Below are positions 1-64,000 of a DNA stretch of 64,000 nt, piece by piece; positions within the stretch are counted from its first letter, which is position 1, and each line of letters opens with the position of its first letter. The position numbers and the translations under genes are program-made. A model generated the notes under the pieces. The model saw only the letters and a list, made by a program, of their open reading frames with translations, did not search any database and was not told the origin of the DNA. Source of the DNA: Deroplatys truncata (Eukaryota; Arthropoda; Insecta; Mantodea; Mantidae); NCBI GenBank assembly GCA_030765065.1, contig CM060990.1, positions 5,450,001 to 5,514,000 of the forward strand, in the 5' to 3' direction.

Positions 1-1086
1 ATCTTTACCTGAAAATGAATTTGCCTCAGCATATTTTTTCCAAACAAGTGCCTATTAACCCCATTGTTATCAGATGCTATGCATACAACTTTAAATCCTA
101 CTGTATTTAGGCATGCTAAGACTCTCAATGTTATGCAATGAAGATACTCGGCAGTCATGCTTTTCATAGAAAACAATGCTACTTGGAGAAAACTGAAGCA
201 ATCGTGAAGTGCTGAACTGTAATAGTTACACAGTTTTCTAAAACTCCGTTGAGTTCCCACACTTATATGTTATCTTTGGTGAAACATAGGTAAATTTCAA
301 CAAGTAAACTCACAATATTGTCAGAGTCACACAGCAGATTAAATTTTCTATTTAAGTACATTTCAATTTGTCCTGTCTGGTTTGGTCCTAGCTGAAGTGA
401 CAAATGCCTCAAATAATTTGGATGTGGTAGGTTCAGATATCCACTGTCTCTTATTTTCCTGTAACAAGCAGCAGTTTAAAAATAAGAATCTTCATTTGTC
501 TTTTCCAAATCACTTCTTCTTTCCTCTGGGTCTTTTCCTTATCTGGGCACATCTGATGACATGTAGCTTCTCTGATTTGGAAATCTTGTGGGATGTGCCT
601 CTAGCAACAAGGAAGGTATCATTTTTGGTAGCACAAGGAGTGTTCCGCTCCCTCTTCTCTTATTATGAAGTTTTCATCAAAATGCAATATGCACACACAT
701 ACAGAATTCCTTGCGAACACAGGGCAGATTTCTCTGTTGTTCGTATCTACATAAAAAAGTATTACATAAAATTTTAGACTATTTAGCTGTTCTTTGTGAT
801 ACCAAGAAATAAATGTACCCTTACACTCAATAATTATGTAATGATATACCATAGGGAGTTGAAACGTTATACTTTCCTATTTTAAGTAGGTATTTCGTTC
901 AGCATACTCATGTGTGAAATAATAAAAGCACTACGGATAATCTAAATAAATCTAATAATGTCTGAGTTTTATGATAGTGAAACATAAAGACCCTTCTGAG
1001 ATAATGGATGTGGCATTTTCGCTCATACCCTTGTTATAGGCATGTGAGCGTTCTGGCATAGCTTTGCATTCCAGCGGATTCTAATA
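1..1086. other. AT-rich flank, nothing recognised
   Basis: AT-rich sequence without a convincing coding region. The open frames here are short, lack recognisable domains and look like chance. It ends at the TA target site of the mariner element. Confidence 0.6.
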
Positions 1087-2409
1087 CGAGGGCGGATCGA
1101 AAAGTAGCGCACAATAATTTTTTACAAAAAAGTTTAATAGTTAAAACAACAGAAAAAATCACAAATGAGCTTACACCTTTTACCTAGTTTTCAACTTAAT
1201 CACCAAGTTTCTCAACACATTTCTCCCATCGTGATACCAGTTTCAATATGCCCTGTTCGTAGAACTCCGTTACGCAGGAGTATAGCCAACTGCGGACTGC
1301 TAATTTCACTTCCGCATCTGTCGCAAAGCGTTGGCCGGCCAGGAGTTTCTTCGTGGGACCAAACAGCTGAAAATCCGACGGTTTAAGGTCCTGACTGTAT
1401 GGTGGATGCTGGAGCACCTTCAAAACAAATTTAGTGATTTTCTGACGAACAGCAGCAACAAGGGGACGAGCATTGTCATGAAGAATTCTGACATCGTCAG
1501 CATTCATGTTGTGGCGTTTGTCACGAAGGGCAACTTCACCAAAGTTTTCATGTATGCTGCAGCATTCACGGTGGCCCCGTGTTCAGCAAAGTCCACCAGT
1601 ACAACACCATGCATTTTCAGGAACACCGTCACAAGCACTTTCCTAGCAGATTTAGTCACTTTGAATATTTTATTCACTGGGGAACCAGCATGTTTCCACT
1701 CCATACTTGCCTGTTTGGTTTCGGGCGTGTAGTGGTATGCCCACGACTCATCACCGGTGACGATTCCTTTCAGAAAGTCATGCCCTTCTGCAGTGTTCCG
1801 CGTTAGGTGATCCAAGCTCGTCATCATTCGCTGGCCCTTGTGGTTGTCTGTCAGGTTCTTAGGCACCCAGTGAGCACTAACTTTACGAAATTCCAACGTG
1901 TCATGAACAATATCGTACATTGCACCATAGGAAATGTTCAACTGTTGCGACGACAAGGTTCGCAGTTGCATACGCCGGTCGTTCAAAATTGCCGCCTCAA
2001 TGCCTCTGACATTCTGCGGGGTTGCAACTGTTGCCGGCCTCCCGGAGCGTGGCGAAGCACTAAGGTTCGCACGGCCCTCTAGCAAGAATGCACACCACCT
2101 GGAGATATTGCTACTGTCCATACAATCATCCCCATACACGCCACGCATTTCGCTATGAATATCACTCGGTTTATGTACTTTGGCCCAAAATATTGACCCA
2201 CACCTCTCTGCTCTTCACACGTGGACGATGGTAACATTCGCGCCATCTTTGTTGCGTAGTTCACGCTTCTCTCGCTAGAGCTGCACATAAAACAAAAAAT
2301 AATCTGTGTAGTGAAAACTTCAAATTATATCTGTGTGAAATTGCAACATTCCAGCTGCAATACCAAGGCAGAAAAGAATTATTGTGCGTTACTTTTCGAT
2401 CCGCCCACA
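1087..2409 (-). mobile_element. mariner-family DNA transposon (about 1.32 kb)
   Basis: The ends form terminal inverted repeats: GGGCGGATCGAAAAGTAGCG near 1090 and its near-exact reverse complement ending near 2406. A TA dinucleotide flanks each side (1085-1086 and 2410-2411), the target duplication expected for Tc1/mariner elements. The length is normal for a full mariner. The single transposase gene on the minus strand is frameshifted, so the copy cannot move itself. Confidence 0.9.
1196..2246 (-). pseudogene. mariner transposase, frameshifted
   Basis: This encoded the DD34D transposase that excises and inserts the surrounding element. The reading frame starts MARMLPSSTC at 2246, continues from about 2165 in another frame through an HTH-type region, then has TGDESW (first catalytic Asp) and, after a further shift near 1510, LHDNARP (second Asp) and PPYSQDLKPSDF (third Asp region). 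The whole is about 350 codons, the usual mariner length. Two frameshifts (near 2170 and near 1510) break it. The motifs make the family assignment safe; the precise subfamily is not assigned. Confidence 0.88.
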
Positions 2410-2411
2410 TA

Positions 2412-2937
2412 AAGACGGCTCCAAATGCTTTTCGTTGCACCGGGAGCGGGGCAAGCAGGGTGCTAATCGAGAGGTTATTCCAGGTATCTTAGCTCATACC
2501 CGCTCTACAAGGAAGGTTAAGAAATGTAACAGGCTAAACAAAATCTCATTCCAACACATTTCCCTTAGACTTGGCTATAAGAATGTAATAACTGTGAAAA
2601 GAAAACAGCAATAACATTACAACACAGCGACATAAGCAGTACACAAACTAATTTTTAGGAATTAGAGGCATCTCATTATTGTATAACAAGCAAGTGTTAA
2701 AACAAATGGTTTGATTTTCAATATTTACTGCTTTCTCTACCCATTATCAATTAACATATGTTTTTTATTTTCATAATATCCTTATGAAGTATGATTTTTC
2801 CGTGCATCGTGACAACAATTTAGGCCAGAAATTATTTAAAGTTACAATCTAAGTTACACCTTTACCTATTTGGTTACATGCAAGATGCCGTAATGACAAC
2901 CAGCCGCTTATCTATTCCACAACTCATATTTTTACTG
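2412..2937. other. no gene seen
   Basis: AT-rich sequence between the mariner and the tandem array. No coding feature or clear repeat was recognised. Confidence 0.5.
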
Positions 2938-3770
2938 TCTCTACCATTTACCTATAATAAGTAGGGAAAGCGTTGTATTCCACCCATAAATTAAAAAACG
3001 AGATTCAGGGAAATACACTTTTTGAGACCCACTGAATCCAAAGAAGGCATATTTACTTTTCCTACTACGCACTTACAGTAAGCAGAGGAATTATTGTATT
3101 CCACCTAAAAATTCAATAACATTATTCATCGGAAACACACGTTTTGAGCCCCATTGAATTTACTTTCCCTACTACGCACTTACAGTAAGTAGAGGAATTA
3201 TTGTATTCGACCAAAACTTTAATAACAGGATTAATACTCGGAACGGAAATACTCGTTTTCAGACTCCCTGAAACCAAACAAAGCGTTCTTACTTTCTCTA
3301 CTACGTAGTTACAGCAAGTAGAGCAAGTATTGTGTTCCACCCAAAAATTGAATGAGATTCACCGGATATACACGTTTTGAGACCCCCTGAATCCTAACAA
3401 AGCATTTTTACTTTCTCTACTACGTAGCTACAGGAGGTGGAGAAAGTATTGTATTCCAACCAAAAACTGAATAACGAGATTCACCGGATATACACGTTTT
3501 GAGACTTCCTGGATTAAAGAAAACATTTTTACTTTCTCTACTACGCAGTTACAGTAAGTAGAGAAAGTATTGCATTCCACCCAAAAATTGAATAACGAGG
3601 TTCAACGGAATTCACGTTTTGAAACCCCTGAATCCAAAGTAAGAATTTTTACTTTCTCTACTACGTAGCTACAGTAAGTAGAGAAAGTATTGTGCTCCAT
3701 CTGAAAATTCAATGTCGTAATTCCACCAGAAATCACGTTTGTGACCCCTGAATCCAATGAATTTATTTTT
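2938..3770 (+). repeat. tandem array, about 115-130 bp unit, 6-7 copies
   Basis: Each unit contains TACTTTCTCTACTACG, then a core like GTAGAGAAAGTATTGTATTC, then CACCCAAAAATTGAATAACG and an ACACGTTTTGAGACCCC block. The core recurs near 2960, 3073, 3187, 3318, 3437, 3558 and 3678. The TTTCTCTACTAC/GTAGTAGAGAAA pair inside each unit is a small inverted repeat. One unit of the same sequence, inverted, sits inside Polinton P1 near 24690-24810, so the array belongs to an interspersed element rather than to a pure satellite. Confidence 0.85.
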
Positions 3771-3788
3771 AGACAATGGTCCAAGTGT

Positions 3789-3820
<32 letters not shown>
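3789..3820. repeat. (GT)n microsatellite
   Basis: About 16 uninterrupted GT units. Confidence 0.95.
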
Positions 3821-3822
<2 letters not shown>

Positions 3823-4119
3823 CCACGAATAGCATAACTCAAAAGCAAAAGGTTGGTTAAAACCCGAACTTGGTGTTTAAGTTCAACTTCTTCCAAGAAT
3901 GCGACACTGAGATTTTAAAGAAAATCCTCCACTCCAAACAACCCTTCACATTGGACATTTTTCGAAACTTTTTATTCTTTAAAAATGACTCTAAGAGTTT
4001 TGATTAAAATACATATTTTTAAGCTATTTTCATGATAAATACAATGCATATCTTTTATTTTCTAGGAATAGTCTGTAAATTAGTCTTTATTGTCAATGAC
4101 TTTTGATAATTAGTAAATC

Positions 4120-4122
<3 letters not shown>

Positions 4123-4163
<41 letters not shown>
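4123..4163. repeat. (GA)n microsatellite
   Basis: About 20 GA units. Confidence 0.95.
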
Positions 4164-4165
<2 letters not shown>

Positions 4166-4419
4166 AAATGTTACCGCACAACATCTGTAGATCTTGTTAA
4201 AGCACAAAATTTATATCAAATAACATTTTTATTTTATGTCAAATAACTTTTATATTTTACCTATTCTGAAAGTTTCTTTGTTGTTAGTTTAAATTTTCAA
4301 ATACTTTATACTTCCTTCAACTGCAAATAGCTATTGTTTTTCTTTCTTTCTTTTTTCTTTATTTATTTATTTATTTCTCGTGTTCATACAAAGAGAAGAG
4401 AATTTCAAAGCTATCACGT

Positions 4420-4964
4420 CTGTGGCTCACATTCGGGAGGTCGTGGGTTGGATTCCTCTGGCCGACCTTCCTGAACCATAGGTTTTTTCGGGGGGTTTTC
4501 CCGGGTCGCCAGGCAAGTGCTAGGAAGGATTCTCATATCCCCGAATTTCCGCACCTCCATTTCATCTCCATCGTAATTTCCCTTCATCTTTCATCCGTTG
4601 GTCTGTTTCAGGGTTGGACGTGTCGGCGATGGTGTTTCGGTGCAGTGTGACAGGGGAAAAGAATGTTTTTGTGACTTTCTCCGTCCCTCAGCTTTCGGCT
4701 GCCTGTCGGGAGTATCCTAACTTCCTTGAGGGGCGTTGGACACCCTCTGTGCTGGATGTAGTCCCCGGTCTGCCTGTCCGTCTGACAGGGAGTCCCTATC
4801 TGAAAACTTAGGGACCCTGCCATTCCTGTGCCGTTTTACCTGGTTCCGGACGCCCGATGTCTTGTCTCGCCTCATCCTGCCTCGCGGAGACGTCCCCTTG
4901 TGGGGCGTAGGCACAATATACACTATGTGGATCAGTGCCGAGGACCCTCCGTAGCCAACCAAAC
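4420..4964 (+). mobile_element. tRNA-derived SINE, copy 1, with 14-bp TSD
   Basis: A 545-bp insertion is flanked by perfect copies of CAAAGCTATCACGT (4406-4419 and 4965-4978), which is the target duplication. The head resembles a tRNA: a region reading GGAGGTCGTGGGTTGGATTC looks like a degraded box B. The body matches copy 2 at 6408-6965 over its length (for example CCCGGGTCG, GTGTCGGCGATGGT, TCCCCGGT blocks). It has no coding role and depends on LINE machinery. Confidence 0.85.
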
Positions 4965-5769
4965 CAAAGCTATCACGTAGCGATCAGCTTTGAGGGATTT
5001 GGCTATCGCTTTAGCTTAATATGTTCTGGTTATACCTACAACGAATTGTGAAAATAATTGATGAAGGTTTATCAGTATTAACATGGCATAGGTGCAAAAT
5101 ACGCTTTGTAAGAAGAGTGAGTAGAGAAAATCACGCGAATGCAACACATCATATTTTAGGGCAAAACCTCCATATGCCTGCATCTCTGTGAACAACATAA
5201 ATCCAAAGCGAAAAGTCGGTTAACTACCAAACTTGATATTTGAGTTCAGCATCTTTCAAAGTTGTGACAAGGATTTTCAAGAAAACTTCCCCATCCTGAA
5301 CAACCCTTTACATGGAACAATTTTCGAAATTTATTTTCTTAAAAATGGCTCTAATGATTTTGGTTAAAATACTCACTGTTTAAAATAGTTTCATGACAAA
5401 CGAAATATATTTTTTGAACTGACTGAGAAGAGCCTCTAAAGCCTTCTTCATTCTGAATAACCTTTGTATAATTGGTAAACTCTAAAAGATTGGACAAAGT
5501 TTTGATACACAAGAAATGCAGACCCCGTTAAAGCACGCAGTTTGTTATATATAGTGAGATTAACTAATTCCCACATATTTTTTGTTATTAGTTTGAATAT
5601 TTTTTGTAACTGAGAAGTCGCTATTCGTTTTGTTTTTGTCGCGGTCCTATAAACAGCATGGAATCTCAAAGCATCACGTAGTGACATGCTTTTTGAAAAT
5701 GTGTTTATCGCTTTATCTACATATACTACAACGAAACGTGTAAATGTGAACTTTTTCTTTTGGTATTTA

Positions 5770-6005
5770 ATTAAAGTCCTTTAACCGGGTAGGCCATTAC
5801 GGACGGTGAATGAACAAAATGGTTAAAATGATGCTCAAATGGGTCCGAGGTCACTAGAAATTAGAATCAAACATTCATCTTCTCAGGATAAGAGGAAACC
5901 CTGAAAAAAACTTTACCCAGGTATTTCAGTTTAACAGAGATTGTAACTCGGGACCTTTTGAATGTGAGGCAGACCCCCACACCACACAGAGGAGCTAAAT
6001 GTGAT
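5770..6005 (-). mobile_element. probable SINE fragment, reverse orientation
   Basis: Read on the minus strand the segment starts with TAGCTCCTCTGTGTGGTG, which resembles a tRNA box A, followed about 35 bases later by GGTCCCGAGTTACAATC, resembling box B. The body runs to about 5770. Only the promoter-like head supports the call. Confidence 0.45.
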
Positions 6006-6239
6006 TTGCAAGTTTATCTGTATTATAAGAAGTAGACAGAAAAATGAGACTTAGAAAAAAAATGTAGAATGGTGAGAAGAGAAAGTTATGTGAATGCAAC
6101 GCGTTAGTTTGTTCAATTTAAAATAATAATTTAATCTATATTTAAATATAATTCTTCCTAATCAAATTCTCGTGGTAATGCAAAGAGCGTGGATTTTCAA
6201 AGGCACCTCATAAAAATCTGACTATCGTTTGAGCTACTG

Positions 6240-6405
6240 CATTCTTCTTATACTTACAACGAAGATTGTAATGGCAGTTCATCTCAATTAACAAGAAGAC
6301 TCTTTCACTCAAGCCGTGTGTAGGACAAGGTTGGAAGGATAGAATCAGATTGAAAAATTCAATGTCATAGCCGAGATTTGAACTACGGATCTTCCAGTTT
6401 ACGTC
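6240..6405 (-). mobile_element. possible tRNA-like SINE remnant
   Basis: The minus strand near 6380-6360 reads GTAGTTCAAATCTCGGC, which is close to a box B element. No target duplication or full-length partner was found, so this is a weak call. Confidence 0.3.
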
Positions 6406-6407
6406 CA

Positions 6408-6965
6408 GATGGCGCCGCGGTAACGCGTGCGACTCGCATTCGAGAGATCCCTAGTCCGCTTCCCGGCTACCGCCCAATCTGACGCACGGGTTTTTTTCCC
6501 GAGAGTTTTCCCGGGTCGTCAGGCGAATGCTGATATGATTTCTCTCAGCTCCCGAATATCGTTCCATTCCTCATTTCACTCACCCTTAACCTCGTTAGGT
6601 CTGTTTCAGGGTCGGAAGTGTCGGCGATGGTATTCCGGTGCGGCGTGGCACAGAAAAAGGATTCTCTCTGTGGAACCTTATCCGTCTCTCGGTCTTCGGC
6701 TGGTTGCCAGGGTATAAGGACCCCTTCTTGGGGGGCGTTGGACCCTCTGTTTGGAGTGGGGTCCCCGGTTTGCCTGCCCAACTGTCAGGGCGTCTCAATC
6801 CGGCAATTTTAGGAACTTTGTCATTGCTGTGCCGTCAATCCTGGTTCCGGCCGCTCGGTGTCTCTCACCTCGTCCCTCCCTCCCGGGAGCGCGCCCTTGA
6901 GAGTCACAAGCAGAATATCCTCATTCACTGGATCGGGATCGAGTCCCCTCCGTTACACATTCCAT
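6408..6965 (+). mobile_element. tRNA-derived SINE, copy 2
   Basis: This is homologous to copy 1 at 4420-4964 in the same orientation. The tRNA-like head (GGTAACGCGTGCGACTCGC) is better preserved here, and the segment ends in a short TTCCA-type repeat near 6960. The open frames across it (for example 6638-7075) follow the SINE and are not genes. No target duplication is obvious. Confidence 0.75.
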
Positions 6966-7918
6966 TCCATTCTAGACCAGAGAAGAGAAGCATTTTAAGA
7001 ATTCAGAACGTGAATCGCAATACAAAGCCTTTGGGGGGTGGCCATCTTCAGATTTGTAACTTGAAAGCAATTTAGTTTTTAGAATAGAGTGCTTTCAAGT
7101 GAACCAATTGCCACAAAAGCACATCAACCTATCTGCATTAACACTTCGGGTCACTATTTTGAAAATTTATCTTATCTGTTATCCTAAACGAATAAAACAG
7201 TTATATAGAAACTACATATTTTGCGCTGAACGTTGTTTCCTCGTATCTATTACCATTTTGCATACAATACCTAAATAGGTGTTTTTACTCTACGTCCACT
7301 ATACGACTGGCACGGTTTTTCTTCTTTTCACTTGTGAGTGTGCATATAAGGGGAATTATGTTTCAAATAAAACAATCTTTATTCGTTTTTCAGTAACAAA
7401 CGCAAAATATATCTCATTTTGAAGAAAATTTAATGTTATACTTAAATGTTTCCAAACTGCTTCAACAGTTTCACATTAATATTACTTTTGCTGCCATATT
7501 TTTAAGATTACTTGAATATTATCAGAACTGAATGTGCCAACTGCATGGAACTACACACTTAGCGCTAAACGTTGTGATAGATATCTATGACAATTAAAAA
7601 GCAAAACGAACTTATATTCAAGGTAATAAATACTCTCGGAGCACGCGTAGAACGTTATATTGGTGATAACTATGAAACTATTATTATTAATATTATTATT
7701 TATTACTTGCAACAAACGTTAAAAACAAGATATAAATTATGAAACCTTGTTTCTCAAGAAAATTACTGAATCTTAAACTTGTGTAGTACCCGCATAAAGA
7801 GTGCAATGTTGAATTTTTAAACAACATATTATGCAAAGAATATGTTAATTTATTTCGCTTGAATAGTTCTAGTAAAGAGAAAAGTATTTGGTTTCGTCTT
7901 CTTTCTTTTTAGAGTCAG
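6966..7918. other. no gene seen; weak direct repeat
   Basis: AT-rich flank of P1. A phrase close to GAACTACACACTTAGCGCTAAACGTTGT at 7550 is echoed near 7207, so some duplicated non-coding sequence is present. Nothing coding was recognised. Confidence 0.5.
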
Positions 7919-7924
7919 GTCGCT
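7919..7924. repeat. left TSD of P1 (GTCGCT)
   Basis: GTCGCT immediately precedes the P1 terminus and is repeated exactly at 28420-28425. Six bases is the standard Polinton target duplication. Confidence 0.93.
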
Positions 7925-8640
7925 AGTAGTAAAATAAATGGCGACTCCAGAACAATGGGCTATTGTTCTGGTCAGGACAAAGGAATTAATGACCTATTGT
8001 TCTGACTTCAAGCCCCGCCCCCTCTTTGTGCGCTACTATTTGCCGCCCTGGTCGCGCGTGCCGCTAGCCCCGCCCCTCCCTTTGTGGGCTTACTTAATGC
8101 CGACAGGGTCTGTGCCGGCAGGTCCTCCCCCCTCCCCCATGTGGTCTGGTCGCGTGCCGGTGGCCCCGCCCCCCTCCCTCCCCTTTGTGGTCTGATTGGT
8201 TCCCTGTGGATAGGTGGGAGAGTGTGTATTGTGCCTATACGGTGGATACATTCCCGCCCCCCCTCATTGTGACTTGTCTAAATCTCTGCCGTGTGATTGG
8301 TTCCCCTGCGGATATGTGGGAGAGTGTGTATTGTTAGTATACGCTGGCGACGTCACCCTGCTCTCATAGCGTCCTGTCTAAATCCCCCGCCCCTGGCGAG
8401 GGGGGAATGTGATTCTCGATGCCTGCCGCACAACGGCAAATCGTTTGAGTACATAATTGCGTCAATCAATTACGTAATGTGTTATTGAAAAAAGAATCAA
8501 TGTTTATATACTGTTAATGCAATTAAACGCTGCTCGTCAATCAGTTAAGTATTTTTGATTGATTAAATGTATATGAATTGACTCGCGTGCGGCTGGCCGC
8601 CATCGTATATGTGTGCTAGCATATGTATAACTATCACGCT
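7925..8640 (+). repeat. P1 left terminal inverted repeat
   Basis: The outer about 500 bp matches 28419-27920 in reverse complement with only scattered differences. The inner part (to about 8640) matches the right arm near 27510-27720 more loosely because the right arm has an internal duplication. The region 8000-8420 is strongly GC-rich with CCCGCCCC-type tracts, unlike the AT-rich element interior. The open frame starting MATPEQWAIV at 7938 appears in both TIRs and is probably not a gene. Confidence 0.92.
7950..8011. repeat. two palindromes just inside the P1 end
   Basis: AGAACAATGGGCTATTGTTCT (7950-7970) is a palindrome with 8-bp arms and a 5-base centre. It is followed by a longer imperfect one from GTCAGGACAAAGG to CCTATTGTTCTGAC (7972-8007). 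Both recur in the right TIR at 28337-28394. They could be binding sites for replication or integration proteins; that role is inferred. Confidence 0.75.
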
Positions 8641-8945
8641 CACGGTCTTAACCTGTCTACGGCAACAGTCCGACATGTAATGGAAAACCCGCCAATCGAC
8701 TTCGGTCTGGTAATAACCAGTTTCACCCCACTCCACGACTGTATGCGTGACGTCACTAACAAGCCTCGACGTGTAGACTAGCCAGGCTCCATTCTGTCGG
8801 CGTCGGTAAAACATGTTAAAACACGCTCGCCAATGGCTTTCCTTTGTATTCAAAAACAGACAGCTGGCTTCTGCCTGGAGGGTGAATAACAGGTCTCAAC
8901 AGGCATTCCATCCCCTCCACCGCCGTGTGACGTCACCGTCTACAG

Positions 8946-8952
8946 TATATAA
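8946..8952 (+). promoter_or_regulatory. TATA box of the left spliced gene
   Basis: TATATAA lies about 70 bp upstream of the ATG at 9016, in the unique sequence between the left TIR and the gene. TCAGT motifs like arthropod initiators occur at 8990 and 9001. Confidence 0.65.
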
Positions 8953-9015
8953 GGAACGCTGGCAGCCGGAGCGGCCATTTATTGTTTTTTCAGTGTTCGT
9001 TCAGTGATAATCGAA

Positions 9016-10145
9016 ATGGCTGGTGATCATCGTGCATCTGATGTGAATGATTACTGGAGCGAGTGCGGAGAAGATTATTTTCACTACGTATACTTCCATA
9101 CCGAAACATGCAATGGTTTAATGCATTCAGTGTTGTGTACTCAACCATCGCATCATGATCAGATGACTACACTGGAAGTGTGTACAGAGAGCTGTCCTGT
9201 TTATCGAGGAGCGAACATGTAAGTAATATACATATTTCTATAACTCGGTAATATATTGTACGTCTGTTAAATGAAATCTAACTTGAAATTAGTTTATTCT
9301 TTCAGTGAAAATCGCATGGGTGTTGATGTGGAGGATCTTAGCGATGTCGATGAAGTTGACGATATCTTCGTCTCGAAACACTTAGCTGAATGTGATACAG
9401 AGTCATACACCGGATACATGCATTCTGTACTTTGTACTAACCCAGCCCAGCATGAACGCATGACATCCTTCTTCCTATGTAACGACAACTGCGAGGTCTA
9501 CCAGCGCAGGAAGAGAAAACTCGAGTAAGTAGAAATGATAAATTACATATTCATTTACTGCTTCTAATGCTACTCTGTGTCTAACCTAAAATTAAATTAT
9601 TACAGACTGCGAATGACTGCACCTAAGGTACCCGTGCCAATAGAGGAGCTGGATCCTGAGAGATACGATGTCGATGTAGTGGAATATCCAATCGCAGAGC
9701 GCCATACACAGCCTATGGATGAGGACGCCGCTCCACTACCAGCCATTACTACTAACCCTGATGATAAAGCAACGAGGGTACAGGAGTGGATAAATCAGAC
9801 GACTCCAGATTGCTCACCCGAGATACATACAGAATCGTGCAAGACCGTGAAGTGAGTATGACACTCTTTGATAGTACTTTTTTGTGTGACAAGGGAGAGG
9901 ATTTTTCTAATATATGTATTTGCTCTTTCAGACGCATGAAATCATTAACTAAACCTATTTCTAACATTGTTTTGAATATGTGTTGCAGGGGTGTGAGGAG
10001 GGAGCGGAGGAAGAGGCAGAACGAGACTGGGGAGAAAAAGCAGAAGAGACGGTGTAAGAGGAGGACTCCCAACGAGGGTCCTATGGTCTTCTTATTCATT
10101 GAAGATACCCCAGAGGAGCATGGAGAATCGATCACAGGCGCTTGA
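9016..10145 (+). CDS. spliced P1 gene with duplicated Cys-rich module and basic tail
   Basis: I recognise no named family. Four exons are supported by consensus splice sites and preserved frame: 9016-9218, 9306-9524, 9606-9851, and 9989-10145 (an alternative acceptor at 9931 also keeps frame). The start ATG at 9016 has a good context and a TATA box upstream. Exons 1 and 2 each encode one copy of the same module: a Thr-Glu, GxMHSVLCT, a His-containing stretch, MT, then CxxxC and VY. The repeat pattern of Cys and His suggests a small metal-binding fold. Exon 3 is acidic and Pro-rich. Exon 4 is very basic (RRERRKRQ and KKQKRRCKRR), like a nuclear localisation or nucleic-acid-binding tail. A regulatory role early in infection or transposition is only a guess. 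The 3' end overlaps the next gene by 26 bp. Confidence 0.72.
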
Positions 10146-10602
10146 TAACGTCAGCATCTCACCCTCCCATTCCGTGAACTTTGGACTATACTATGACGTC
10201 CCCTCCCTCTACATAAATTGCGAAAGTGATAAATCATTTGTTTATATCACAAAATCAGACTGGGATATAATATCCAAAAACATTCCAATGATTGAAGATT
10301 ACCTGCGCCAAGAAAAAAAGTTTGCGTGTGATGAATATTGTGACAATGTAATTTATGCATACAATATTATTGTATTTTTTGACCATTCAATTCATTTCAT
10401 AAATACTTGTTTAAATAATAATGTAATATCTTTAGCCATTGAGGGTGTAAGGAACCTAAAACGGCTATTGCCCTATATTGAAAGACATTTGAATATTTTA
10501 AATGATTTCTGCAAGTCAGGAGCAACTAGTTTTTCAGGGAGTAGGAGGGGGAGAAGGAAAATGCTTGAAATGTATGCTAAAGTCAATAAAAGAGTGTTTT
10601 AG
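10120..10602 (+). CDS. unknown P1 protein, about 160 aa
   Basis: An open frame from ATG 10120 (MENRSQALDN) to 10602, overlapping the end of the spliced gene in another frame. The start could instead be supplied by splicing from the upstream exons, since the frame is open from 10099. The middle is rich in hydrophobic and aromatic residues, with a YINCESDKSFVYIT segment followed by a helix-like stretch, and the C-terminus is basic (SRRGRRKMLEM). The order beta-strands then long helix is loosely reminiscent of PC4-like ssDNA-binding folds, but that is weak. AATAAA at about 10585 overlaps the end of the frame and probably serves as the polyadenylation signal. Confidence 0.6.
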   Translation: MENRSQALDNVSISPSHSVNFGLYYDVPSLYINCESDKSFVYITKSDWDIISKNIPMIEDYLRQEKKFACDEYCDNVIYAYNIIVFFDHSIHFINTCLNNNVISLAIEGVRNLKRLLPYIERHLNILNDFCKSGATSFSGSRRGRRKMLEMYAKVNKRVF

Positions 10603-10616
10603 TATATGAATTCAAT

Positions 10617-10622
10617 TTATTA
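10617..10622 (-). terminator. probable poly(A) signal of the leftward capsid cluster
   Basis: TTTATT on the plus strand is AATAAA on the minus strand, about 60 bp beyond the capsid gene stop at 10682. The rightward gene ends at 10602, so the two transcripts converge here. Confidence 0.55.
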
Positions 10623-10681
10623 TTCATAAACTTATCCTAGTGCATTCCTTTACAAAACCATTCACCCAAACATATGCATAA

Positions 10682-11823
10682 TTATATAAGTGCTTGCATC
10701 ACGTGAGAAAGAGGTTTGTAGGTAAATACTTTGTAATGTAGAACCAGGCAGTACAGTGACGTCTGGGCTGGTATATTTGCAGATGCTTGAATCTCGATTC
10801 TGATGTTCACAGCTCCATTTATAACCTCCTCGGGTTGGTGAGAACAGTCTATTACGAATAATGGTGCACGGTGAAGAAAATCCTTTCTCTTCAAGAGAAG
10901 ATAATTATCTCTTTCATAATAGGAACTTTGAAATTTACAGTACATTTCATATAGTGAAGCAAACTTTGAATTTTTAAAGTCCAAGTTCAAATCATGGTAG
11001 GGGTAGCATTCACTGTTGAGGAATAGTCTCAAATTAGTAATGTTGCAGTGATCAAACTCGGAACTGTTCTTGCTATAATCACCCAATCTTGCAGTCTGCG
11101 CGCACACTATGATGAAGCGAGGTTTCTCGAGCTTAGATGTTGTTGCTACATTCCAAGTGAAAGATCTTGTCTGGGGTACAGCAGGCTGGGTATGAAGATC
11201 CATAGATCGAAAGGCAAGGTGTAGAGGTTTATCAGACTTGACAATTTTTAGAATGTGAACTCTTTCAGCATCGGAAAGACGAATTACAGGCATCCTCCAT
11301 TCGATTCTAGTTAACTTTACATTAGCTTCCTCTCCATTCGAACTCAGGACACAGTTTCTAGAATCTTTGGATCTTATGAGAATCAATTCAAACTTGCTGT
11401 TGAGTATAAGCTCCTTGTGGTCATCAGCAAATCCTAGGAGCATCGAGAGAGGGACTACAGCATTGAAAGCTCCATTCGTCGCGTGTGAGTCACATAATTT
11501 CTTATAGTTGTTGTAATTCCAGGATTCCTTATTCTGTCTATAGTTGTAGCATTCATATCCAGACGTATCTCATCAAACATGAATGCTATAGCATTATTAG
11601 CGAGCTTCGCTGTAGTAGGTGCTCCATCTACCTTGGTGAGAGCACCTTCGATGTAGAGATAACTCTTGTTAGGTAGCGTATACAAATCTTCAGCTTGGCA
11701 CGGTATTCTAATTTCATCGTTTACATCCAGAGCGGAGGTGTTGTATGGAGGAAAAATATGCTCCTCCTCCTTGGTGATCTTGTCGTCAAAGGCTGGAACT
11801 TCTGTCTCGTTTAAGATGTCCAT
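10682..11823 (-). pseudogene. double-jelly-roll capsid-type protein, frameshifted
   Basis: This is the putative major capsid protein of P1. The frame starts MDILNETEVP at 11823 and runs to 11455; the remainder is read in another frame from about 11470 down to 10682. The product resembles the roughly 400-residue double jelly-roll-like proteins found next to Polinton genes in many insect genomes: beta-rich, with PLSMLLGFADDH after the break, a central IEWRMPVIRLSDAER region and a conserved C-terminal TSLYCLVLHYKVF segment. The frame change at 11455-11475 may be part of a small internal deletion, because the family normally has a longer linker there (inference from family knowledge). Its ATG overlaps the stop of the upstream small basic gene as TAATG, indicating a compact transcription unit. 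Confidence 0.8.
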
Positions 11824-11966
11824 TATAGCGTCCTGTAACCTAACCCTTCGAGGAACTTGCGGTTAGCACGTGTTAACTCCTCGGAAGCTGGAGAGGTAGT
11901 ATGCTTCGAACGTGGTGTACGTCGTCTATTATAGTATTTGCGATGTCTTTTAAAATGTATTGCCAT
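11823..11966 (-). CDS. small very basic P1 protein (47 aa)
   Basis: ATG at 11966, stop TAA at 11823-11825. The start MAIHFKRHRKYYNRRR is strongly basic, and the tail is SEELTRANRKFLEGLGYRTL. It overlaps the penton-like gene by 17 bp upstream and the capsid ATG by one base downstream. Position inside the virion gene block and basic composition suggest a DNA-condensing core or scaffold peptide, comparable in kind to the small core proteins of adenoviruses. I assign no family. It is intact. Confidence 0.7.
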   Translation of the reverse strand: MAIHFKRHRKYYNRRRTPRSKHTTSPASEELTRANRKFLEGLGYRTL

Positions 11967-12660
11967 TGCGTCTTATGTGCAATCTTGTAGTGATAACTTC
12001 GTTCCTGAAGTTGATCGCCTTTCCGTGTTGATCTACCACTCGAATAGTGATCTGGTCTATATAGTCTGTATCTATGACCGGTAAATATATCGGGTTCGAG
12101 GGTTCTTGAGAGATATGATAGCCTGGTGGAACAGAAGGGAAAAACTCGTAGAGCGAATGTCCGCTTTTACCGTCAATGAAAGAGCCTGTTGCAATACTGC
12201 ACTCCACACGTATGATACTCACTTTAAATATATTCACAAGATCGTCAGATTCAAACGCTTCTCCAGCAGGAATTATTTTAGTGTCTGTGAATCCTAGAAG
12301 CGAACCAATAGATCTAGCCTTAGAAAAGTCTATTGTATAAGGACATTTAATCTAAGCCTTCATTGTATTATTGTTAGGCCTTATAAAGAAGACTTCATCA
12401 TTCAATCCTAGATTATCCTTTAGAAATGCATTGATATCGGCAATCTCGTAAGTTCCATGCGGGATGACAATGGTTTCAGGTTTACCATTATGAATATAAT
12501 GAAATTTATTATTACTTTCATCGACATTTGGTATTGAATAGAATGTTTCAAAATTCAAGAGAGCAATCTCATAATGACCTGGAGGATCTAGCTGTAGAGG
12601 CGGGTTTAAATACGTTGAAATAACAGTGTCTGGCCCGCTCACTGTAACTGTATAACTCAT
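11950..12660 (-). pseudogene. minor capsid (penton-like) protein with one in-frame stop
   Basis: From ATG 12660 (MSYTVTVSGP) the frame is continuous to 11950 except for a single TAG at 12352-12354; codons on both sides are in the same register. The total is 236 codons, the usual size of the Polinton minor capsid (penton-base-like single jelly roll). Recognisable parts are the N-terminal strand region with PPGHYEIALLNFETFYSIPN and the C-terminal VSIIRVECSIATGSF, FFPSVPPGYHI and TTRLHIRR segments. It follows the protease gene by about 20 bp and overlaps the small basic gene. The lesion suggests decay; readthrough cannot be excluded from sequence alone. Confidence 0.82.
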
Positions 12661-12679
12661 CTTGACGATGTAGCAGCTT

Positions 12680-13027
12680 CTAGGATAAAAGAAATTGCAA
12701 GCACAAGTGCCCGCAGATGACTGATTCGAAATTCTGGTATCTCTGTGTATTATAGTAGATTTTAACGCCTTGTAGATATTTCTCAATCTCAGGAGGCGGT
12801 TTCAAATTGCCGAAACTATCAAAGTAGTATGCGACATCACCTTCTTTCCTTATAGCAACCCAGTGTGTTCCTTCATTATCGGAGGTATCGAGATTGGTAA
12901 TAAGTCTCTCTTTGAAGTGTGGTTTTAAAGGAAGTTTGTCAATCATATAAACTCCTCTAAAATAAGGAATTTTTAAACGTTTAGCATAATATTCGATGGC
13001 TACGGTACTTAGGGCTTCCTCCGGTAT
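12680..13027 (-). CDS. adenain-like cysteine protease (virion maturation)
   Basis: The frame with its first ATG at 12946 (MIDKLPLKPH) encodes an Ulp1/adenain-type protease that would process capsid precursors. Counting from that Met, His28 (GTHWVAI), Asp43 (YYFDSFG) and Cys78 (SVICGHLC) form the catalytic triad, and Gln71 sits seven residues before the Cys, as in adenovirus protease. The frame stays open upstream to about 13027 with plausible protein sequence (LKIPYFRGVY) but without any ATG, so the original start has probably been lost, or translation depends on another start. The upstream part overlaps the end of the core protein gene. No stop or frameshift is seen in the body. Confidence 0.8.
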   Translation of the reverse strand: MPEEALSTVAIEYYAKRLKIPYFRGVYMIDKLPLKPHFKERLITNLDTSDNEGTHWVAIRKEGDVAYYFDSFGNLKPPPEIEKYLQGVKIYYNTQRYQNFESVICGHLCLQFLLS

Positions 13028-13712
13028 ATGTACAATCCTCTTCCACCGTTTTTTGCCTTCTTCTTTAAACCCCTGCCTTTAGATCCTCTTTTTTTCAAGG
13101 ACCTTGCTATTTTAGATGCAGCGGCTAAAGACGACATCAGCGGCATTGCAGGTAAGAATCCTCCTTTATTCCTCTTCTTACACCATCTCTTTCGGAGTCC
13201 CTTTCCTCGTGTCTCCATCGCCTTGTTATGCCTCGCAACTTCTGCTAAGTGCCTATCAGCAGCCTTTTTTTTATTGACTGCAGAGGCTATCTGAGCAGCG
13301 CCGCCTGCTGCAGCGCCTAAAGCAGCAATGATGGGTATCAATGGTAAAAACCCTCCTCTCTTCTTCTTCCTCTTTCCGGCTCCCACTGCAACCTTTCCCT
13401 TCATGAATGCAGTTACTAGCCTTGCAGCTAACCTTTCACCAAAAGTTGAATCTGATGACTGCACCCGTTTCCAAGCCTTCTCTGCAAGAATCTTATCCGC
13501 TATTTGTCTTGAAGCGGTGTCCTTATTCTCAGCGTACGCGAGGTCGTGCTGTTGCAAGCTTCGTCTAATTGGTTAATTCCGGGGTCTCCTCTTTTTAGAC
13601 GTTTTTCCAATTTAGTACCAGGCCCACAATATCTATATCCAGGTAAGTGAGCTTCAAAGGGGAGCGAATTAATTATGGAATTAATAATTCCAGAGCCGCG
13701 CTTACACTGCAA
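13009..13712 (-). pseudogene. PLA2-domain / pX-like core protein, frameshifted
   Basis: The N-terminal part (13712 to about 13555) contains YRYCGPGTKLEKRLKRGD, the calcium-loop signature of parvovirus-type phospholipase A2, ending LDEAC. The matching catalytic HDLAY helix lies in the next frame (13557 onward), so about one base has been lost near 13556. The C-terminal part has two similar blocks, each a basic run followed by GGFLPLIPIIAALGAAAGG or GGFLPAMPLMSSLAAASK, resembling membrane-active or core proteins of adenovirus-like particles. Family knowledge: such PLA2 domains help virions escape endosomes. The start is uncertain: no ATG is in frame near 13712. Transcription probably begins at a TATA element at 13768-13779. 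Confidence 0.78.
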
Positions 13713-13857
13713 CGACCTTCATCTCTTAGCTCTCATAATATACTAAGCGAGTAATTGCATGCATTAGCCCTTTTATATCATTGCAATCAATCATTAACTA
13801 CTTTACATCCGGTAATATATAAACATCGCACATACATTTTATAAGTTAGTTGTTAAC
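13713..13857. promoter_or_regulatory. divergent promoter between leftward virion genes and ATPase
   Basis: On the plus strand, TAATATATAAAC at about 13813-13824 precedes the ATPase ATG by some 40 bp. On the minus strand, GATATAAAAGG at about 13768-13779 faces the core-protein gene. The arrangement would drive the leftward cluster (core, protease, penton, basic, capsid) and the rightward cluster (ATPase, fibre, PY-like, integrase) from one spacer. Confidence 0.6.
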
Positions 13858-14574
13858 ATGGAGCTCGTTAAGCAGCACTGCTCCCTACCTATTCAGGTAT
13901 TAGACTTTGAAAGTGACTTTAGAAGTGATCGACATGGCAAGTTATTTCCATCTAATGCCAGAGCTCTTATTTTAGGGAGTTCCAGTGCAGGGAAAACAAA
14001 CGTATTACTCAATGTGCTACTCCATGAGAATGGACTACGTTTTGAAAATTTGTATATTTATTCAAAGTCTCTCTATCAACCAAAGTACCAATACCTAATT
14101 AAAGTGCTCGGAAACATCGAAGGTATAGAAGTGAACACCTTCGACAACGGGGATGATGTTTTGCATCCTTCTGAAGTCAAAGAAAATTCAATCTTTATAT
14201 TTGATGACATCATCACTGAAAAGCAGGAAAAGATAGCATCCTTTTACAGTATGGGCAGACACCGAAATGTCGACTCTGTATATCTAGCACAGTCCTATGC
14301 TAAAGTTCCAAAACATTTAATTCGCGATAATACAAACATGATAATACTCTTCAGACAAGACAATTTAAACTTAAAGCACATTTACGAAGATTATGTAAAT
14401 ACCGACATGACCTACAATGAATTTAAAGATCTTTGTAAGAACGTTTGGGAGAGTGTATCAGAAGGAAGACCCTTTGTTGTGATAGTTCCTGAATTTCACA
14501 AGAATGAGGGACGATATAGGAATGGTTTTGATGTATATATTAAGCTCGACAAAAAAGAAAATGATCATTCGTAG
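13858..14574 (+). CDS. genome-packaging ATPase (FtsK/HerA, A32-like)
   Basis: A complete 238-residue protein. Walker A is GSSSAGKT at residues 40-47 and Walker B is SIFIFDDII at 111-119, followed by an Arg/Gln-containing sensor region (MGRHRNVDSVYLAQSY). This is the ATPase that Polintons and related viruses use to pump DNA into capsids. The start ATG at 13858 directly follows a TATA-bearing spacer, and the next gene starts 6 bp after the stop, so this opens a tightly packed transcription unit. It is one of the intact genes of P1. Confidence 0.92.
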   Translation: MELVKQHCSLPIQVLDFESDFRSDRHGKLFPSNARALILGSSSAGKTNVLLNVLLHENGLRFENLYIYSKSLYQPKYQYLIKVLGNIEGIEVNTFDNGDDVLHPSEVKENSIFIFDDIITEKQEKIASFYSMGRHRNVDSVYLAQSYAKVPKHLIRDNTNMIILFRQDNLNLKHIYEDYVNTDMTYNEFKDLCKNVWESVSEGRPFVVIVPEFHKNEGRYRNGFDVYIKLDKKENDHS

Positions 14575-14580
14575 TTAATC

Positions 14581-15681
14581 ATGAGCATCGATAGGTTCGG
14601 TTCTCAGAGAACTGGTCCAGTTAGAAGAGTGTTTGATCGTTTTATCATAAATAGAGATGCCAAAGGAAACTATCAATTCAAGAATAAGAGATTGTGCAAT
14701 GTTCACGATACTGAAGATAATCATGATGCCTCCAATAAGAATTATGTGGATGCTCTCGAAATTAGGATGCACGATTTCTCTCAGCAAGCTGCTAACAATG
14801 TTGAGGTTATGGCTAAGACCCTAATCGATGAATTGATTTCAAGATATATCCTCAAGAAAGATAAGGAAAATAACATCGTGATCGAAAAAGTTAGATTGAA
14901 GGTATTGCTAGATCCTGTTCACGATAATGATGTTGTGAATAAACAGTTCATCGCTGGATATGTCAATTCACGCACGCAGTCGAGAGATGGTAATGGTATT
15001 ATATTCGACAATAAGAGAATTATTGATATAGCAGATCCTCTCGGAGATGCGGATGCTGTAAATAAAAGATATGCTAGAGCTATGATCATTAGGAAATCGA
15101 ACGAGACGCGACAGCAGTTAAACAGGTACTTGCCAAAGGAAATCGAGATGCAAATAGGTAAGAAGCTGCTAGACATCACAGCAAATCTGAATAAAACTAC
15201 GAGTAAAGTGGATACTCTAACAACCTCTACAAAAGACAGAGTGGATTCTGTAATGGACTCTATTAAACAAGTTACCACAAAGCTTGATAGAGAAAAAACA
15301 AATCTTCAGAATCTTTGCAATCAGAAAATTAGTAATTTAGAAAAGTTAGCGATGAAGCGAGTTTCAGATTTAGAGGCTACAGTCAGGCAGTTAAAGATAG
15401 AGGTTTTGAATACTCTCAAAACTGATTGCTGCAATGATAAACTTCAGAAAGTGGAGGATAATGTAAATATGATGATGGACGCCTACAAAACTAATATGCA
15501 GCAAATGACGAGTCTAGAAGAATCAGCCAGAAGCCAGTACGCTAATACGGCAATCTTTGCTGAAGCGTTCAAGACACAAACACAGGAGCATAAGAAAGAA
15601 ACCGAGCAACTGAGAACTTCGATAGAGATGTTAGCTAAAGCTATCGACACTTTGAGAACTCAAGCTGGACGCAGGCTATAA
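14581..15681 (+). CDS. fibre-like protein: tail-fibre type repeats plus long coiled coil
   Basis: An intact 366-residue protein. Three copies of a repeat are visible in the first half: a Lys/Arg-rich turn, a D/P segment, an acidic Asp-Asp, then a stretch ending xxNKxYV or similar (residues about 33-60, KRLCNVHDTEDNHDASNKNY; 105-130, DPVHDNDVVNKQFI; 140-165, KRIIDIADPLGDADAVNKRY). This pattern resembles the shaft repeats of phage tail fibres. Residues about 175-366 are heptad-rich and should form a long coiled coil. I infer a trimeric attachment spike or a structural rod. No established family name is claimed. It sits between the ATPase and the PY-like gene. Confidence 0.75.
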   Translation: MSIDRFGSQRTGPVRRVFDRFIINRDAKGNYQFKNKRLCNVHDTEDNHDASNKNYVDALEIRMHDFSQQAANNVEVMAKTLIDELISRYILKKDKENNIVIEKVRLKVLLDPVHDNDVVNKQFIAGYVNSRTQSRDGNGIIFDNKRIIDIADPLGDADAVNKRYARAMIIRKSNETRQQLNRYLPKEIEMQIGKKLLDITANLNKTTSKVDTLTTSTKDRVDSVMDSIKQVTTKLDREKTNLQNLCNQKISNLEKLAMKRVSDLEATVRQLKIEVLNTLKTDCCNDKLQKVEDNVNMMMDAYKTNMQQMTSLEESARSQYANTAIFAEAFKTQTQEHKKETEQLRTSIEMLAKAIDTLRTQAGRRL

Positions 15682-15718
15682 ATTGAAGGTAATCGTCTAT
15701 TTTCACATCATTTGTAAG

Positions 15719-16477
15719 ATGGATAGTGAAAGCATAAGACTTAAAGAGTCTGTAGCCGAGCATACCAGGGCTGTAAAAGAAAAACTGAGAGCTCTAAAAG
15801 GTTTCAGGTTTGAGACTCAGCATGTCATGTCCGAAGCTTTGAAGCCTGTAACCGCCCCCCTCAAGGATATTTTGGACACTCAACGAGGGTTGACTGTGAA
15901 GACCGTCAAGAATGAAGATGGTGATTCTACAAGTATTTCTACTTACCTTCAACACGTTCGCTCAAAAGACAAGGATCGTATTGATACACTGTACGGTGTA
16001 AGATATCAGGATGGAAGTTATATGCTTGGAAATAAAGATATTCATTTTGTAAATAATCAAATATTGATAGGTGATGAAACGTATGAGTCTACCGCCGGTT
16101 TGACGGAGCTCATCTTTAAGCGAACGCCTCAGATTTCTGCATACACTAGTGAAGACTTGGAGACGTACGCTAAGATTATGAAAAGTACTTTTCTTCATAG
16201 AAGTGGTTACACCAGACACGGTCGTTTGAAATCTGGTAAATCGTATAAATACAAGAATATAATACGACCCTTGCTCAATACACATTCAGGTCTAGGACTG
16301 GCATGGAAGGAGCATAAGCCTGATAAGGAGGTTGACTACCTTTTCTGGAGAAATCCTAACACATTAGTGAATAGACTGGGGTTACTTATTGCTTCGAGGG
16401 ACGCTGGTAATAATAGTCACACTCAAGAGATTGAGGAAATTATTCGGGAGTTGAAAGCATCTAAAATTATAGCATGA
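15719..16477 (+). CDS. Polinton PY-type protein (DUF8207-like)
   Basis: The best start is ATG 15719 (MDSESIRLKE); the frame is open a little further upstream. The N-terminus is a charged helix. The middle has IDTLYGVRYQDGSYMLGNK and a TYESTAGLTELIFKRTP motif, and the C-terminus has VDYLFWRNPNTLVNRLGLLI followed by an Ile/Glu-rich helix. This matches the conserved protein commonly found just upstream of Polinton integrases in arthropods (the DUF8207-type region). Its biochemical role is unknown. The stop overlaps the integrase ATG as ATGA (16474-16477). The gene is intact. Confidence 0.75.
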   Translation: MDSESIRLKESVAEHTRAVKEKLRALKGFRFETQHVMSEALKPVTAPLKDILDTQRGLTVKTVKNEDGDSTSISTYLQHVRSKDKDRIDTLYGVRYQDGSYMLGNKDIHFVNNQILIGDETYESTAGLTELIFKRTPQISAYTSEDLETYAKIMKSTFLHRSGYTRHGRLKSGKSYKYKNIIRPLLNTHSGLGLAWKEHKPDKEVDYLFWRNPNTLVNRLGLLIASRDAGNNSHTQEIEEIIRELKASKIIA

Positions 16478-17396
16478 CAGCCAAAAAGAATATCGCCAGA
16501 GAGCTTCACGGATCGGCGAGGAGGAACTATTTACGACGCAAAATTATCAGCAAAGGTATGAATGATTTATTACAGATTGATTTGATTGAAATGATACCAT
16601 ATGCAAGAGTGAACAAAAATTTCAAATACATTCTGATTGCAATAAACTTTTACTCTAAAATGGCATATGCAAAACCCTTAAAGAATAAGGGCGGAGTTAA
16701 TGTTGCAAAGGCTATGGAGGATATATTACAAGAAATGGATGTCCCTCCCCGGAATATTCAAAGTGAGAAGGGGAAAGAATTTTATAACAAGTTCTTTAAA
16801 CGATTAATGTTTAAGTAGAATATTAACCACTACAGCACCTATATACCAATGTGAAGGCTGCGGCTGTTGAACGTTTAATTCGAACCTTGAAGAATATGAT
16901 GTACCGAGAGTTTTTAGTCCAAGGCTCATACAAGTGGCCTGATCGTTTACCTAGAATCCTTGTAAAGTACAATGATACTTTTCATTCCACTATCCGCATG
17001 AAGCCTAATGAAGTGAAAAACAACGATCTTCTTCTGACTGTGTATAATTATAATCAAGACCGAAGAGAGAAGAAGGCTTAAAGGAAGTTTAGTGTTGGTG
17101 ATTATGTCAGGATATCTAAACATAAAGAACATTTTGAAAAGTGTTATGAATCTAACTGGAGCGTTGAAAGCTTCAAAGTATTTCGTGTGAATCGTACCAA
17201 GCCTACAACATACATACTAAAGGATAGGAATGGTGAAATCATAAAAGGTGGCTTTTATGGACATGAACTATAAAAGACTAACTATCCTAACACATATTTA
17301 GTAGAAAAGGTTATACGTAAACGTGGAAACAAAGTTCTTGTAAAGTGGTATGGTTTTGCAGATACTCAATGGATTGATATAAAGGATTTGGTGTAA
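16474..17396 (+). pseudogene. retroviral-type integrase with chromodomain, multiply broken
   Basis: This gene would have inserted P1. The rve core starts with the first catalytic Asp in LLQIDLIEM (residue 36). The second catalytic position reads Glu instead of Asp (IQSEKGKEF, residue 98). The third, Glu, is in KAAAVERLIRTLK. The C-terminal part from about 17297 is a chromodomain (YLVEKVIRKRGNKV ... WYGF ... WIDI), which may target chromatin. Lesions: in-frame TAG at 16816, a two-base slip in a TATATA stretch near 16841-16847, TAA at 17079-17081 and TAA near 17270. The protein is therefore dead. AATAAA at 17410-17415 is its likely polyadenylation signal. Confidence 0.88.
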
Positions 17397-17409
17397 TGTA
17401 TGAAGATTT

Positions 17410-17415
17410 AATAAA
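17410..17415 (+). terminator. poly(A) signal after integrase
   Basis: AATAAA lies 14 bp after the integrase stop codon, followed by a T-rich stretch. Confidence 0.6.
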
Positions 17416-17488
17416 GACCAGTTGTTATGATTGTAAAATCATGAGTATTTTTTATTTTAAAAAATCCTTCATATTGTTTCTTTTTTTG

Positions 17489-17866
17489 AGGGAAAATTAT
17501 TACATAAAAACCCTCATACAAAATTTAAATGAATATCATCATTAGAGGGAAAAATTAATATATAAAAACCCTCACATACATTAAATGAATATATACAATA
17601 ACATTATCAGAGGGAAAATTAATATATAAAAACCCTCAAAAACTTTAAATGAATATATACAATATCATTATTAGAGGGAAAAATTAATATATAAAAACCC
17701 TCACATACTTTAAATGAATATATACAATGACATTATCAGAGGGAAAAATTAATATATAAAAACCCTCATACACAATTTAAATGAATATATACAATGACAT
17801 TATCAGTGGGAAAATTAATATATAAAAACCCTCATACACAATTTAAATGAATATTTACAAAATCCA
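17489..17866. repeat. six tandem about 64-bp units with GAGGG/CCCTC hairpin arms
   Basis: Units start near 17489, 17545, 17609, 17674, 17739 and 17806. Each reads GAGGGAAAAATTAATATATA, then AAAACCCTCA, then an AT-rich TTTAAATGAATATATACAAT tail. GAGGG and CCCTC can pair around an AT-rich loop. The array lies exactly between the converging integrase and polymerase genes, so a termination, insulation or replication role is possible but inferred. Confidence 0.88.
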
Positions 17867-17925
17867 GATTGAAAAAGCAAGATATCTTCAAATATTTACA
17901 TTATACATATTTACAAGTTTAGGCA

Positions 17926-20900
17926 CTAGCAATCACCAGGTCTAAGGGAATAATGGCCCCACGCTAGAGTCTTATAGCTTCCTTCCATCAACTTCCTCTT
18001 ATCGTCACCACCCTTCAATGCCAATTTGTTTGTTTCAATGGTTGTAATTTTGTGGTGTTTACTCCGAAATGTTTTTTGTACCGAATAAATTTTTAGGCTA
18101 TGGTCTTTAAAGCATTCAAAATAATGGCCGAAATCGATTTTATCCATACCCGCCCAGGTGATGCCCTTAGCTTTCTTAATTGTCTGCCCTCCGTATCTGT
18201 ATGCGTATAACTTTGCTCTTATACCGACATACTCCTCCATAACCAAGCCGCCCAATTCGTCCTTGAACAACCCAATCTTTTTCCTATTGGCTTGCTTAAT
18301 ACCATATGCGTTATCCTTTTCGAAGTTTGAAGTGTCGAAATATTGAGGGTTCTCCCTGATGAATTCATAGATATCAGAACTCGTTTCAAAAATAAACGAG
18401 TCTGTATCCATGTGATTCAGCAGCAAGTCTTTTAAATTTGGTTTCATGATATTGTAAAAGAAGTCATACATGTAAAATTTTGAAATGTCCAAAATTGCGT
18501 GTCCTATGTAGATTGGTTTATTCATATGCACTTCCTCTCTGCCCAGTTCGATTCCTACAAGATTTTCTTCAAAAATTATGGTGCGTAGGTAAGTGCTGCG
18601 TGCTATCAACTTCTTTGCCTGTTTCCAGGTTCCAACTATTTTGAAATCAACGTATTTTCTCACATTCTCTATAAATTTTCCATATACGGCGTTATTCATC
18701 TTTTTCCACAGGTTTTGCCCGAATTTTGACTTTTCTTGTGCTCTCTTCTCGGTGTTGACGTCGATATATGTCTTCAACCAGTTAGACTGGTCGTAGGACA
18801 CCACTCTGTGAATATGTCTCACAGTTAGACCTTGCTCGATATACTGCTGCATCACCCTGTAGTGCAAGACATATTTGCTTTTCTGTTCTAATGTTGCAAG
18901 CAGTTTTTTGTATTGGCCATTCGGAGGTGTCGCGCTCTGTGGGCAGAAAGGAAGTTCGTTATGGGCGTCGTGGATATGGTCGGGGTATTCGATATCAACC
19001 TCTAGCACATATCCAGTCTCTGAGTCTTCTTTGACTTCTGCGAAGTTTATGCTGTCAATTTCTTCTCTGGTGAGCCATTTCAGATTTTTGTATGGTAGGG
19101 CAGAACTCATAGTAGCTCCATATAAGTTGTTTATGTCCCAATAGGACAGGTGTTTAACAGGAGCATGCTGGTCAAAGTTGGACATGTATCTGTGGTTAGA
19201 TTTGGTATAGCCCTTCACCACTGTGCACAGTCCGACTCTAATTCCCGACTCGAAAAATTCCAGCATGCTCTTGTCGGATATTAAGGAAAGTTTCGCCTTT
19301 GTTATCTTCAACATAGCGTCAAAGGCGAGTCCTGGTAATGTATAAAACCATGCTGGGTCAAGTTTATACATTCCCAGGATGAGATCTCGAAACTTTTCGA
19401 AAATATCCGCCAAGAGCAGTATATCTGTTTTCAGGTATAGATCGCTGTATTCTCCGAGATTCCGGATATTAAAGACCTCCCAGACTTTTACAGCATGCCT
19501 GTATTCCTCTTCGGTAATGTGGTTGTCAGTGAGAGTGCTGTAGAAGGCCTCCTTCGGTGGTAGAGAAGTTTCTTCGAGTATGGCAAGGCTTGAAACATAA
19601 TCATATGGAAATATTCCCTTGCTCTTTGCCAGCTTAAAATGCTCCTCAACAAGATATTCTGCCCTTGTTATTTTAAAGTCACTCTCCTCCAGCATGTCAG
19701 CCAGGCTGGACAGCTTATCGTCAAGAAACTTAAAGCTGTCCAGAAACCTGAATCTGATGTTCCTGTACCGTTTGCTAAACGCTATATACCTTTCACCACT
19801 TTGAGCGATGCACGATATGGGCTTATTATCATATGCCAGGCGTCTTATCAAGAAGTGGCTGTCATAATTAGATAGACAATGAAAAAAGATCGGTATGAAA
19901 TCAGGGACCTTTCTATTCAAATTGCATCTATTATGAGCAGCACCCAGATATTCCCCTGTCACATGATCGTGATCCCTCACGCGCAAATCGCCCACAGTGA
20001 AAGCAGCAAGGCATATATGACACTCAGAGGCATTGTCAAAATTCTGTTGCTCTTCAAGGGTTAAATCCATGGGTTTAGGATTGGATTACACATCAATGAC
20101 GTCATCAGCAATTGATTTCAATTGTTTGATAAAGTCATCGACAGCATTTGGACCTCTAAAGAGAAAGAATTTTGATAATGCCTCGTCATGTCTACATACC
20201 ACCTTCAAGGCAATAGACATTGCTTCATGCTCTTGAACGGTTCGGGTCTAGCTCGAGCTGCTTGAGGCCGCGCAAGAGTGAACCTTCGCCAGAACAGATT
20301 CAATGTCTCCGTATATAACAAATGGTACAGGAACGCTCTTGGAGAATGCTTTAAATTCAAGGTATTCATCCTGTTGAGGGATTTTAAGCAATTGGCATTT
20401 TCCACATTTTAATCGGTGCGTTTCCAGGGCCTTTTCATTGGTGCATCTCTTGAGGCAGGCCTCACATGCCCATATTCTATGCTGGTGTTTCGTTACTTGA
20501 CTCCTTACAAGTCTGGACAAGTCTTTAATTATACAGTAGTGGGACTTTTCCCCGTGCTCAATATATAACAGATTGGTATGATGCTGCTTCTTTTCAGCTG
20601 TTTGGTATAGGGGAATAATGTTCTCATTCTCCTCCTCTATACCAAACACTGAAATGGATACTCCATTGTTCTGCTTTTCAAAGCATTCAAGTTGATGAAA
20701 GGGTTTCGGAAATTCGATACCTTCATAATTGAATGCTTTGAAAAGCAGTTCCTCAGGGTATACTGTTGTTCTATAGCCATTTGCCTTCGCTGGGTATTTA
20801 GAGGCTAGCATACACCATGCAAAGCAGTAATTGTCTTTGTTCTGGATATTTATAATTGCAGTTTTATTCCTGATTTTCAGTGGCAATTCGATGTATGGAC

Positions 20901-23368
20901 CTGCGTGTAAAGGATCGTAGTGTGTAAAGCCCATCACCAGGCTGATAATCTTTAACAAAGGCTTCGACGATGCTCCCCCCTCAAATTTAGAAATGTTTTC
21001 TAAAATATCCCCCGCAATTGAAGAGAAGATCTGATTGAGATCGCTTGACGGAAGAATCAGTACAGGCTTAGAATTAAAGCCAGTGGAAAGACACTTCTCT
21101 TCATCAGATTTGTAGATTAAATATTCAAGTTCTAGGGAACAATGCATCTTTAATCCGCAAATGCTTCTCGTCAAAACGTTTTCCACTTCTTTAATAATAA
21201 GCTCCTTGCACTCATCTAAAAAGACTCTGGGCTCGAGTATTTCTAATGTATTTTCTATTCTACTATTAAAAATACGTCCCTTGAACGCCGATTGGATGGT
21301 ATTGCATTCAAGTCCCTGGCAATTACTAGCACTAACCTTGGCTTTTTTGATTGTAAGCTGCTCCCTCCCGTCCGATGTCGATCCTCTCTTTCCATTCCTA
21401 GGTTCTACATCATTGGATGATGAGGGGGAGGTTGACGGTGCAACGGCTTCATCGTTTGCGCCTGAGGAAGTCGATGGTGCAGCGGCTTCATCGCCGGCGA
21501 CTGAGGAGGTTGATGGTGCAGCGGTCGAGTCTTCACCAATCTCCGGTGATGTTGACTCCTGTGTTGCTAGATCCATAGGCTGGCTTCCAAGGTCACCCAG
21601 ATCATTTCCTGGAATAATAATAATATTAATAATAATATAGAATGTGTAAAACAAGAACTTCATAAAATGTTGAAAAAATTCTTACCATTCAGTGGTTGCT
21701 GCATGTATGGGGTAGCACCCCACCACTACTGATTTGATGCAGGGAACGCTTGTGGTGCAGAGGGCGCGTGATGAACAATACCGCCTCCGAAATAACGTCC
21801 GCTTCCTGGAAATAATAATAACAATATTATTAATAATATAGAATGTGTAAAAGAAGTTCAAAAAATATTGAAAAAATTCTTACCGTTCGGTGCTTGCTGC
21901 ATGTATGGGGCAGGGACCCAACCATGCTGATTTGGTACCAGGAAGTTTTGGAAGCCTGGGGGTGGCGGTGCAGCGGTCGCGAAGCCTGCTGGTGCAACGG
22001 TCGCGAAGCCTGGAGGTACCGGTGCAGCGCTCGCATGTTGACCGATGCCGCCTCCGAAATAAAGTCCATTTCCTGGAAAAAATAAATAATAATAATAATA
22101 GTATAGCATGTTTAAGTACAGAGTTCTAACGAATCTACACGCTATACGTGAAAAATACATGTTTTAAACACTTGCGTGAAAAATACATAGCATTCTGGGA
22201 GACCGAAAGAGTTATGTGACTGCATATGGGGTGAGAAACTCCCCTTAAATATATCCTTTTCTCCTTATACAATCCAGAACTCTATGCTATCGTAGGTAGG
22301 GCTTCGTGTGCTAGAATCGCCAATGTATGTCTACTATTAAATAATTTTAGTTACAATTGCTCAAACACCAGTCTGTAAATTCTTACCGTACGAGTGTTGC
22401 TGCATGTACGGGGCAGAGCCACCTCCATGATGATTTGGTACCAGGAAGGTTTGGAATCCTGGCGGTGCCTGTGCAGCGGTCGATGGATGGCCGATACCAA
22501 AATAAAGTCCACTTCCTGGAAATAATAATAATAAAGAATATGAACAAGAAGTTAATATGAATTGTTACATTACTTTTTTAAAACTCTGAAGAATGCTTAC
22601 CATTCGACTGTTCGGGTGCCTGAATCATTACGTTATTTGATGAGCGATCCTGCAACCGGCGGTGCGTATCCTGCTGGAGCTGGATGTACGCTTCAGCTAT
22701 GTTAGCAGAACTGAATGCTGAAAACGCAATTAATTTACGCGTTAGATTTTTATTTACTTATTTATTAAAGAAAAGTTATATTATTAAGTTAATTTTCTTT
22801 ATTGCGAATACCTTATACAGGGAAAATGTCGATGTACTTTAAACACCTGAGAAATTTCTATTACAAAAATAAAGCACGTGTATTTCTCGACACAATCATG
22901 GAAAATATCTCTTTAACATGATGGTGACAGCCTGGAAGTATTTATTAAATAAATGCGCGAGAGGAATAAAACTTTCACAGTGAATGTTCGACCAATGCAT
23001 GCAAATATGAAGTCTTCGGATCGATTACCTGCGGTTACCATCGGAAGAAATTTTATACAGATCATTTTTTATTCGATTCGCAGGGTCTTCAAGTAATTGT
23101 ATTTCTCTAGAAAGGAATATAATTCACCCGGTGAAAACACGTATTTAAATATCCGGAATAATAATTACTCAACAAGATGAATACTTAACTAAACTGTTCA
23201 CATTTTTTTGAGAATTCCCGCAGCTCAATATTAACTTTTAGAATGCTCAGCTATTCGCATATAAATGCCAGACATTAAAAACAAGAACGCAAATATAAGT
23301 TAAATGTACAGAGAAATAATTTAACTTTTAAAAGTAAATGAAGTGGTTTGTTACAACTTACCAGACAT
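17926..23368 (-). pseudogene. P1 DNA polymerase B, six exons, three in-frame stops
   Basis: A protein-primed-type family B polymerase that would copy P1. Exons on the minus strand, all with GT-AG sites and phase-1 joins: 23368-23362 (ATG TCT G), 22717-22601, 22515-22387, 22072-21884, 21805-21686 and 21608-17926, about 1,414 codons in all. Exons 3-5 are tandem duplicates. Exon 6 starts with PSTSS-type low-complexity repeats. It then holds Exo I (YGDIES, about 20300), a CxxC/HNH-like insertion (RDHDHVTGEY), Exo II (NYDSHF), Exo III, Pol A (YWDINNLYG, about 19125), Pol B (KMNNAVYGK, about 18690) and Pol C (MDTDSF, about 18405). Stops: TAG 21726-21728 in exon 5, TAG 20248-20250 and TAA 20086-20088, all in register with otherwise open frame. 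Exon 5 could be skipped without frame change. Confidence 0.9.
21686..22515 (-). repeat. three duplicated exons of the P1 polymerase gene
   Basis: Exons 3, 4 and 5 (22515-22387, 22072-21884, 21805-21686) each start at CCAG|GAARYGG, encode G-S/N-G-x-YFG near the front and PYMQQ near the end, and finish at a (C/A)xG|GTAAGAATT donor. Their introns also match (TATTATTATTATTTCCAG before, GTAAGAATT after). All are phase 1-1 with lengths divisible by three (129, 189, 120 bp), so copies can be gained, lost or skipped. Exon 4 contains an extra internal repeat (PPGFAT, APAGFAT, PPPPGF). Confidence 0.88.
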
Positions 23369-23467
23369 GATGTTCGTTGAAATTTCACTTTGAATGAGAA
23401 AAGTTTGCAGAGGTCTTAGCTCATTGATTTCAGCGGAGAAACTGTAAGAATTCCCGATGAAGCAGCC

Positions 23468-23475
23468 TTTTTATA
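23468..23475 (-). promoter_or_regulatory. TATA box of P1 polymerase
   Basis: The minus strand reads TATAAAAA, about 100 bp upstream of the ATG at 23368, leaving room for a short leader. This places the polymerase under its own promoter, separate from the virion genes. Confidence 0.65.
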
Positions 23476-23989
23476 GTGTTCTTTTGCAATATAAAAAATG
23501 TATGAGTGAAAGTTTAAGATATATAATACAACGATTTTGATTGGCTACTCCAACCTTCGAGAAGAAGGAGAGGGAAATGCTAGCCTCGCACAGGGGCATT
23601 TCGTAAGCAAGCCTAAACCTGTTATGGGGAAATACATCGATCACGCCACCTCGCCGTAAGGGAAATGTTTCTGCATATGACGTTAGAAAATAAAAAATAT
23701 ATTTTATTTTTTACATGTACCGCTAAAATTCATTGTTAATTATTGATACATTACCAAAATAATCACAGAGCGAAAATAATGTATTGTTTCTGTTGATATA
23801 ATTTTCCTCGAACCAGCTACTTTTCGATTGTGAATAGACACGTCACAGATGTTTAAAAAAACCTGATGCTATGTGATGGCTTTAGAATTCTATTCTCTAT
23901 GCATTACCGCGGGAAAAACGAATAGCGAGTTACCACCTGAGAAAAGTTAAAAGTATTTGAAAATTTAACCCAATATAAAAAATCTGATG
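23476..23989. other. P1 non-coding sequence upstream of polymerase
   Basis: No gene is seen. This is AT-rich sequence between the polymerase promoter and an inserted repeat. Confidence 0.5.
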
Positions 23990-24810
23990 TGTTACACTCA
24001 CATGACTTTCTCTACTCTTGTACAAACTATTTTTACAATCACTTATTCTCCATATGCTTCATGTTAATCGAGATATCGAGATGTCAATGTTATTGGTAAT
24101 TCTCATGTCGATACAAGGTGAATATGGTAGGTTTTAAGCGATAGTCAAATATTTTAACGCAGGTTGCTATGTGGCGCATTCCATTCTCTTTGCATGTCCA
24201 GGACATAAAAACAACAATAACGAATTTGAGAAAAAGTATAAGTATTGGAAATTTTAAGGGAATAACAAGCAATATCTCGAAAACGGTTTACTCAACAACA
24301 AGAATGTATATGATATAAATTATGTATTTTAACGCGATCTCCATTTTTTGTGTAGTAAAATTTTGTCTATCTCTTATGGTTTATCAGTTTTGCAAAAGTC
24401 GTTCAGAATGAAGAATACATTTGGAGACATTCCCAGAAAATTCGAGATATACATTTCAATTCTCATTACAATATCTTAAACATATAATATTTTATTCAAT
24501 ATCGTTAGTCATTTTTGAGAAAATTAAAATTTTCGAAAAATGTTCCATGTAAAGGGTAGTCTGGTGCGGGGCATTTTCTTTAAAACCTTCGTGTCGCATC
24601 TCTGGAAGATACTGAACCTAAATACCAAGTTTGGTGTTTATCCGACTCTTCGTTTCTGAGTTATGCTTCACAGGCACACAGACACACACAGCCATGCTTT
24701 TTTGGATTCAGAGGGTCTCAAAACATGTATTTCCGGTGAAATCTCGGTATGGATTTTTTTGGGTGGAATACAACACTTCCTCTACTTACTATACGTAGTA
24801 GAGAAAGTAA
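23990..24810 (-). mobile_element. interspersed repeat inserted in P1 right arm
   Basis: The segment 24370-24810 is the reverse complement of the repeat in the left flank (3400-4060), including one satellite-type unit ending TACGTAGTAGAGAAAGTAAA near 24807. The other boundary at about 23990-24010 reads GACTTTCTCTACTCTTG, which pairs with that end as a short terminal inverted repeat. This suggests a non-autonomous element that jumped into P1 after or before P1 moved here. Ends are approximate. Confidence 0.6.
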
Positions 24811-25058
24811 AAAACTCATTCGCAAATACTTAATGTCGCAAAAATATTACTTGAAATGAATTTTTGTGTGTGTATTAAGTTTATATTTAACATGCTGGAA
24901 TATTCAAAAAATATCTCTCGAATGGATGAGGTATTTAAAATCGTTCTCGTCCTATGTTTACTAAGAGAATAAGCCAATCTTTTTAAATTGAATAAATTAA
25001 GAGTAACGAGGATTGCGTCTTGTTTAGGAAGGGCTGCATATTTCATTATTTATTTAGA

Positions 25059-25250
25059 ATTAAACAAATGCTATTAGTCGTAATAGTTATACACGCGTAA
25101 TAATCAACGTAACATCCGAACACATACGACAGCAAGCAAATGCGCAAGTCAATTCATATACAATTAATTAATAAAAAATATTTAATTGTTTTCATCGATC
25201 AGCGAGAGCCTTATTTATTTTTAATAACGTATGTAATATTCACCGTTCTG
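25059..25250 (+). repeat. P1 subterminal repeat, copy 1
   Basis: Contains TTAGTCGTAATAGTTATACA, then GCGCAAGTCAATTCATATAC, then TAATTGTTTTCATCGATC. The same order recurs at about 26786, 27500 and 27690, and in inverted form at the inner end of the left TIR (8530-8640). Confidence 0.8.
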
Positions 25251-26040
25251 AATACTTTTTATTCTTCATATTACTCTCGCCAAATCATATTTCTTTGTTC
25301 AACATACCGAAAAAAAATCAGTTTAATTTTTGATATCATGCATGCAATTCTTGTATGTGAGTATTTAAATAATGACAAAGATACAATCGAATGCTTAAGT
25401 ACAGAATCTATACAGTATACGTTTAATTATAATTATAATAGTGCTTCTCACCGCTTAATTTTTCCTAACGCTTGAGTCATATTCAATATTTTATTGAAAG
25501 AAATAAGAGCTATGAAACTTAATCATTAATAATATTCATGTAGAATTTATATTAATTATCGGGGAAAAAAATTTTTGTGGTAAGCTTAAAACATGACTAG
25601 ACTTGGTTTTCCACGGTTTGTGATGGAATTTCTGCACAGAGGAACACATTAAGAAAATCTATTGTATCGCTAATAGTTATTTACCCAGAGGGTCTGTGGT
25701 TTTTCAGAGCACTTAGGATGTTTAATGAAGGGGAAACGTCTGTCATTGTCCACTAATGGCTCTATACACGACCCTGTTTTGCATTCTTCAAACCCTCTTA
25801 AGATGTTTAATGACGTGGAAGCGTCTGCCATTGTCCTCTAATGAGTGTCTACATGTCTTCTTCCGAGAAGACCGTATGCGTTCTTCAGGGGTGTACAGCA
25901 TATTTCTTTCAAGCAGGGTACGCAAGTGAATAATTGGTTGAATTTCTCAAAGTTTGCTACGTCTTTAGAAAGAACATTTAAAAACGAATATCAAATTTAT
26001 ATTTGAGGTCTTCGCGCATGTTTCGAATTTCTTGTAAGGA
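25251..26040. other. P1 right arm, non-coding with a short direct duplication
   Basis: No gene seen. Two similar blocks containing TGTTTAATGAAGGGGAAACG and TGTTTAATGACGTGGAAGCG with (T)GTC(T)GTCATTGTCC follow each other near 25710-25760 and 25805-25850. Confidence 0.55.
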
Positions 26041-26074
26041 GAGGGAGAGAGAGAGAGAGGGAGAGAGAGAGAGC
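26041..26074. repeat. (GA)n microsatellite
   Basis: GA-rich run with a few GGGA interruptions, immediately before the 72-bp minisatellite. Confidence 0.85.
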
Positions 26075-26101
26075 CTACGTCTCGGTCACGATGCATGTTG
26101 A

Positions 26102-26470
26102 GAAGTCCTCTCTCCCTGTTATTATCTCCTTTCGCGATACTTTTATATCTTCTAAGAAAGATATGCCTGCTTTGAAGTCCTCTCTCCATGTTATTATCTC
26201 CTTTCGCGATACTTTTATATCTTCTAAGAAAGGTATGGCAGTTTTGAAGTCCTCTCCCCATGTTATTATCTCCTTTCGCGATACTTTAATATCTACTAAG
26301 AAAGGTATGCCTGTTTTGAAGTCCTCTCTCCATGTTATTATCTCCTTTCGCAATACTTTTATATCTACTAAGAAAGGTGTGCTTGTTTTGAAGTCCTCTC
26401 CCCATGTTATTATCTCCTTTCGCAACACTTTTATATCTACTAAGAAAGGTATGCCTGTTTTGAAGGGTAA
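26102..26470 (+). repeat. 72-bp minisatellite, five units
   Basis: The phrase TTTTGAAGTCCTCTC recurs at 26174, 26246, 26318 and 26390 (first partial unit from 26102, last remnant at 26462), an exact 72-bp period. Because 72 is a multiple of three, frames stay open on both strands (24-residue repeats); I do not regard either as a gene. Confidence 0.92.
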
Positions 26471-26785
26471 TTATTGCTTCTCTCGAGTGAGAAGAGGCAT
26501 AGCGGTCTTATAGTTTTTAACATCAGTTGGAGCGTACCGGCATTTGGTGTGGTGGATACCCCTAGCCATTAAGAGCAGGTACCGGGGGAAAAACCCTAGC
26601 GTTCTGGTTTAACCATTTCTTAAGCTTCATTGTATTAGGCGATGCACAGCGGTCGCACTCGCGTTGTTTTTCGTAAAGGGTTCTCGTGTTAACGTCACAC
26701 GATGGCTATTTACAATGTCGTTCTCAGACGCTTTTTAATTCGTCTAAGCAATGCAATATTTTTTATAAACCCTCCGCTCAAAAGA

Positions 26786-26965
26786 AGAATTAAACAAACG
26801 TTATTAGTTGTAATAGTTATACACGCGTAATAATCACACATATACGAGAACAACCAGGTGCGCGAGTCAATTCATATAGAATTAATTAATAAAAAATATT
26901 TAGTTGTTTTCATCGATCAGCGAGAGCCTTATTTATTTTTAATAACGTATGTAATATTTAACTAT
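26786..26965 (+). repeat. P1 subterminal repeat, copy 2
   Basis: Nearly the same as copy 1 over AATAGTTATACACGCGTAAT through GCGAGAGCCTTATTTATTTT and on to AACGTATGTAATATT. Confidence 0.82.
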
Positions 26966-27499
26966 AATGTTAACCGTATTTATTTTTTCATAATCAATTC
27001 CTCCGGAATTATAACGAGGCAATATGAACGCACCTCGCATGTTAAACGAGTATTGTTTAACTAAAATGTTAATTCGCCTTTATTTTTTTTCCAGAATCAT
27101 ATTTCGCTGAATTATATAGAGTTAAGATGGCCGCCTTGCGCGCACCTTGAGTTTCAATATGGCGAATTCACAACTTTCGATTATGACCACCAGGGGCGCC
27201 GTGAGGAAACCCTCGCTGGTTCAGAGAGAAAAAACCAGTTTCACTCATATTACCACCTGGCGCGCTGTTGTAGGTTGCGAACTGAAACGCGAGTGGAGGG
27301 GGTGCCGTAGTCGACTTGTCACTACACTGGCCGAGAGTCGTTCACACCAGTCTGGCGCTCCATGGAGGAAGGGCTGCGCGCGGGTTTTCAGTGAAATTAT
27401 CACGCGATAACGACTGTTACGGCAACTCTGTCCTTTCAGTTATGGATTCATCTAAGTGTTGTAATATTCTTATAAATCCAAAATATATTTTCCCTCAAA
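26966..27499. other. P1 right arm, no gene seen
   Basis: Moderately GC-rich non-coding sequence. The open frame 27147-27410 has no recognisable features. Confidence 0.45.
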
Positions 27500-27509
27500 A
27501 GTAGTATTA

Positions 27510-28419
27510 AATAAATGTTATTACTCGTAATAATTATACACATGCTACCACACATATACGATGACGAACAGTTACGCGCGAGTCAATTACATTAATCAAT
27601 CAAAAATACTTAATTGTTTTCATGGACCGACTAGCCGCGTTTCATTAGAAGTGTAATTTGTGGACATTAGTAGATGTAAAATGGGGGTTTAGAAGCAGGT
27701 GCGCAAGTCAATTCATATACAATTAATCAATCAAAAATACCTAATTGTTTTCATCGATCGAGGAGCATCGTTTCATTAGATATGCAATGTTAGGACATTA
27801 GTAGTAATATGATTGCGATTCTTTTTTTTCAATAATGTTTTATGCATGGACGAACATTATCTAATTGATTGACACAATTATGTACTCAAACGATTTGCCG
27901 ATGTGTGGCAGGCATCGATAATCACATTCCCTACCACACACACCTTACCAGGGGCGGGGGATTTAGACAGGACGCTATGAGAGCAGGGTGACGTCGCCAG
28001 CGTATACTAACAATACACACTCTCCCACATATCCGCAGGGGAACCAATCACACGGCAGAGATTTAGACAAGTCACAATGAGGGGGGGCGGGAATGTATCC
28101 ACCGTATAGGCACAATACACACTCTCCCACCTATCCACAGGGAACCAATCAGACCACAAAGGGGAGGGAGGGGGGCGGGGCCACCGGCACGCGACCAGAC
28201 CACAAGGGGGAGGGGGGAGGACCTGCCGGCACAGACCCTGTCGGCATTAAGTAAGCCCACAAAGGGAGGGGCGCGGCTAGCGGCACGCGTGACCAGGGCG
28301 GCAAATAGTAGCGCACAAAGAGGGGGCGGGGCTTGAAGTCAGAACAATAGGTCATTAATTCCTTTGTTCTGACCAGAACAATAGCCCATTGTTCTGGAGT
28401 CGCCATTTATTTTACTACT
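27510..28419 (-). repeat. P1 right terminal inverted repeat (with internal duplication)
   Basis: The outer 27920-28419 mirrors 7925-8420 closely. The inner part contains two tandem copies of the subterminal repeat (27560-27640 and 27695-27790) where the left arm has one, so the right TIR is longer. Confidence 0.88.
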
Positions 28420-28425
28420 GTCGCT
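28420..28425. repeat. right TSD of P1 (GTCGCT)
   Basis: Exact copy of the six bases at 7919-7924. Confidence 0.93.
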
Positions 28426-29002
28426 GAATGCATACACAGAAGTAAATGTGACCTTTGAGACGATACCGGCGCGCTGGCTATAGCCAGGCATGACTAGTCG
28501 AGAAGAAATTTCTTCCCCCTCTTTCTCTACACCCCTTGGCCCATCGAAAAACATTTGAAGCCCACTGTATAAACCTCAGCAAATTATGTTGAGAATAAAT
28601 TAATCAGTATATTTTTGCATTGGGTTTTGATATATGTGAATTAAGTGTTCACCTAACTGATTTGTTATTCTTTTGAGGCAAAACCTTTCCAGTTCCTTAC
28701 AGGTGTAATGAGTGCAAAAAGAGAACTCACTGAAGGTAAAAGGTGCAATATAAGAGTATTTTGTGACTTTTTCCAGTTTTCAACTGTCCCTTTTCTCAGT
28801 TCTCACTGTCATTATTTTCTTATCTGTTACTGCTTTATTTTTAACTCTGACTTTCTCGCGAGAACGCTCGCTTATATACTAGTCAGTGTAATGTTTCCAC
28901 AAGGTTCTCGAACATTCTAAAACTACTTCGACACCGTTTCTGAAGGAGGGGAAAAGAAGCTTCCAGAAGGTTCGTGTTATCTACCGATAGCGTGCCCGGT
29001 GA
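28426..29002. other. spacer, nothing recognised
   Basis: Non-coding flank to the right of P1. Short open frames carry no visible domain. Confidence 0.5.
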
Positions 29003-29370
29003 TATATACAGAGTGGACCATTTAAGTCGAGACTGCACAATATCTCCAAAACTCAGCGTTATAGAAATAAATATATTTAATAAAAGTTTCTTGATATTAT
29101 GGGGGAAATTAAATGCAATTAGTCGTGTTTTGTTTGGATGAGGTTATGATTGACGTCATTTTAGAATGAATCTAATTTTTTAAAATAGAAACCTACAATT
29201 AGGGTCAAATTTAATTGACTCTTAAAATGACCATCACAACGTCCTCCAAATAAAATATGACTAATGGAATTTACTTTCCCCCAGAATAGCAAGCAATCTT
29301 TATACAAGGTATTGCTTTCTACGGAAAGGATATGGTACAGTCTCAACTTAAATGGTCCACTCTGTATATA
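29003..29370. mobile_element. MITE-like element with 28-bp TIRs and TA target
   Basis: ACAGAGTGGACCATTTAAGT near 29008 and its reverse complement near 29346-29366 form inverted repeats of about 28 bp (the arms extend to GAGACTG). They are flanked by TATA on both sides, consistent with TA duplication. The element is about 360 bp and has no transposase, as expected for a Tc1/mariner-type MITE. Confidence 0.82.
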
Positions 29371-32300
29371 AACATGATTTCTAAGGTAGTTTCAATAAGT
29401 GTTTCAAGTTTTTAAAACAGTTTTATTGATAACTGATATATGAAGCCTTCAACAACCTGATATCCTTTCCAAAATCAGTACAAAACTAACTTTTATATCT
29501 ACTTAATAAGCTAACCTGATTACTTGAGCGAGGTTAGCTAATTTTAAATCAAACAACATTTACTTTGATTCTGCTCAACGTCAAACTACTGACCAACTTT
29601 TAGCACGATGTATGTGAATGTATGTTTGCTAAACTCATATACAACCGTTTGTCTGTTAAATTCTGTATTTAGAAAAACCTTTAGTATGCGTATATATGGG
29701 AAGGCCGCAAACCACAGAACTTGTGTATCCCAATTATTATTTCACTTTCATCGTTCCTCACGAGACAGCTTAAGTGCTTCGCTTATAGTAACACTCATGG
29801 ACCATTTATGCAGAATTTTGACACTTATCTGTGACTGGATTTTTATGTATAGTGTTGCTCTTTTTTCCCCAGAGCTTTTTGGCTTGCGTAATCCGATGCA
29901 ATAATACTTAAACACCACTTGTAATGGCTAAATGGGTTCTCTAATTCAAGCATGTTTATTAATTTCTTTCTTGAAATAACGACATCAACTATTTGATATA
30001 CGCAGAAATTGCTTTATTCTTTTGCTGTTTTATGTACTAGTGTTGTTACAAAATGTTACATGCATAATTCAGTTTTCATAAGCTTGCACTGCCTGCATAT
30101 CACAACTTATAAAAACGTATTCACTGTTTTATATAGTAAAAGAAACAAACACATTTTTGTCCCAAGTTTAACCTTATCTGCCTGTCTTAGAATTGCGTTA
30201 AATAGTACTTATTAGCATCATAATGCAAACAAAGACTGCTTTATGTCTGCTAAGTTTATCCTTTAGGCTATATCAGAATTAAAAAATAATACCAGGAATT
30301 TAAAGATCGACTAACACTATTTTTTCCAAGAGATTATGAGAAACTTATTTTTTGCACTTATTGTTAAGTTTTACAAACGTATTAATTTTGGTTTAGTAAT
30401 ACATTTAGTGTTATAGCTTTTCCCCCATGTGATGCAAACAAAACACTAATAAGAGCTCCAATTCTGAAAATAAAATTACCTGAATAAACTGCCTGGTTTT
30501 GTAGATTAATATACCTCCAACAGGTCACAATTGTAAAACAGATACGGAGAGAAACAGGAGTTCAAGACAGATATGTATCTAATAGATTTGGCACTTCAAA
30601 TTTTTCATTTACTGACCAACTAAGGAATTAGTTTATATTACTTCCATTTTATTGTATATTATTAGGAAACATGTCAATTACTAATCATTTACATTGCCCA
30701 GTCATAAAAAGCTGTATTCCCAATAAATGTTATGCTACTTGATGAAGTAAGTGTGGTGCACCAGATGTAATGTTTGGCTTGTTTCATTTTCCTATACAAC
30801 TTAGCCTCACTTAATGATAATTTTACGATTGGGTGCATTGATATGAATTCGTGGAAGAAATTAAATAGAATGAATCAAATAGGTGTACAACTAACCTTGA
30901 CTGAAACTTCCAGCACGTGACGCGATATTTTTTCAGAAATCTAGCTAATACCTATATCCTGTTCTTTGTCCTCCATGTCGACGTACTGAAGATGGCTTGT
31001 CGGGAGGTTAGAGAATTTCAAGCTATTAAGAGTTAGAACGGCCATAGTCCTTTTATAAGCTAAGAAAGTAAACGTATCTATATTGAGTTAAGTTAATTTC
31101 AAAGTTTGAGCAAGGGCTCAAATTTCGCTGATTTCCATTGAATGAATGTATACTAATCAGCATTAGCTACTCATCCGGCTCAAAGTTCTATGTATAGAGT
31201 ATGTCAATTTTAATCACCTTTGAGTATCTTTAGAAAACTGAAATATAGTCACATTATCTGCATCCTTATTGTAATTGCTTTTAGAGTCAAGCAGACTACA
31301 CTTACGGGGCATTTTGTCCTTTCAGTGTATATTAAAAGGCAATGTTATACAGAGCAAGTGCACGCGATGGGTCTTTTATACTTTTATACATGCTTCTTGC
31401 CGAAGTCCTTACCCAAAACTTGGTTTATCACCAACTTATTTCTCTAGCAATACCAATAGACTACCTTTGCTCGTGACGTCGCAAACAGGAATCGACTTGG
31501 AGTGTCGAGCCCGTGTTTTTGACTGTTGCCAACCGTCTTGGGAGTATACCAAAAGCTGTACTGTGGAGGGACTAAAACATCACCATATACCTTAACATGA
31601 GAGTTGTCCAAACGTATATTATCTATCACTTCGCAATAAGATAGAGAGAGAGTATAATCGCCCCAGCTCTCTCCTCTCACAGTGTGGGCAGAAAAGAGTT
31701 AAAGGACGTAAAACCCATCCTAAATACTGAATAAACGCTTCAAATAGAAATCTCAGTCAAGCAAGTCCAAATCTATGTTGGTGTGAGGTGTTTGGATAAG
31801 TTCTCTCTCGCTCTCGGCTCTCTCTCTCTCTCTCTCTCTCTCAGAATCTTGCCTTATCTTCATAAGATAAAATATGTCGGATAACTCTCACAATGAACAC
31901 ATTTGAGTAACATTCCATTTCATTCACCATCTCTGAAGACCTGAGTTATTAAATGATATGTCAACACCCCCGTTATAGTTCCTTATTCACAATTAGATTA
32001 AAGTAGGACAGTGTCCTACATGAAAGGTGTCTACTCCTTATCTGCTATAGGTACACAATCTTCCAAACAGTTCTTACAATCATGAGCGGATAGATACGGT
32101 AACTGATCTATAATATATTATGTCTCTATATTGACTATAGTAACACCGCATATAAATCTTAAACCACACTATATGCTCGGATAAATTTGTGAGGCGCCTA
32201 TTTGTGAAACAAATGCTGAATGACAATTGATTTAGATACTCTTAGATTTTTATAAAACGTATCTTCATTTTGTACAGAAGCTTTAATCTCAAAATGAAGC

Positions 32301-32543
32301 TCTGTCGCTTCTGTATGTGATTACGTTCAATTTCTGGTATACGCGTCATTTGTCACTCATATGACTTCTCGATAAGCTCTGCATGATTTAATTGTACATA
32401 AACTATGAGAAAGGTGTGCATGATATTACACTGAAACGGCCTCTCTGTAGATAGTGGTCGTCAGTGAAATGCAACATAAATAATGTGCATCAGAGCTGTC
32501 CAGAACAGTGTTTATGGTGATAAGCTGTTTCCCTAACAAAAAT
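29371..32543. other. spacer; only a (CT)n run
   Basis: No gene was recognised in about 3.2 kb of AT-rich sequence. A (CT)n microsatellite lies at about 31817-31842. Open frames up to about 100 codons occur but carry no recognisable motif. Confidence 0.5.
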
Positions 32544-33560
32544 TAGTAGAGTAGAGTAGAGTAGAGTAGAGTGGTATATTTATTGGTCTTAAACGTTTTA
32601 CACGCTCAAACTCATACATCGCACGGGTCAGATAGGCCGTGGGTGCTTATATAATACACTGCGGTTCATATGCTTCAGTCCGTATTCATCATACTGAACT
32701 TTAAATGGTATAATTGTCAGTTTGATGGTAGGTTTTGCAATGATATTTGATAAGAATTGGAAAGAAAAAACAGAGAAACTAACAATAAAAAGCACACAAA
32801 CAAAACAAAAGAAGAAAAAAAGAACTTGTTCACAAGCACACGCTATTGTTTACAAAACAAATACCCACCCATATGCCATTAACCCTCCCCCTCCCAATCT
32901 TGTCCCTCTTCTTTACACTCCGATCTGAGCTGCATAACCTCTTATAAAAAATGTACCAGTCGCTTCCTCCTTCCCCCTCCCAACCAGCAAGGTCCAAAAA
33001 GCTTGTAATCCTCTCCTTGAGTTAACAAAGGAACCTGGCAAGATACTTTCTCCTCAACTGTTCTGTCTTAGTGCAATGCGCCGGAATATGAACCCAAGTT
33101 TCTTCCTCTCTACACCAGGGACAGATTCTTATGCCTTCTTCGCTGATCATGATCCCTGTCTGAGACAAGCAAGCCCTTGTTTGCTGACTCTATTTCTAGA
33201 CAAAGTATGTTGTTCTATACCCCATTCTGCTTTCAGTTTCGACTGTAAGCATAATGATACTTTCTCATTACATTGTGACAGTGTCTGCTGTCGATCTAAA
33301 TCTTTCAGTCGCTTCTGTACATTCGCTCTATTTCCAGGTGCTTCAAACCACTTGTTACCCATCCCACGCCTTGTTCCCTCCCATTCTAAGCTGTTTCTTA
33401 TAGCATACCGAACTCATAAGTGATTGGTCCCCTCTCATAATTCTAATCCAATTGTTTCGCTGTATGCACCACATTCTCTAAAAGAGACGCAGTTTGCCGT
33501 ACCTCTTCGAACATCCAGATACCTTTTAATTGCTTGTTTTGACCTGACACGATTGACGGG
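32544..33560 (-). mobile_element. 3' fragment of a non-LTR retrotransposon (LINE)
   Basis: On the minus strand, the region about 33130-33040 encodes CPWCREEETWVHIPAHC, a C-terminal zinc-knuckle of the type that ends LINE ORF2 proteins. The adjoining upstream part (33360-33150) is decayed protein-like sequence. Its 3' end at 32544-32570 is a run of the pentamer TACTC (AGTAG on the plus strand), a simple-repeat tail rather than poly(A). The 5' part with the reverse transcriptase is absent, so this is a 5'-truncated dead copy. The clade is not assigned. Confidence 0.65.
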
Positions 33561-35734
33561 ATTTCCGAAAATTTTACATCACAAACAAATGAAATACACC
33601 AAGCTAAATGACACCGCAATACGCTTCAAAAATGTAAAAGTAATATATACTGAAGCCTTCAAGTCTTCCTTTAAATGATGCATTGCCACACAGATATTAG
33701 TAGAGCAAGGATTTAGAAACAGCTTTGAAAATGTAATCCAAATAAGGACATCACAATTCTTAGGCAGGGGAGACTCCGGAAGTAGTGCCTCCGTGATGGA
33801 GAAATACTAGGTACTTCAATTGTTTGTATACCCACGATTACATCAAGAATGCTTATTATTCTTGAAGGCTTGCCTGACAATAAAAAACCATACAGGCTGA
33901 AGGAAGCGACTGCAAGTTGGGTGCATTCAGCTGTAGCAGCGCTTAATACCTTCGCTGCAGGATTTCTCGAAACGACCGCTGTAGGCGGAAGCGGGAATTT
34001 CGTAATTTGTTTTCCGGAACACTTATGCCTTGATTCCTTGCAGTGAAAGCACATGGAAATACGTTTATTGTAGAATATGGACCAAAACGGCATTTTCGAT
34101 TATAGCACATTATAGCGTAATGTGTCAGTGACTTTTTATGAAGTAATTCCACTTGAGAATGCCAATTTTATGGCCATCGCTTATAAAGAACACGGGAAAG
34201 AAGATAGCAGTTCCTGTAAGAAACCTGAATTATCTTCAGAAAAAATTTGTCATTCTTCAGATGAGTTTCGAAGTTGTTTTCAGATGTCACGAGCAAGATC
34301 GGAGCTAGGTCAAATTATGATTCATTCTTATGTTATTACTTTCTTTAGCACTACTACCACTACTTTACCACTATATATTAAATATCTTCTACAAACACTT
34401 CACCATTTTTATTTCCTGTGCTTCCTTCGCTGCTCTAGGGTATCCTGCACAAGACCCTCTGAATGCACCCATCATTACATTACAATTCCATAAATCCGTG
34501 GCACTTCTGCTCAGGCACAGATTCATCGCATTCTGGGCTTTCAGTTTAGAGTCGCGGGAACAGCTGGCCCACATTCCTGACGGTTTGTACCTGTCATTGT
34601 CGGCAACACATGCTAATCATACGTACCAACATTATCGTCCACCTAAGACAAAGTATGCTATACTGAGAAGTGACAAGTAAGGTAGTAATCGCTACTTTGC
34701 GTGTAAAAGTTAGCTAAAAATCGTATTTTCTTACATCATAGTTGCCATTCATTTTCCATTATTCATACTGGAAAATAAACCAACCGTTGTTTTCTAATAA
34801 TGCTGCCTGCACTGCCAGCAGCCCAACAGATGATTGGAAGAGAAGTATGATAGGAACAGTAAAAATCGTTGAGTTCATGAGTGCTCAGGTGTGCGGAGAG
34901 CTGTTTTATTTGAGTAGCTTGAATAAAACAAGTTCTTTACTAAGTAGGCCATTTTGTACATTATCGTTAGAAGATAAGGTGAAAGTGACACACATGGGAA
35001 TACCTACTTGTGACCTGCACATAAATATAGAACAAAAAAGTGCAAATGTTACGACGTTAGAAATCCAAAAGGACCATTTACATGAAAAACAAGTAGATCC
35101 GTGAATGTAAAGTCAAAAGTACCTTCCATGCGTTATGTTTGATGGCGATAACAACCGGTGGATTTAGTACACGTGTGTGAAAAAATTAGGGTACACGAAT
35201 ACCTTAATTGATATGCAGCCTGGTAATCTATTGATAAAATTTGCGGTAGCTCTGCTTGAAAAAATAGTCACTAGTCGTCGTAGCAGTAGTAGGTATTGCA
35301 ACATATAACACACAATTTCGGAGAAGTAATGCTGGCAATACCAGTACATTCATGCTTCAGCCGCCCTTTAACGTGATTTTGCATCATGTCTAGCATTTTC
35401 AGTTGCTCCTGATTGCGAAAAGCATCTACATTACATCGGGATAGCATGGCAATTCTCTTTGAGCCAGTAATATTTGGTATTGTATCCGAAAGCATCTGCC
35501 TTTTGTCGAAATGATTTGCATCCATATAACCTAATAAAATACGTCTCAAAAGATGTTATCCTAAATGTAGAAATGTCCACATTATTAAATATCTTTCTTA
35601 CATATTTTATAAAAACCAGTTCTATTAGACGTCGTGATATTATTGTGTAGAGTAAAAAACATTACATAGGCATGTCAACAGTAAAAAACACGCCTTGTGT
35701 TTAAGGAAGATACAAACGATTTATAAAATATATG
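33561..35734. other. spacer, no gene recognised
   Basis: Several open frames of 85-125 codons occur (for example 34122-34493, 34742-35104, 35271-35549), but none shows a known motif, codon pattern or neighbour support that I can defend. Confidence 0.4.
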
Positions 35735-36130
35735 ACCAACTGAGTGAGTGGATGGGTGAGTGATGAGTAAGGGAGTGAATGAGTGAGTGGGTAGGTGGTT
35801 GAGTGATGAATGAGTGACGAGTGACGAGTAAGGGACTGAATGAGTGAGTGGTAAGGTGGTTGAGTGATGAGTGAGTGAGTAGGTGAATGAGTAACGAGTA
35901 AGGGAGTGAATGAGTGAGTCGGTGGATGAGTAAGTGAGTGAGTAAGTGAGTGAATGAGTAGGTGTGAGGGAGGGAGTAAGTGGGAGGGTGTGTGAGTGAG
36001 TGATGAGTGAGGGTGTGAGTTTGTGATTGAATGAATAAGTGAGTGATCATGTGATTGAGAGAGCTATTGGGTAGTGAGGGAGCAAATGAATGATTGAACT
36101 GAGTGAATAAGTGATTAAAATGAATGCGCA
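35735..36130. repeat. degenerate (TGAG)n-type repeat
   Basis: About 400 bp of interrupted GAGTGAGTGA, GTGGTTGAGTGATGA and similar units. The minus-strand open frame across it (His/Thr/Ser/Leu-rich) is a by-product. Confidence 0.88.
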
Positions 36131-36197
36131 ATGAGTCCGTGCGTGATTGGTGAGTGGAACAGTGAGTCAGCTAGCGTTGTGAATGTGTGCGTGTGCG

Positions 36198-36238
<41 letters not shown>
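36198..36238. repeat. (GT)n/(GC)n microsatellite
   Basis: TGTGTGTG run ending in GCGCGCGC. Confidence 0.92.
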
Positions 36239-36239
<1 letters not shown>

Positions 36240-36314
36240 TAAACTTGACCTCAAAATCCGTAGGTGTCCTTCAGACGTATGAATCTTAATATTAAACAAT
36301 ACACGGATTTATTC

Positions 36315-36344
36315 GTAGTAGTAGTAGTAGTAGTAGTAGTAGTA
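36315..36344. repeat. (AGT)n microsatellite and left TSD of P2 (GTAGTA)
   Basis: About nine AGT units; the last six bases, GTAGTA at 36339-36344, abut the P2 terminus and reappear at 63136-63141. Because the target is a trinucleotide repeat, the duplication is slightly less decisive than that of P1. Confidence 0.8.
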
Positions 36345-37820
36345 AGTAGTGGAGCGTCGCTTTTGGTCCACCAATGAAATTGCAGCATTTCGTCACGTGA
36401 CTTCCCCTCTCGGCTTTCAGATCGTTTGGTGGGAAAAAATTAAATCTGAAGATAGGTGATGTAGCGTTTCCCCGTCATAGGTAGCTGGTTCTTACCTTGC
36501 GTTCCGTCACTCTTGCCGCTACTTCGTAGGGGGTGGTCTTCCTGTCAGCAGGAAGCACGTCGTCGTATCTCAGGGTCATCTCTCGGCGAATCCATCTACT
36601 GTGATTTTGTCAGGGTAGGATATAGGAGTGCTGACACCAGGATATCGTCGAGAAAGAACCACTGTTTTCACTGTTCTCGCTCCATCGCGTCTTTTTGCTA
36701 GAAATCCTGCATTCTCTGGTATTGCCTAACACGTGAGTCTTCCCACTATTGCCACTTGGCCCACTAAAGTTTGCTCCGGCTAGTTATTTAATATCTGGGT
36801 GCTCTGTCACCGTTCTTTAGATTCGCGCGAACTTGAAGTAGTCACTTGACAAATATTACACATATATCACTTCATGATTACATGATTGTGCGGCACTTAA
36901 CAAATTTCGGAACTTAGCATCCTTTTCTAACTCGGAGTACTACGTGTTCACTTAACGCAGAATCATGACAAACTGTGAAATCCACGCTTACGTTTACATA
37001 TATCAACTTGCTACTAGCATCCGGATTTTTGTACATGCAATCTTCTCATTCGTTCTAACAATTATGCTGTACCTTTATTGACTCTCAGGTTAAAAATTCG
37101 AAGCATAAACGTTGCCCATAGCGTCCATTTTCTCTTAAAACCAGGTTGTTCCCCTCGAAATACACAGAAATGTTGCATGGCCCCAAGGTCGGAAAGATAC
37201 AATGTGCGTTTTGAAGCAAAGCTGCTCTATTTCCCCATAATCTTGCACATTTTCCTACCAATTACGCCTTTATTTATTGGACAATATTAATGAAACTTAA
37301 AACACATACACACTTTTTGGCGGGCTCTTCATTAATGTAACTTTTAATCAAAATACTTTAAAGTTGTAGAAAATTTTCAAATTGCGTGTTAATTAATCAA
37401 TAATTCATAAAGTATAATTATTTAAGAATTCCTTTTTGTGTGGTGTAATCAGATAGAAGTATCGCTACAGTGAAGAAACATTTAACCTGACATGGCGCTC
37501 TAATTGTCATGAAGGAAATAAGGCAACAATTGTATAAGTAAAACCAACAATAATGTTTAAATGCTTTTATTTTTCACCAGAATGTATGACTGATTACATA
37601 AAGCATTAAATATATTTATTAGCACGTGGCCTGGAAAAGGTTGTTATCTCACAACGTTGATAGAAGATGTATGACACGTATCTGTAGTGCGTACTTCCAC
37701 CATGCTCTGGCAGTTATTATTACAACTCATCTTACCGACACAAACACTTGTCAAAGTCACATCTGTGGTTACAATTGCAAGTACATAACCTTAGCATGAT
37801 GCTTTAGTGAATATGAATTT
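36345..37820 (+). repeat. P2 left TIR, interrupted
   Basis: 36345-36460 mirrors 63135-63025. Matching resumes at about 37490-37820 (for example AATGTTTAAATGCTTTTATT, then GAAGATGTATGACACGTATC and CTCTGGCAGTTATTATTACA against 62960-62780). The intervening roughly 1 kb (36465-37480) has no counterpart on the right, so it is an insertion here or a deletion there. Confidence 0.75.
36465..37480. other. about 1 kb unmatched segment inside P2 left TIR
   Basis: No coding sequence recognised. It interrupts the alignment of the two P2 TIRs and may be a separate insertion; I could not find its own ends. Confidence 0.4.
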
Positions 37821-38003
37821 CAAATGTAAGCACGGGATCTTACCAGGGTGTCTTACTGTAGATTAATTATCTATATTTATTATTTATTATTAATTATTAA
37901 TATCTGTAATTTATGTGTAAAACATCATGTTAATATCCACTTATTGTAAATAAAGGCGTGTTACAATTAATACAACACATAATAGGTTTACTTACAATAT
38001 TTT

Positions 38004-38261
38004 TTACATCTCCTCATTTAGAATTCTGAATTTTTTCACTTTATACCATACATCATTATCCTTTTTCCAAGGTTTGTCATGAAAATATTTTCCTGGTGTT
38101 CTAAAGCAGTACATGGGTAGAACAGTAAAGGCCGGATTTAGAGGCATGATTTGTTCGATAGATATATCATAATCATTTATAGCTGAAATAAAGGTTTGGC
38201 GCGCTCTATTTGCAGTCATGTAGGAATGTATTCCTTCAAAGAATACCATATCTGATGCCAA
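38004..38261 (-). CDS. unknown P2 frame fragment (85 aa)
   Basis: MASDMVFFEGIHSYMTANRA onward reads as plausible protein with FTVLPMYCFRTPGKYFHDKP, but I recognise no family. It lies between the left TIR and the dUTPase-like remnant on the same strand, so it is probably the 3' part of a decayed P2 gene. Confidence 0.4.
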   Translation of the reverse strand: MASDMVFFEGIHSYMTANRARQTFISAINDYDISIEQIMPLNPAFTVLPMYCFRTPGKYFHDKPWKKDNDVWYKVKKFRILNEEM

Positions 38262-38948
38262 CTACTTCAAAGTAGATGGCTGAAAGATAAGCTCAGGTCT
38301 CCTTTTGAAAGACCGTACTGAAGGACTAATTGGACGCTTTAATGTAATATTGTCATTGTTTCTATAAACAAACTAATCGAAAACTGGGTTGAATTTTAAC
38401 ATGCATCATACAGTGACAACAGTATAAATGTTGAGCCACAAAATTTATCCAAATATAATCTGCAAAATGTAGGCCAATATTTATCCGGAGAAACTTTTGA
38501 CAAAGATTTTACGAATATGATCTTCACTACCACATCAACATTATTACAATTTACCTTCCATTCACGCATCAAATAAGACATTGCACATTAGATTAAGCTA
38601 TATTTTCATGATCAAAATGTTTCGTTCCTTCGAGAAGCCAGAACACAAAACTATCTGCACAAGTCTTCATAGTTATGGCTTACATTACATTCTAAACAAT
38701 TTTGATGGATTGGTTTACCAGAAAGACACAAGAAATATGTACCAACAATTCCAGCAATTATATCATCACTGTAGAATTTCCAGAGCAAAAAATGAATCAG
38801 GGATAACTGTTGTGTTTTAACAACGTTAAACTCAGGGATCCAAATAACGTGTCCACAGGAATTTGGAACATCGTAATGAAGCCGTGTTAACTTATTCGTT
38901 ATACCAAACATATTTTAGCCACTAGAAACAAAACCTGTTCTGTTCCTT
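38262..38948. other. P2 left arm, unassigned
   Basis: Decayed sequence between the unknown frame and the dUTPase-like remnant. Minus-strand frame 38651-38911 (LTRLHYDVPNSCGHVIWIPE) looks protein-like but is unassigned. Confidence 0.4.
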
Positions 38949-39340
38949 TCAGTATTTGAGAATGTGCATACCTCTCTTAATGTAGGTATACACGTTTTTT
39001 TCTAAAATTGGTTGGGATATTTTCTGGTCTCTTTTTATTTTAAAACACCTAGTTGAATGATGATTAAGAACAATAATCAAAATATTTCCTCTATAATCAC
39101 AATCGATAACTCCGCTTCCAATGCCTATATGATGAAAAGAGGTAGTCCACATCTTACAACTATTCGTCCGTAATAACCCTTTGGCATTTTAAAAGCAATA
39201 TCTGTTTTCACTGCTTTAACGCTTTGAGGTTTTAAATTATAACTATAAGCTGCAAATAAGTCCAATTCAGCGCTGTGTTTTGTGTTTCTTGTGGGAGTAA
39301 CTCCTCTGCCTGTAATGTTAGTATGCCTTAGTACTGGAGC
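38949..39340 (-). pseudogene. dUTPase-like remnant
   Basis: Read leftward from about 39340: an AELDLFAAYSYNL stretch (motif 1 position), KMPKGYYGRIVVRCGL (motif 2, where a Ser is expected in place of Cys), then after a frameshift near 39130 GIGSGVIDCDYRGNILIIVL (motif 3) and FKIKRDQKISQPI (motif 4 region). Trimeric dUTPases remove dUTP before it is built into DNA. The P-loop-like motif 5 is not seen. The frameshift and changed motif residues make this a pseudogene. It lies inside P2, so it appears to be element cargo. Confidence 0.75.
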
Positions 39341-40551
39341 TTTTTGCTGAAAAGAATAGCACTTTACTCATACATTTTGATTGATAGTATGTATGCTCCC
39401 GTAAATAGTTTAATTAATTTCACTTTTAACGTATCCTTATTAATTTCTTCAATATCGGTATCCGAAAATGCGTCGTTGTATTTACCCGGTGAGCAGATAC
39501 ATAGGGTATCTCATCGTCGTTTTACCGTAACTAAGCAATATGATATTACCATATTTGCTTTAAACGTTCTTGGTCCTGACCACTTGTTCTTCAAAGTTTA
39601 ATTCTAAGTCTTTAATTCATATAGACTTCTGGTTGGCAAAAGTTTGAAATTTTTGTGCCAGATCCTGACGTTGATCTCTGACGCATCTGTGTCGTTCCTT
39701 GCTGTTGCTTTAGGATACTCAGAGTCCCGGGTTCGATTGTTGGATGGCAGGGATTAGGAACTTGTTCTGGTAGAGCTGAGGTTCTGGTTTTCAGGGGTGG
39801 TGACACTGCCTTGATGATATTAATAATACTGCCGGCGAAGTTTGAGTTATTTCTTTATTTGGTTACGAAGATTCCTATCTGGTCGACCCGCCACCTTCGT
39901 CGTCGAAACCACTGTTATTCTTATCACTTTCGAAGTCGCTACTTAGGTGTTCAACCGACTAGCCCTCGAATTGCCTAGATTTCACAACTTCATTTTCACA
40001 CTATAAACTTTCTGATTATTTTCTTCTAATTTTGTTTCGTCAACCTTCCTCGTGGTTAGTTTGTACCGGAATGTGTCCCGACGTTTCTTTTTCCTCTTTC
40101 ACGCCTTTCGCCAAACTTAGAATTTTCCCCCACCTTTCTTATGTTTCGTTCCGTTTTAAGTTCAAACGTATCATGCGACGTATACGCGATCTTTTGATTG
40201 GCTATCATTTTTGTTTCATGATTTTATTATTGGCTACCCCCACTTGACAACTTTCACGTCTGCTTCCTACAGCTTATTTTGAGTTTTAAAATCTTCCCAC
40301 GAATATTCTTAGATCGTAGATAAGACACGTATATTTTCTGACCCTGCTAAGCTTTGAAACCGTTGGAAACTATACGTCCGAGCCAAAGTACAAAAGCGAA
40401 ACTTCCGGTAGATTTGTTGTCGCCCATAGCAGGTAGATACATCTGCTTCGAGGAAAATAAAACTTGTTTTTCTGCCTTTTCAACAAAACCCATTCCTAAT
40501 ATGAATTCAGCACATTTTGTCGTTATGTTCGATCGTATATTATTATTTATA

Positions 40552-40582
<31 letters not shown>

Positions 40583-41003
40583 TATTATTTCTCCTGGGTC
40601 CCGATAACCAGCTTCAATCCATTATCTGCAAAGAGAGAATGGAAGTCTAAGTATTTGAATTTTAAAGTTACAAAAGATAAAAAAGAGAGATATATTAACC
40701 TTACCTTGCTGGTGTCTGTTAAAGGTGCGTCTTCGAACGTACTTTGAAGCGGTATGATTCCTAGACAGCCTCTGTATATACTCCTTCGTCAATGCATTAG
40801 AAAGTTCATTTTGGACACCATCATGTTTCGAAAGTTGGGCTTCACACTGTAAAAGTGCAACTGATGTCGGGAAATGCATCTGTTTCTCTTCGATTTGTAG
40901 ATATACGACATCTGCTTTATCATCAAACATGTAAGTATCGTTTTCTAATATTTATAAACAATTCTGTATGCATGCATCAAATTTTAAATTTTTTGGTTTT
41001 ATA
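39341..41003. other. P2 left arm, no identified gene; (TTA)n run
   Basis: Decayed sequence with a (TTA)n microsatellite at about 40540-40588. The minus-strand frame 40622-40930 reads as plausible protein but was not recognised. Confidence 0.4.
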
Positions 41004-44000
41004 GGATAATGAATAATATAACTACCCTAAGTGAAGAGGCAAAATATTATCCTTATTTCAAATCCCAGGGTCTTCGTTACCTTATCGAAGCAAATTCTCT
41101 TGCATAAAATGAAAATCCTATGAATTATTTTGAAATGTCTCTATTGGAATTAATTAATAAAGTATTAGAAAAAGCTAATCCAACCGATATGGTAGGTGTT
41201 ACCATTAGAAACCAAGAATATAATGTTCAGTGTCGTCCTATAGGTATTAATTTTCGACGTAAGAATTAGTTATTTCTATAGGTGATAATGAATATGATTC
41301 AAAAAGTTCGTTAAAGTAACGCTAACTTTAAGGTCACAGATAAATTATTACTGGAGATTGATCACGTTAAAATTCCTAATAGGAAATGGTATTGGTGTAA
41401 AATCAAAAGGAAGAGAACTATCTTTTCTGACTCCTTTAAGAAAAAGTACTGTTGAGGTAAAGGCAATATATCAATGCCTCGCGTATGCTTTAATCATTGG
41501 TGTTGCTCACGTATCTGGCGATTCTATCTACAAAGCTTACAGACAAGGTAGGAAAATTTAACCAAATGTTGGGCAGATCATAAGAAAGGCAAATGTTTAT
41601 TTGAGCAATGGTGCGGGCATTTCTAAATTAATCAAATTTCAAAATTATCTCTCCGAAAGCCGCAATGTTGTTTATTTGGGATTAATATGTGAAAACATTA
41701 TTTTTGACGTAGGACTAATTCTGATAAAATATTGAATTTATTGCACCATTCTACCGAAAAGCATTACAGCGTCATTGTTAATCTCGCGGCAATCGTGGCT
41801 AAGAATGTAGTCAAGGGTTTTCTTTAAACGTTATATTTACTCACAAGTGCGAAGAAACTTGCACAGGATGTTCTAGCACGTGACCATGTCAGAATGGAAT
41901 CGCGTTTATTGCGATGAATGCCATAGGTGCTTCAGAAGTAAACTCTGCTATAAAAATCATAAACAAAATAAGCTTGGAGGCAAAACTATACAGGAAGGAA
42001 TACGATTTTGTAATATATGTAATAAACTAAAACGTCCAAACGCTAATGCAACAAGATTTATTGTAAAAATTGTAGGAAATGCCCGGACATGCTTGCCACA
42101 TGCCGACCTTATCACCAGCAATACCTTCCTCTGAAAAGGTGATATTCGTTTTCTACTTTACGAGTGCACACAATCAGCACCTTATGGGGGAAAAGGTTTC
42201 ATACACGTTCCCAGCTTGCTACGCCTCCAACAATTTGGTTTTATTTGTGAAAACGGAGACATTCATTTTGGTGCGACCCTACTTAAGACATTTTGCAATA
42301 AAATTATTCTCATCGCTTACCATCCTCAATTTCTTTTAGAATATGCCATAAAAGCAGAGTGGATTCCAGATTTAGTTTTCAAAGGGAATACGAGCTTGAG
42401 CATGAGGATGCAACATCTGGTGTTCTTGGATAGTTTAAATGTTCTACTCATGAGCCTAAGAAGCCTACCTAAGGCATTTGGAGTAAGTTCGGTCTCTAAG
42501 GGCTATTATCCTCATTTTTAACACACTAGAGAATTTTAATTACATTGGCCCATATTGGAACAGATGAAATGACGGATAGCGAACGAAATGAATTATTAAA
42601 ATGGTACAGTTAAAAAAGGACTCTATTTTTAATAACAAACAAGAATTTGAAAAATATTGTAAGGTTGATGTTTCCGTTTTAAAACAGGCTTGTTGTGTTT
42701 TCAGAAATTCATTTATGGAAATTGGGGAAACTGACGTGTTTCAGAAATCCATTATGATTGCTTCGGCATGTAATAAAGTATTTAGGGAGCAGTTCCTAAA
42801 AGCAAACACGATAAGATTGATTCCTCATTGGGCTACGGAAAGGCTTTAATGTGGATCATATAGGGAAAATGAAGAGAGACGTGATAATAAAGCATGTAGG
42901 AAACGGTAGAGAAGTTAGGCTGCCGGAACTTCCCAACCATATGGTGGACGGGTTTTGCGAGCAGACGAGGGAAGTCTACTGCTTTAATGTCTGCTGTTGG
43001 TACGGACACAAGTATCTTCCTAATAGGGATATTCATACAATGGACAGTAACGAAACACTGGAGGATACATACAACGCTACCATGTCTAGATTAGAACAAA
43101 TTGTAGGAGCAGGTTACGTTGTTCACGTTATGTGGGAGTGTGCGTTCGACGAAACGTTTTTAAAAAATATCCAGCCTTACAACATGATCCCGTAGTCCAA
43201 AACGCACCTCTCGTACTTCGCGGTTGCTTTTAGGGAGTTCGCTTGGAGGGAGCTCAATTGTACAAGAAAACCGAAGAGGGTGACGCAATATATATCGATG
43301 TAACGTCTCTTTATCCTTGGGTTTGCAAGTATTACAAATTTCGTATTCGGCATCCTAAATTATTCATTGAGGATGAGTGTACGGACATTGAACACATTAG
43401 ATTCCACATTCTACCAATTAAGAACGCTTATCAACAGATTTTTCCCTATCGTTGCCGCAAAAGGCTAATGCTCGTTCTTTGTCGTACCTGTGCTGAAATG
43501 GGTCAACAGGAAGCGTGTGCCCACGCTGACGAAGAACGCGAACTTGGGTTGTAGATGAAGTGAGAAAGGCTGTAGAAAAACGTTATAAAGTGTGTGAAAT
43601 TTATGAATATAATTTGGAACGATACGACCCTGAGCTAAGGGAGGGGGGTTTCTTTGTAGAGTGTATAGATACATTTTAAAATTAAAGGCGGAAGCTAGTG
43701 TCGATCCCGCTTGGGTTAAGACCGAACAGAATAAAAATACTTACACATATTAAACTATTTTTCAGAAGCGAAGGAATACTTTTGGACAAAACTGCAATTT
43801 CTAAAAATCCTGGAGCTAGATCAATATCTAAGCTTGTTTAAATAACTTCTGAGACAAATTGTTGGAAACTAATAATAGATCACGCACTAAAATGCCCAAA
43901 GATTCCAAAGAGTTGTACAAAATGTTATTTACCCCAGGTATCGAAATACAAAGATTGCTGCTTTCCGGATATACGATGGTGTGGTTATCTTGGGAGATAT

Positions 44001-44470
44001 TTAGAGGAGGAAGCAACATGTAAACTCTACTCGTACCTTTGGACCGGCCGGTCCTTTACATGAATACCGATTCCATATTCTACTTGATTAAGAAATGCGA
44101 GCGAAACCTCATCAAGCGTGGGGACAATCTCGGCACACGAACTCGCACAATATGGTGCAACTTGTATCTGGATCATGTCTATAAAATACAATTGCCAGAA
44201 AATAATACTAAGATAGTTACTAAAGTTCGAGGATTAACTCTAAACTACGCTTCAATGCAGCTTGTCAATTTTGAATTCATAATAAAATTATTTTAAATAA
44301 GATTACATCTAGTGTCATGGTTAGAACGGAAAAGAAAATTAAGCGCAAGCGGGGAACTCCAGAAATTTCGGAACCGGAAGATAAAATGTATAGAATACGA
44401 ATACGTTTTCACAACAGACGACGATTGGAGGTTTCCTTGCCCTTTCTCGTAATTCCTTTTAACAACTCTT
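41004..44470 (+). pseudogene. P2 DNA polymerase B, heavily decayed
   Basis: Pieces in several frames keep the order of a Polinton PolB of a lineage different from P1 and P3: an N-terminal FRR segment near 41250; a Cys-rich finger region (YCDECHRCF, FCNICNKLKR, 41880-42050); an FLDSLN/LPKAFGV exonuclease part (42420-42490); YCKVDVSVLKQACC (42660); an inserted segment with GHKYLPNRD and VMWECAFDETF (42850-43190), resembling a VSR-like nuclease domain; Pol A as DVTSLYPWV (43300); CRTCAE; and Pol C as YMNTDSIFYL (44060). Stops and shifts are frequent. It would have replicated P2. Confidence 0.85.
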
Positions 44471-44519
44471 TTCCCTTCGGCTACGGTTGAGAGTATAACT
44501 AGGAGCGACTAGAGAGGTC

Positions 44520-45462
44520 ATCAGCTCATTATGGACCCTGAAGAGTGGAAAATAGTGTTAAATTATCTGAAAAATCAGAGGCAGCTTCGAGCCCTACGGA
44601 TCTTGAGCTGCCCTGTTTCCGGCCCACATTTTGGACAGTTATCCACTCATTGATATAGAGACGTGTGGAATAACTTACATCAACACCTTAAACTGAATAA
44701 ACTTCGAAGAATCACTGGAATAAGGGTAGAATCCACATTGACGGACTGCCGACTATGATTTTCAGATGTCATGCATGTAAAGCCTCCAGTAATTACGTTT
44801 CGACATCCCTTCACTATAATTATTAGCGGTAGTTCATATTCGCGAAAAACAATTTTCTGTGTAAATTTGATTAAAAATCTGAAACGTTTATGCACTGTAA
44901 CACAATTTAGCGATATTGTGTGGTGTTATAGTGAAAAATCTGCCATTCCTTCGGAATTGATAGGAGCCAAGTTTCATGTAGGAGTGCCTGAATTTAAAAA
45001 TGGAAAAGGAAAACGAATATTAATTGAATTGGGTGATCTTCTAAACTCTGCATAAGGTAAAGAGATTTGTGATTTATTCACCAAAGGAAGCCACCATAGA
45101 AATATAAACGTTATTTTGATTACTCAAACTTTGTTCCATCAGGGAAAGTATTGTGGAGATATTCCGTTAAACGTCAAGTATCTAGTTGTCTTTAAAAATA
45201 TTAAGGATAAAAATCCGGTTACGCATGCTTAGGCAGGTGCATCCCGAGGATTGAAAAGGCCTCTGTGAGGCGTACATGAATGCAACGGAAAAACCTCATG
45301 GCTACCTTCTTTTCGATTTATGCCAAGAAACTAACGAATTACTTAGGTTTAGAACCAACATATTTCCCTCTGCTGATAAGTCTACCGTAGTATATGTACT
45401 TCTAAGAAAGGATATGCAAGCGCATAAAATCAAATCATCACTTTTTACAGGTACTTCATAAA
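44520..45462 (+). pseudogene. P2 packaging ATPase remnant
   Basis: The frame beginning near 44771 has ITFRHPFTIIISGSSYSRKT, the Walker A region with its Gly-Lys-Thr changed to Arg-Lys-Thr. Further on, KRILIELGDLLNSA marks the Walker B area with the acidic pair altered, and HRNINVILITQTLFHQGKYC matches the conserved downstream strand. The last recognisable piece is LRFRTNIFPSADKSTVVYVL (45340-45400). Stops at 45053, 45230 and elsewhere break it. Degenerate ATP-binding residues show long relaxation. Confidence 0.78.
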
Positions 45463-45730
45463 GCCAAATCAAACTTAAAGGAATGCCATATTACAGACGG
45501 CCGGCCAACAAGGAGTTAGTGTATGTGAGTTAAACCTTTTGAATGGTAATTGCAAGTTAATTAATTGTTCAAGAAGAAAGCCTTGGAGGTACAAAACTTG
45601 TCTCAGAAGGTAAGTTAACGAAAAAGAGAACATTTCTGCTAAAAGAAAACATATAACACAAAAGGGTGTTGTTTTGATTCTTTTGCTCTTAGCTGTTTTC
45701 ACGGGTATAACTGATTTAATTACATCTTAA

Positions 45731-46331
45731 ATGTTGCAAAAATTGTTACTGGTTAGTCCGGAATTGTTTAATGCATATACTCGTAAAAGAAAAAAAGAAC
45801 GATTAGGCAAGAAAGTAAAAATCTCTGCAAGGAATGTATTCAAGTAATATCTAAGCCGCCGCCGCTGACGCCCCAGTCGATTTAAGAAAGGAAGACAAAC
45901 GAGAGGTTGAAAACTTTACAAAAGAGAATTTCGGTCATATTGCTGGACCCTACTTAGTGCCGTATCTACACACACCTCGGGCCATGGACAGCGTTTTTGG
46001 CATTTATAGAGATAAGATGGAAACTTTAAAATTTGGGGACTGTTTGATTAGAACAGAAAATAATAATCTTCATGTTAAAAGTAAACATTTTAGAGGTACG
46101 AAGAGACTTTGGGAACTGCTAACGAGAAAAAAATGTTCACATGTCTGCTGTATCTACGGCAGATATCAATACAAATTCTTCTCTTACCAATGGACATTTG
46201 CAACCTAACGAACCATTTAATCACATCAAATCCAATAGGGGAAAAAATAAATGAAGATAATAGCAAGACTGTTTCCTTCGAAGGCCATCGAAGCCGAACA
46301 GCAGCAGAGGTAGAGCACACACAAATCACCA
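45731..46331 (+). pseudogene. P2 PY-type (DUF8207-like) remnant
   Basis: The clearest part is about 45945-46140: PYLVPYLHTPRAMDSVFGIY, then TLKFGDCLIRTENNNLHVKS and RGTKRLWELLTRKK. It has the same layout as the P1 PY-like protein (GVRYQDGSYMLGNK, then a TAGLTEL motif). It sits directly upstream of the integrase, as in P1. Numerous stops. Confidence 0.65.
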
Positions 46332-47338
46332 ATGTATAAAAACGTTTTTTATGACCCGTCAAAACCTAGTTCATTTTCCACATTTTCTAAACTTTACTCC
46401 AAACTTAATAGAAAGGATCCGAAAAAACTTAAAGATTGGCTTTTGTAGCAAGTTGCCTACACTTTAGACAAACCTGCAAGAAAGCGATTTCAAAGAATTT
46501 TTTATACCGTAAGCAACATTATCGACGTGTGGGAAGATGTTCAGAGTTTGGCCAAATGGAACGACGACACCAAGTACCTTTTGACGTGCGTGGACTGTTT
46601 CTATAGATTCGCATACATACATCCTTTAAAATCCAAGAGTAGTAGGGCCACCGCCGGTGCCTTTACCAAAATTATAGCTGATGTCAGGCTTCCTCTAGCC
46701 GTGAGATCCGATAAGGGAAAGAATTTTTAAGGTCGGATTTTCAAAATCTGTTGAAACGGAGGGATATCGAACACCAGGTATGTTTAAATCCAGATGTAAA
46801 ATGGTCCATGGTGGAACGATTCAATCCAACTTTAAAGACAAAGCTTTATAAACACTTTACGCACAAAAACTCGTACCATTATGTGGATGTTTTAAGTAAA
46901 TTTGTCTAGGCATTCAACAGCTCCATAGGAAGGGCACGTGCAGACGTTAATCATTCTGCGAGTGTGAAATAAACTAAAATTAAAGATGGATAAGGTGAGG
47001 AAAAGACCTCTTAAATTTATCGCGGGACAAACCGTTAGAATGGACAAGGAAAATATGAAGTTTGCCGCCAAGGTTTTCAACAATATTATTGCACGGAAAT
47101 TTTTAAAATTACCAAGGTTTTTAGATTTCACTCAACCAGTTTGCGAATTGGAGGACCTTAACAAAACTCCTATAAAGGGAAAATTTTACAGCTACGACCT
47201 TACACCTGATAAAGTAACAAAAATGCAGTTTTTAAAACAGATAAAGTATTAAAGACCGGGGTGCGTAAGGGCAGTAAGGAGTTTCTCGTCAGGAGGAAAG
47301 GATACGCACCCGAGTTTGATAGTTGGATAAGTGCTTAA
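46332..47338 (+). pseudogene. P2 integrase remnant
   Basis: Starts MYKNVFYDPSKPSSFSTFSK at 46332. A stop follows in KDWLL, then the core with DVWEDVQSLAKWNDDTKYLL (first catalytic Asp), VRSDKGKNF (second Asp retained, about 46705) and a decayed VERFNPTLK-like part near 46815 (third, Glu). The C-terminal part (46986-47250) includes FIAGQTVRMDKENMKF, and the end (to 47338) VRKGSKEFLVRRKGYAPEFD is chromodomain-like. Several stops and shifts. Order PY, integrase, then capsid genes is usual for this lineage. Confidence 0.82.
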
Positions 47339-48215
47339 ATGGATGAGTTCCTTGTCACGCTCTTAAGCAATGCTAGCGCTGACAATACTCTTGCAAGTTT
47401 TAGAAATGACCTAGCACATCCCGTTAATTTAGAGCGCGATAAATGGGTGGTGGGTTTAGCCTAGTTAACCTACTCTTACGGTTATGAATTCTTAGAGCAA
47501 GACATTTTAAACGAAAATAGCGAACTAATCCAAAATGTAATTACAACCAAAGCGGGAAGAATTATATTTGATAAGAAGAAGTTTAAGAGTTTTATAGATG
47601 TACATACAACCATAAAGGATCAAGTTAAAGACGGTGATTTAAATTAACTTTTATTGACAGAGTTTCAGGAATCTCATTTCGTATCAAAAGAGATATCGGA
47701 CTTGGAACCCAGTAAGAAAGAGTGGGCTCTTACGCAACCAACCGGAGAGCGAAACCAGCAAGGCAAATGACATTCACCTGGTATTTGCAAAAAACAAGAA
47801 GCTGATATTTGACGATACAATTTATTTTCCAACAAGGGTATACCACGGTCTGGGCGACCTTGTAAACACCATAGAACATTCTCTGCCTAGCTTAGATATT
47901 TATAAGCTTACCAATAAGACTGTGTCCATTGAAATAGGCGACATAAAAACTCTCTTTCTCAGATCTAACAGAAAAATGGACTTCCAGGTCGTTTACGATG
48001 CAAAGCCCTATTTGTGTTCTGTAGTATAATAGAACGTACGTGGCGCTTACGTTCGCTCTTTGAGAATAATTCAGTTTCCATCCTTCTCTAATCAACACAT
48101 TTTAACATAATATACTACGTACCGGTGGGAAAAGTATTCTTTCAAACTATCGCCATAGAACTATTAAGCAAATTTGCCACCTTGGTTATTAGCAGCAGCA
48201 TGAAACTGACGGTGT
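47339..48215 (+). pseudogene. P2 minor capsid (penton-like) remnant
   Basis: ATG at 47339 directly follows the integrase stop. MDEFLVTLLSNASADNTLAS, then ERDKWVVGLA and, after a TAG, LTYSYGYEFLEQD match the N-terminus of the Polinton minor capsid family. The C-terminal VPVGKVFFQTIAIELL segment is seen near 48122-48170. The middle is broken by several stops. Confidence 0.7.
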
Positions 48216-48650
48216 TGGTATTACGTTTTAAAACAAGTTTTGTTTGATTTCAGGTCTTACTCCATCGCCTATTAGGGTCTTTATGATGCTAGGGATCAGG
48301 TAATGTTAAAGAAGGGGCCGTGGACACCGTGGAAGGCAATCCTCCATAATCTGCGTGCCCCACCCTGCGCGTAGAATGAGCTCACCTAAAAGGCAAAGGC
48401 TCCAAAATCGTTTCCGTGGGAGACCACTGACTTTAACAAAGCAATAGATGTGGCATCCGACGGTACAAGTTTAAATACAGTTAATATCGAAACTCACGGT
48501 TGCAAGAAATTGAACTTTGAAACTCCAATCTGCGACTTGGTGGCGTATACTGCGCTCGCTAAACGGCGTTAGCTATCGCCGCGTGGGTGTGGGATAACAA
48601 TGGCAGTTTTCTATTCATTAATTAGATCATTTAAAATATTAACATTTTAC
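48216..48650. other. P2 interval with no assigned gene
   Basis: Decayed sequence between the minor capsid and core genes. Protein-like pieces are present but not assignable. Confidence 0.4.
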
Positions 48651-48990
48651 AATGGATCCTCTGATAGCATACTATGTCAATCAGAGCGGTGGAGGGCGTC
48701 TTGTGCACTTAATTGGGCCCATATACGTTGGGAGTCCTTACTTAGAAGGTCAGGGATTAGGCAGCTTTCTCGGAGGCCCGTTTAGAATTGTAAAACCCAT
48801 TCTGTTTTGGGCCAAACAGCCCTCTGTACGGGTGCCAATATACTCTCCCACATAGCTACGAAACACATTGTAGCCAGGTGAACAATAGAGTCAACAAGTT
48901 GCAGAGAGGTAAAGGCAAAAATAGAATGCGTAAAGTAAAGAGAACCGTTAAAAAAATTAAGAAGGGAAGAGACTTTGCTTAGAGACCATT
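48651..48990 (+). pseudogene. P2 pX-like core protein remnant
   Basis: MDPLIAYYVNQSGGGRLVHL then IGPIYVGSPYLEGQGLGSFL and a GGPFRIVKPILFWA segment resemble the small Gly-rich, membrane- or DNA-associated core protein encoded just before the major capsid gene in this lineage. A basic tail (RKVKRTVKKIKKGRDF, about 48930-48980) is visible in a shifted frame. Confidence 0.68.
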
Positions 48991-49679
48991 CGTGCAGAAT
49001 TTTACGGGGTGACATAATTAAATCGGAATTTGACACATTTGCTAGTAAAAACACGCTTCAATCGGCCGTAATTGAAAATGTTCATAGTTTGTAGAAACCC
49101 ATTGTGCCTGCAGAGCAATCATTTTAGAATATGTTGTTCCCGGCAATAATGAGCATTACCTAGATTAATATTTTTCTTTGATGGTTAAGGGAAAATTTGC
49201 GAAACTGGATGGAACAGCTTTGTCCAATGAAAAAGTTACAGGAGTAAATAATTTGCTACATTCGTTATTTAGTCAGTTAAATGGAGTTTCTATCACCCCT
49301 TCCGAAGATCTCTACCACTATAGAAGCTATCTAGAAGCAGTGTTAACCTATGGTTACGAACCGCAAAAAGTCTTGGCAGCTGGAGATTCAAATTTAGGTT
49401 GGAAAGAGCGATGGGAAAGAAGCAAAAGATCTAAATAAATTTACAAATATGGTAAACTCTATGGCGATTTGTTTAACGTATCCACGCTTCTTCTTCTTCT
49501 TCCAGGAGTCAACGTTCAGATAAAATTAACAAAATCCAAAGATTCCTTCTATTTGCTTAGCGAGGATACGGACCCAAAAGCTAAATTGAAATTCCTAGAT
49601 GCAACATTATATGTTATAAAGCTTAAAGCTGACGCAGTATTTTATATCACAACACTGTGAATGCCAGAATGATTGTAGT

Positions 49680-50480
49680 GTAAATTAACATCATTGTATG
49701 ACAATGATTTGAGATGTTTGTTATGAAATAAGTTTACACAGCCTCACTGAAACTGACAATAGGAGCGGGTAACAATGAAGCGAGTTGTTTATTAATTAGT
49801 TGAGACAAACAAATGACGTCAGAAAAGCGTGCCTTTCTTTAGAAATGGAGGAAATATCTTCCCTAGAGCATATGTGTTCGTAATTTTGATTGGATATAAA
49901 AATAGACGCTAATGTTGGCGCGTTTTATTAACCAATAGCAGTTCTGTTATAATGTTTAGGCATATCGGGGTGAGGGAGTATAAAAAGCTAAAGCTAGAGA
50001 CGGGTAACGCTCAGTCCAACAGAATCATTCGCGGGTTATACGTCGTGCAGTTCTACAGAATCATTCAGAAGTTACACGTCGCCCAGTTCATCAGAATCAT
50101 TCACGCGTTAAACGTCGCGCAGTTCTACAAAATCTCTTGCGTCGTAAAGTTAGTTAAAAGATGTGAAATACGCGAATTAATAATGTGCGGCAAATAAGTG
50201 ATAATAGTTACATTCGAAAATATAACAGTTTCAGTCGGTTGTGTATCAAGAGTAATTATGTGAAATGAATAAAGTGTGACGGCAATAAAAGTGTAAAAAC
50301 AAATTCTTTTTTCAGTGTTATCTTTTAGTAACAACTCCTTTCCGTTTACACACCCTGTTCAAGAGATTTGCTCGACTGCGTAATAATAGCTAGCCGGAGG
50401 ACAAAGAACCCAAATTCAAAATAGTAAAACAATAACAGGCGCTCAGCAATAAGATAACACGAAAGTTACCACGACAAAGC
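49680..50480 (+). mobile_element. probable solo-LTR-like insertion in the P2 capsid gene
   Basis: The capsid frame stops making sense at about 49680 and resumes at about 50485. Between them lie a TATA-like GGGAGTATAAAAAGC (49974-49988) followed by an initiator-like TCAGT, a set of imperfect roughly 36-bp repeats (CAGTTCTACAGAATCATTC variants, 50010-50130), and AATAAA signals near 50267-50288. Promoter plus polyadenylation signal in a short insert suggests a solo LTR. I could not find convincing ends or a target duplication. Confidence 0.4.
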
Positions 50481-50604
50481 TTCATCTAACATACTAGAAT
50501 CTCATTTGCAAACATTATTAAACACTAATGCGATATACGACCTAATTCACGTGGATATTAGGTCCTTTACTTTTGGTCCCGGACAGAGCACAGTTTCCAT
50601 AAAC

Positions 50605-50610
50605 AATGCC
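50605..50610. repeat. left TSD of P3 (AATGCC)
   Basis: Six bases before the P3 end; the right copy at 60376-60381 is AATCCC, one mismatch. Confidence 0.8.
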
Positions 50611-50635
50611 AGTAGGGTATATAGAGGAATTCGAT

Positions 50636-51230
50636 CGCAGTTTTTTGCGTGTATATGGGAAAGGATAGGGAAAACGAGGGTAGATGCGACGGTTCAAGGA
50701 GGAAAATGCGTTTATATGGGCGAGATAGGGAATACCAGGGCTGATGCTAGGCTAGACAGTGGTAGAAGGAGGGGGAATGCGGTTTATATGAGACAGATAG
50801 GGAATACGTGGAAAGGTGCTAGGCTAGACGGAGGCTGAGGAGTAGAGTATGGTTTATATGAGAGGTGTAGGAAAACGAGGAGAGGTATTAAGCTAAGCAG
50901 GTTGAGTATACGTTTATAAGGAGACGAGAAAACGGAGAGATCCTATGCTAGAATAGACAGATGTTGAAGGTAGAATGTGTTTTATATATGTTAGATAGGA
51001 AACCAAGGAGATACTCAGCTAGACAGGGGGCAGGAGGCGGAATACGCTTTATGAGAGGCAGGGGATACGGGGAGAGGTGCTAGACTAGACAGTGGTTGAG
51101 AGTAGAGTATGGTTTATATGAGAGGTATAGGAAAACGAGGAGAGTCGGTAGGCTAGACAGGTAGTGTAGCAGTAGGAATATGGACTTATATACAGGAGAG
51201 ATATGGAATAGGAGGGAGATACTAGACCTT
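50636..51230 (+). repeat. P3 TIR zone A: about 60-bp degenerate minisatellite
   Basis: Repeats of a GTTTATATGAGA, GATAGGGAATACG, GCTAGGCTAGACAG pattern. The mirror image is at about 59756-60350. Confidence 0.8.
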
Positions 51231-51309
51231 GAAAGTGACTTTAAGCGAGAACTTCATGAAAATATGTTTCATGTCAATGTTCTAGACATGCCCATCACGT
51301 AACCTATTC

Positions 51310-51520
51310 AGGGAAAAGGTGAATCGTTCAGGGGCAAAAGGTGACTGCTCAGGGAAAAAGGTGCCCCACAAAGGGAAAATGTGACCAGCAAAGGGAAAAA
51401 GGTGACCAGTAAAGGGAAAAATGTGACCAGCAAAGGGAAAAAGGTGACCAGCAAAGGGAGAAAGGTGGCCACCAAAGGGAAAAAGGTGAGCCATAAAGGG
51501 AAAAAGGTGACCTGCAACGA
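51310..51520 (+). repeat. P3 TIR zone B: 21-bp repeats
   Basis: AAAGGGAAAAAGGTGACCAGC repeated about nine times with small changes; mirrored at about 59465-59675. Open frames across it (Phe/Pro/Leu-rich) follow from the repeat and are not genes. Confidence 0.92.
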
Positions 51521-51544
51521 GAAAAGCTAACCCACTAACACTAA

Positions 51545-52930
51545 CAGGTAAGTAATTCAGCTAGTATTGCAAGAGGCTGACTGCATCATAGCAGTGTATG
51601 ATTTCACAGGTAATTCAGCTAGTATCGTATGTATTTAGGCTAATTAATCTAGTATCACAGGAGGATAGATTCCAGAGGGTAACTGCATCATGGCTCTGCA
51701 TGATTTCACAGGTAATTCAGCTAGTATCTTAGGTATTTAGGCTAATTCAGCTAGTATCACAAGAGGATAGATTCTAGCGTTGGGTATAGCTTAGTGTCGT
51801 ATTTCACAGGTAATTCAGAGAGTATCGTAGGTATTTAGGATAATTCAAGTATCACAGGCGTTTAGAGTAATTCAGCTAGCATTACAGGAGGGTAGGTTCC
51901 AGGGGTCGGTTATAACATAGCTTCGTATTCCACAGATAGTTCAGGTAATATCGTAAGTATTTGAGGTAATCGACATAGCTTCACAGATATTATTGATAAT
52001 TTCGATCAGAGATTTGTATCACAGCTATTTAAGGTAAATGCAGGTGATTCAGGTTGTATCAATGGTATTTGAGTCATTTTAACAGGTAAGTCATCTAGTA
52101 TCATTGGTATTTAAGGCAAACCAGATAGTATCACAGGTGCTCGTGCTAATTTAGAGCAGGAATTCGTATCAGAGCTAGTTAAGGTAATTTCACATAATTC
52201 GGGTAGTATCACAGGTATTTAAGTCATTTTCGCAGGCAATTCAGCTAGTATCGTGAGCATTTAAGCTAATTCAGCTATTATCACAGGAGGCTAGATTCCA
52301 GAGGCTAACTGCATCATAGCTATACATGATTTCACAGGTAATTCAGCTAGTATCGTAGGTATTTAGGCTAATTCAGCTAGTATCACAGGAGGTTAGATTC
52401 CAGGGCTGGGTATAGCATAGTTTCATATTTCACAGGTAATTCAGAGGGTATCGTAGGTATTTAGGATAATTCAAGTAACATAGGTGTTTAGAGTAATTAA
52501 GCAAGCATTACAGGAGGGTAGGTTCCAGGGGTTGGTTATAACCTAGTTTCGTATTTTACAGATAATTCAGGTAATATCGTAAGTATTTGGGTAATCAGCA
52601 TAGTTTCACAGATGCTCGTGATAATTTCGATCAGAGATTTGTATCACAGCTATTTAAGGTAAATGCAGGTGATTCAGGTTGTATCAATGGTATTTGTGTC
52701 ATTTTAACAGGTAATTCAGATAGTGTCTAGGTATTTGGGCGATTCAAGCATCATAGGTGTTTAGAGTAACTCAGCTAGTATCACAGGAGGCTAGATTCAA
52801 TGATCAGGGTTTCGTATCAGAGCTATTTAATGTAATTTCACTTGATTCGAGTAGTATCACAGGTATTTAAGTCATTTTAACAGGTAATTCAGATAGTATC
52901 ACAGGTATTCATGGTAATATAGAGAGTAAT
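51545..52930 (+). repeat. P3 TIR zone C: AATTCAGCTAGTATC iteron-like repeats
   Basis: Dozens of short units such as GGTAATTCAGCTAGTATC followed by GTAGGTATTTAGGC or ACAGGAGG occur, with longer compound periods of several hundred bases. Mirrored at about 58060-59440. No coding potential. Confidence 0.88.
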
Positions 52931-53295
52931 TAGATTATAAACATTTCGCATCCAACGTTACGACACTTTATATACTTTTTTCTAAATCTTACAAAACGTT
53001 TATATGTTAAACAGTTAGTGGACGAGGCTGAGAGGGATAAACTGCCTGTGGGTTTACAAAATGAAAAGCCATGCATCAACATACCTTAATTTAGTCCGTC
53101 GTACGTGCCTCTCCCTTTTTATCTAGGCTTGAGACTCGCACTAGGAATGCTCCTAATGGCAGGGTTAACACCTCCCCTTCCATCCTCTTCTTTCTTCATC
53201 GGACGGCTGCTAGTTGCATACACAGCACGTGAGTAAACTTAATTTTTTAAGATTGTAGACTCACGAGAAAATCTTTATCTTTAACTTGCATTCTC

Positions 53296-56200
53296 TTAAG
53301 CACTGTTTGTAATACTGTAATGTCCATACGCATAGGTAGTTACTCCATCCTCGGCAATAACTCTTTTATCATCAAAGGGATTCAATGTAATTTTATTCAC
53401 TTGTACTGTGGTAACAGCGTGCTTTCGCGATAGGATTAGATTCATGGGCGTTCTGATGATTTCACAGGTTTTAAGACAGTCTGTATAGCTGTCAAACGAA
53501 ATGTACTGCTTAATAGCGCTACGTTTTATACCTTTAATCTTTTTTATCATTGGTCCTTGAATATATAAGGCATACATCTTAGGACGTAGTCCAACAAAGC
53601 GTAGGATGATTTTGCTATTAGCCTCATCTTTAAATTTTCCCAATACCTTCTTGTTCTGAGTGGAGTGGCATATATGATTGACAGGGTAATCAGCTGTATC
53701 GAGATGCTCAAGAAAACGTAGCTTGTCCTGGTACACATCTTCAGTTGTTACACGATGAATGAATGAATGAATCAGTGTCCATATACAGAAGCTTCAGGTT
53801 TTCAGCTCCATAATAAGGCAACAACACGTCGTAATGATAGTTATACATTAATGTCTTGGAGATGTCCAACACACTCATACCAATGTATATAGGCTTGTTG
53901 AACACAATCTGACGAGAGGCCATATGTACAGCAGCTAGATTAGCAGCATATATCGTCCTGTCGATAAACGTAGGCTTAGCGATCAGCTTCTCTAGAGTTT
54001 TTTCATTGGTCACCAGTCGTATGTCCATACGGTTACGCAGGTTCTCCATAGTTTTTCCAAACATGGTGTTGTTAAAGAGCTTGTAGAGATCCTTCTCGAA
54101 ATCATTTGCAGCTTGTTGTCGTAGCCTGTTGTTAAATTCCACATAAGGTTTCAACCACCGAGACTGTCGGAATTGTAGCACACGATGGATTTTTGTTAGT
54201 CGTAGTCCATGACTAAGAGCTTGCTTCAAAGTCATGTAATGTACTACATACCTCTTTCGAGGTCCAAGGTGATGTATCAGTTTCTTTGTAGATGCTTCCA
54301 ATGGTTTCATACACTCTGGCAGGAAAGGTATATCGTTGTGTAGATCGTGAAGTTCTGCAGGATACTCGATATCGACTTCTAATATATACCCATGAGGATC
54401 ATCTTCTTGTAGTGTTTCTAAGTTGATTTCTTCAGGTGACACCCACTGAAATCCACCAAAAGGAAGGGCGTGACACATTGCCCACCCATATTGGTTATTA
54501 GTGTCCTCGTATGTGATATATTGGGTTGGTCTCGACGGATCAAACTTCTCCATATAAGTGCTATTAGCCTCTGCATACCGATGAGAAACTTGACATAAAC
54601 CTCCTCTTATACCTGATTCCACCATGAGTAGTTGATCATAATCTTGTAACAGCTCTAACTTAATTCCAGTATACAGTAACATAGCGTCCCATGTAAGACC
54701 TGGAGAGGTAAAATAACGGGCCGGATTGACTTTATGTGTTTTGAGGGTTTGCTCTCTGAACGTCTCAAAGACTTCAGCTAGAAGAAGTACATCCGAAGCT
54801 AAGTAGAGATCGCTGTACTCTCCCAGGTTTCTCACATTAAACAGCTCCCATACATTTCTAGCATGATCGTAGTCAGTATCAGTAATTTCTTCTTCATTTA
54901 ATCTATTGTAGAAGGAGTCCTTAGGAAGCAAGCAGGTCTCGTTCAAGGCATCCCATGACGTAACAAAATCATATGGAAATACGCCCTTACGTGTCATCAA
55001 CTTCAATTTGTCTTCTCCGAAGTACTTTAGCGTTTCAGGATACGAGGTTAGATTTTTTACCAACTTATCCAAGCTTGTACTGAGGAATCGGAAGCTATCC
55101 ACAAATCGAAGCTTTATATCTCCTACATACTTGGTGAATGAGATATAGCTTTCTTCAGAGTTAGGAATTACCTCCACACGTTCACTTGTGCACCCCAACT
55201 CCTTTACAATGAAATGCGAGTCATATCCGCTAAGGTTATGCATGAAGACTGGTATATATTTAGGTGTTTTACAGGCTAAATTACATTCATTATGAAGACT
55301 TCCACGATATTCACCGCTGATGTGATCATGGTCGCGTACTTTATAGTTCTCTTATGTAAAGGGTTTTCCACACAAGTAGCATGTCGTAGAAGACTCAAAA
55401 TCCTTTTGCTGTTGATCCGTAAGTTTCAGAGGCTTAGCAGATTTGTATACGTCATCAATCATTTTTGCAAGAGATGTCAGGTACATCATAAACTTCTGAG
55501 CAGCATCAGCACCACGATATACATAGGGTTGCTTAGGAAGTCCAGTTTCGAGATGTTCAACACTGGATGTAGGCTTCACGTAAACACAGAAGCTCATTGG
55601 TGTGTGCTCTTGATAAGGGGTTGTATAGCAAGTTTCAGGATTGGCTATACACGTATGGCATGGAGTGAGAATACTCTCAAAATCAGCATAGATGACATAA
55701 GGTAGTTTCAGCATCCTCTCAACATTTTTAAACTGTACAATTGATTTCTCCTTGGTAGGCATAACTACCCTTACAACACCATGTTGATTACAGGTAGCTG
55801 CATGTTCTTGTAGTTTTTCCAGTCCACTTCGTCCATATCGCTTATCAAAATGTGTAAAACAGCGCTTGCAGGTATAAACACGTTCATTACATTTAGTTTT
55901 CTGGCGTCGAACGAGCTTCTCAAAATTCTTTATATACACGTAGTGATGTTTTCCACTGCTGTCATTCAATAGTAGCAGGTCGCGATGTTCAGGTAGTTCA
56001 ATATCAGCAACCTTTATGGGATACACTTCATGCTTCTCATCCAGCCCGAAAACGTTAATAGACATATTGTTAAACTTCTCAAATTTAGGTATTTGAGAAA
56101 GTGGAGTAGGGTAGGAAACACAGCTGAAGTCGTACTTATCTTGAAGTTGTTTGTATTTGCTCACACGTTGCGCATCCTTCTCAAAGAATTTAGCTAATAT

Positions 56201-56848
56201 AGAGTACATGAAACATTTCTCGCCGGTAAAGTTCTGAATGTTTATACACGCTTCTTTAGCTCCGACAGATGACGGTAGTGGTATGTAGCTACTTCCTCGC
56301 AACGGATTGTACTTGTTGATACGAAGTCGAACTCCTTCCACAGCAAGCAAAGCCCAGTTGCTACCCTTAAGCTGAGACTCCTCCATTTCAGTCACCAATT
56401 TCTTGAATTTCACTTCCATCGTTGACTCCAGATCAGTTTCCAGGAAAACAGCTTGATTCCGTGTTTTAAATGTTTTGTCACAGGTTCCTCCAATACTGTT
56501 AACAAATCGACACTCAACCAGCAGATTAATTTTCACACTTTTGTGAATACCGAGCTCTTTATGCACAGCCTGGATTATGGGTTGTTTTGCTTCATGCAGA
56601 TACATATTTAGGACCTTAGGTGATTCGCATCGTATAAAATACGATTTTAATCGTCCTTTGAATGAAGTTTCGTATTCTTTCATATCACCGTCCTCCATTG
56701 TTGACAGCAACTGATGTTTAGTTGGCTCCAATCTTCTTTTCTTCTGAGGGCTGCTTATTTCACATATATCTTCGTGTCGCTGCCCCTTATAACCATCTTT
56801 GAAGGTTACATTACAATGTTTACATTTGAAGAGCTTCTTGCAGCTCAT
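53296..56848 (-). pseudogene. P3 DNA polymerase B (one stop, one frameshift)
   Basis: Family B, protein-primed-type polymerase, the only P3 gene and of the same lineage as that of P1. From Met 56848 (MSCKKLFKCK) the frame has C2H2-type fingers (a further CGKCGKKF finger lies in frame just upstream, 56900-56850), an INIQNFTGEKCF segment, Exo I YADFES (about 55685), a CxxC plus RDHDHISGEY insertion, Exo II GYDSHF, Exo III YSDLYLASD, Pol A YEDTNNQYG (about 54500), Pol B NNTMFGKTME and Pol C YMDTDSF (about 53775). Lesions: TAA at 55352-55354 in otherwise continuous frame, and a shift at 53757-53772 where ATTC is repeated. The true start may lie upstream. Last codons are inside the TIR. Confidence 0.9.
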
Positions 56849-57444
56849 CTCGTGTCTTCTCTTGTCATAACCTCGGAGGAACTTCTTCCCGCATTTTCCG
56901 CAGGCATATCATGAGACACTAGGAATGATATCCTTATACACTGAGTTAATCATCCTTATTCTTAATGTAATAACGTATTAATCACTGATCAATGAAATGT
57001 AGACCTCTTCACCTTGATAACACTTTAGAAAGCTGATTATTTTCTGAGAGAACAGCGATGTTAACACCTCAAGACTAATTAGCACAAATGAAGTCCAATG
57101 CCCTAGATCACCATATTTATAGAGGGAGCACGAACCTTTTAGATCAATCATAAACTCGCTCCATAACCAGCTGTATATGATCGCTCAACGTGTATTAACC
57201 TCAGCCATATAACCTCACGCCCAGAAGCAGGATGTTTATGACGTCACACCTAGAGACAGGATGTCGATTCTGGCGCACAGAGAGATGCCGACAACTGATA
57301 AGCTTCTTTATTCTAAGCCGGCAGCCCCGCCCTTTTATTTCTACTGATTAATCGCTTATATCTCCTGAATGAAAACAGATAGAACACTGGGATGAAAACT
57401 AGTCCATTCTTTGGAATGCGCCGCGTCATTAGGTTATTGTTCCA
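56849..57444 (-). promoter_or_regulatory. P3 polymerase upstream region with TATA box
   Basis: The minus strand near 57125-57110 reads CTCTATAAATATGG, a good TATA box about 260 bp upstream of the coding region. The rest is leader and promoter sequence up to the inner edge of the right TIR. Confidence 0.55.
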
Positions 57445-57689
57445 AGACTAAAGGTATAAAACGTAGCGCTATTAAGCAGTACATTTCGTTTGACAGCTAT
57501 ACAGACTGTCTTAAAACCTGTGAAATCATCAGAACGCCCATGAATCTAATCCTATCGCGAAAGCACGCTGTTACCACAGTACAAGTGAATAAAATTACAT
57601 TGAATCCCTTTGATGATAAAAGAGTTATTGCCGAGGATGGAGTAACTACCTATGCGTATGGACATTACAGTATTACAAACAGTGCTTAA
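57445..57689 (+). pseudogene. truncated 3' copy of the P3 polymerase gene in right TIR
   Basis: Encodes the same C-terminal residues as 53296-53540 (KGIKRSAIKQYISFDSYTDC to GHYSITNSA), in opposite orientation. The sequence before it is unrelated to polymerase, so the copy exists only because the TIR extends into the gene. Confidence 0.9.
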
Positions 57690-60375
57690 GAGAATGCAAG
57701 TTAAAGATAAAGATTTTCTCGTGAGTCTACAATCTTAAAAAATTAAGTTTACTCACGTGCTGTGTATGCAACTAGCAGCCGTCCGATGAAGAAAGAAGAA
57801 GATGGAAGGGGAGGTGTTAACCCTGCCATTAGGAGCAATCCTAGTACGAGTCTCAAGCCTAGATAAAAGGGGAGAGGCACGTACGACGGACTAAATTAAG
57901 GTATGTTGATGCATGGCTTTTCATTTTGTAAACCCACAGGCAGTTTATCCCTCTCATCCTCGTCCACTAACTGTTTAACATATAAAAGGTTTGCAAGATT
58001 TAGAAAAAACGTATATAAAGTGCCGTAACGTTGGATGCGAAATGTTTATAAACTAATTACTCTCTATATTACCATGAATACCTATGATACTATCTGAATT
58101 ACCTGTTAAAATGACTTAAATACCTGTGATACTACTCGAATCAAGTGAAATTACATTAAATAGCTCTGATACGAAACCCTGATCATTGAATCTAGCCTCC
58201 TGTGATACTAGCTGAGTTACTCTAAACACCTATGATGCTTGAATCGCCCAAATACCTAGACACTATCTGAATTACCTGTTAAAATGACTCAAATACCATT
58301 GATACAACCTGAATCACCTGCATTTACCTTAAATAGCTGTGATACAAATCTCTGATCGAAATTATCAATAATATCTGTGAAGCTATGTCGATTACCTCAA
58401 ATACTTACGATATTACCTGAACTATCTGTGAAATACGAAGCTATGTTATAACCGACCCCTGGAACCTACCCTCCTGTAATGCTTGCTTAATTACTCTAAA
58501 CGCCTATGTTACTTGAATTATCCTAAATACCTACGATACCCTCTGAATTACCTGTGAAATATAAAACTATGCTATACCCAACCCTGGAATCTAACCTCCT
58601 GTGATACTAGCTGAATTAGCCTAAATACCTACGATACTAGCTGAATTACCTGTGAAATCATGCATAGCTATGATGCAGTTAGCCTCTGGAATCTAGCCCC
58701 TGTGATACTAGCTGAATTAGCTTAAATGCTCACGATACTAGCTGAATTGCCTGTGAAAATGACTTAAATACCTGTGATACTACCCGAATCATGTGAAATT
58801 ACCTTAACTAGCTCTGATACGAATTCCTGCTCTAAATTAGCACGAGCACCTGTGATACTATCTGGTTTGCCTTAAATACCAATGATACTAGATGAATTAC
58901 CTGTTAAAATGACTCAAATACCATTGATACAACCTGTATCACCTGCATTTAACTTAAATAGCTGTGATACAAATCTCTGATCGAAATTATCAATAATATC
59001 TGTGAAGCTATGTCGATTACCTCAAATACTTACGATATTACCTGAACTACCTGTGGAATACGAAGCTATGTTATAACCGACCCCTGGAACCTACCCTCCT
59101 GTAATGCTAGCTGAATTACTCTAAACGCCTGTGATACTTGAATTATCCTAAATACCTACGATACTCTCTGAATTACCTGTGAAATACGACACTAAGCTAT
59201 ACCCAACGCTAGAATCTATCCTCTTGTGATACTAGCTGAATTAGCCTAAATACCTACGATACTAGCTGAATTACCTGTGAAATCATGCAGAGCCATGATG
59301 CAGTTAGCCTCTGGAATCTATCCTCCTGTGATACTAGATGAATTCGCCTAAATACATACGATACTAGCTGAATTACCTGTGAAATCATACACTGCTATGA
59401 TGCAGTCAGCCTCTTGCAATACTAGCTGAATTACTTACCTGTTAGTGTGAGTGGGTTAGCTTTTCCCGTTGCAGGTCACCTTTTTCCCTTTATGGCTCAC
59501 CTTTTTCCCTTTGGTGGCCTCCTTTCTCCCTTTGCTGGTCACCTTTTTCCCTTTGCTGGTCACATTTTTCCCTTTACTGGTCACCTTTTTCCCTTTGCTG
59601 GTCACATTTTCCCTTTGTGGGGCACCTTTTTCCCTGAGCAGTCACCTTTTTCCCCTGAACGATTCACCTTTTCCCTGAATAGGTTACGTGATGGGCATGT
59701 CTAGAACATTGACATGAAACATATTTTCATGAAGTTCTCGCTTAAAGTCACTTTCAAGGTCTAGTATCTCCCTCCTATTCCATATCTCTCCTGTATATAA
59801 GTCCATATTCCTACTGCTACACTACCTGTCTAGCCTACCGACTCTCCCCGTTTTCCTATACCTCTCATATAAACCATACTCTACTCTCAACCACTGTCTA
59901 GTCTAGCACCTCTCCCCGTATCCCCTGCCTCTCATAAAGCGTATTCCCCCTCCTGCCCCCTGTCTAGCTGAGTATCTCCTTGGTTTCCTATCTAACATAT
60001 ATAAAACACATTCTACCTTCAACATCTGTCTATTCTAGCATAGGATCTCTCCGTTTTCTCGTCTCCTTATAAACGTATACTCAACCTGCTTAGCTTAATA
60101 CCTCTCCTCGTTTTCCTACACCTCTCATATAAACCATACTCTACTCCTCAGCCTCCTTCTAGCCTAGCACCTCTCCACGTATTCCCTATCTGTCTCATAT
60201 AAACCGCATTCCCCCTCCTTCTACCACTGTCTAGCCTAGCATCAGCCCTGGTATTCCCTATCTCGCCCATATAAACGCATTTTCCTCCTTGAACCGTCGC
60301 ATCTACCCTCGTTTTCCCTATCCTTTCCCATATAAACGCAAAAAACTGCGCTCGAATTCCTCTATATACCCTACT
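57445..60375 (-). repeat. P3 right terminal inverted repeat (2.93 kb)
   Basis: Reverse complement of 50611-53542 with few differences. The first about 245 bp (57445-57689) duplicate the 3' end of the polymerase gene, pointing rightward and lacking a promoter or start, so it is a truncated gene copy and not a second gene. Confidence 0.93.
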
Positions 60376-60381
60376 AATCCC
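60376..60381. repeat. right TSD of P3 (AATCCC)
   Basis: One mismatch from AATGCC at 50605-50610. Confidence 0.8.
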
Positions 60382-60939
60382 GCATTAGAACCTATTCCTA
60401 ATAGACTATTATTTGGAATGGTCAAAAATACAAATTTTTCTGGAAATAATAATTCAAATCCATACGAGTTTCAACATTTTGGACTTACACATTTCGCATT
60501 TATCATAAATGGTCAACAATTTCCTTCAGAAGGTCTGTCAATAGATACAAGCCACGAAAAGTGTTTCACTATGGCATATCAAGCTCTGTTCTCCGGTTCT
60601 GGTATTCATCACAGAAATAACGGAATTCAAATCGCCCACAACTTGTATATTAAGGGGCATTTCTTGCTCCTCTACGATTTAACTCCGGGCAGCTCTGCTT
60701 CAGAAGGTCATGCCAGTCTGCTGGTCAGCGGAAATGTTAAAATAGAGCTTAAATTTAAAGACAAATTAACCGAGCTATTACATGTATAATTCATTGTGAA
60801 TATGATAATAGCTTTCAAACTGCTAAAAACAGACGCATGTTTACCGACTTCTAATGAATAATATACAAATTTAAAAGCCTTTGCACAACATTCCAAACTT
60901 TAAGGGAGGTTTTTCTTCTGAAATGTTGCTTTTAATTTT

Positions 60940-61240
60940 AGTAAACCTGCCAACTTTGCTGTAAATTTAGATCCTCACAGTGCTACCCAGTTCCTGGTTC
61001 GCATTGGGTAGCTGTTACTTTTGAAAACAACTTTTTGGCAAACTATTCTTATTCATATGGATTACCTCCCTTCATAAAATCCTCAGAAGCATTTATCTCA
61101 TCACGTTCATCACATATAACCAACGCCCGCTTCAAAGCCTCTTCTCCAATGTGTGCGGCCAGTAGTATGCCTGTACACCCTCTACATCTGCACGAGAGGA
61201 TACAATATGAAGAAATGTATTACTATTTTGGACTCTGAGA
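60940..61240 (+). pseudogene. P2 adenain-like protease remnant
   Basis: Frames near 60945-61000 give PANFAVNLDPHSATQF followed, one frame over, by a WVAVTFENNF-like stretch (catalytic His region), then YSYGLPPF (acidic residue position) and, near 61150-61170, VCGQ before a stop (catalytic Cys region, with YAC following). The order fits the Polinton maturation protease. Several shifts and a stop inactivate it. Confidence 0.62.
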
Positions 61241-61383
61241 ATGCAAACCGCCAAGCACTGAATTTGTTTCGCCGAGATTTTGGTCCACAGAGGCCTTGCG
61301 ACGGTGGTCAAACTTGTAGAAGCCGGCTATAAAAGGTAAGTATGACTTATTACTTACTGATTTAGTTAAAGAAGGCCGGACCG

Positions 61384-61734
61384 TTGGTAGTGGATTATGA
61401 ATCATTGAGAGGAAATAGCAACGAAATAATAATAATAAAGGAGTTGACCATTGCTGGGAAAAATTTACTTCAAACTTTTCACCTTACAAGCCCATATGCT
61501 TGGAATCATAAGTTGGAAAATTTAAATGCACATAGCAAAAATGGCTTGAATTTTAACGACGGCTATGTGCCTTATACTATGTTAAAAACTTCTTCGAAGA
61601 CCTTGTTGCCGGACGCACATCTTTGTATGCTTACAATGATGAAAGCGTTCTGTTCTATCGGAATTAACAAGCAGGAGCTTCATAAATTTGCAGAACGAAT
61701 TCCATTGTCCAAGACCAGAAAAGCTCTATCGTAA
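61384..61734 (+). pseudogene. P2 conserved-looking unknown frame
   Basis: An open frame without an ATG at its start: VVDYESLRGNSNEIIIIKEL, then a FHLTSPYAWNHKLENLN and NGLNFNDGYVPY part, then KTLLPDAHLCML. The amphipathic, residue-balanced composition and position downstream of the P2 protease suggest a real but truncated element gene. No function is proposed. Confidence 0.5.
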
Positions 61735-61865
61735 AGTACATTGTGGAATGCCTTGCCACAAATTTGCTTCAAATCACTGTGCATGCAAACATTCTTACGC
61801 CCTGTTTAGATGGTTAAAATATCTAAAATTTAAAAAATAAACCGCAAGTTGTCCTTCAGACTCTA

Positions 61866-62093
61866 GTGCTAGACACGCTGCATCCTTCCTTGCAACAGTA
61901 TAAAGAGGAGCAGCCTACATCTCCATTTCTTCGCAGAATGGAGAAAGGTAAACTCGTGTCGAGAAGAAGACTTGCAAAGTCACTAACAGATCCGGAAACG
62001 GTCCTACATCGGCGGACACAGCACTCAAAATACATCAGTCTGGGATATTTCCCTGCAAGAAACTACGTGGAGACTGGAGAGGCAAACATGTAA
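61866..62093 (+). CDS. unknown P2 frame (75 aa)
   Basis: MLDTLHPSLQQYKEEQPTSP onward, basic in the middle (KGKLVSRRRLAKSL). Not recognised. It lies between two other unknown P2 frames. Confidence 0.35.
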   Translation: MLDTLHPSLQQYKEEQPTSPFLRRMEKGKLVSRRRLAKSLTDPETVLHRRTQHSKYISLGYFPARNYVETGEANM

Positions 62094-62156
62094 AGAGTGA
62101 TTCTTTCTCATTATTTCACCTTTTAGCTGAATAATCTACTTAAACTGGCGGAGCAC

Positions 62157-62540
62157 GTGTGCAACGACCAATCCTACAAGTGCATGGAAGAGAATTTTCG
62201 TCTTAAGAGCAACGCACAACAATATGCAAAATTACACGTAGAAGCTTCACGTATAAATTTAAGACTATGTGAAATCAATTATCTATTATTCAATGGTAAA
62301 TTTCTGCAGCGTCAATTAGACAAGAGTAATTTGGCAAAAGATGACGCTAAGCATTATATACAATTAGCTGCTAATTCTAAAATTGTTATGCCTAAAGAAA
62401 ATTCATCATATTTTGTTCTGTATGATGTAATTGGCGATGAGTTGAATACTACATTATCGGAAAATGAAATAAAGAAAATTAGTATTCTGTGTTGTTTATT
62501 TCTTACATTCATAACCTCATCCTACCTCCTGTATCATTAA
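62157..62540 (+). CDS. unknown P2 frame, helical with C-terminal hydrophobic segment
   Basis: Open from 62157; first ATG at 62184 (MEENFRLKSN). Mostly charged helical sequence ending with a hydrophobic stretch (ISILCCLFLTFITSSYLLYH) that could be a membrane anchor. No family recognised. It is the last frame before the right TIR of P2. Confidence 0.4.
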   Translation: MCNDQSYKCMEENFRLKSNAQQYAKLHVEASRINLRLCEINYLLFNGKFLQRQLDKSNLAKDDAKHYIQLAANSKIVMPKENSSYFVLYDVIGDELNTTLSENEIKKISILCCLFLTFITSSYLLYH

Positions 62541-62689
62541 CTTTCTAGATTCATTTATATTCAGTCAGTCATCAAGGTCGTATGCTTGCAACTTTTGTAT
62601 TCTGTATCACAAATAGCCTTTTATGGCAGTGAGTGTGAGCGGGCGTAATTATTATTCAGCAAGTGTCATGTCATCGCGAGATATGTTTC

Positions 62690-63135
62690 TTCACTCCATA
62701 TAATTGCAATTGCAACCTCAGGTATTAATTCCAAAAGTCTTTGTGTCAAAGACATAATTCATATTCATGTAGAGACAATTGCAATAATAGCTGCCAAGTA
62801 CTTACCCACGACGTATACGTATCATTCATCTTCTTCTAGTCAGGTGGTAACTCTTTTTAGTGTAATCAATTATAAACTTTGGTGGAAAAGTAAAGTATTT
62901 AAAAATTATTGTTGTTTATACCTGCACAATCTTTTCACTTCTTTCACCATAATTATTTCATCATCAAGTATAAATTGTGTTTCAAACAAAATGCGACACG
63001 ATTTGGTGAGTTGAATGTTCCTTCACTTATCCTCAGAATTAAAAATTTTACCGCCAAACGATCTGATTTGTGGGAGAGGTCACGTGACGAAATGCTGCAA
63101 TTTGATTGGCTGGCGAAACGCGACTCTCCACTACT
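62690..63135 (-). repeat. P2 right terminal inverted repeat
   Basis: Reads, reversed, as a diverged copy of the left TIR: AGTAGTGGAGAGTCGC, AAATTGCAGCATTTCGTCAC, then AATTTTTAAATACTTTACTT and GAAGATGAATGATACGTATA. Confidence 0.8.
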
Positions 63136-63141
63136 GTAGTA
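63136..63141. repeat. right TSD of P2 (GTAGTA)
   Basis: Matches 36339-36344 exactly; it is followed by unique sequence, not by a long AGT run. Confidence 0.8.
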
Positions 63142-64000
63142 TAACAAATTCTCCAATGCAGTAGGCTGTGTATAAAATGAAGGACATCTTTCAGAACATC
63201 AGATAAAGTGAAATGCCCGACCTACTACTTTGAAAAACATAACTTAAAATGAAACAATATAGGACAATAAAGCACAAACACTATAGCTCTGCACATATCT
63301 CCCTTCACAATCGTCATCAGACCTCAACTGTTATGCCTTAAGAGACAATTTACCTCTCTCATCCCCCCTCTCTCTTGCATACCAACATGCAACCAGCATG
63401 CCCAACGCCATAATAATATCAAGGTTAAGAAAAGAGTCACAACAATCACTCTAAGACTCCGTAAAACAAGAATTAGTTGAGTAAATACAAATGGATGCTC
63501 TGAGGAGTAAAATATCCAATCTCTTGACAAAGTTATAACAGAAAATTATTATCCGCGGTTCATTAATATGGTTATACGTTAATACTCACTTGAAAACGAC
63601 ACACATTTATTACAATGACCCAGAAGCATTCACTGAAAAAGAATCTTAAGTGTTACCTTTGTCTAGGGATGAGGACAATTAACACGAGTGATCAATAAGA
63701 TTGGATTTTCTTTAAAATTTTGTGGTCCCACTGTCCAAAAGTGAGACACTTGTCCATAGGGAGGTTCATAGTGCCATATCTCAGCAGTTGAGGCGAACAA
63801 CGCCTCCTTGTAGCTGTTTTATTTAAAGTCACTATTCCACTCTCAGAATGTGAAGCAGAAGAGGGTCGCCAGTTTCATACAGGATTATTGAACCATGATG
63901 AGGCATCAGTTTTGGTCGTCGCTTTAGAAGCCATTTACTTCACCTACTTCCTCGTTGATGTCGCAGCTCGTTCTGTTATCTCGCGCGTCAGTTGCTCTAG
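63142..64000. other. right flank, nothing recognised
   Basis: No gene, RNA or clear repeat was recognised in the last 860 bases. Confidence 0.5.

What the first reader, a model, noticed from the sequence alone, without database searches (positions are those of the whole stretch)
50611..60375. Polymerase-only Polinton-type element with giant inverted repeats
P3 has Polinton-style ends (AGTAGGG...CCCTACT) and a 6-bp target duplication, but its only recognisable gene is DNA polymerase B. Its TIRs are about 2.93 kb each, so 60% of the element is terminal repeat. Classical Polintons have TIRs of a few hundred to about a thousand bases and a full gene set. P3 may be a self-replicating but integration-dependent satellite of other Polintons: it would bring its own replicase and borrow integrase.
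Basis: partly seen in the sequence, partly recalled or inferred. Interest (0 to 1): 0.9.

Follow-up and report, generated by a model that had tools for sequence, protein, structure and literature searches.

The report
Giant palindromic polymerase-only transposon family
P3 is a shortened, broken copy of a family of jumping DNA elements that are almost perfect mirror images of themselves and in which the only gene recognised is a DNA polymerase, which suggests that they copy themselves by folding back into a hairpin and borrow the enzyme for inserting into chromosomes.

Summary
In detail: 50611-60375 has 2.93-kb inverted arms (98.2% identical), AGTAGGG...CCCTACT ends and only polB, which is broken; the 6-bp duplication matches at 5 of 6 bases. 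P3 is not a one-off: the genome holds 117 ends within 2 mismatches of a 35-bp pattern. Five copies of 15-17.4 kb read through their middle are near-perfect palindromes. Each arm is a repeat-rich end, polB (only remnants in one of the five) and about 1.6 kb of centre, and the arms meet at a 65-73-nt unpaired loop. P3's "giant TIRs" are what two deletions left of such a palindrome. None of 22 sampled copies matched the integrase, capsid or protease-like pieces of the window's Polinton P1; a 27-residue packaging-ATPase relic marks Polinton ancestry. The two polB copies of one element are sisters in 7 of 8 elements. Changes shared by both arms show purifying selection; arm-to-arm differences do not, so the arms were made alike before insertion. 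One element with diverged ends (77% alike) is also palindromic over the 1.4 kb read at its axis, so the state looks old. Best reading: a capsid-less, Polinton-derived replicon with a self-complementary (snap-back) genome, integrated in trans. Anatomy shown; mechanism inferred.

The parts
50605..50610 (.). left target-site 6-mer AATGCC (right one AATCCC at 60376-60381)
   Evidence: 5 of 6 match
50611..53541 (+). left terminal arm of P3 (repeat-rich end plus the last ~250 bp of polB)
   Evidence: 98.2% to the right arm
57444..60375 (-). right terminal arm of P3, inverted copy
51332..51525 (+). 21-bp tandem repeat in the arm (mirror 59461-59654)
53296..53793 (-). polB, carboxy-terminal open piece
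   Evidence: aligns to P1 polB
53741..55351 (-). polB, exonuclease/palm open piece
   Evidence: PF03175 E 9.8e-29
55352..56908 (-). polB, amino-terminal open piece: zinc-finger-like start (by eye), terminal-protein-like fold, invariant C232/H322 as in a vOTU
57251..57265 (.). deletion joint 1: left-arm polB end joined to the axis loop
   Evidence: overlapping matches to L029
57266..57340 (.). axis loop, type B (as in the palindrome C10:58455672-58473108)
   Evidence: borders approximate
57331..57446 (.). stem edge beside the palindrome axis; ends at deletion joint 2
7925..28419 (.). P1: Polinton with MCP, packaging ATPase, integrase and polB (several frames broken); a possible helper type
16465..17081 (+). 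P1 integrase, two pieces
   Evidence: PF00665 E 2.1e-5 for the first piece, below the Pfam cut-off; second piece by eye
60418..60789 (+). unidentified open frame just outside P3
   Evidence: 31 relatives without informative names; no Pfam or PHROG match

Best explanation
P3 is an internally deleted, inactive copy of a family of capsid-less, Polinton-derived transposons whose full form is a palindrome of about 15-18 kb: end repeat - polB - centre - 65-73-nt loop - centre - polB - end repeat (shown). Inferred life cycle: family polB, which carries its own terminal-protein-like domain, primes at the AGTAGGG end. The displaced strand folds on itself into a hairpin of about 8.6 kb, so one molecule is its own complement and needs only one kind of end. 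Copying or repair within that hairpin makes the two arms identical in each cycle. A Polinton integrase supplied in trans inserts the duplex with a 6-bp duplication. After insertion the arms drift apart, and deletions near the axis break the symmetry, giving forms such as P3.
For: Palindromes through the axis: C14, C13, C3 and C15 and C10 (97.7% over the 9.9 kb fetched). Loop of 65-73 nt at the axis; one loop type in C14, C13, C3 and C15, another in C10 and P3. P3's deletion joints map onto such a palindrome. The two polB copies of one element are sisters in 7 of 8 elements tested (support 99/94 or better). Arm-arm differences are flat over codon positions (68/74/59), while changes private to one element but in both arms are third-position rich (23/17/42, p=0.002; Fisher against arm-arm p=0.0006). 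Outer-arm lengths of the two arms correlate (Pearson 0.98, Spearman 0.95, 8 elements). C3 has the same polB deletion and the same foreign stretch of about 2.6 kb in both arms. Six small copies (0.42-1.74 kb) are 89-96% self-complementary. 25 facing axis pairs in one capped search, 23 at places outside the listed P3-type ends. An element with ends 77% alike is palindromic over the 1.4 kb read. Terminal-protein-like fold in polB. 14 of 19 exact target duplications. A capsid-bearing Polinton has become symmetric on its own.
Against: No extrachromosomal hairpin or terminal protein has been seen; the mechanism is read from genomic fossils. The helper integrase was not identified. C8's two arms do not form a supported pair. 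Two of 19 elements lack a matching target duplication (L032, L037), and P3, C14 and C8 match at only 5 of 6. The sample was picked by end similarity with both ends present, so one-ended forms were not looked at. Small MITEs are often palindromic anyway (recalled), and the six small copies are only about three kinds, so they are weak support. P3 itself shows no significant ATPase relic (E 0.46). Only one genome could be searched.
Confidence: 0.66

Rival explanations
1. The elements insert as palindromes, but arm identity is kept afterwards by ordinary gene conversion between chromosomal arms, as in sex-chromosome palindromes (recalled); no hairpin replication is needed.
For: Arms within an element are 0.12-1.21% apart in polB, against 1.0-5.7% between elements.
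Against: Conversion in dead copies should leave both-arm private changes flat over codon positions; they are 23/17/42, while arm-arm differences are flat. Arm divergence varies tenfold among copies, as age would give.
Confidence: 0.1
2. The mobile form is a single 8.6-kb arm closed by a hairpin at the loop. The palindrome is only its replicated dimer, and dimers are what integrate.
For: The stem beside the axis is better kept between the two subfamilies (88-91%) than the ends are (77%), as for a hairpin telomere.
Against: No resolvase-like gene was recognised. Loops of 65-73 nt are longer than typical hairpin telomere loops (recalled). No one-arm insertions appeared among 22 sampled elements, though these were chosen with both ends present, so this is weak.
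Confidence: 0.15
3. P3 is a one-off deletion derivative of a classical Polinton.
For: P3 has lost sequence, and the main part of its polB is 43% identical to that of the Polinton P1.
Against: 117 ends with nearly the same sequence and 13 other copies of 9.4-18 kb built of the same parts.
Confidence: 0.03
4. The palindromes are assembly or read artefacts.
For: Long-read chemistry can give false inverted dimers (recalled).
Against: Different flanks, matching 6-bp target duplications, and arms that differ from each other.
Confidence: 0.01

Closest known systems
Polinton/Maverick transposons (polintoviruses)
   Same: protein-primed-type polB with terminal-protein-like domain, AGT...ACT-type ends, 6-bp target duplication (end and duplication rules recalled), 15-20-kb size class (PMC4028283, passages), relic of the packaging ATPase
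   Different: no match to integrase, capsid, protease-like gene or intact ATPase; whole element is a palindrome with two polB copies
AAV snap-back genomes (PMC8235507; start of abstract seen in the listing)
   Same: self-complementary double-stranded genome in a snap-back configuration
   Different: parvovirus by-product replicated by another route (recalled), not a heritable chromosomal family
kalilo plasmid deletion derivative forming hairpin and duplex DNA (Vierula and Bertrand 1992; only its title seen, in the reference list of PMC11071308)
   Same: polB-bearing linear replicon with a hairpin derivative
   Different: mitochondrial plasmid, not an integrating transposon family
Symmetric recombinants of adenovirus 12 (SYREC; recalled, nothing read)
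   Same: protein-primed genome turned into a large palindrome with the same end on both sides
   Different: passage variant that needs helper virus; not inherited
Bidnaviridae (PMC4061559; passages read)
   Same: Polinton-type polB and inverted terminal repeats without the Polinton capsid set
   Different: single-stranded virus with parvovirus-type capsid and helicase; its repeats do not form the parvovirus-type hairpins

Membership tests
[quoted passage not shown]
Polinton/Maverick | RVE integrase | tested here: not met
   tblastn of two P1 integrase pieces: 0 of 32 sequences from 22 elements; C10 and C1b read only over their central 9.9 kb; no other recognisable gene among frames listed for L009, L010, L029, L030, L031
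Polinton/Maverick | packaging ATPase | tested here: not met
   only a 27-residue relic, E<1e-3 in 18 of 32 sequences, best 1.2e-5; 0 of 320 shuffled proteins reached 1e-3
Polinton/Maverick | double jelly-roll capsid protein | tested here: not met
   two P1 MCP pieces: 0 of 32 sequences at E<1e-3
Polinton/Maverick | cysteine protease | tested here: inconclusive
   0 of 32 sequences at E<1e-3 with P1's frame 12680-13078, but that frame is protease-like only by eye; Pfam gave no match over a cut-off
Polinton/Maverick | AGT...ACT-type ends with 6-bp target duplication (rule recalled) | tested here: met
   of 19 elements checked: 14 exact, 3 with 5 of 6, 2 none; C10, C1b and C6c not checked
Bidnaviridae | parvovirus-type capsid and SF3 helicase with polB | tested here: inconclusive
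   no other recognisable gene in the frames listed, but not every frame was scanned
Cytoplasmic or mitochondrial linear plasmids | extrachromosomal linear DNA with terminal protein | not testable with these tools
   only chromosomal copies are visible
Snap-back (hairpin) replicon | arms made alike within the mobile cycle | tested here: met
   sister arms and codon-position contrast
Snap-back (hairpin) replicon | hairpin DNA in the cell | not testable with these tools
   needs DNA from the animal

The most novel reading that the evidence does not exclude
A lineage of eukaryotic transposons has dropped capsid and integrase and become an obligate self-complementary replicon. The whole genome is one protein-primed hairpin that regenerates both halves from one strand each cycle, is inherited as a palindrome through subfamily divergence, and is integrated by other Polintons. 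I saw no such mode of DNA transposition in the listings of my paper searches.
Probability: 0.5. Interest if true: 0.9.

Novelty: new variant of a known kind. Interest (0 to 1): 0.78.

Why it matters
Long palindromes are normally unstable in chromosomes (recalled), yet here a selfish element of up to 18 kb appears to have kept that form while subfamilies diverged. It gives a natural system with copies of different ages in which a protein-primed replicon turned from a two-ended duplex element into a self-complementary hairpin. That bears on how Polintons give rise to capsid-less replicons and single-stranded viruses, and on satellite-helper relations among transposons. The symmetric capsid-bearing Polinton in the same genome suggests that the first step can be caught in the act.

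Tried and rejected
Considered and rejected: chance inverted repeat, assembly artefact and a one-off deletion (see rivals). The 127-aa frame in the arm centre as a second gene: no Pfam match (its counterparts in L030 and L031 had only matches far below the cut-offs), gap lengths between some copies that are not multiples of three, and only weak codon-position bias (351/423/521 differences), so probably non-coding. tRNA genes in the arm centre: ARAGORN found none in L009, L048, L029 and L044. Close relatives in viral contigs: 2 pattern matches, none confirmed. Whole-model Foldseek search: no match at E 0.001 or below; only the VIA-align second look at residues 71-203 was informative, and no OTU structure was among the rows shown. 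No palindromic Polinton was seen in the listings of searches; those cover open-licence papers only, each listing is a part of what matched, and three Polinton papers I asked for were not held.
Full report
Observation. P3 (50611-60375) is real. Its arms 50611-53541 and 57444-60375 are 98.2% identical over 2933 columns. The ends are AGTAGGGTATATAG/CTATATACCCTACT and the flanking 6-mers are AATGCC/AATCCC, 5 of 6 matching. On the minus strand between and into the arms lies one gene, a type-B DNA polymerase (PF03175, E 9.8e-29), in three open pieces separated by one in-frame stop and one frameshift. P3's polB is therefore a pseudogene.

Copies in the host genome. The window lies in a 4.29-Gb assembly (contig C16, 707 Mb). 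A 290-bp query from the end gave 40 scored places out of 4103 first-look candidates. A 35-bp end pattern with up to 2 mismatches gave 60 forward and 57 reverse places against none for the reversed control; not all are listed. Pairing the listed ends by hand gives 42 elements from 0.42 to 18.2 kb, of which 24 span 13-18.2 kb; other listed places had no partner in the lists and were not read.

Sample. I fetched 10 of the 15 further two-ended elements seen, in left and right pieces, the central 9.9 kb of two more (C10:58455672-58473108 and C1:144325765-144339975, called C1b) and one whole 9.4-kb copy (C6c), and eight shorter copies. With P3 this is 22 elements, chosen by end similarity, not at random.

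Anatomy of the family. The long ones are not ordinary elements with long TIRs but palindromes. C14 aligns to its own reverse complement from 416-9523 onto 16828-7679 at 97.9%, C13 over all of its 17.1 kb at 98.1%, and C3 (96.6%) and C15 (93.9%) likewise through the axis; C10 at 97.7% over the 9.9 kb fetched. C8 and C7b are palindromes with 0.56 and 1.26 kb of one-sided centre. Each arm reads, from the end inward: a repeat-rich end of about 2.7-5.2 kb, a 3.7-kb polB with its carboxy end outward (only remnants of it in C3), and about 1.6 kb of centre. At the axis 65-73 nt are unpaired; C14, C13, C3 and C15 share one loop sequence (C13 in the other orientation) and C10 has another. P3 has the C10-type loop at about 57266-57340 and one stem edge at 57331-57446. 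Its left arm jumps from the polB start to the loop at 57251-57265, and its right arm jumps from the axis stem to the terminal arm at 57444-57446. P3 is thus a palindrome that lost most of both centre halves and one polB. C1, C6, C11, C5, C1b, C6c, L038 and L039 are other asymmetric forms. Six short copies (422-1740 bp) are 89-96% self-complementary end to end, with the mismatches mostly in the middle; they are about three kinds, and apart from L037 share only about 130 bp of each end with the long elements.

Target duplications. Of 19 elements checked, 14 have exact 6-bp duplications (one of them, L034, in TA repeats), three match at 5 of 6 (P3, C14, C8) and two do not match (L032, L037). The palindromes therefore integrate whole.

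Gene content. Thirteen protein pieces of the Polinton P1 (7.9-28.4 kb of the window: MCP PF21738, ATPase, integrase, a protease-like frame judged by eye, polB and others) were searched against 32 sequences from the 22 elements. PolB pieces hit 25 and 23 of them. Integrase, MCP, the protease-like frame and the other pieces hit none at E<1e-3. The exception is a 27-residue stretch of the packaging ATPase, at E<1e-3 in 18 sequences, about 1.0-1.3 kb from the end (best E 1.2e-5; 0 of 320 shuffled proteins reached 1e-3). A stop follows within a few codons and the rest of the ATPase is missing: a relic. In P3 itself the match is not significant (E 0.46). Its order and direction relative to polB are those of P1, so the arms look like a Polinton reduced by deletion. 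Limits: the tests use P1's proteins as queries, and C10 and C1b were read only in part.

How the arms stay alike. The tree holds 21 polB stretches of more than 1500 bp; the second, partial copy of C11 and the polB remnants of C3 were left out. The two copies of one element are sisters in 7 of 8 elements (C14, C13, C15, C7, C5, C10, C1b) with support of at least 99/94; the C8 pair is unresolved with C6. Copies within an element differ by 0.12-1.21%; 13 different elements differ by 1.0-5.7%, mean 3.4% (78 pairs). Between elements the rates at codon positions 1/2/3 are 0.024/0.021/0.051. Arm-arm differences fall 68/74/59, flat (p=0.43), as do changes seen in a single row (108/98/88, p=0.36). Changes found in only one element but in both its arms fall 23/17/42 (p=0.002), and fixed differences between the two clades 9/8/26 (p=0.0008); both-arm against arm-arm, Fisher p=0.0006. 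These counts treat sites as independent; C1b alone gives 30 of the 90 both-arm changes (82 in coding columns). So changes common to both arms passed through selection on polB, that is before insertion, while arm-arm differences arose neutrally after it. Outer-arm lengths also agree within elements (Pearson 0.98, Spearman 0.95, n=8), and C3 has the same polB deletion and the same foreign stretch of about 2.6 kb in both arms. This is what one arm templating the other in each mobile cycle predicts, and it argues against later gene conversion in the chromosome.

Age and breadth. A 201-bp query from the stem beside the axis gave 65 matches (871 first-look candidates, 40 scored): 25 facing pairs about 70-95 bp apart (one of them partial) and 15 single matches. 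Two pairs are C14 and C13; 23 lie at places that, compared by eye, are not among the ends listed. I read one (L048): palindromic over all 1401 bp fetched at 97.6%, and 88-91% alike to the centres of C14, C13 and C3. About 7.2 kb away lies an end, AGTAGGTTATTTAGG, whose first 0.9 kb is only 77% alike to P3's arm (L049). The 5.5 kb between, the other end and any polB there were not read, so that both belong to one element is inferred. If so, the palindrome predates the split of these subfamilies. A 501-bp polB query gave 40 listed hits (2727 candidates), of which 16 form 8 facing pairs.

Helpers and a parallel case. The MCP family search gave 126 scored matches out of 7123 candidates, with one stop inside among the rows listed (the best candidates are scored first, so this favours intact copies): an integrase source is plentiful. 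One of them, C10:54200862-54217247, is itself symmetric. 2993 bp of one arm and 2993 bp of the other, with MCP and neighbouring genes, are 100% identical inverted copies around a single ATPase-integrase region with part of polB. Both outer ends match at 99.2% over 513 bp, with CATGCT on both sides; about 2 kb of each arm was not read. Symmetric recombinants of Polintons thus seem to arise in this genome in recent times.

Mechanism. Shown: palindromic form, whole insertion with 6-bp duplication, no other recognised gene in the sample, selection on polB, arms made alike before insertion. Inferred: protein priming at the AGTAGGG end, snap-back of the displaced strand around the loop, templating or repair in the hairpin, integrase in trans, great age. 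Adenovirus 12 symmetric recombinants are recalled, not read. A kalilo deletion derivative with hairpin and duplex forms is known to me here only from its title in the reference list of PMC11071308. AAV snap-back genomes (PMC8235507, start of abstract seen) are a working analogy.

Verdict. Polinton-derived and Polinton-like in ends and polymerase, but integrase, intact ATPase and capsid protein were tested and not met, so I do not file the family as Polintons proper. It is a new variant: a palindromic polymerase-only satellite family of which P3 is a decayed member.

Noticed in passing
L044-L047 (C10:54200862-54217247): A capsid-bearing Polinton with inverted arms that both carry MCP and neighbouring genes, 100% identical over the 2993 bp compared; a recent symmetric recombinant. 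Two other facing MCP pairs lie at C4:95173324/95185244 and C16:687831100/687853440.
   Followed up: partly
G000, PF21738 search: 126 scored MCP matches, frames of 346-439 aa in the rows listed and one with a stop inside: Polintons look recently and massively active in this genome.
   Followed up: no
C6:191.20-192.03 Mb: Five two-ended copies of 9.4-9.6 kb within 0.8 Mb, probably one asymmetric derivative spread by segmental duplication; only one was read.
   Followed up: partly
C16 (707 Mb): 22 of the 40 best polB hits lie on C16, which is 16% of the assembly; perhaps a chromosome bias of the P3 subfamily.
   Followed up: no
L009 ~8765-8838; L048 ~665-735: The type A axis loop has GC-box-like and octamer-like motifs (recalled motifs, judged by eye) between two outward polB genes and may be a two-way promoter.
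   Followed up: no
window 60418-60789: An unbroken 123-aa frame directly beside P3; 31 relatives without informative names. It reminds me of F54H12.2-like proteins of Polinton-type elements (recalled, untested), so P3 may sit in an older element.
   Followed up: partly
C10:159.833-159.855 Mb: Two facing polB pairs repeat at 14.4-kb spacing, which looks like a tandem of two palindromic elements.
   Followed up: no
window 1504-2214: A mariner-like (SETMAR-type) transposase frame, judged by eye.
   Followed up: no
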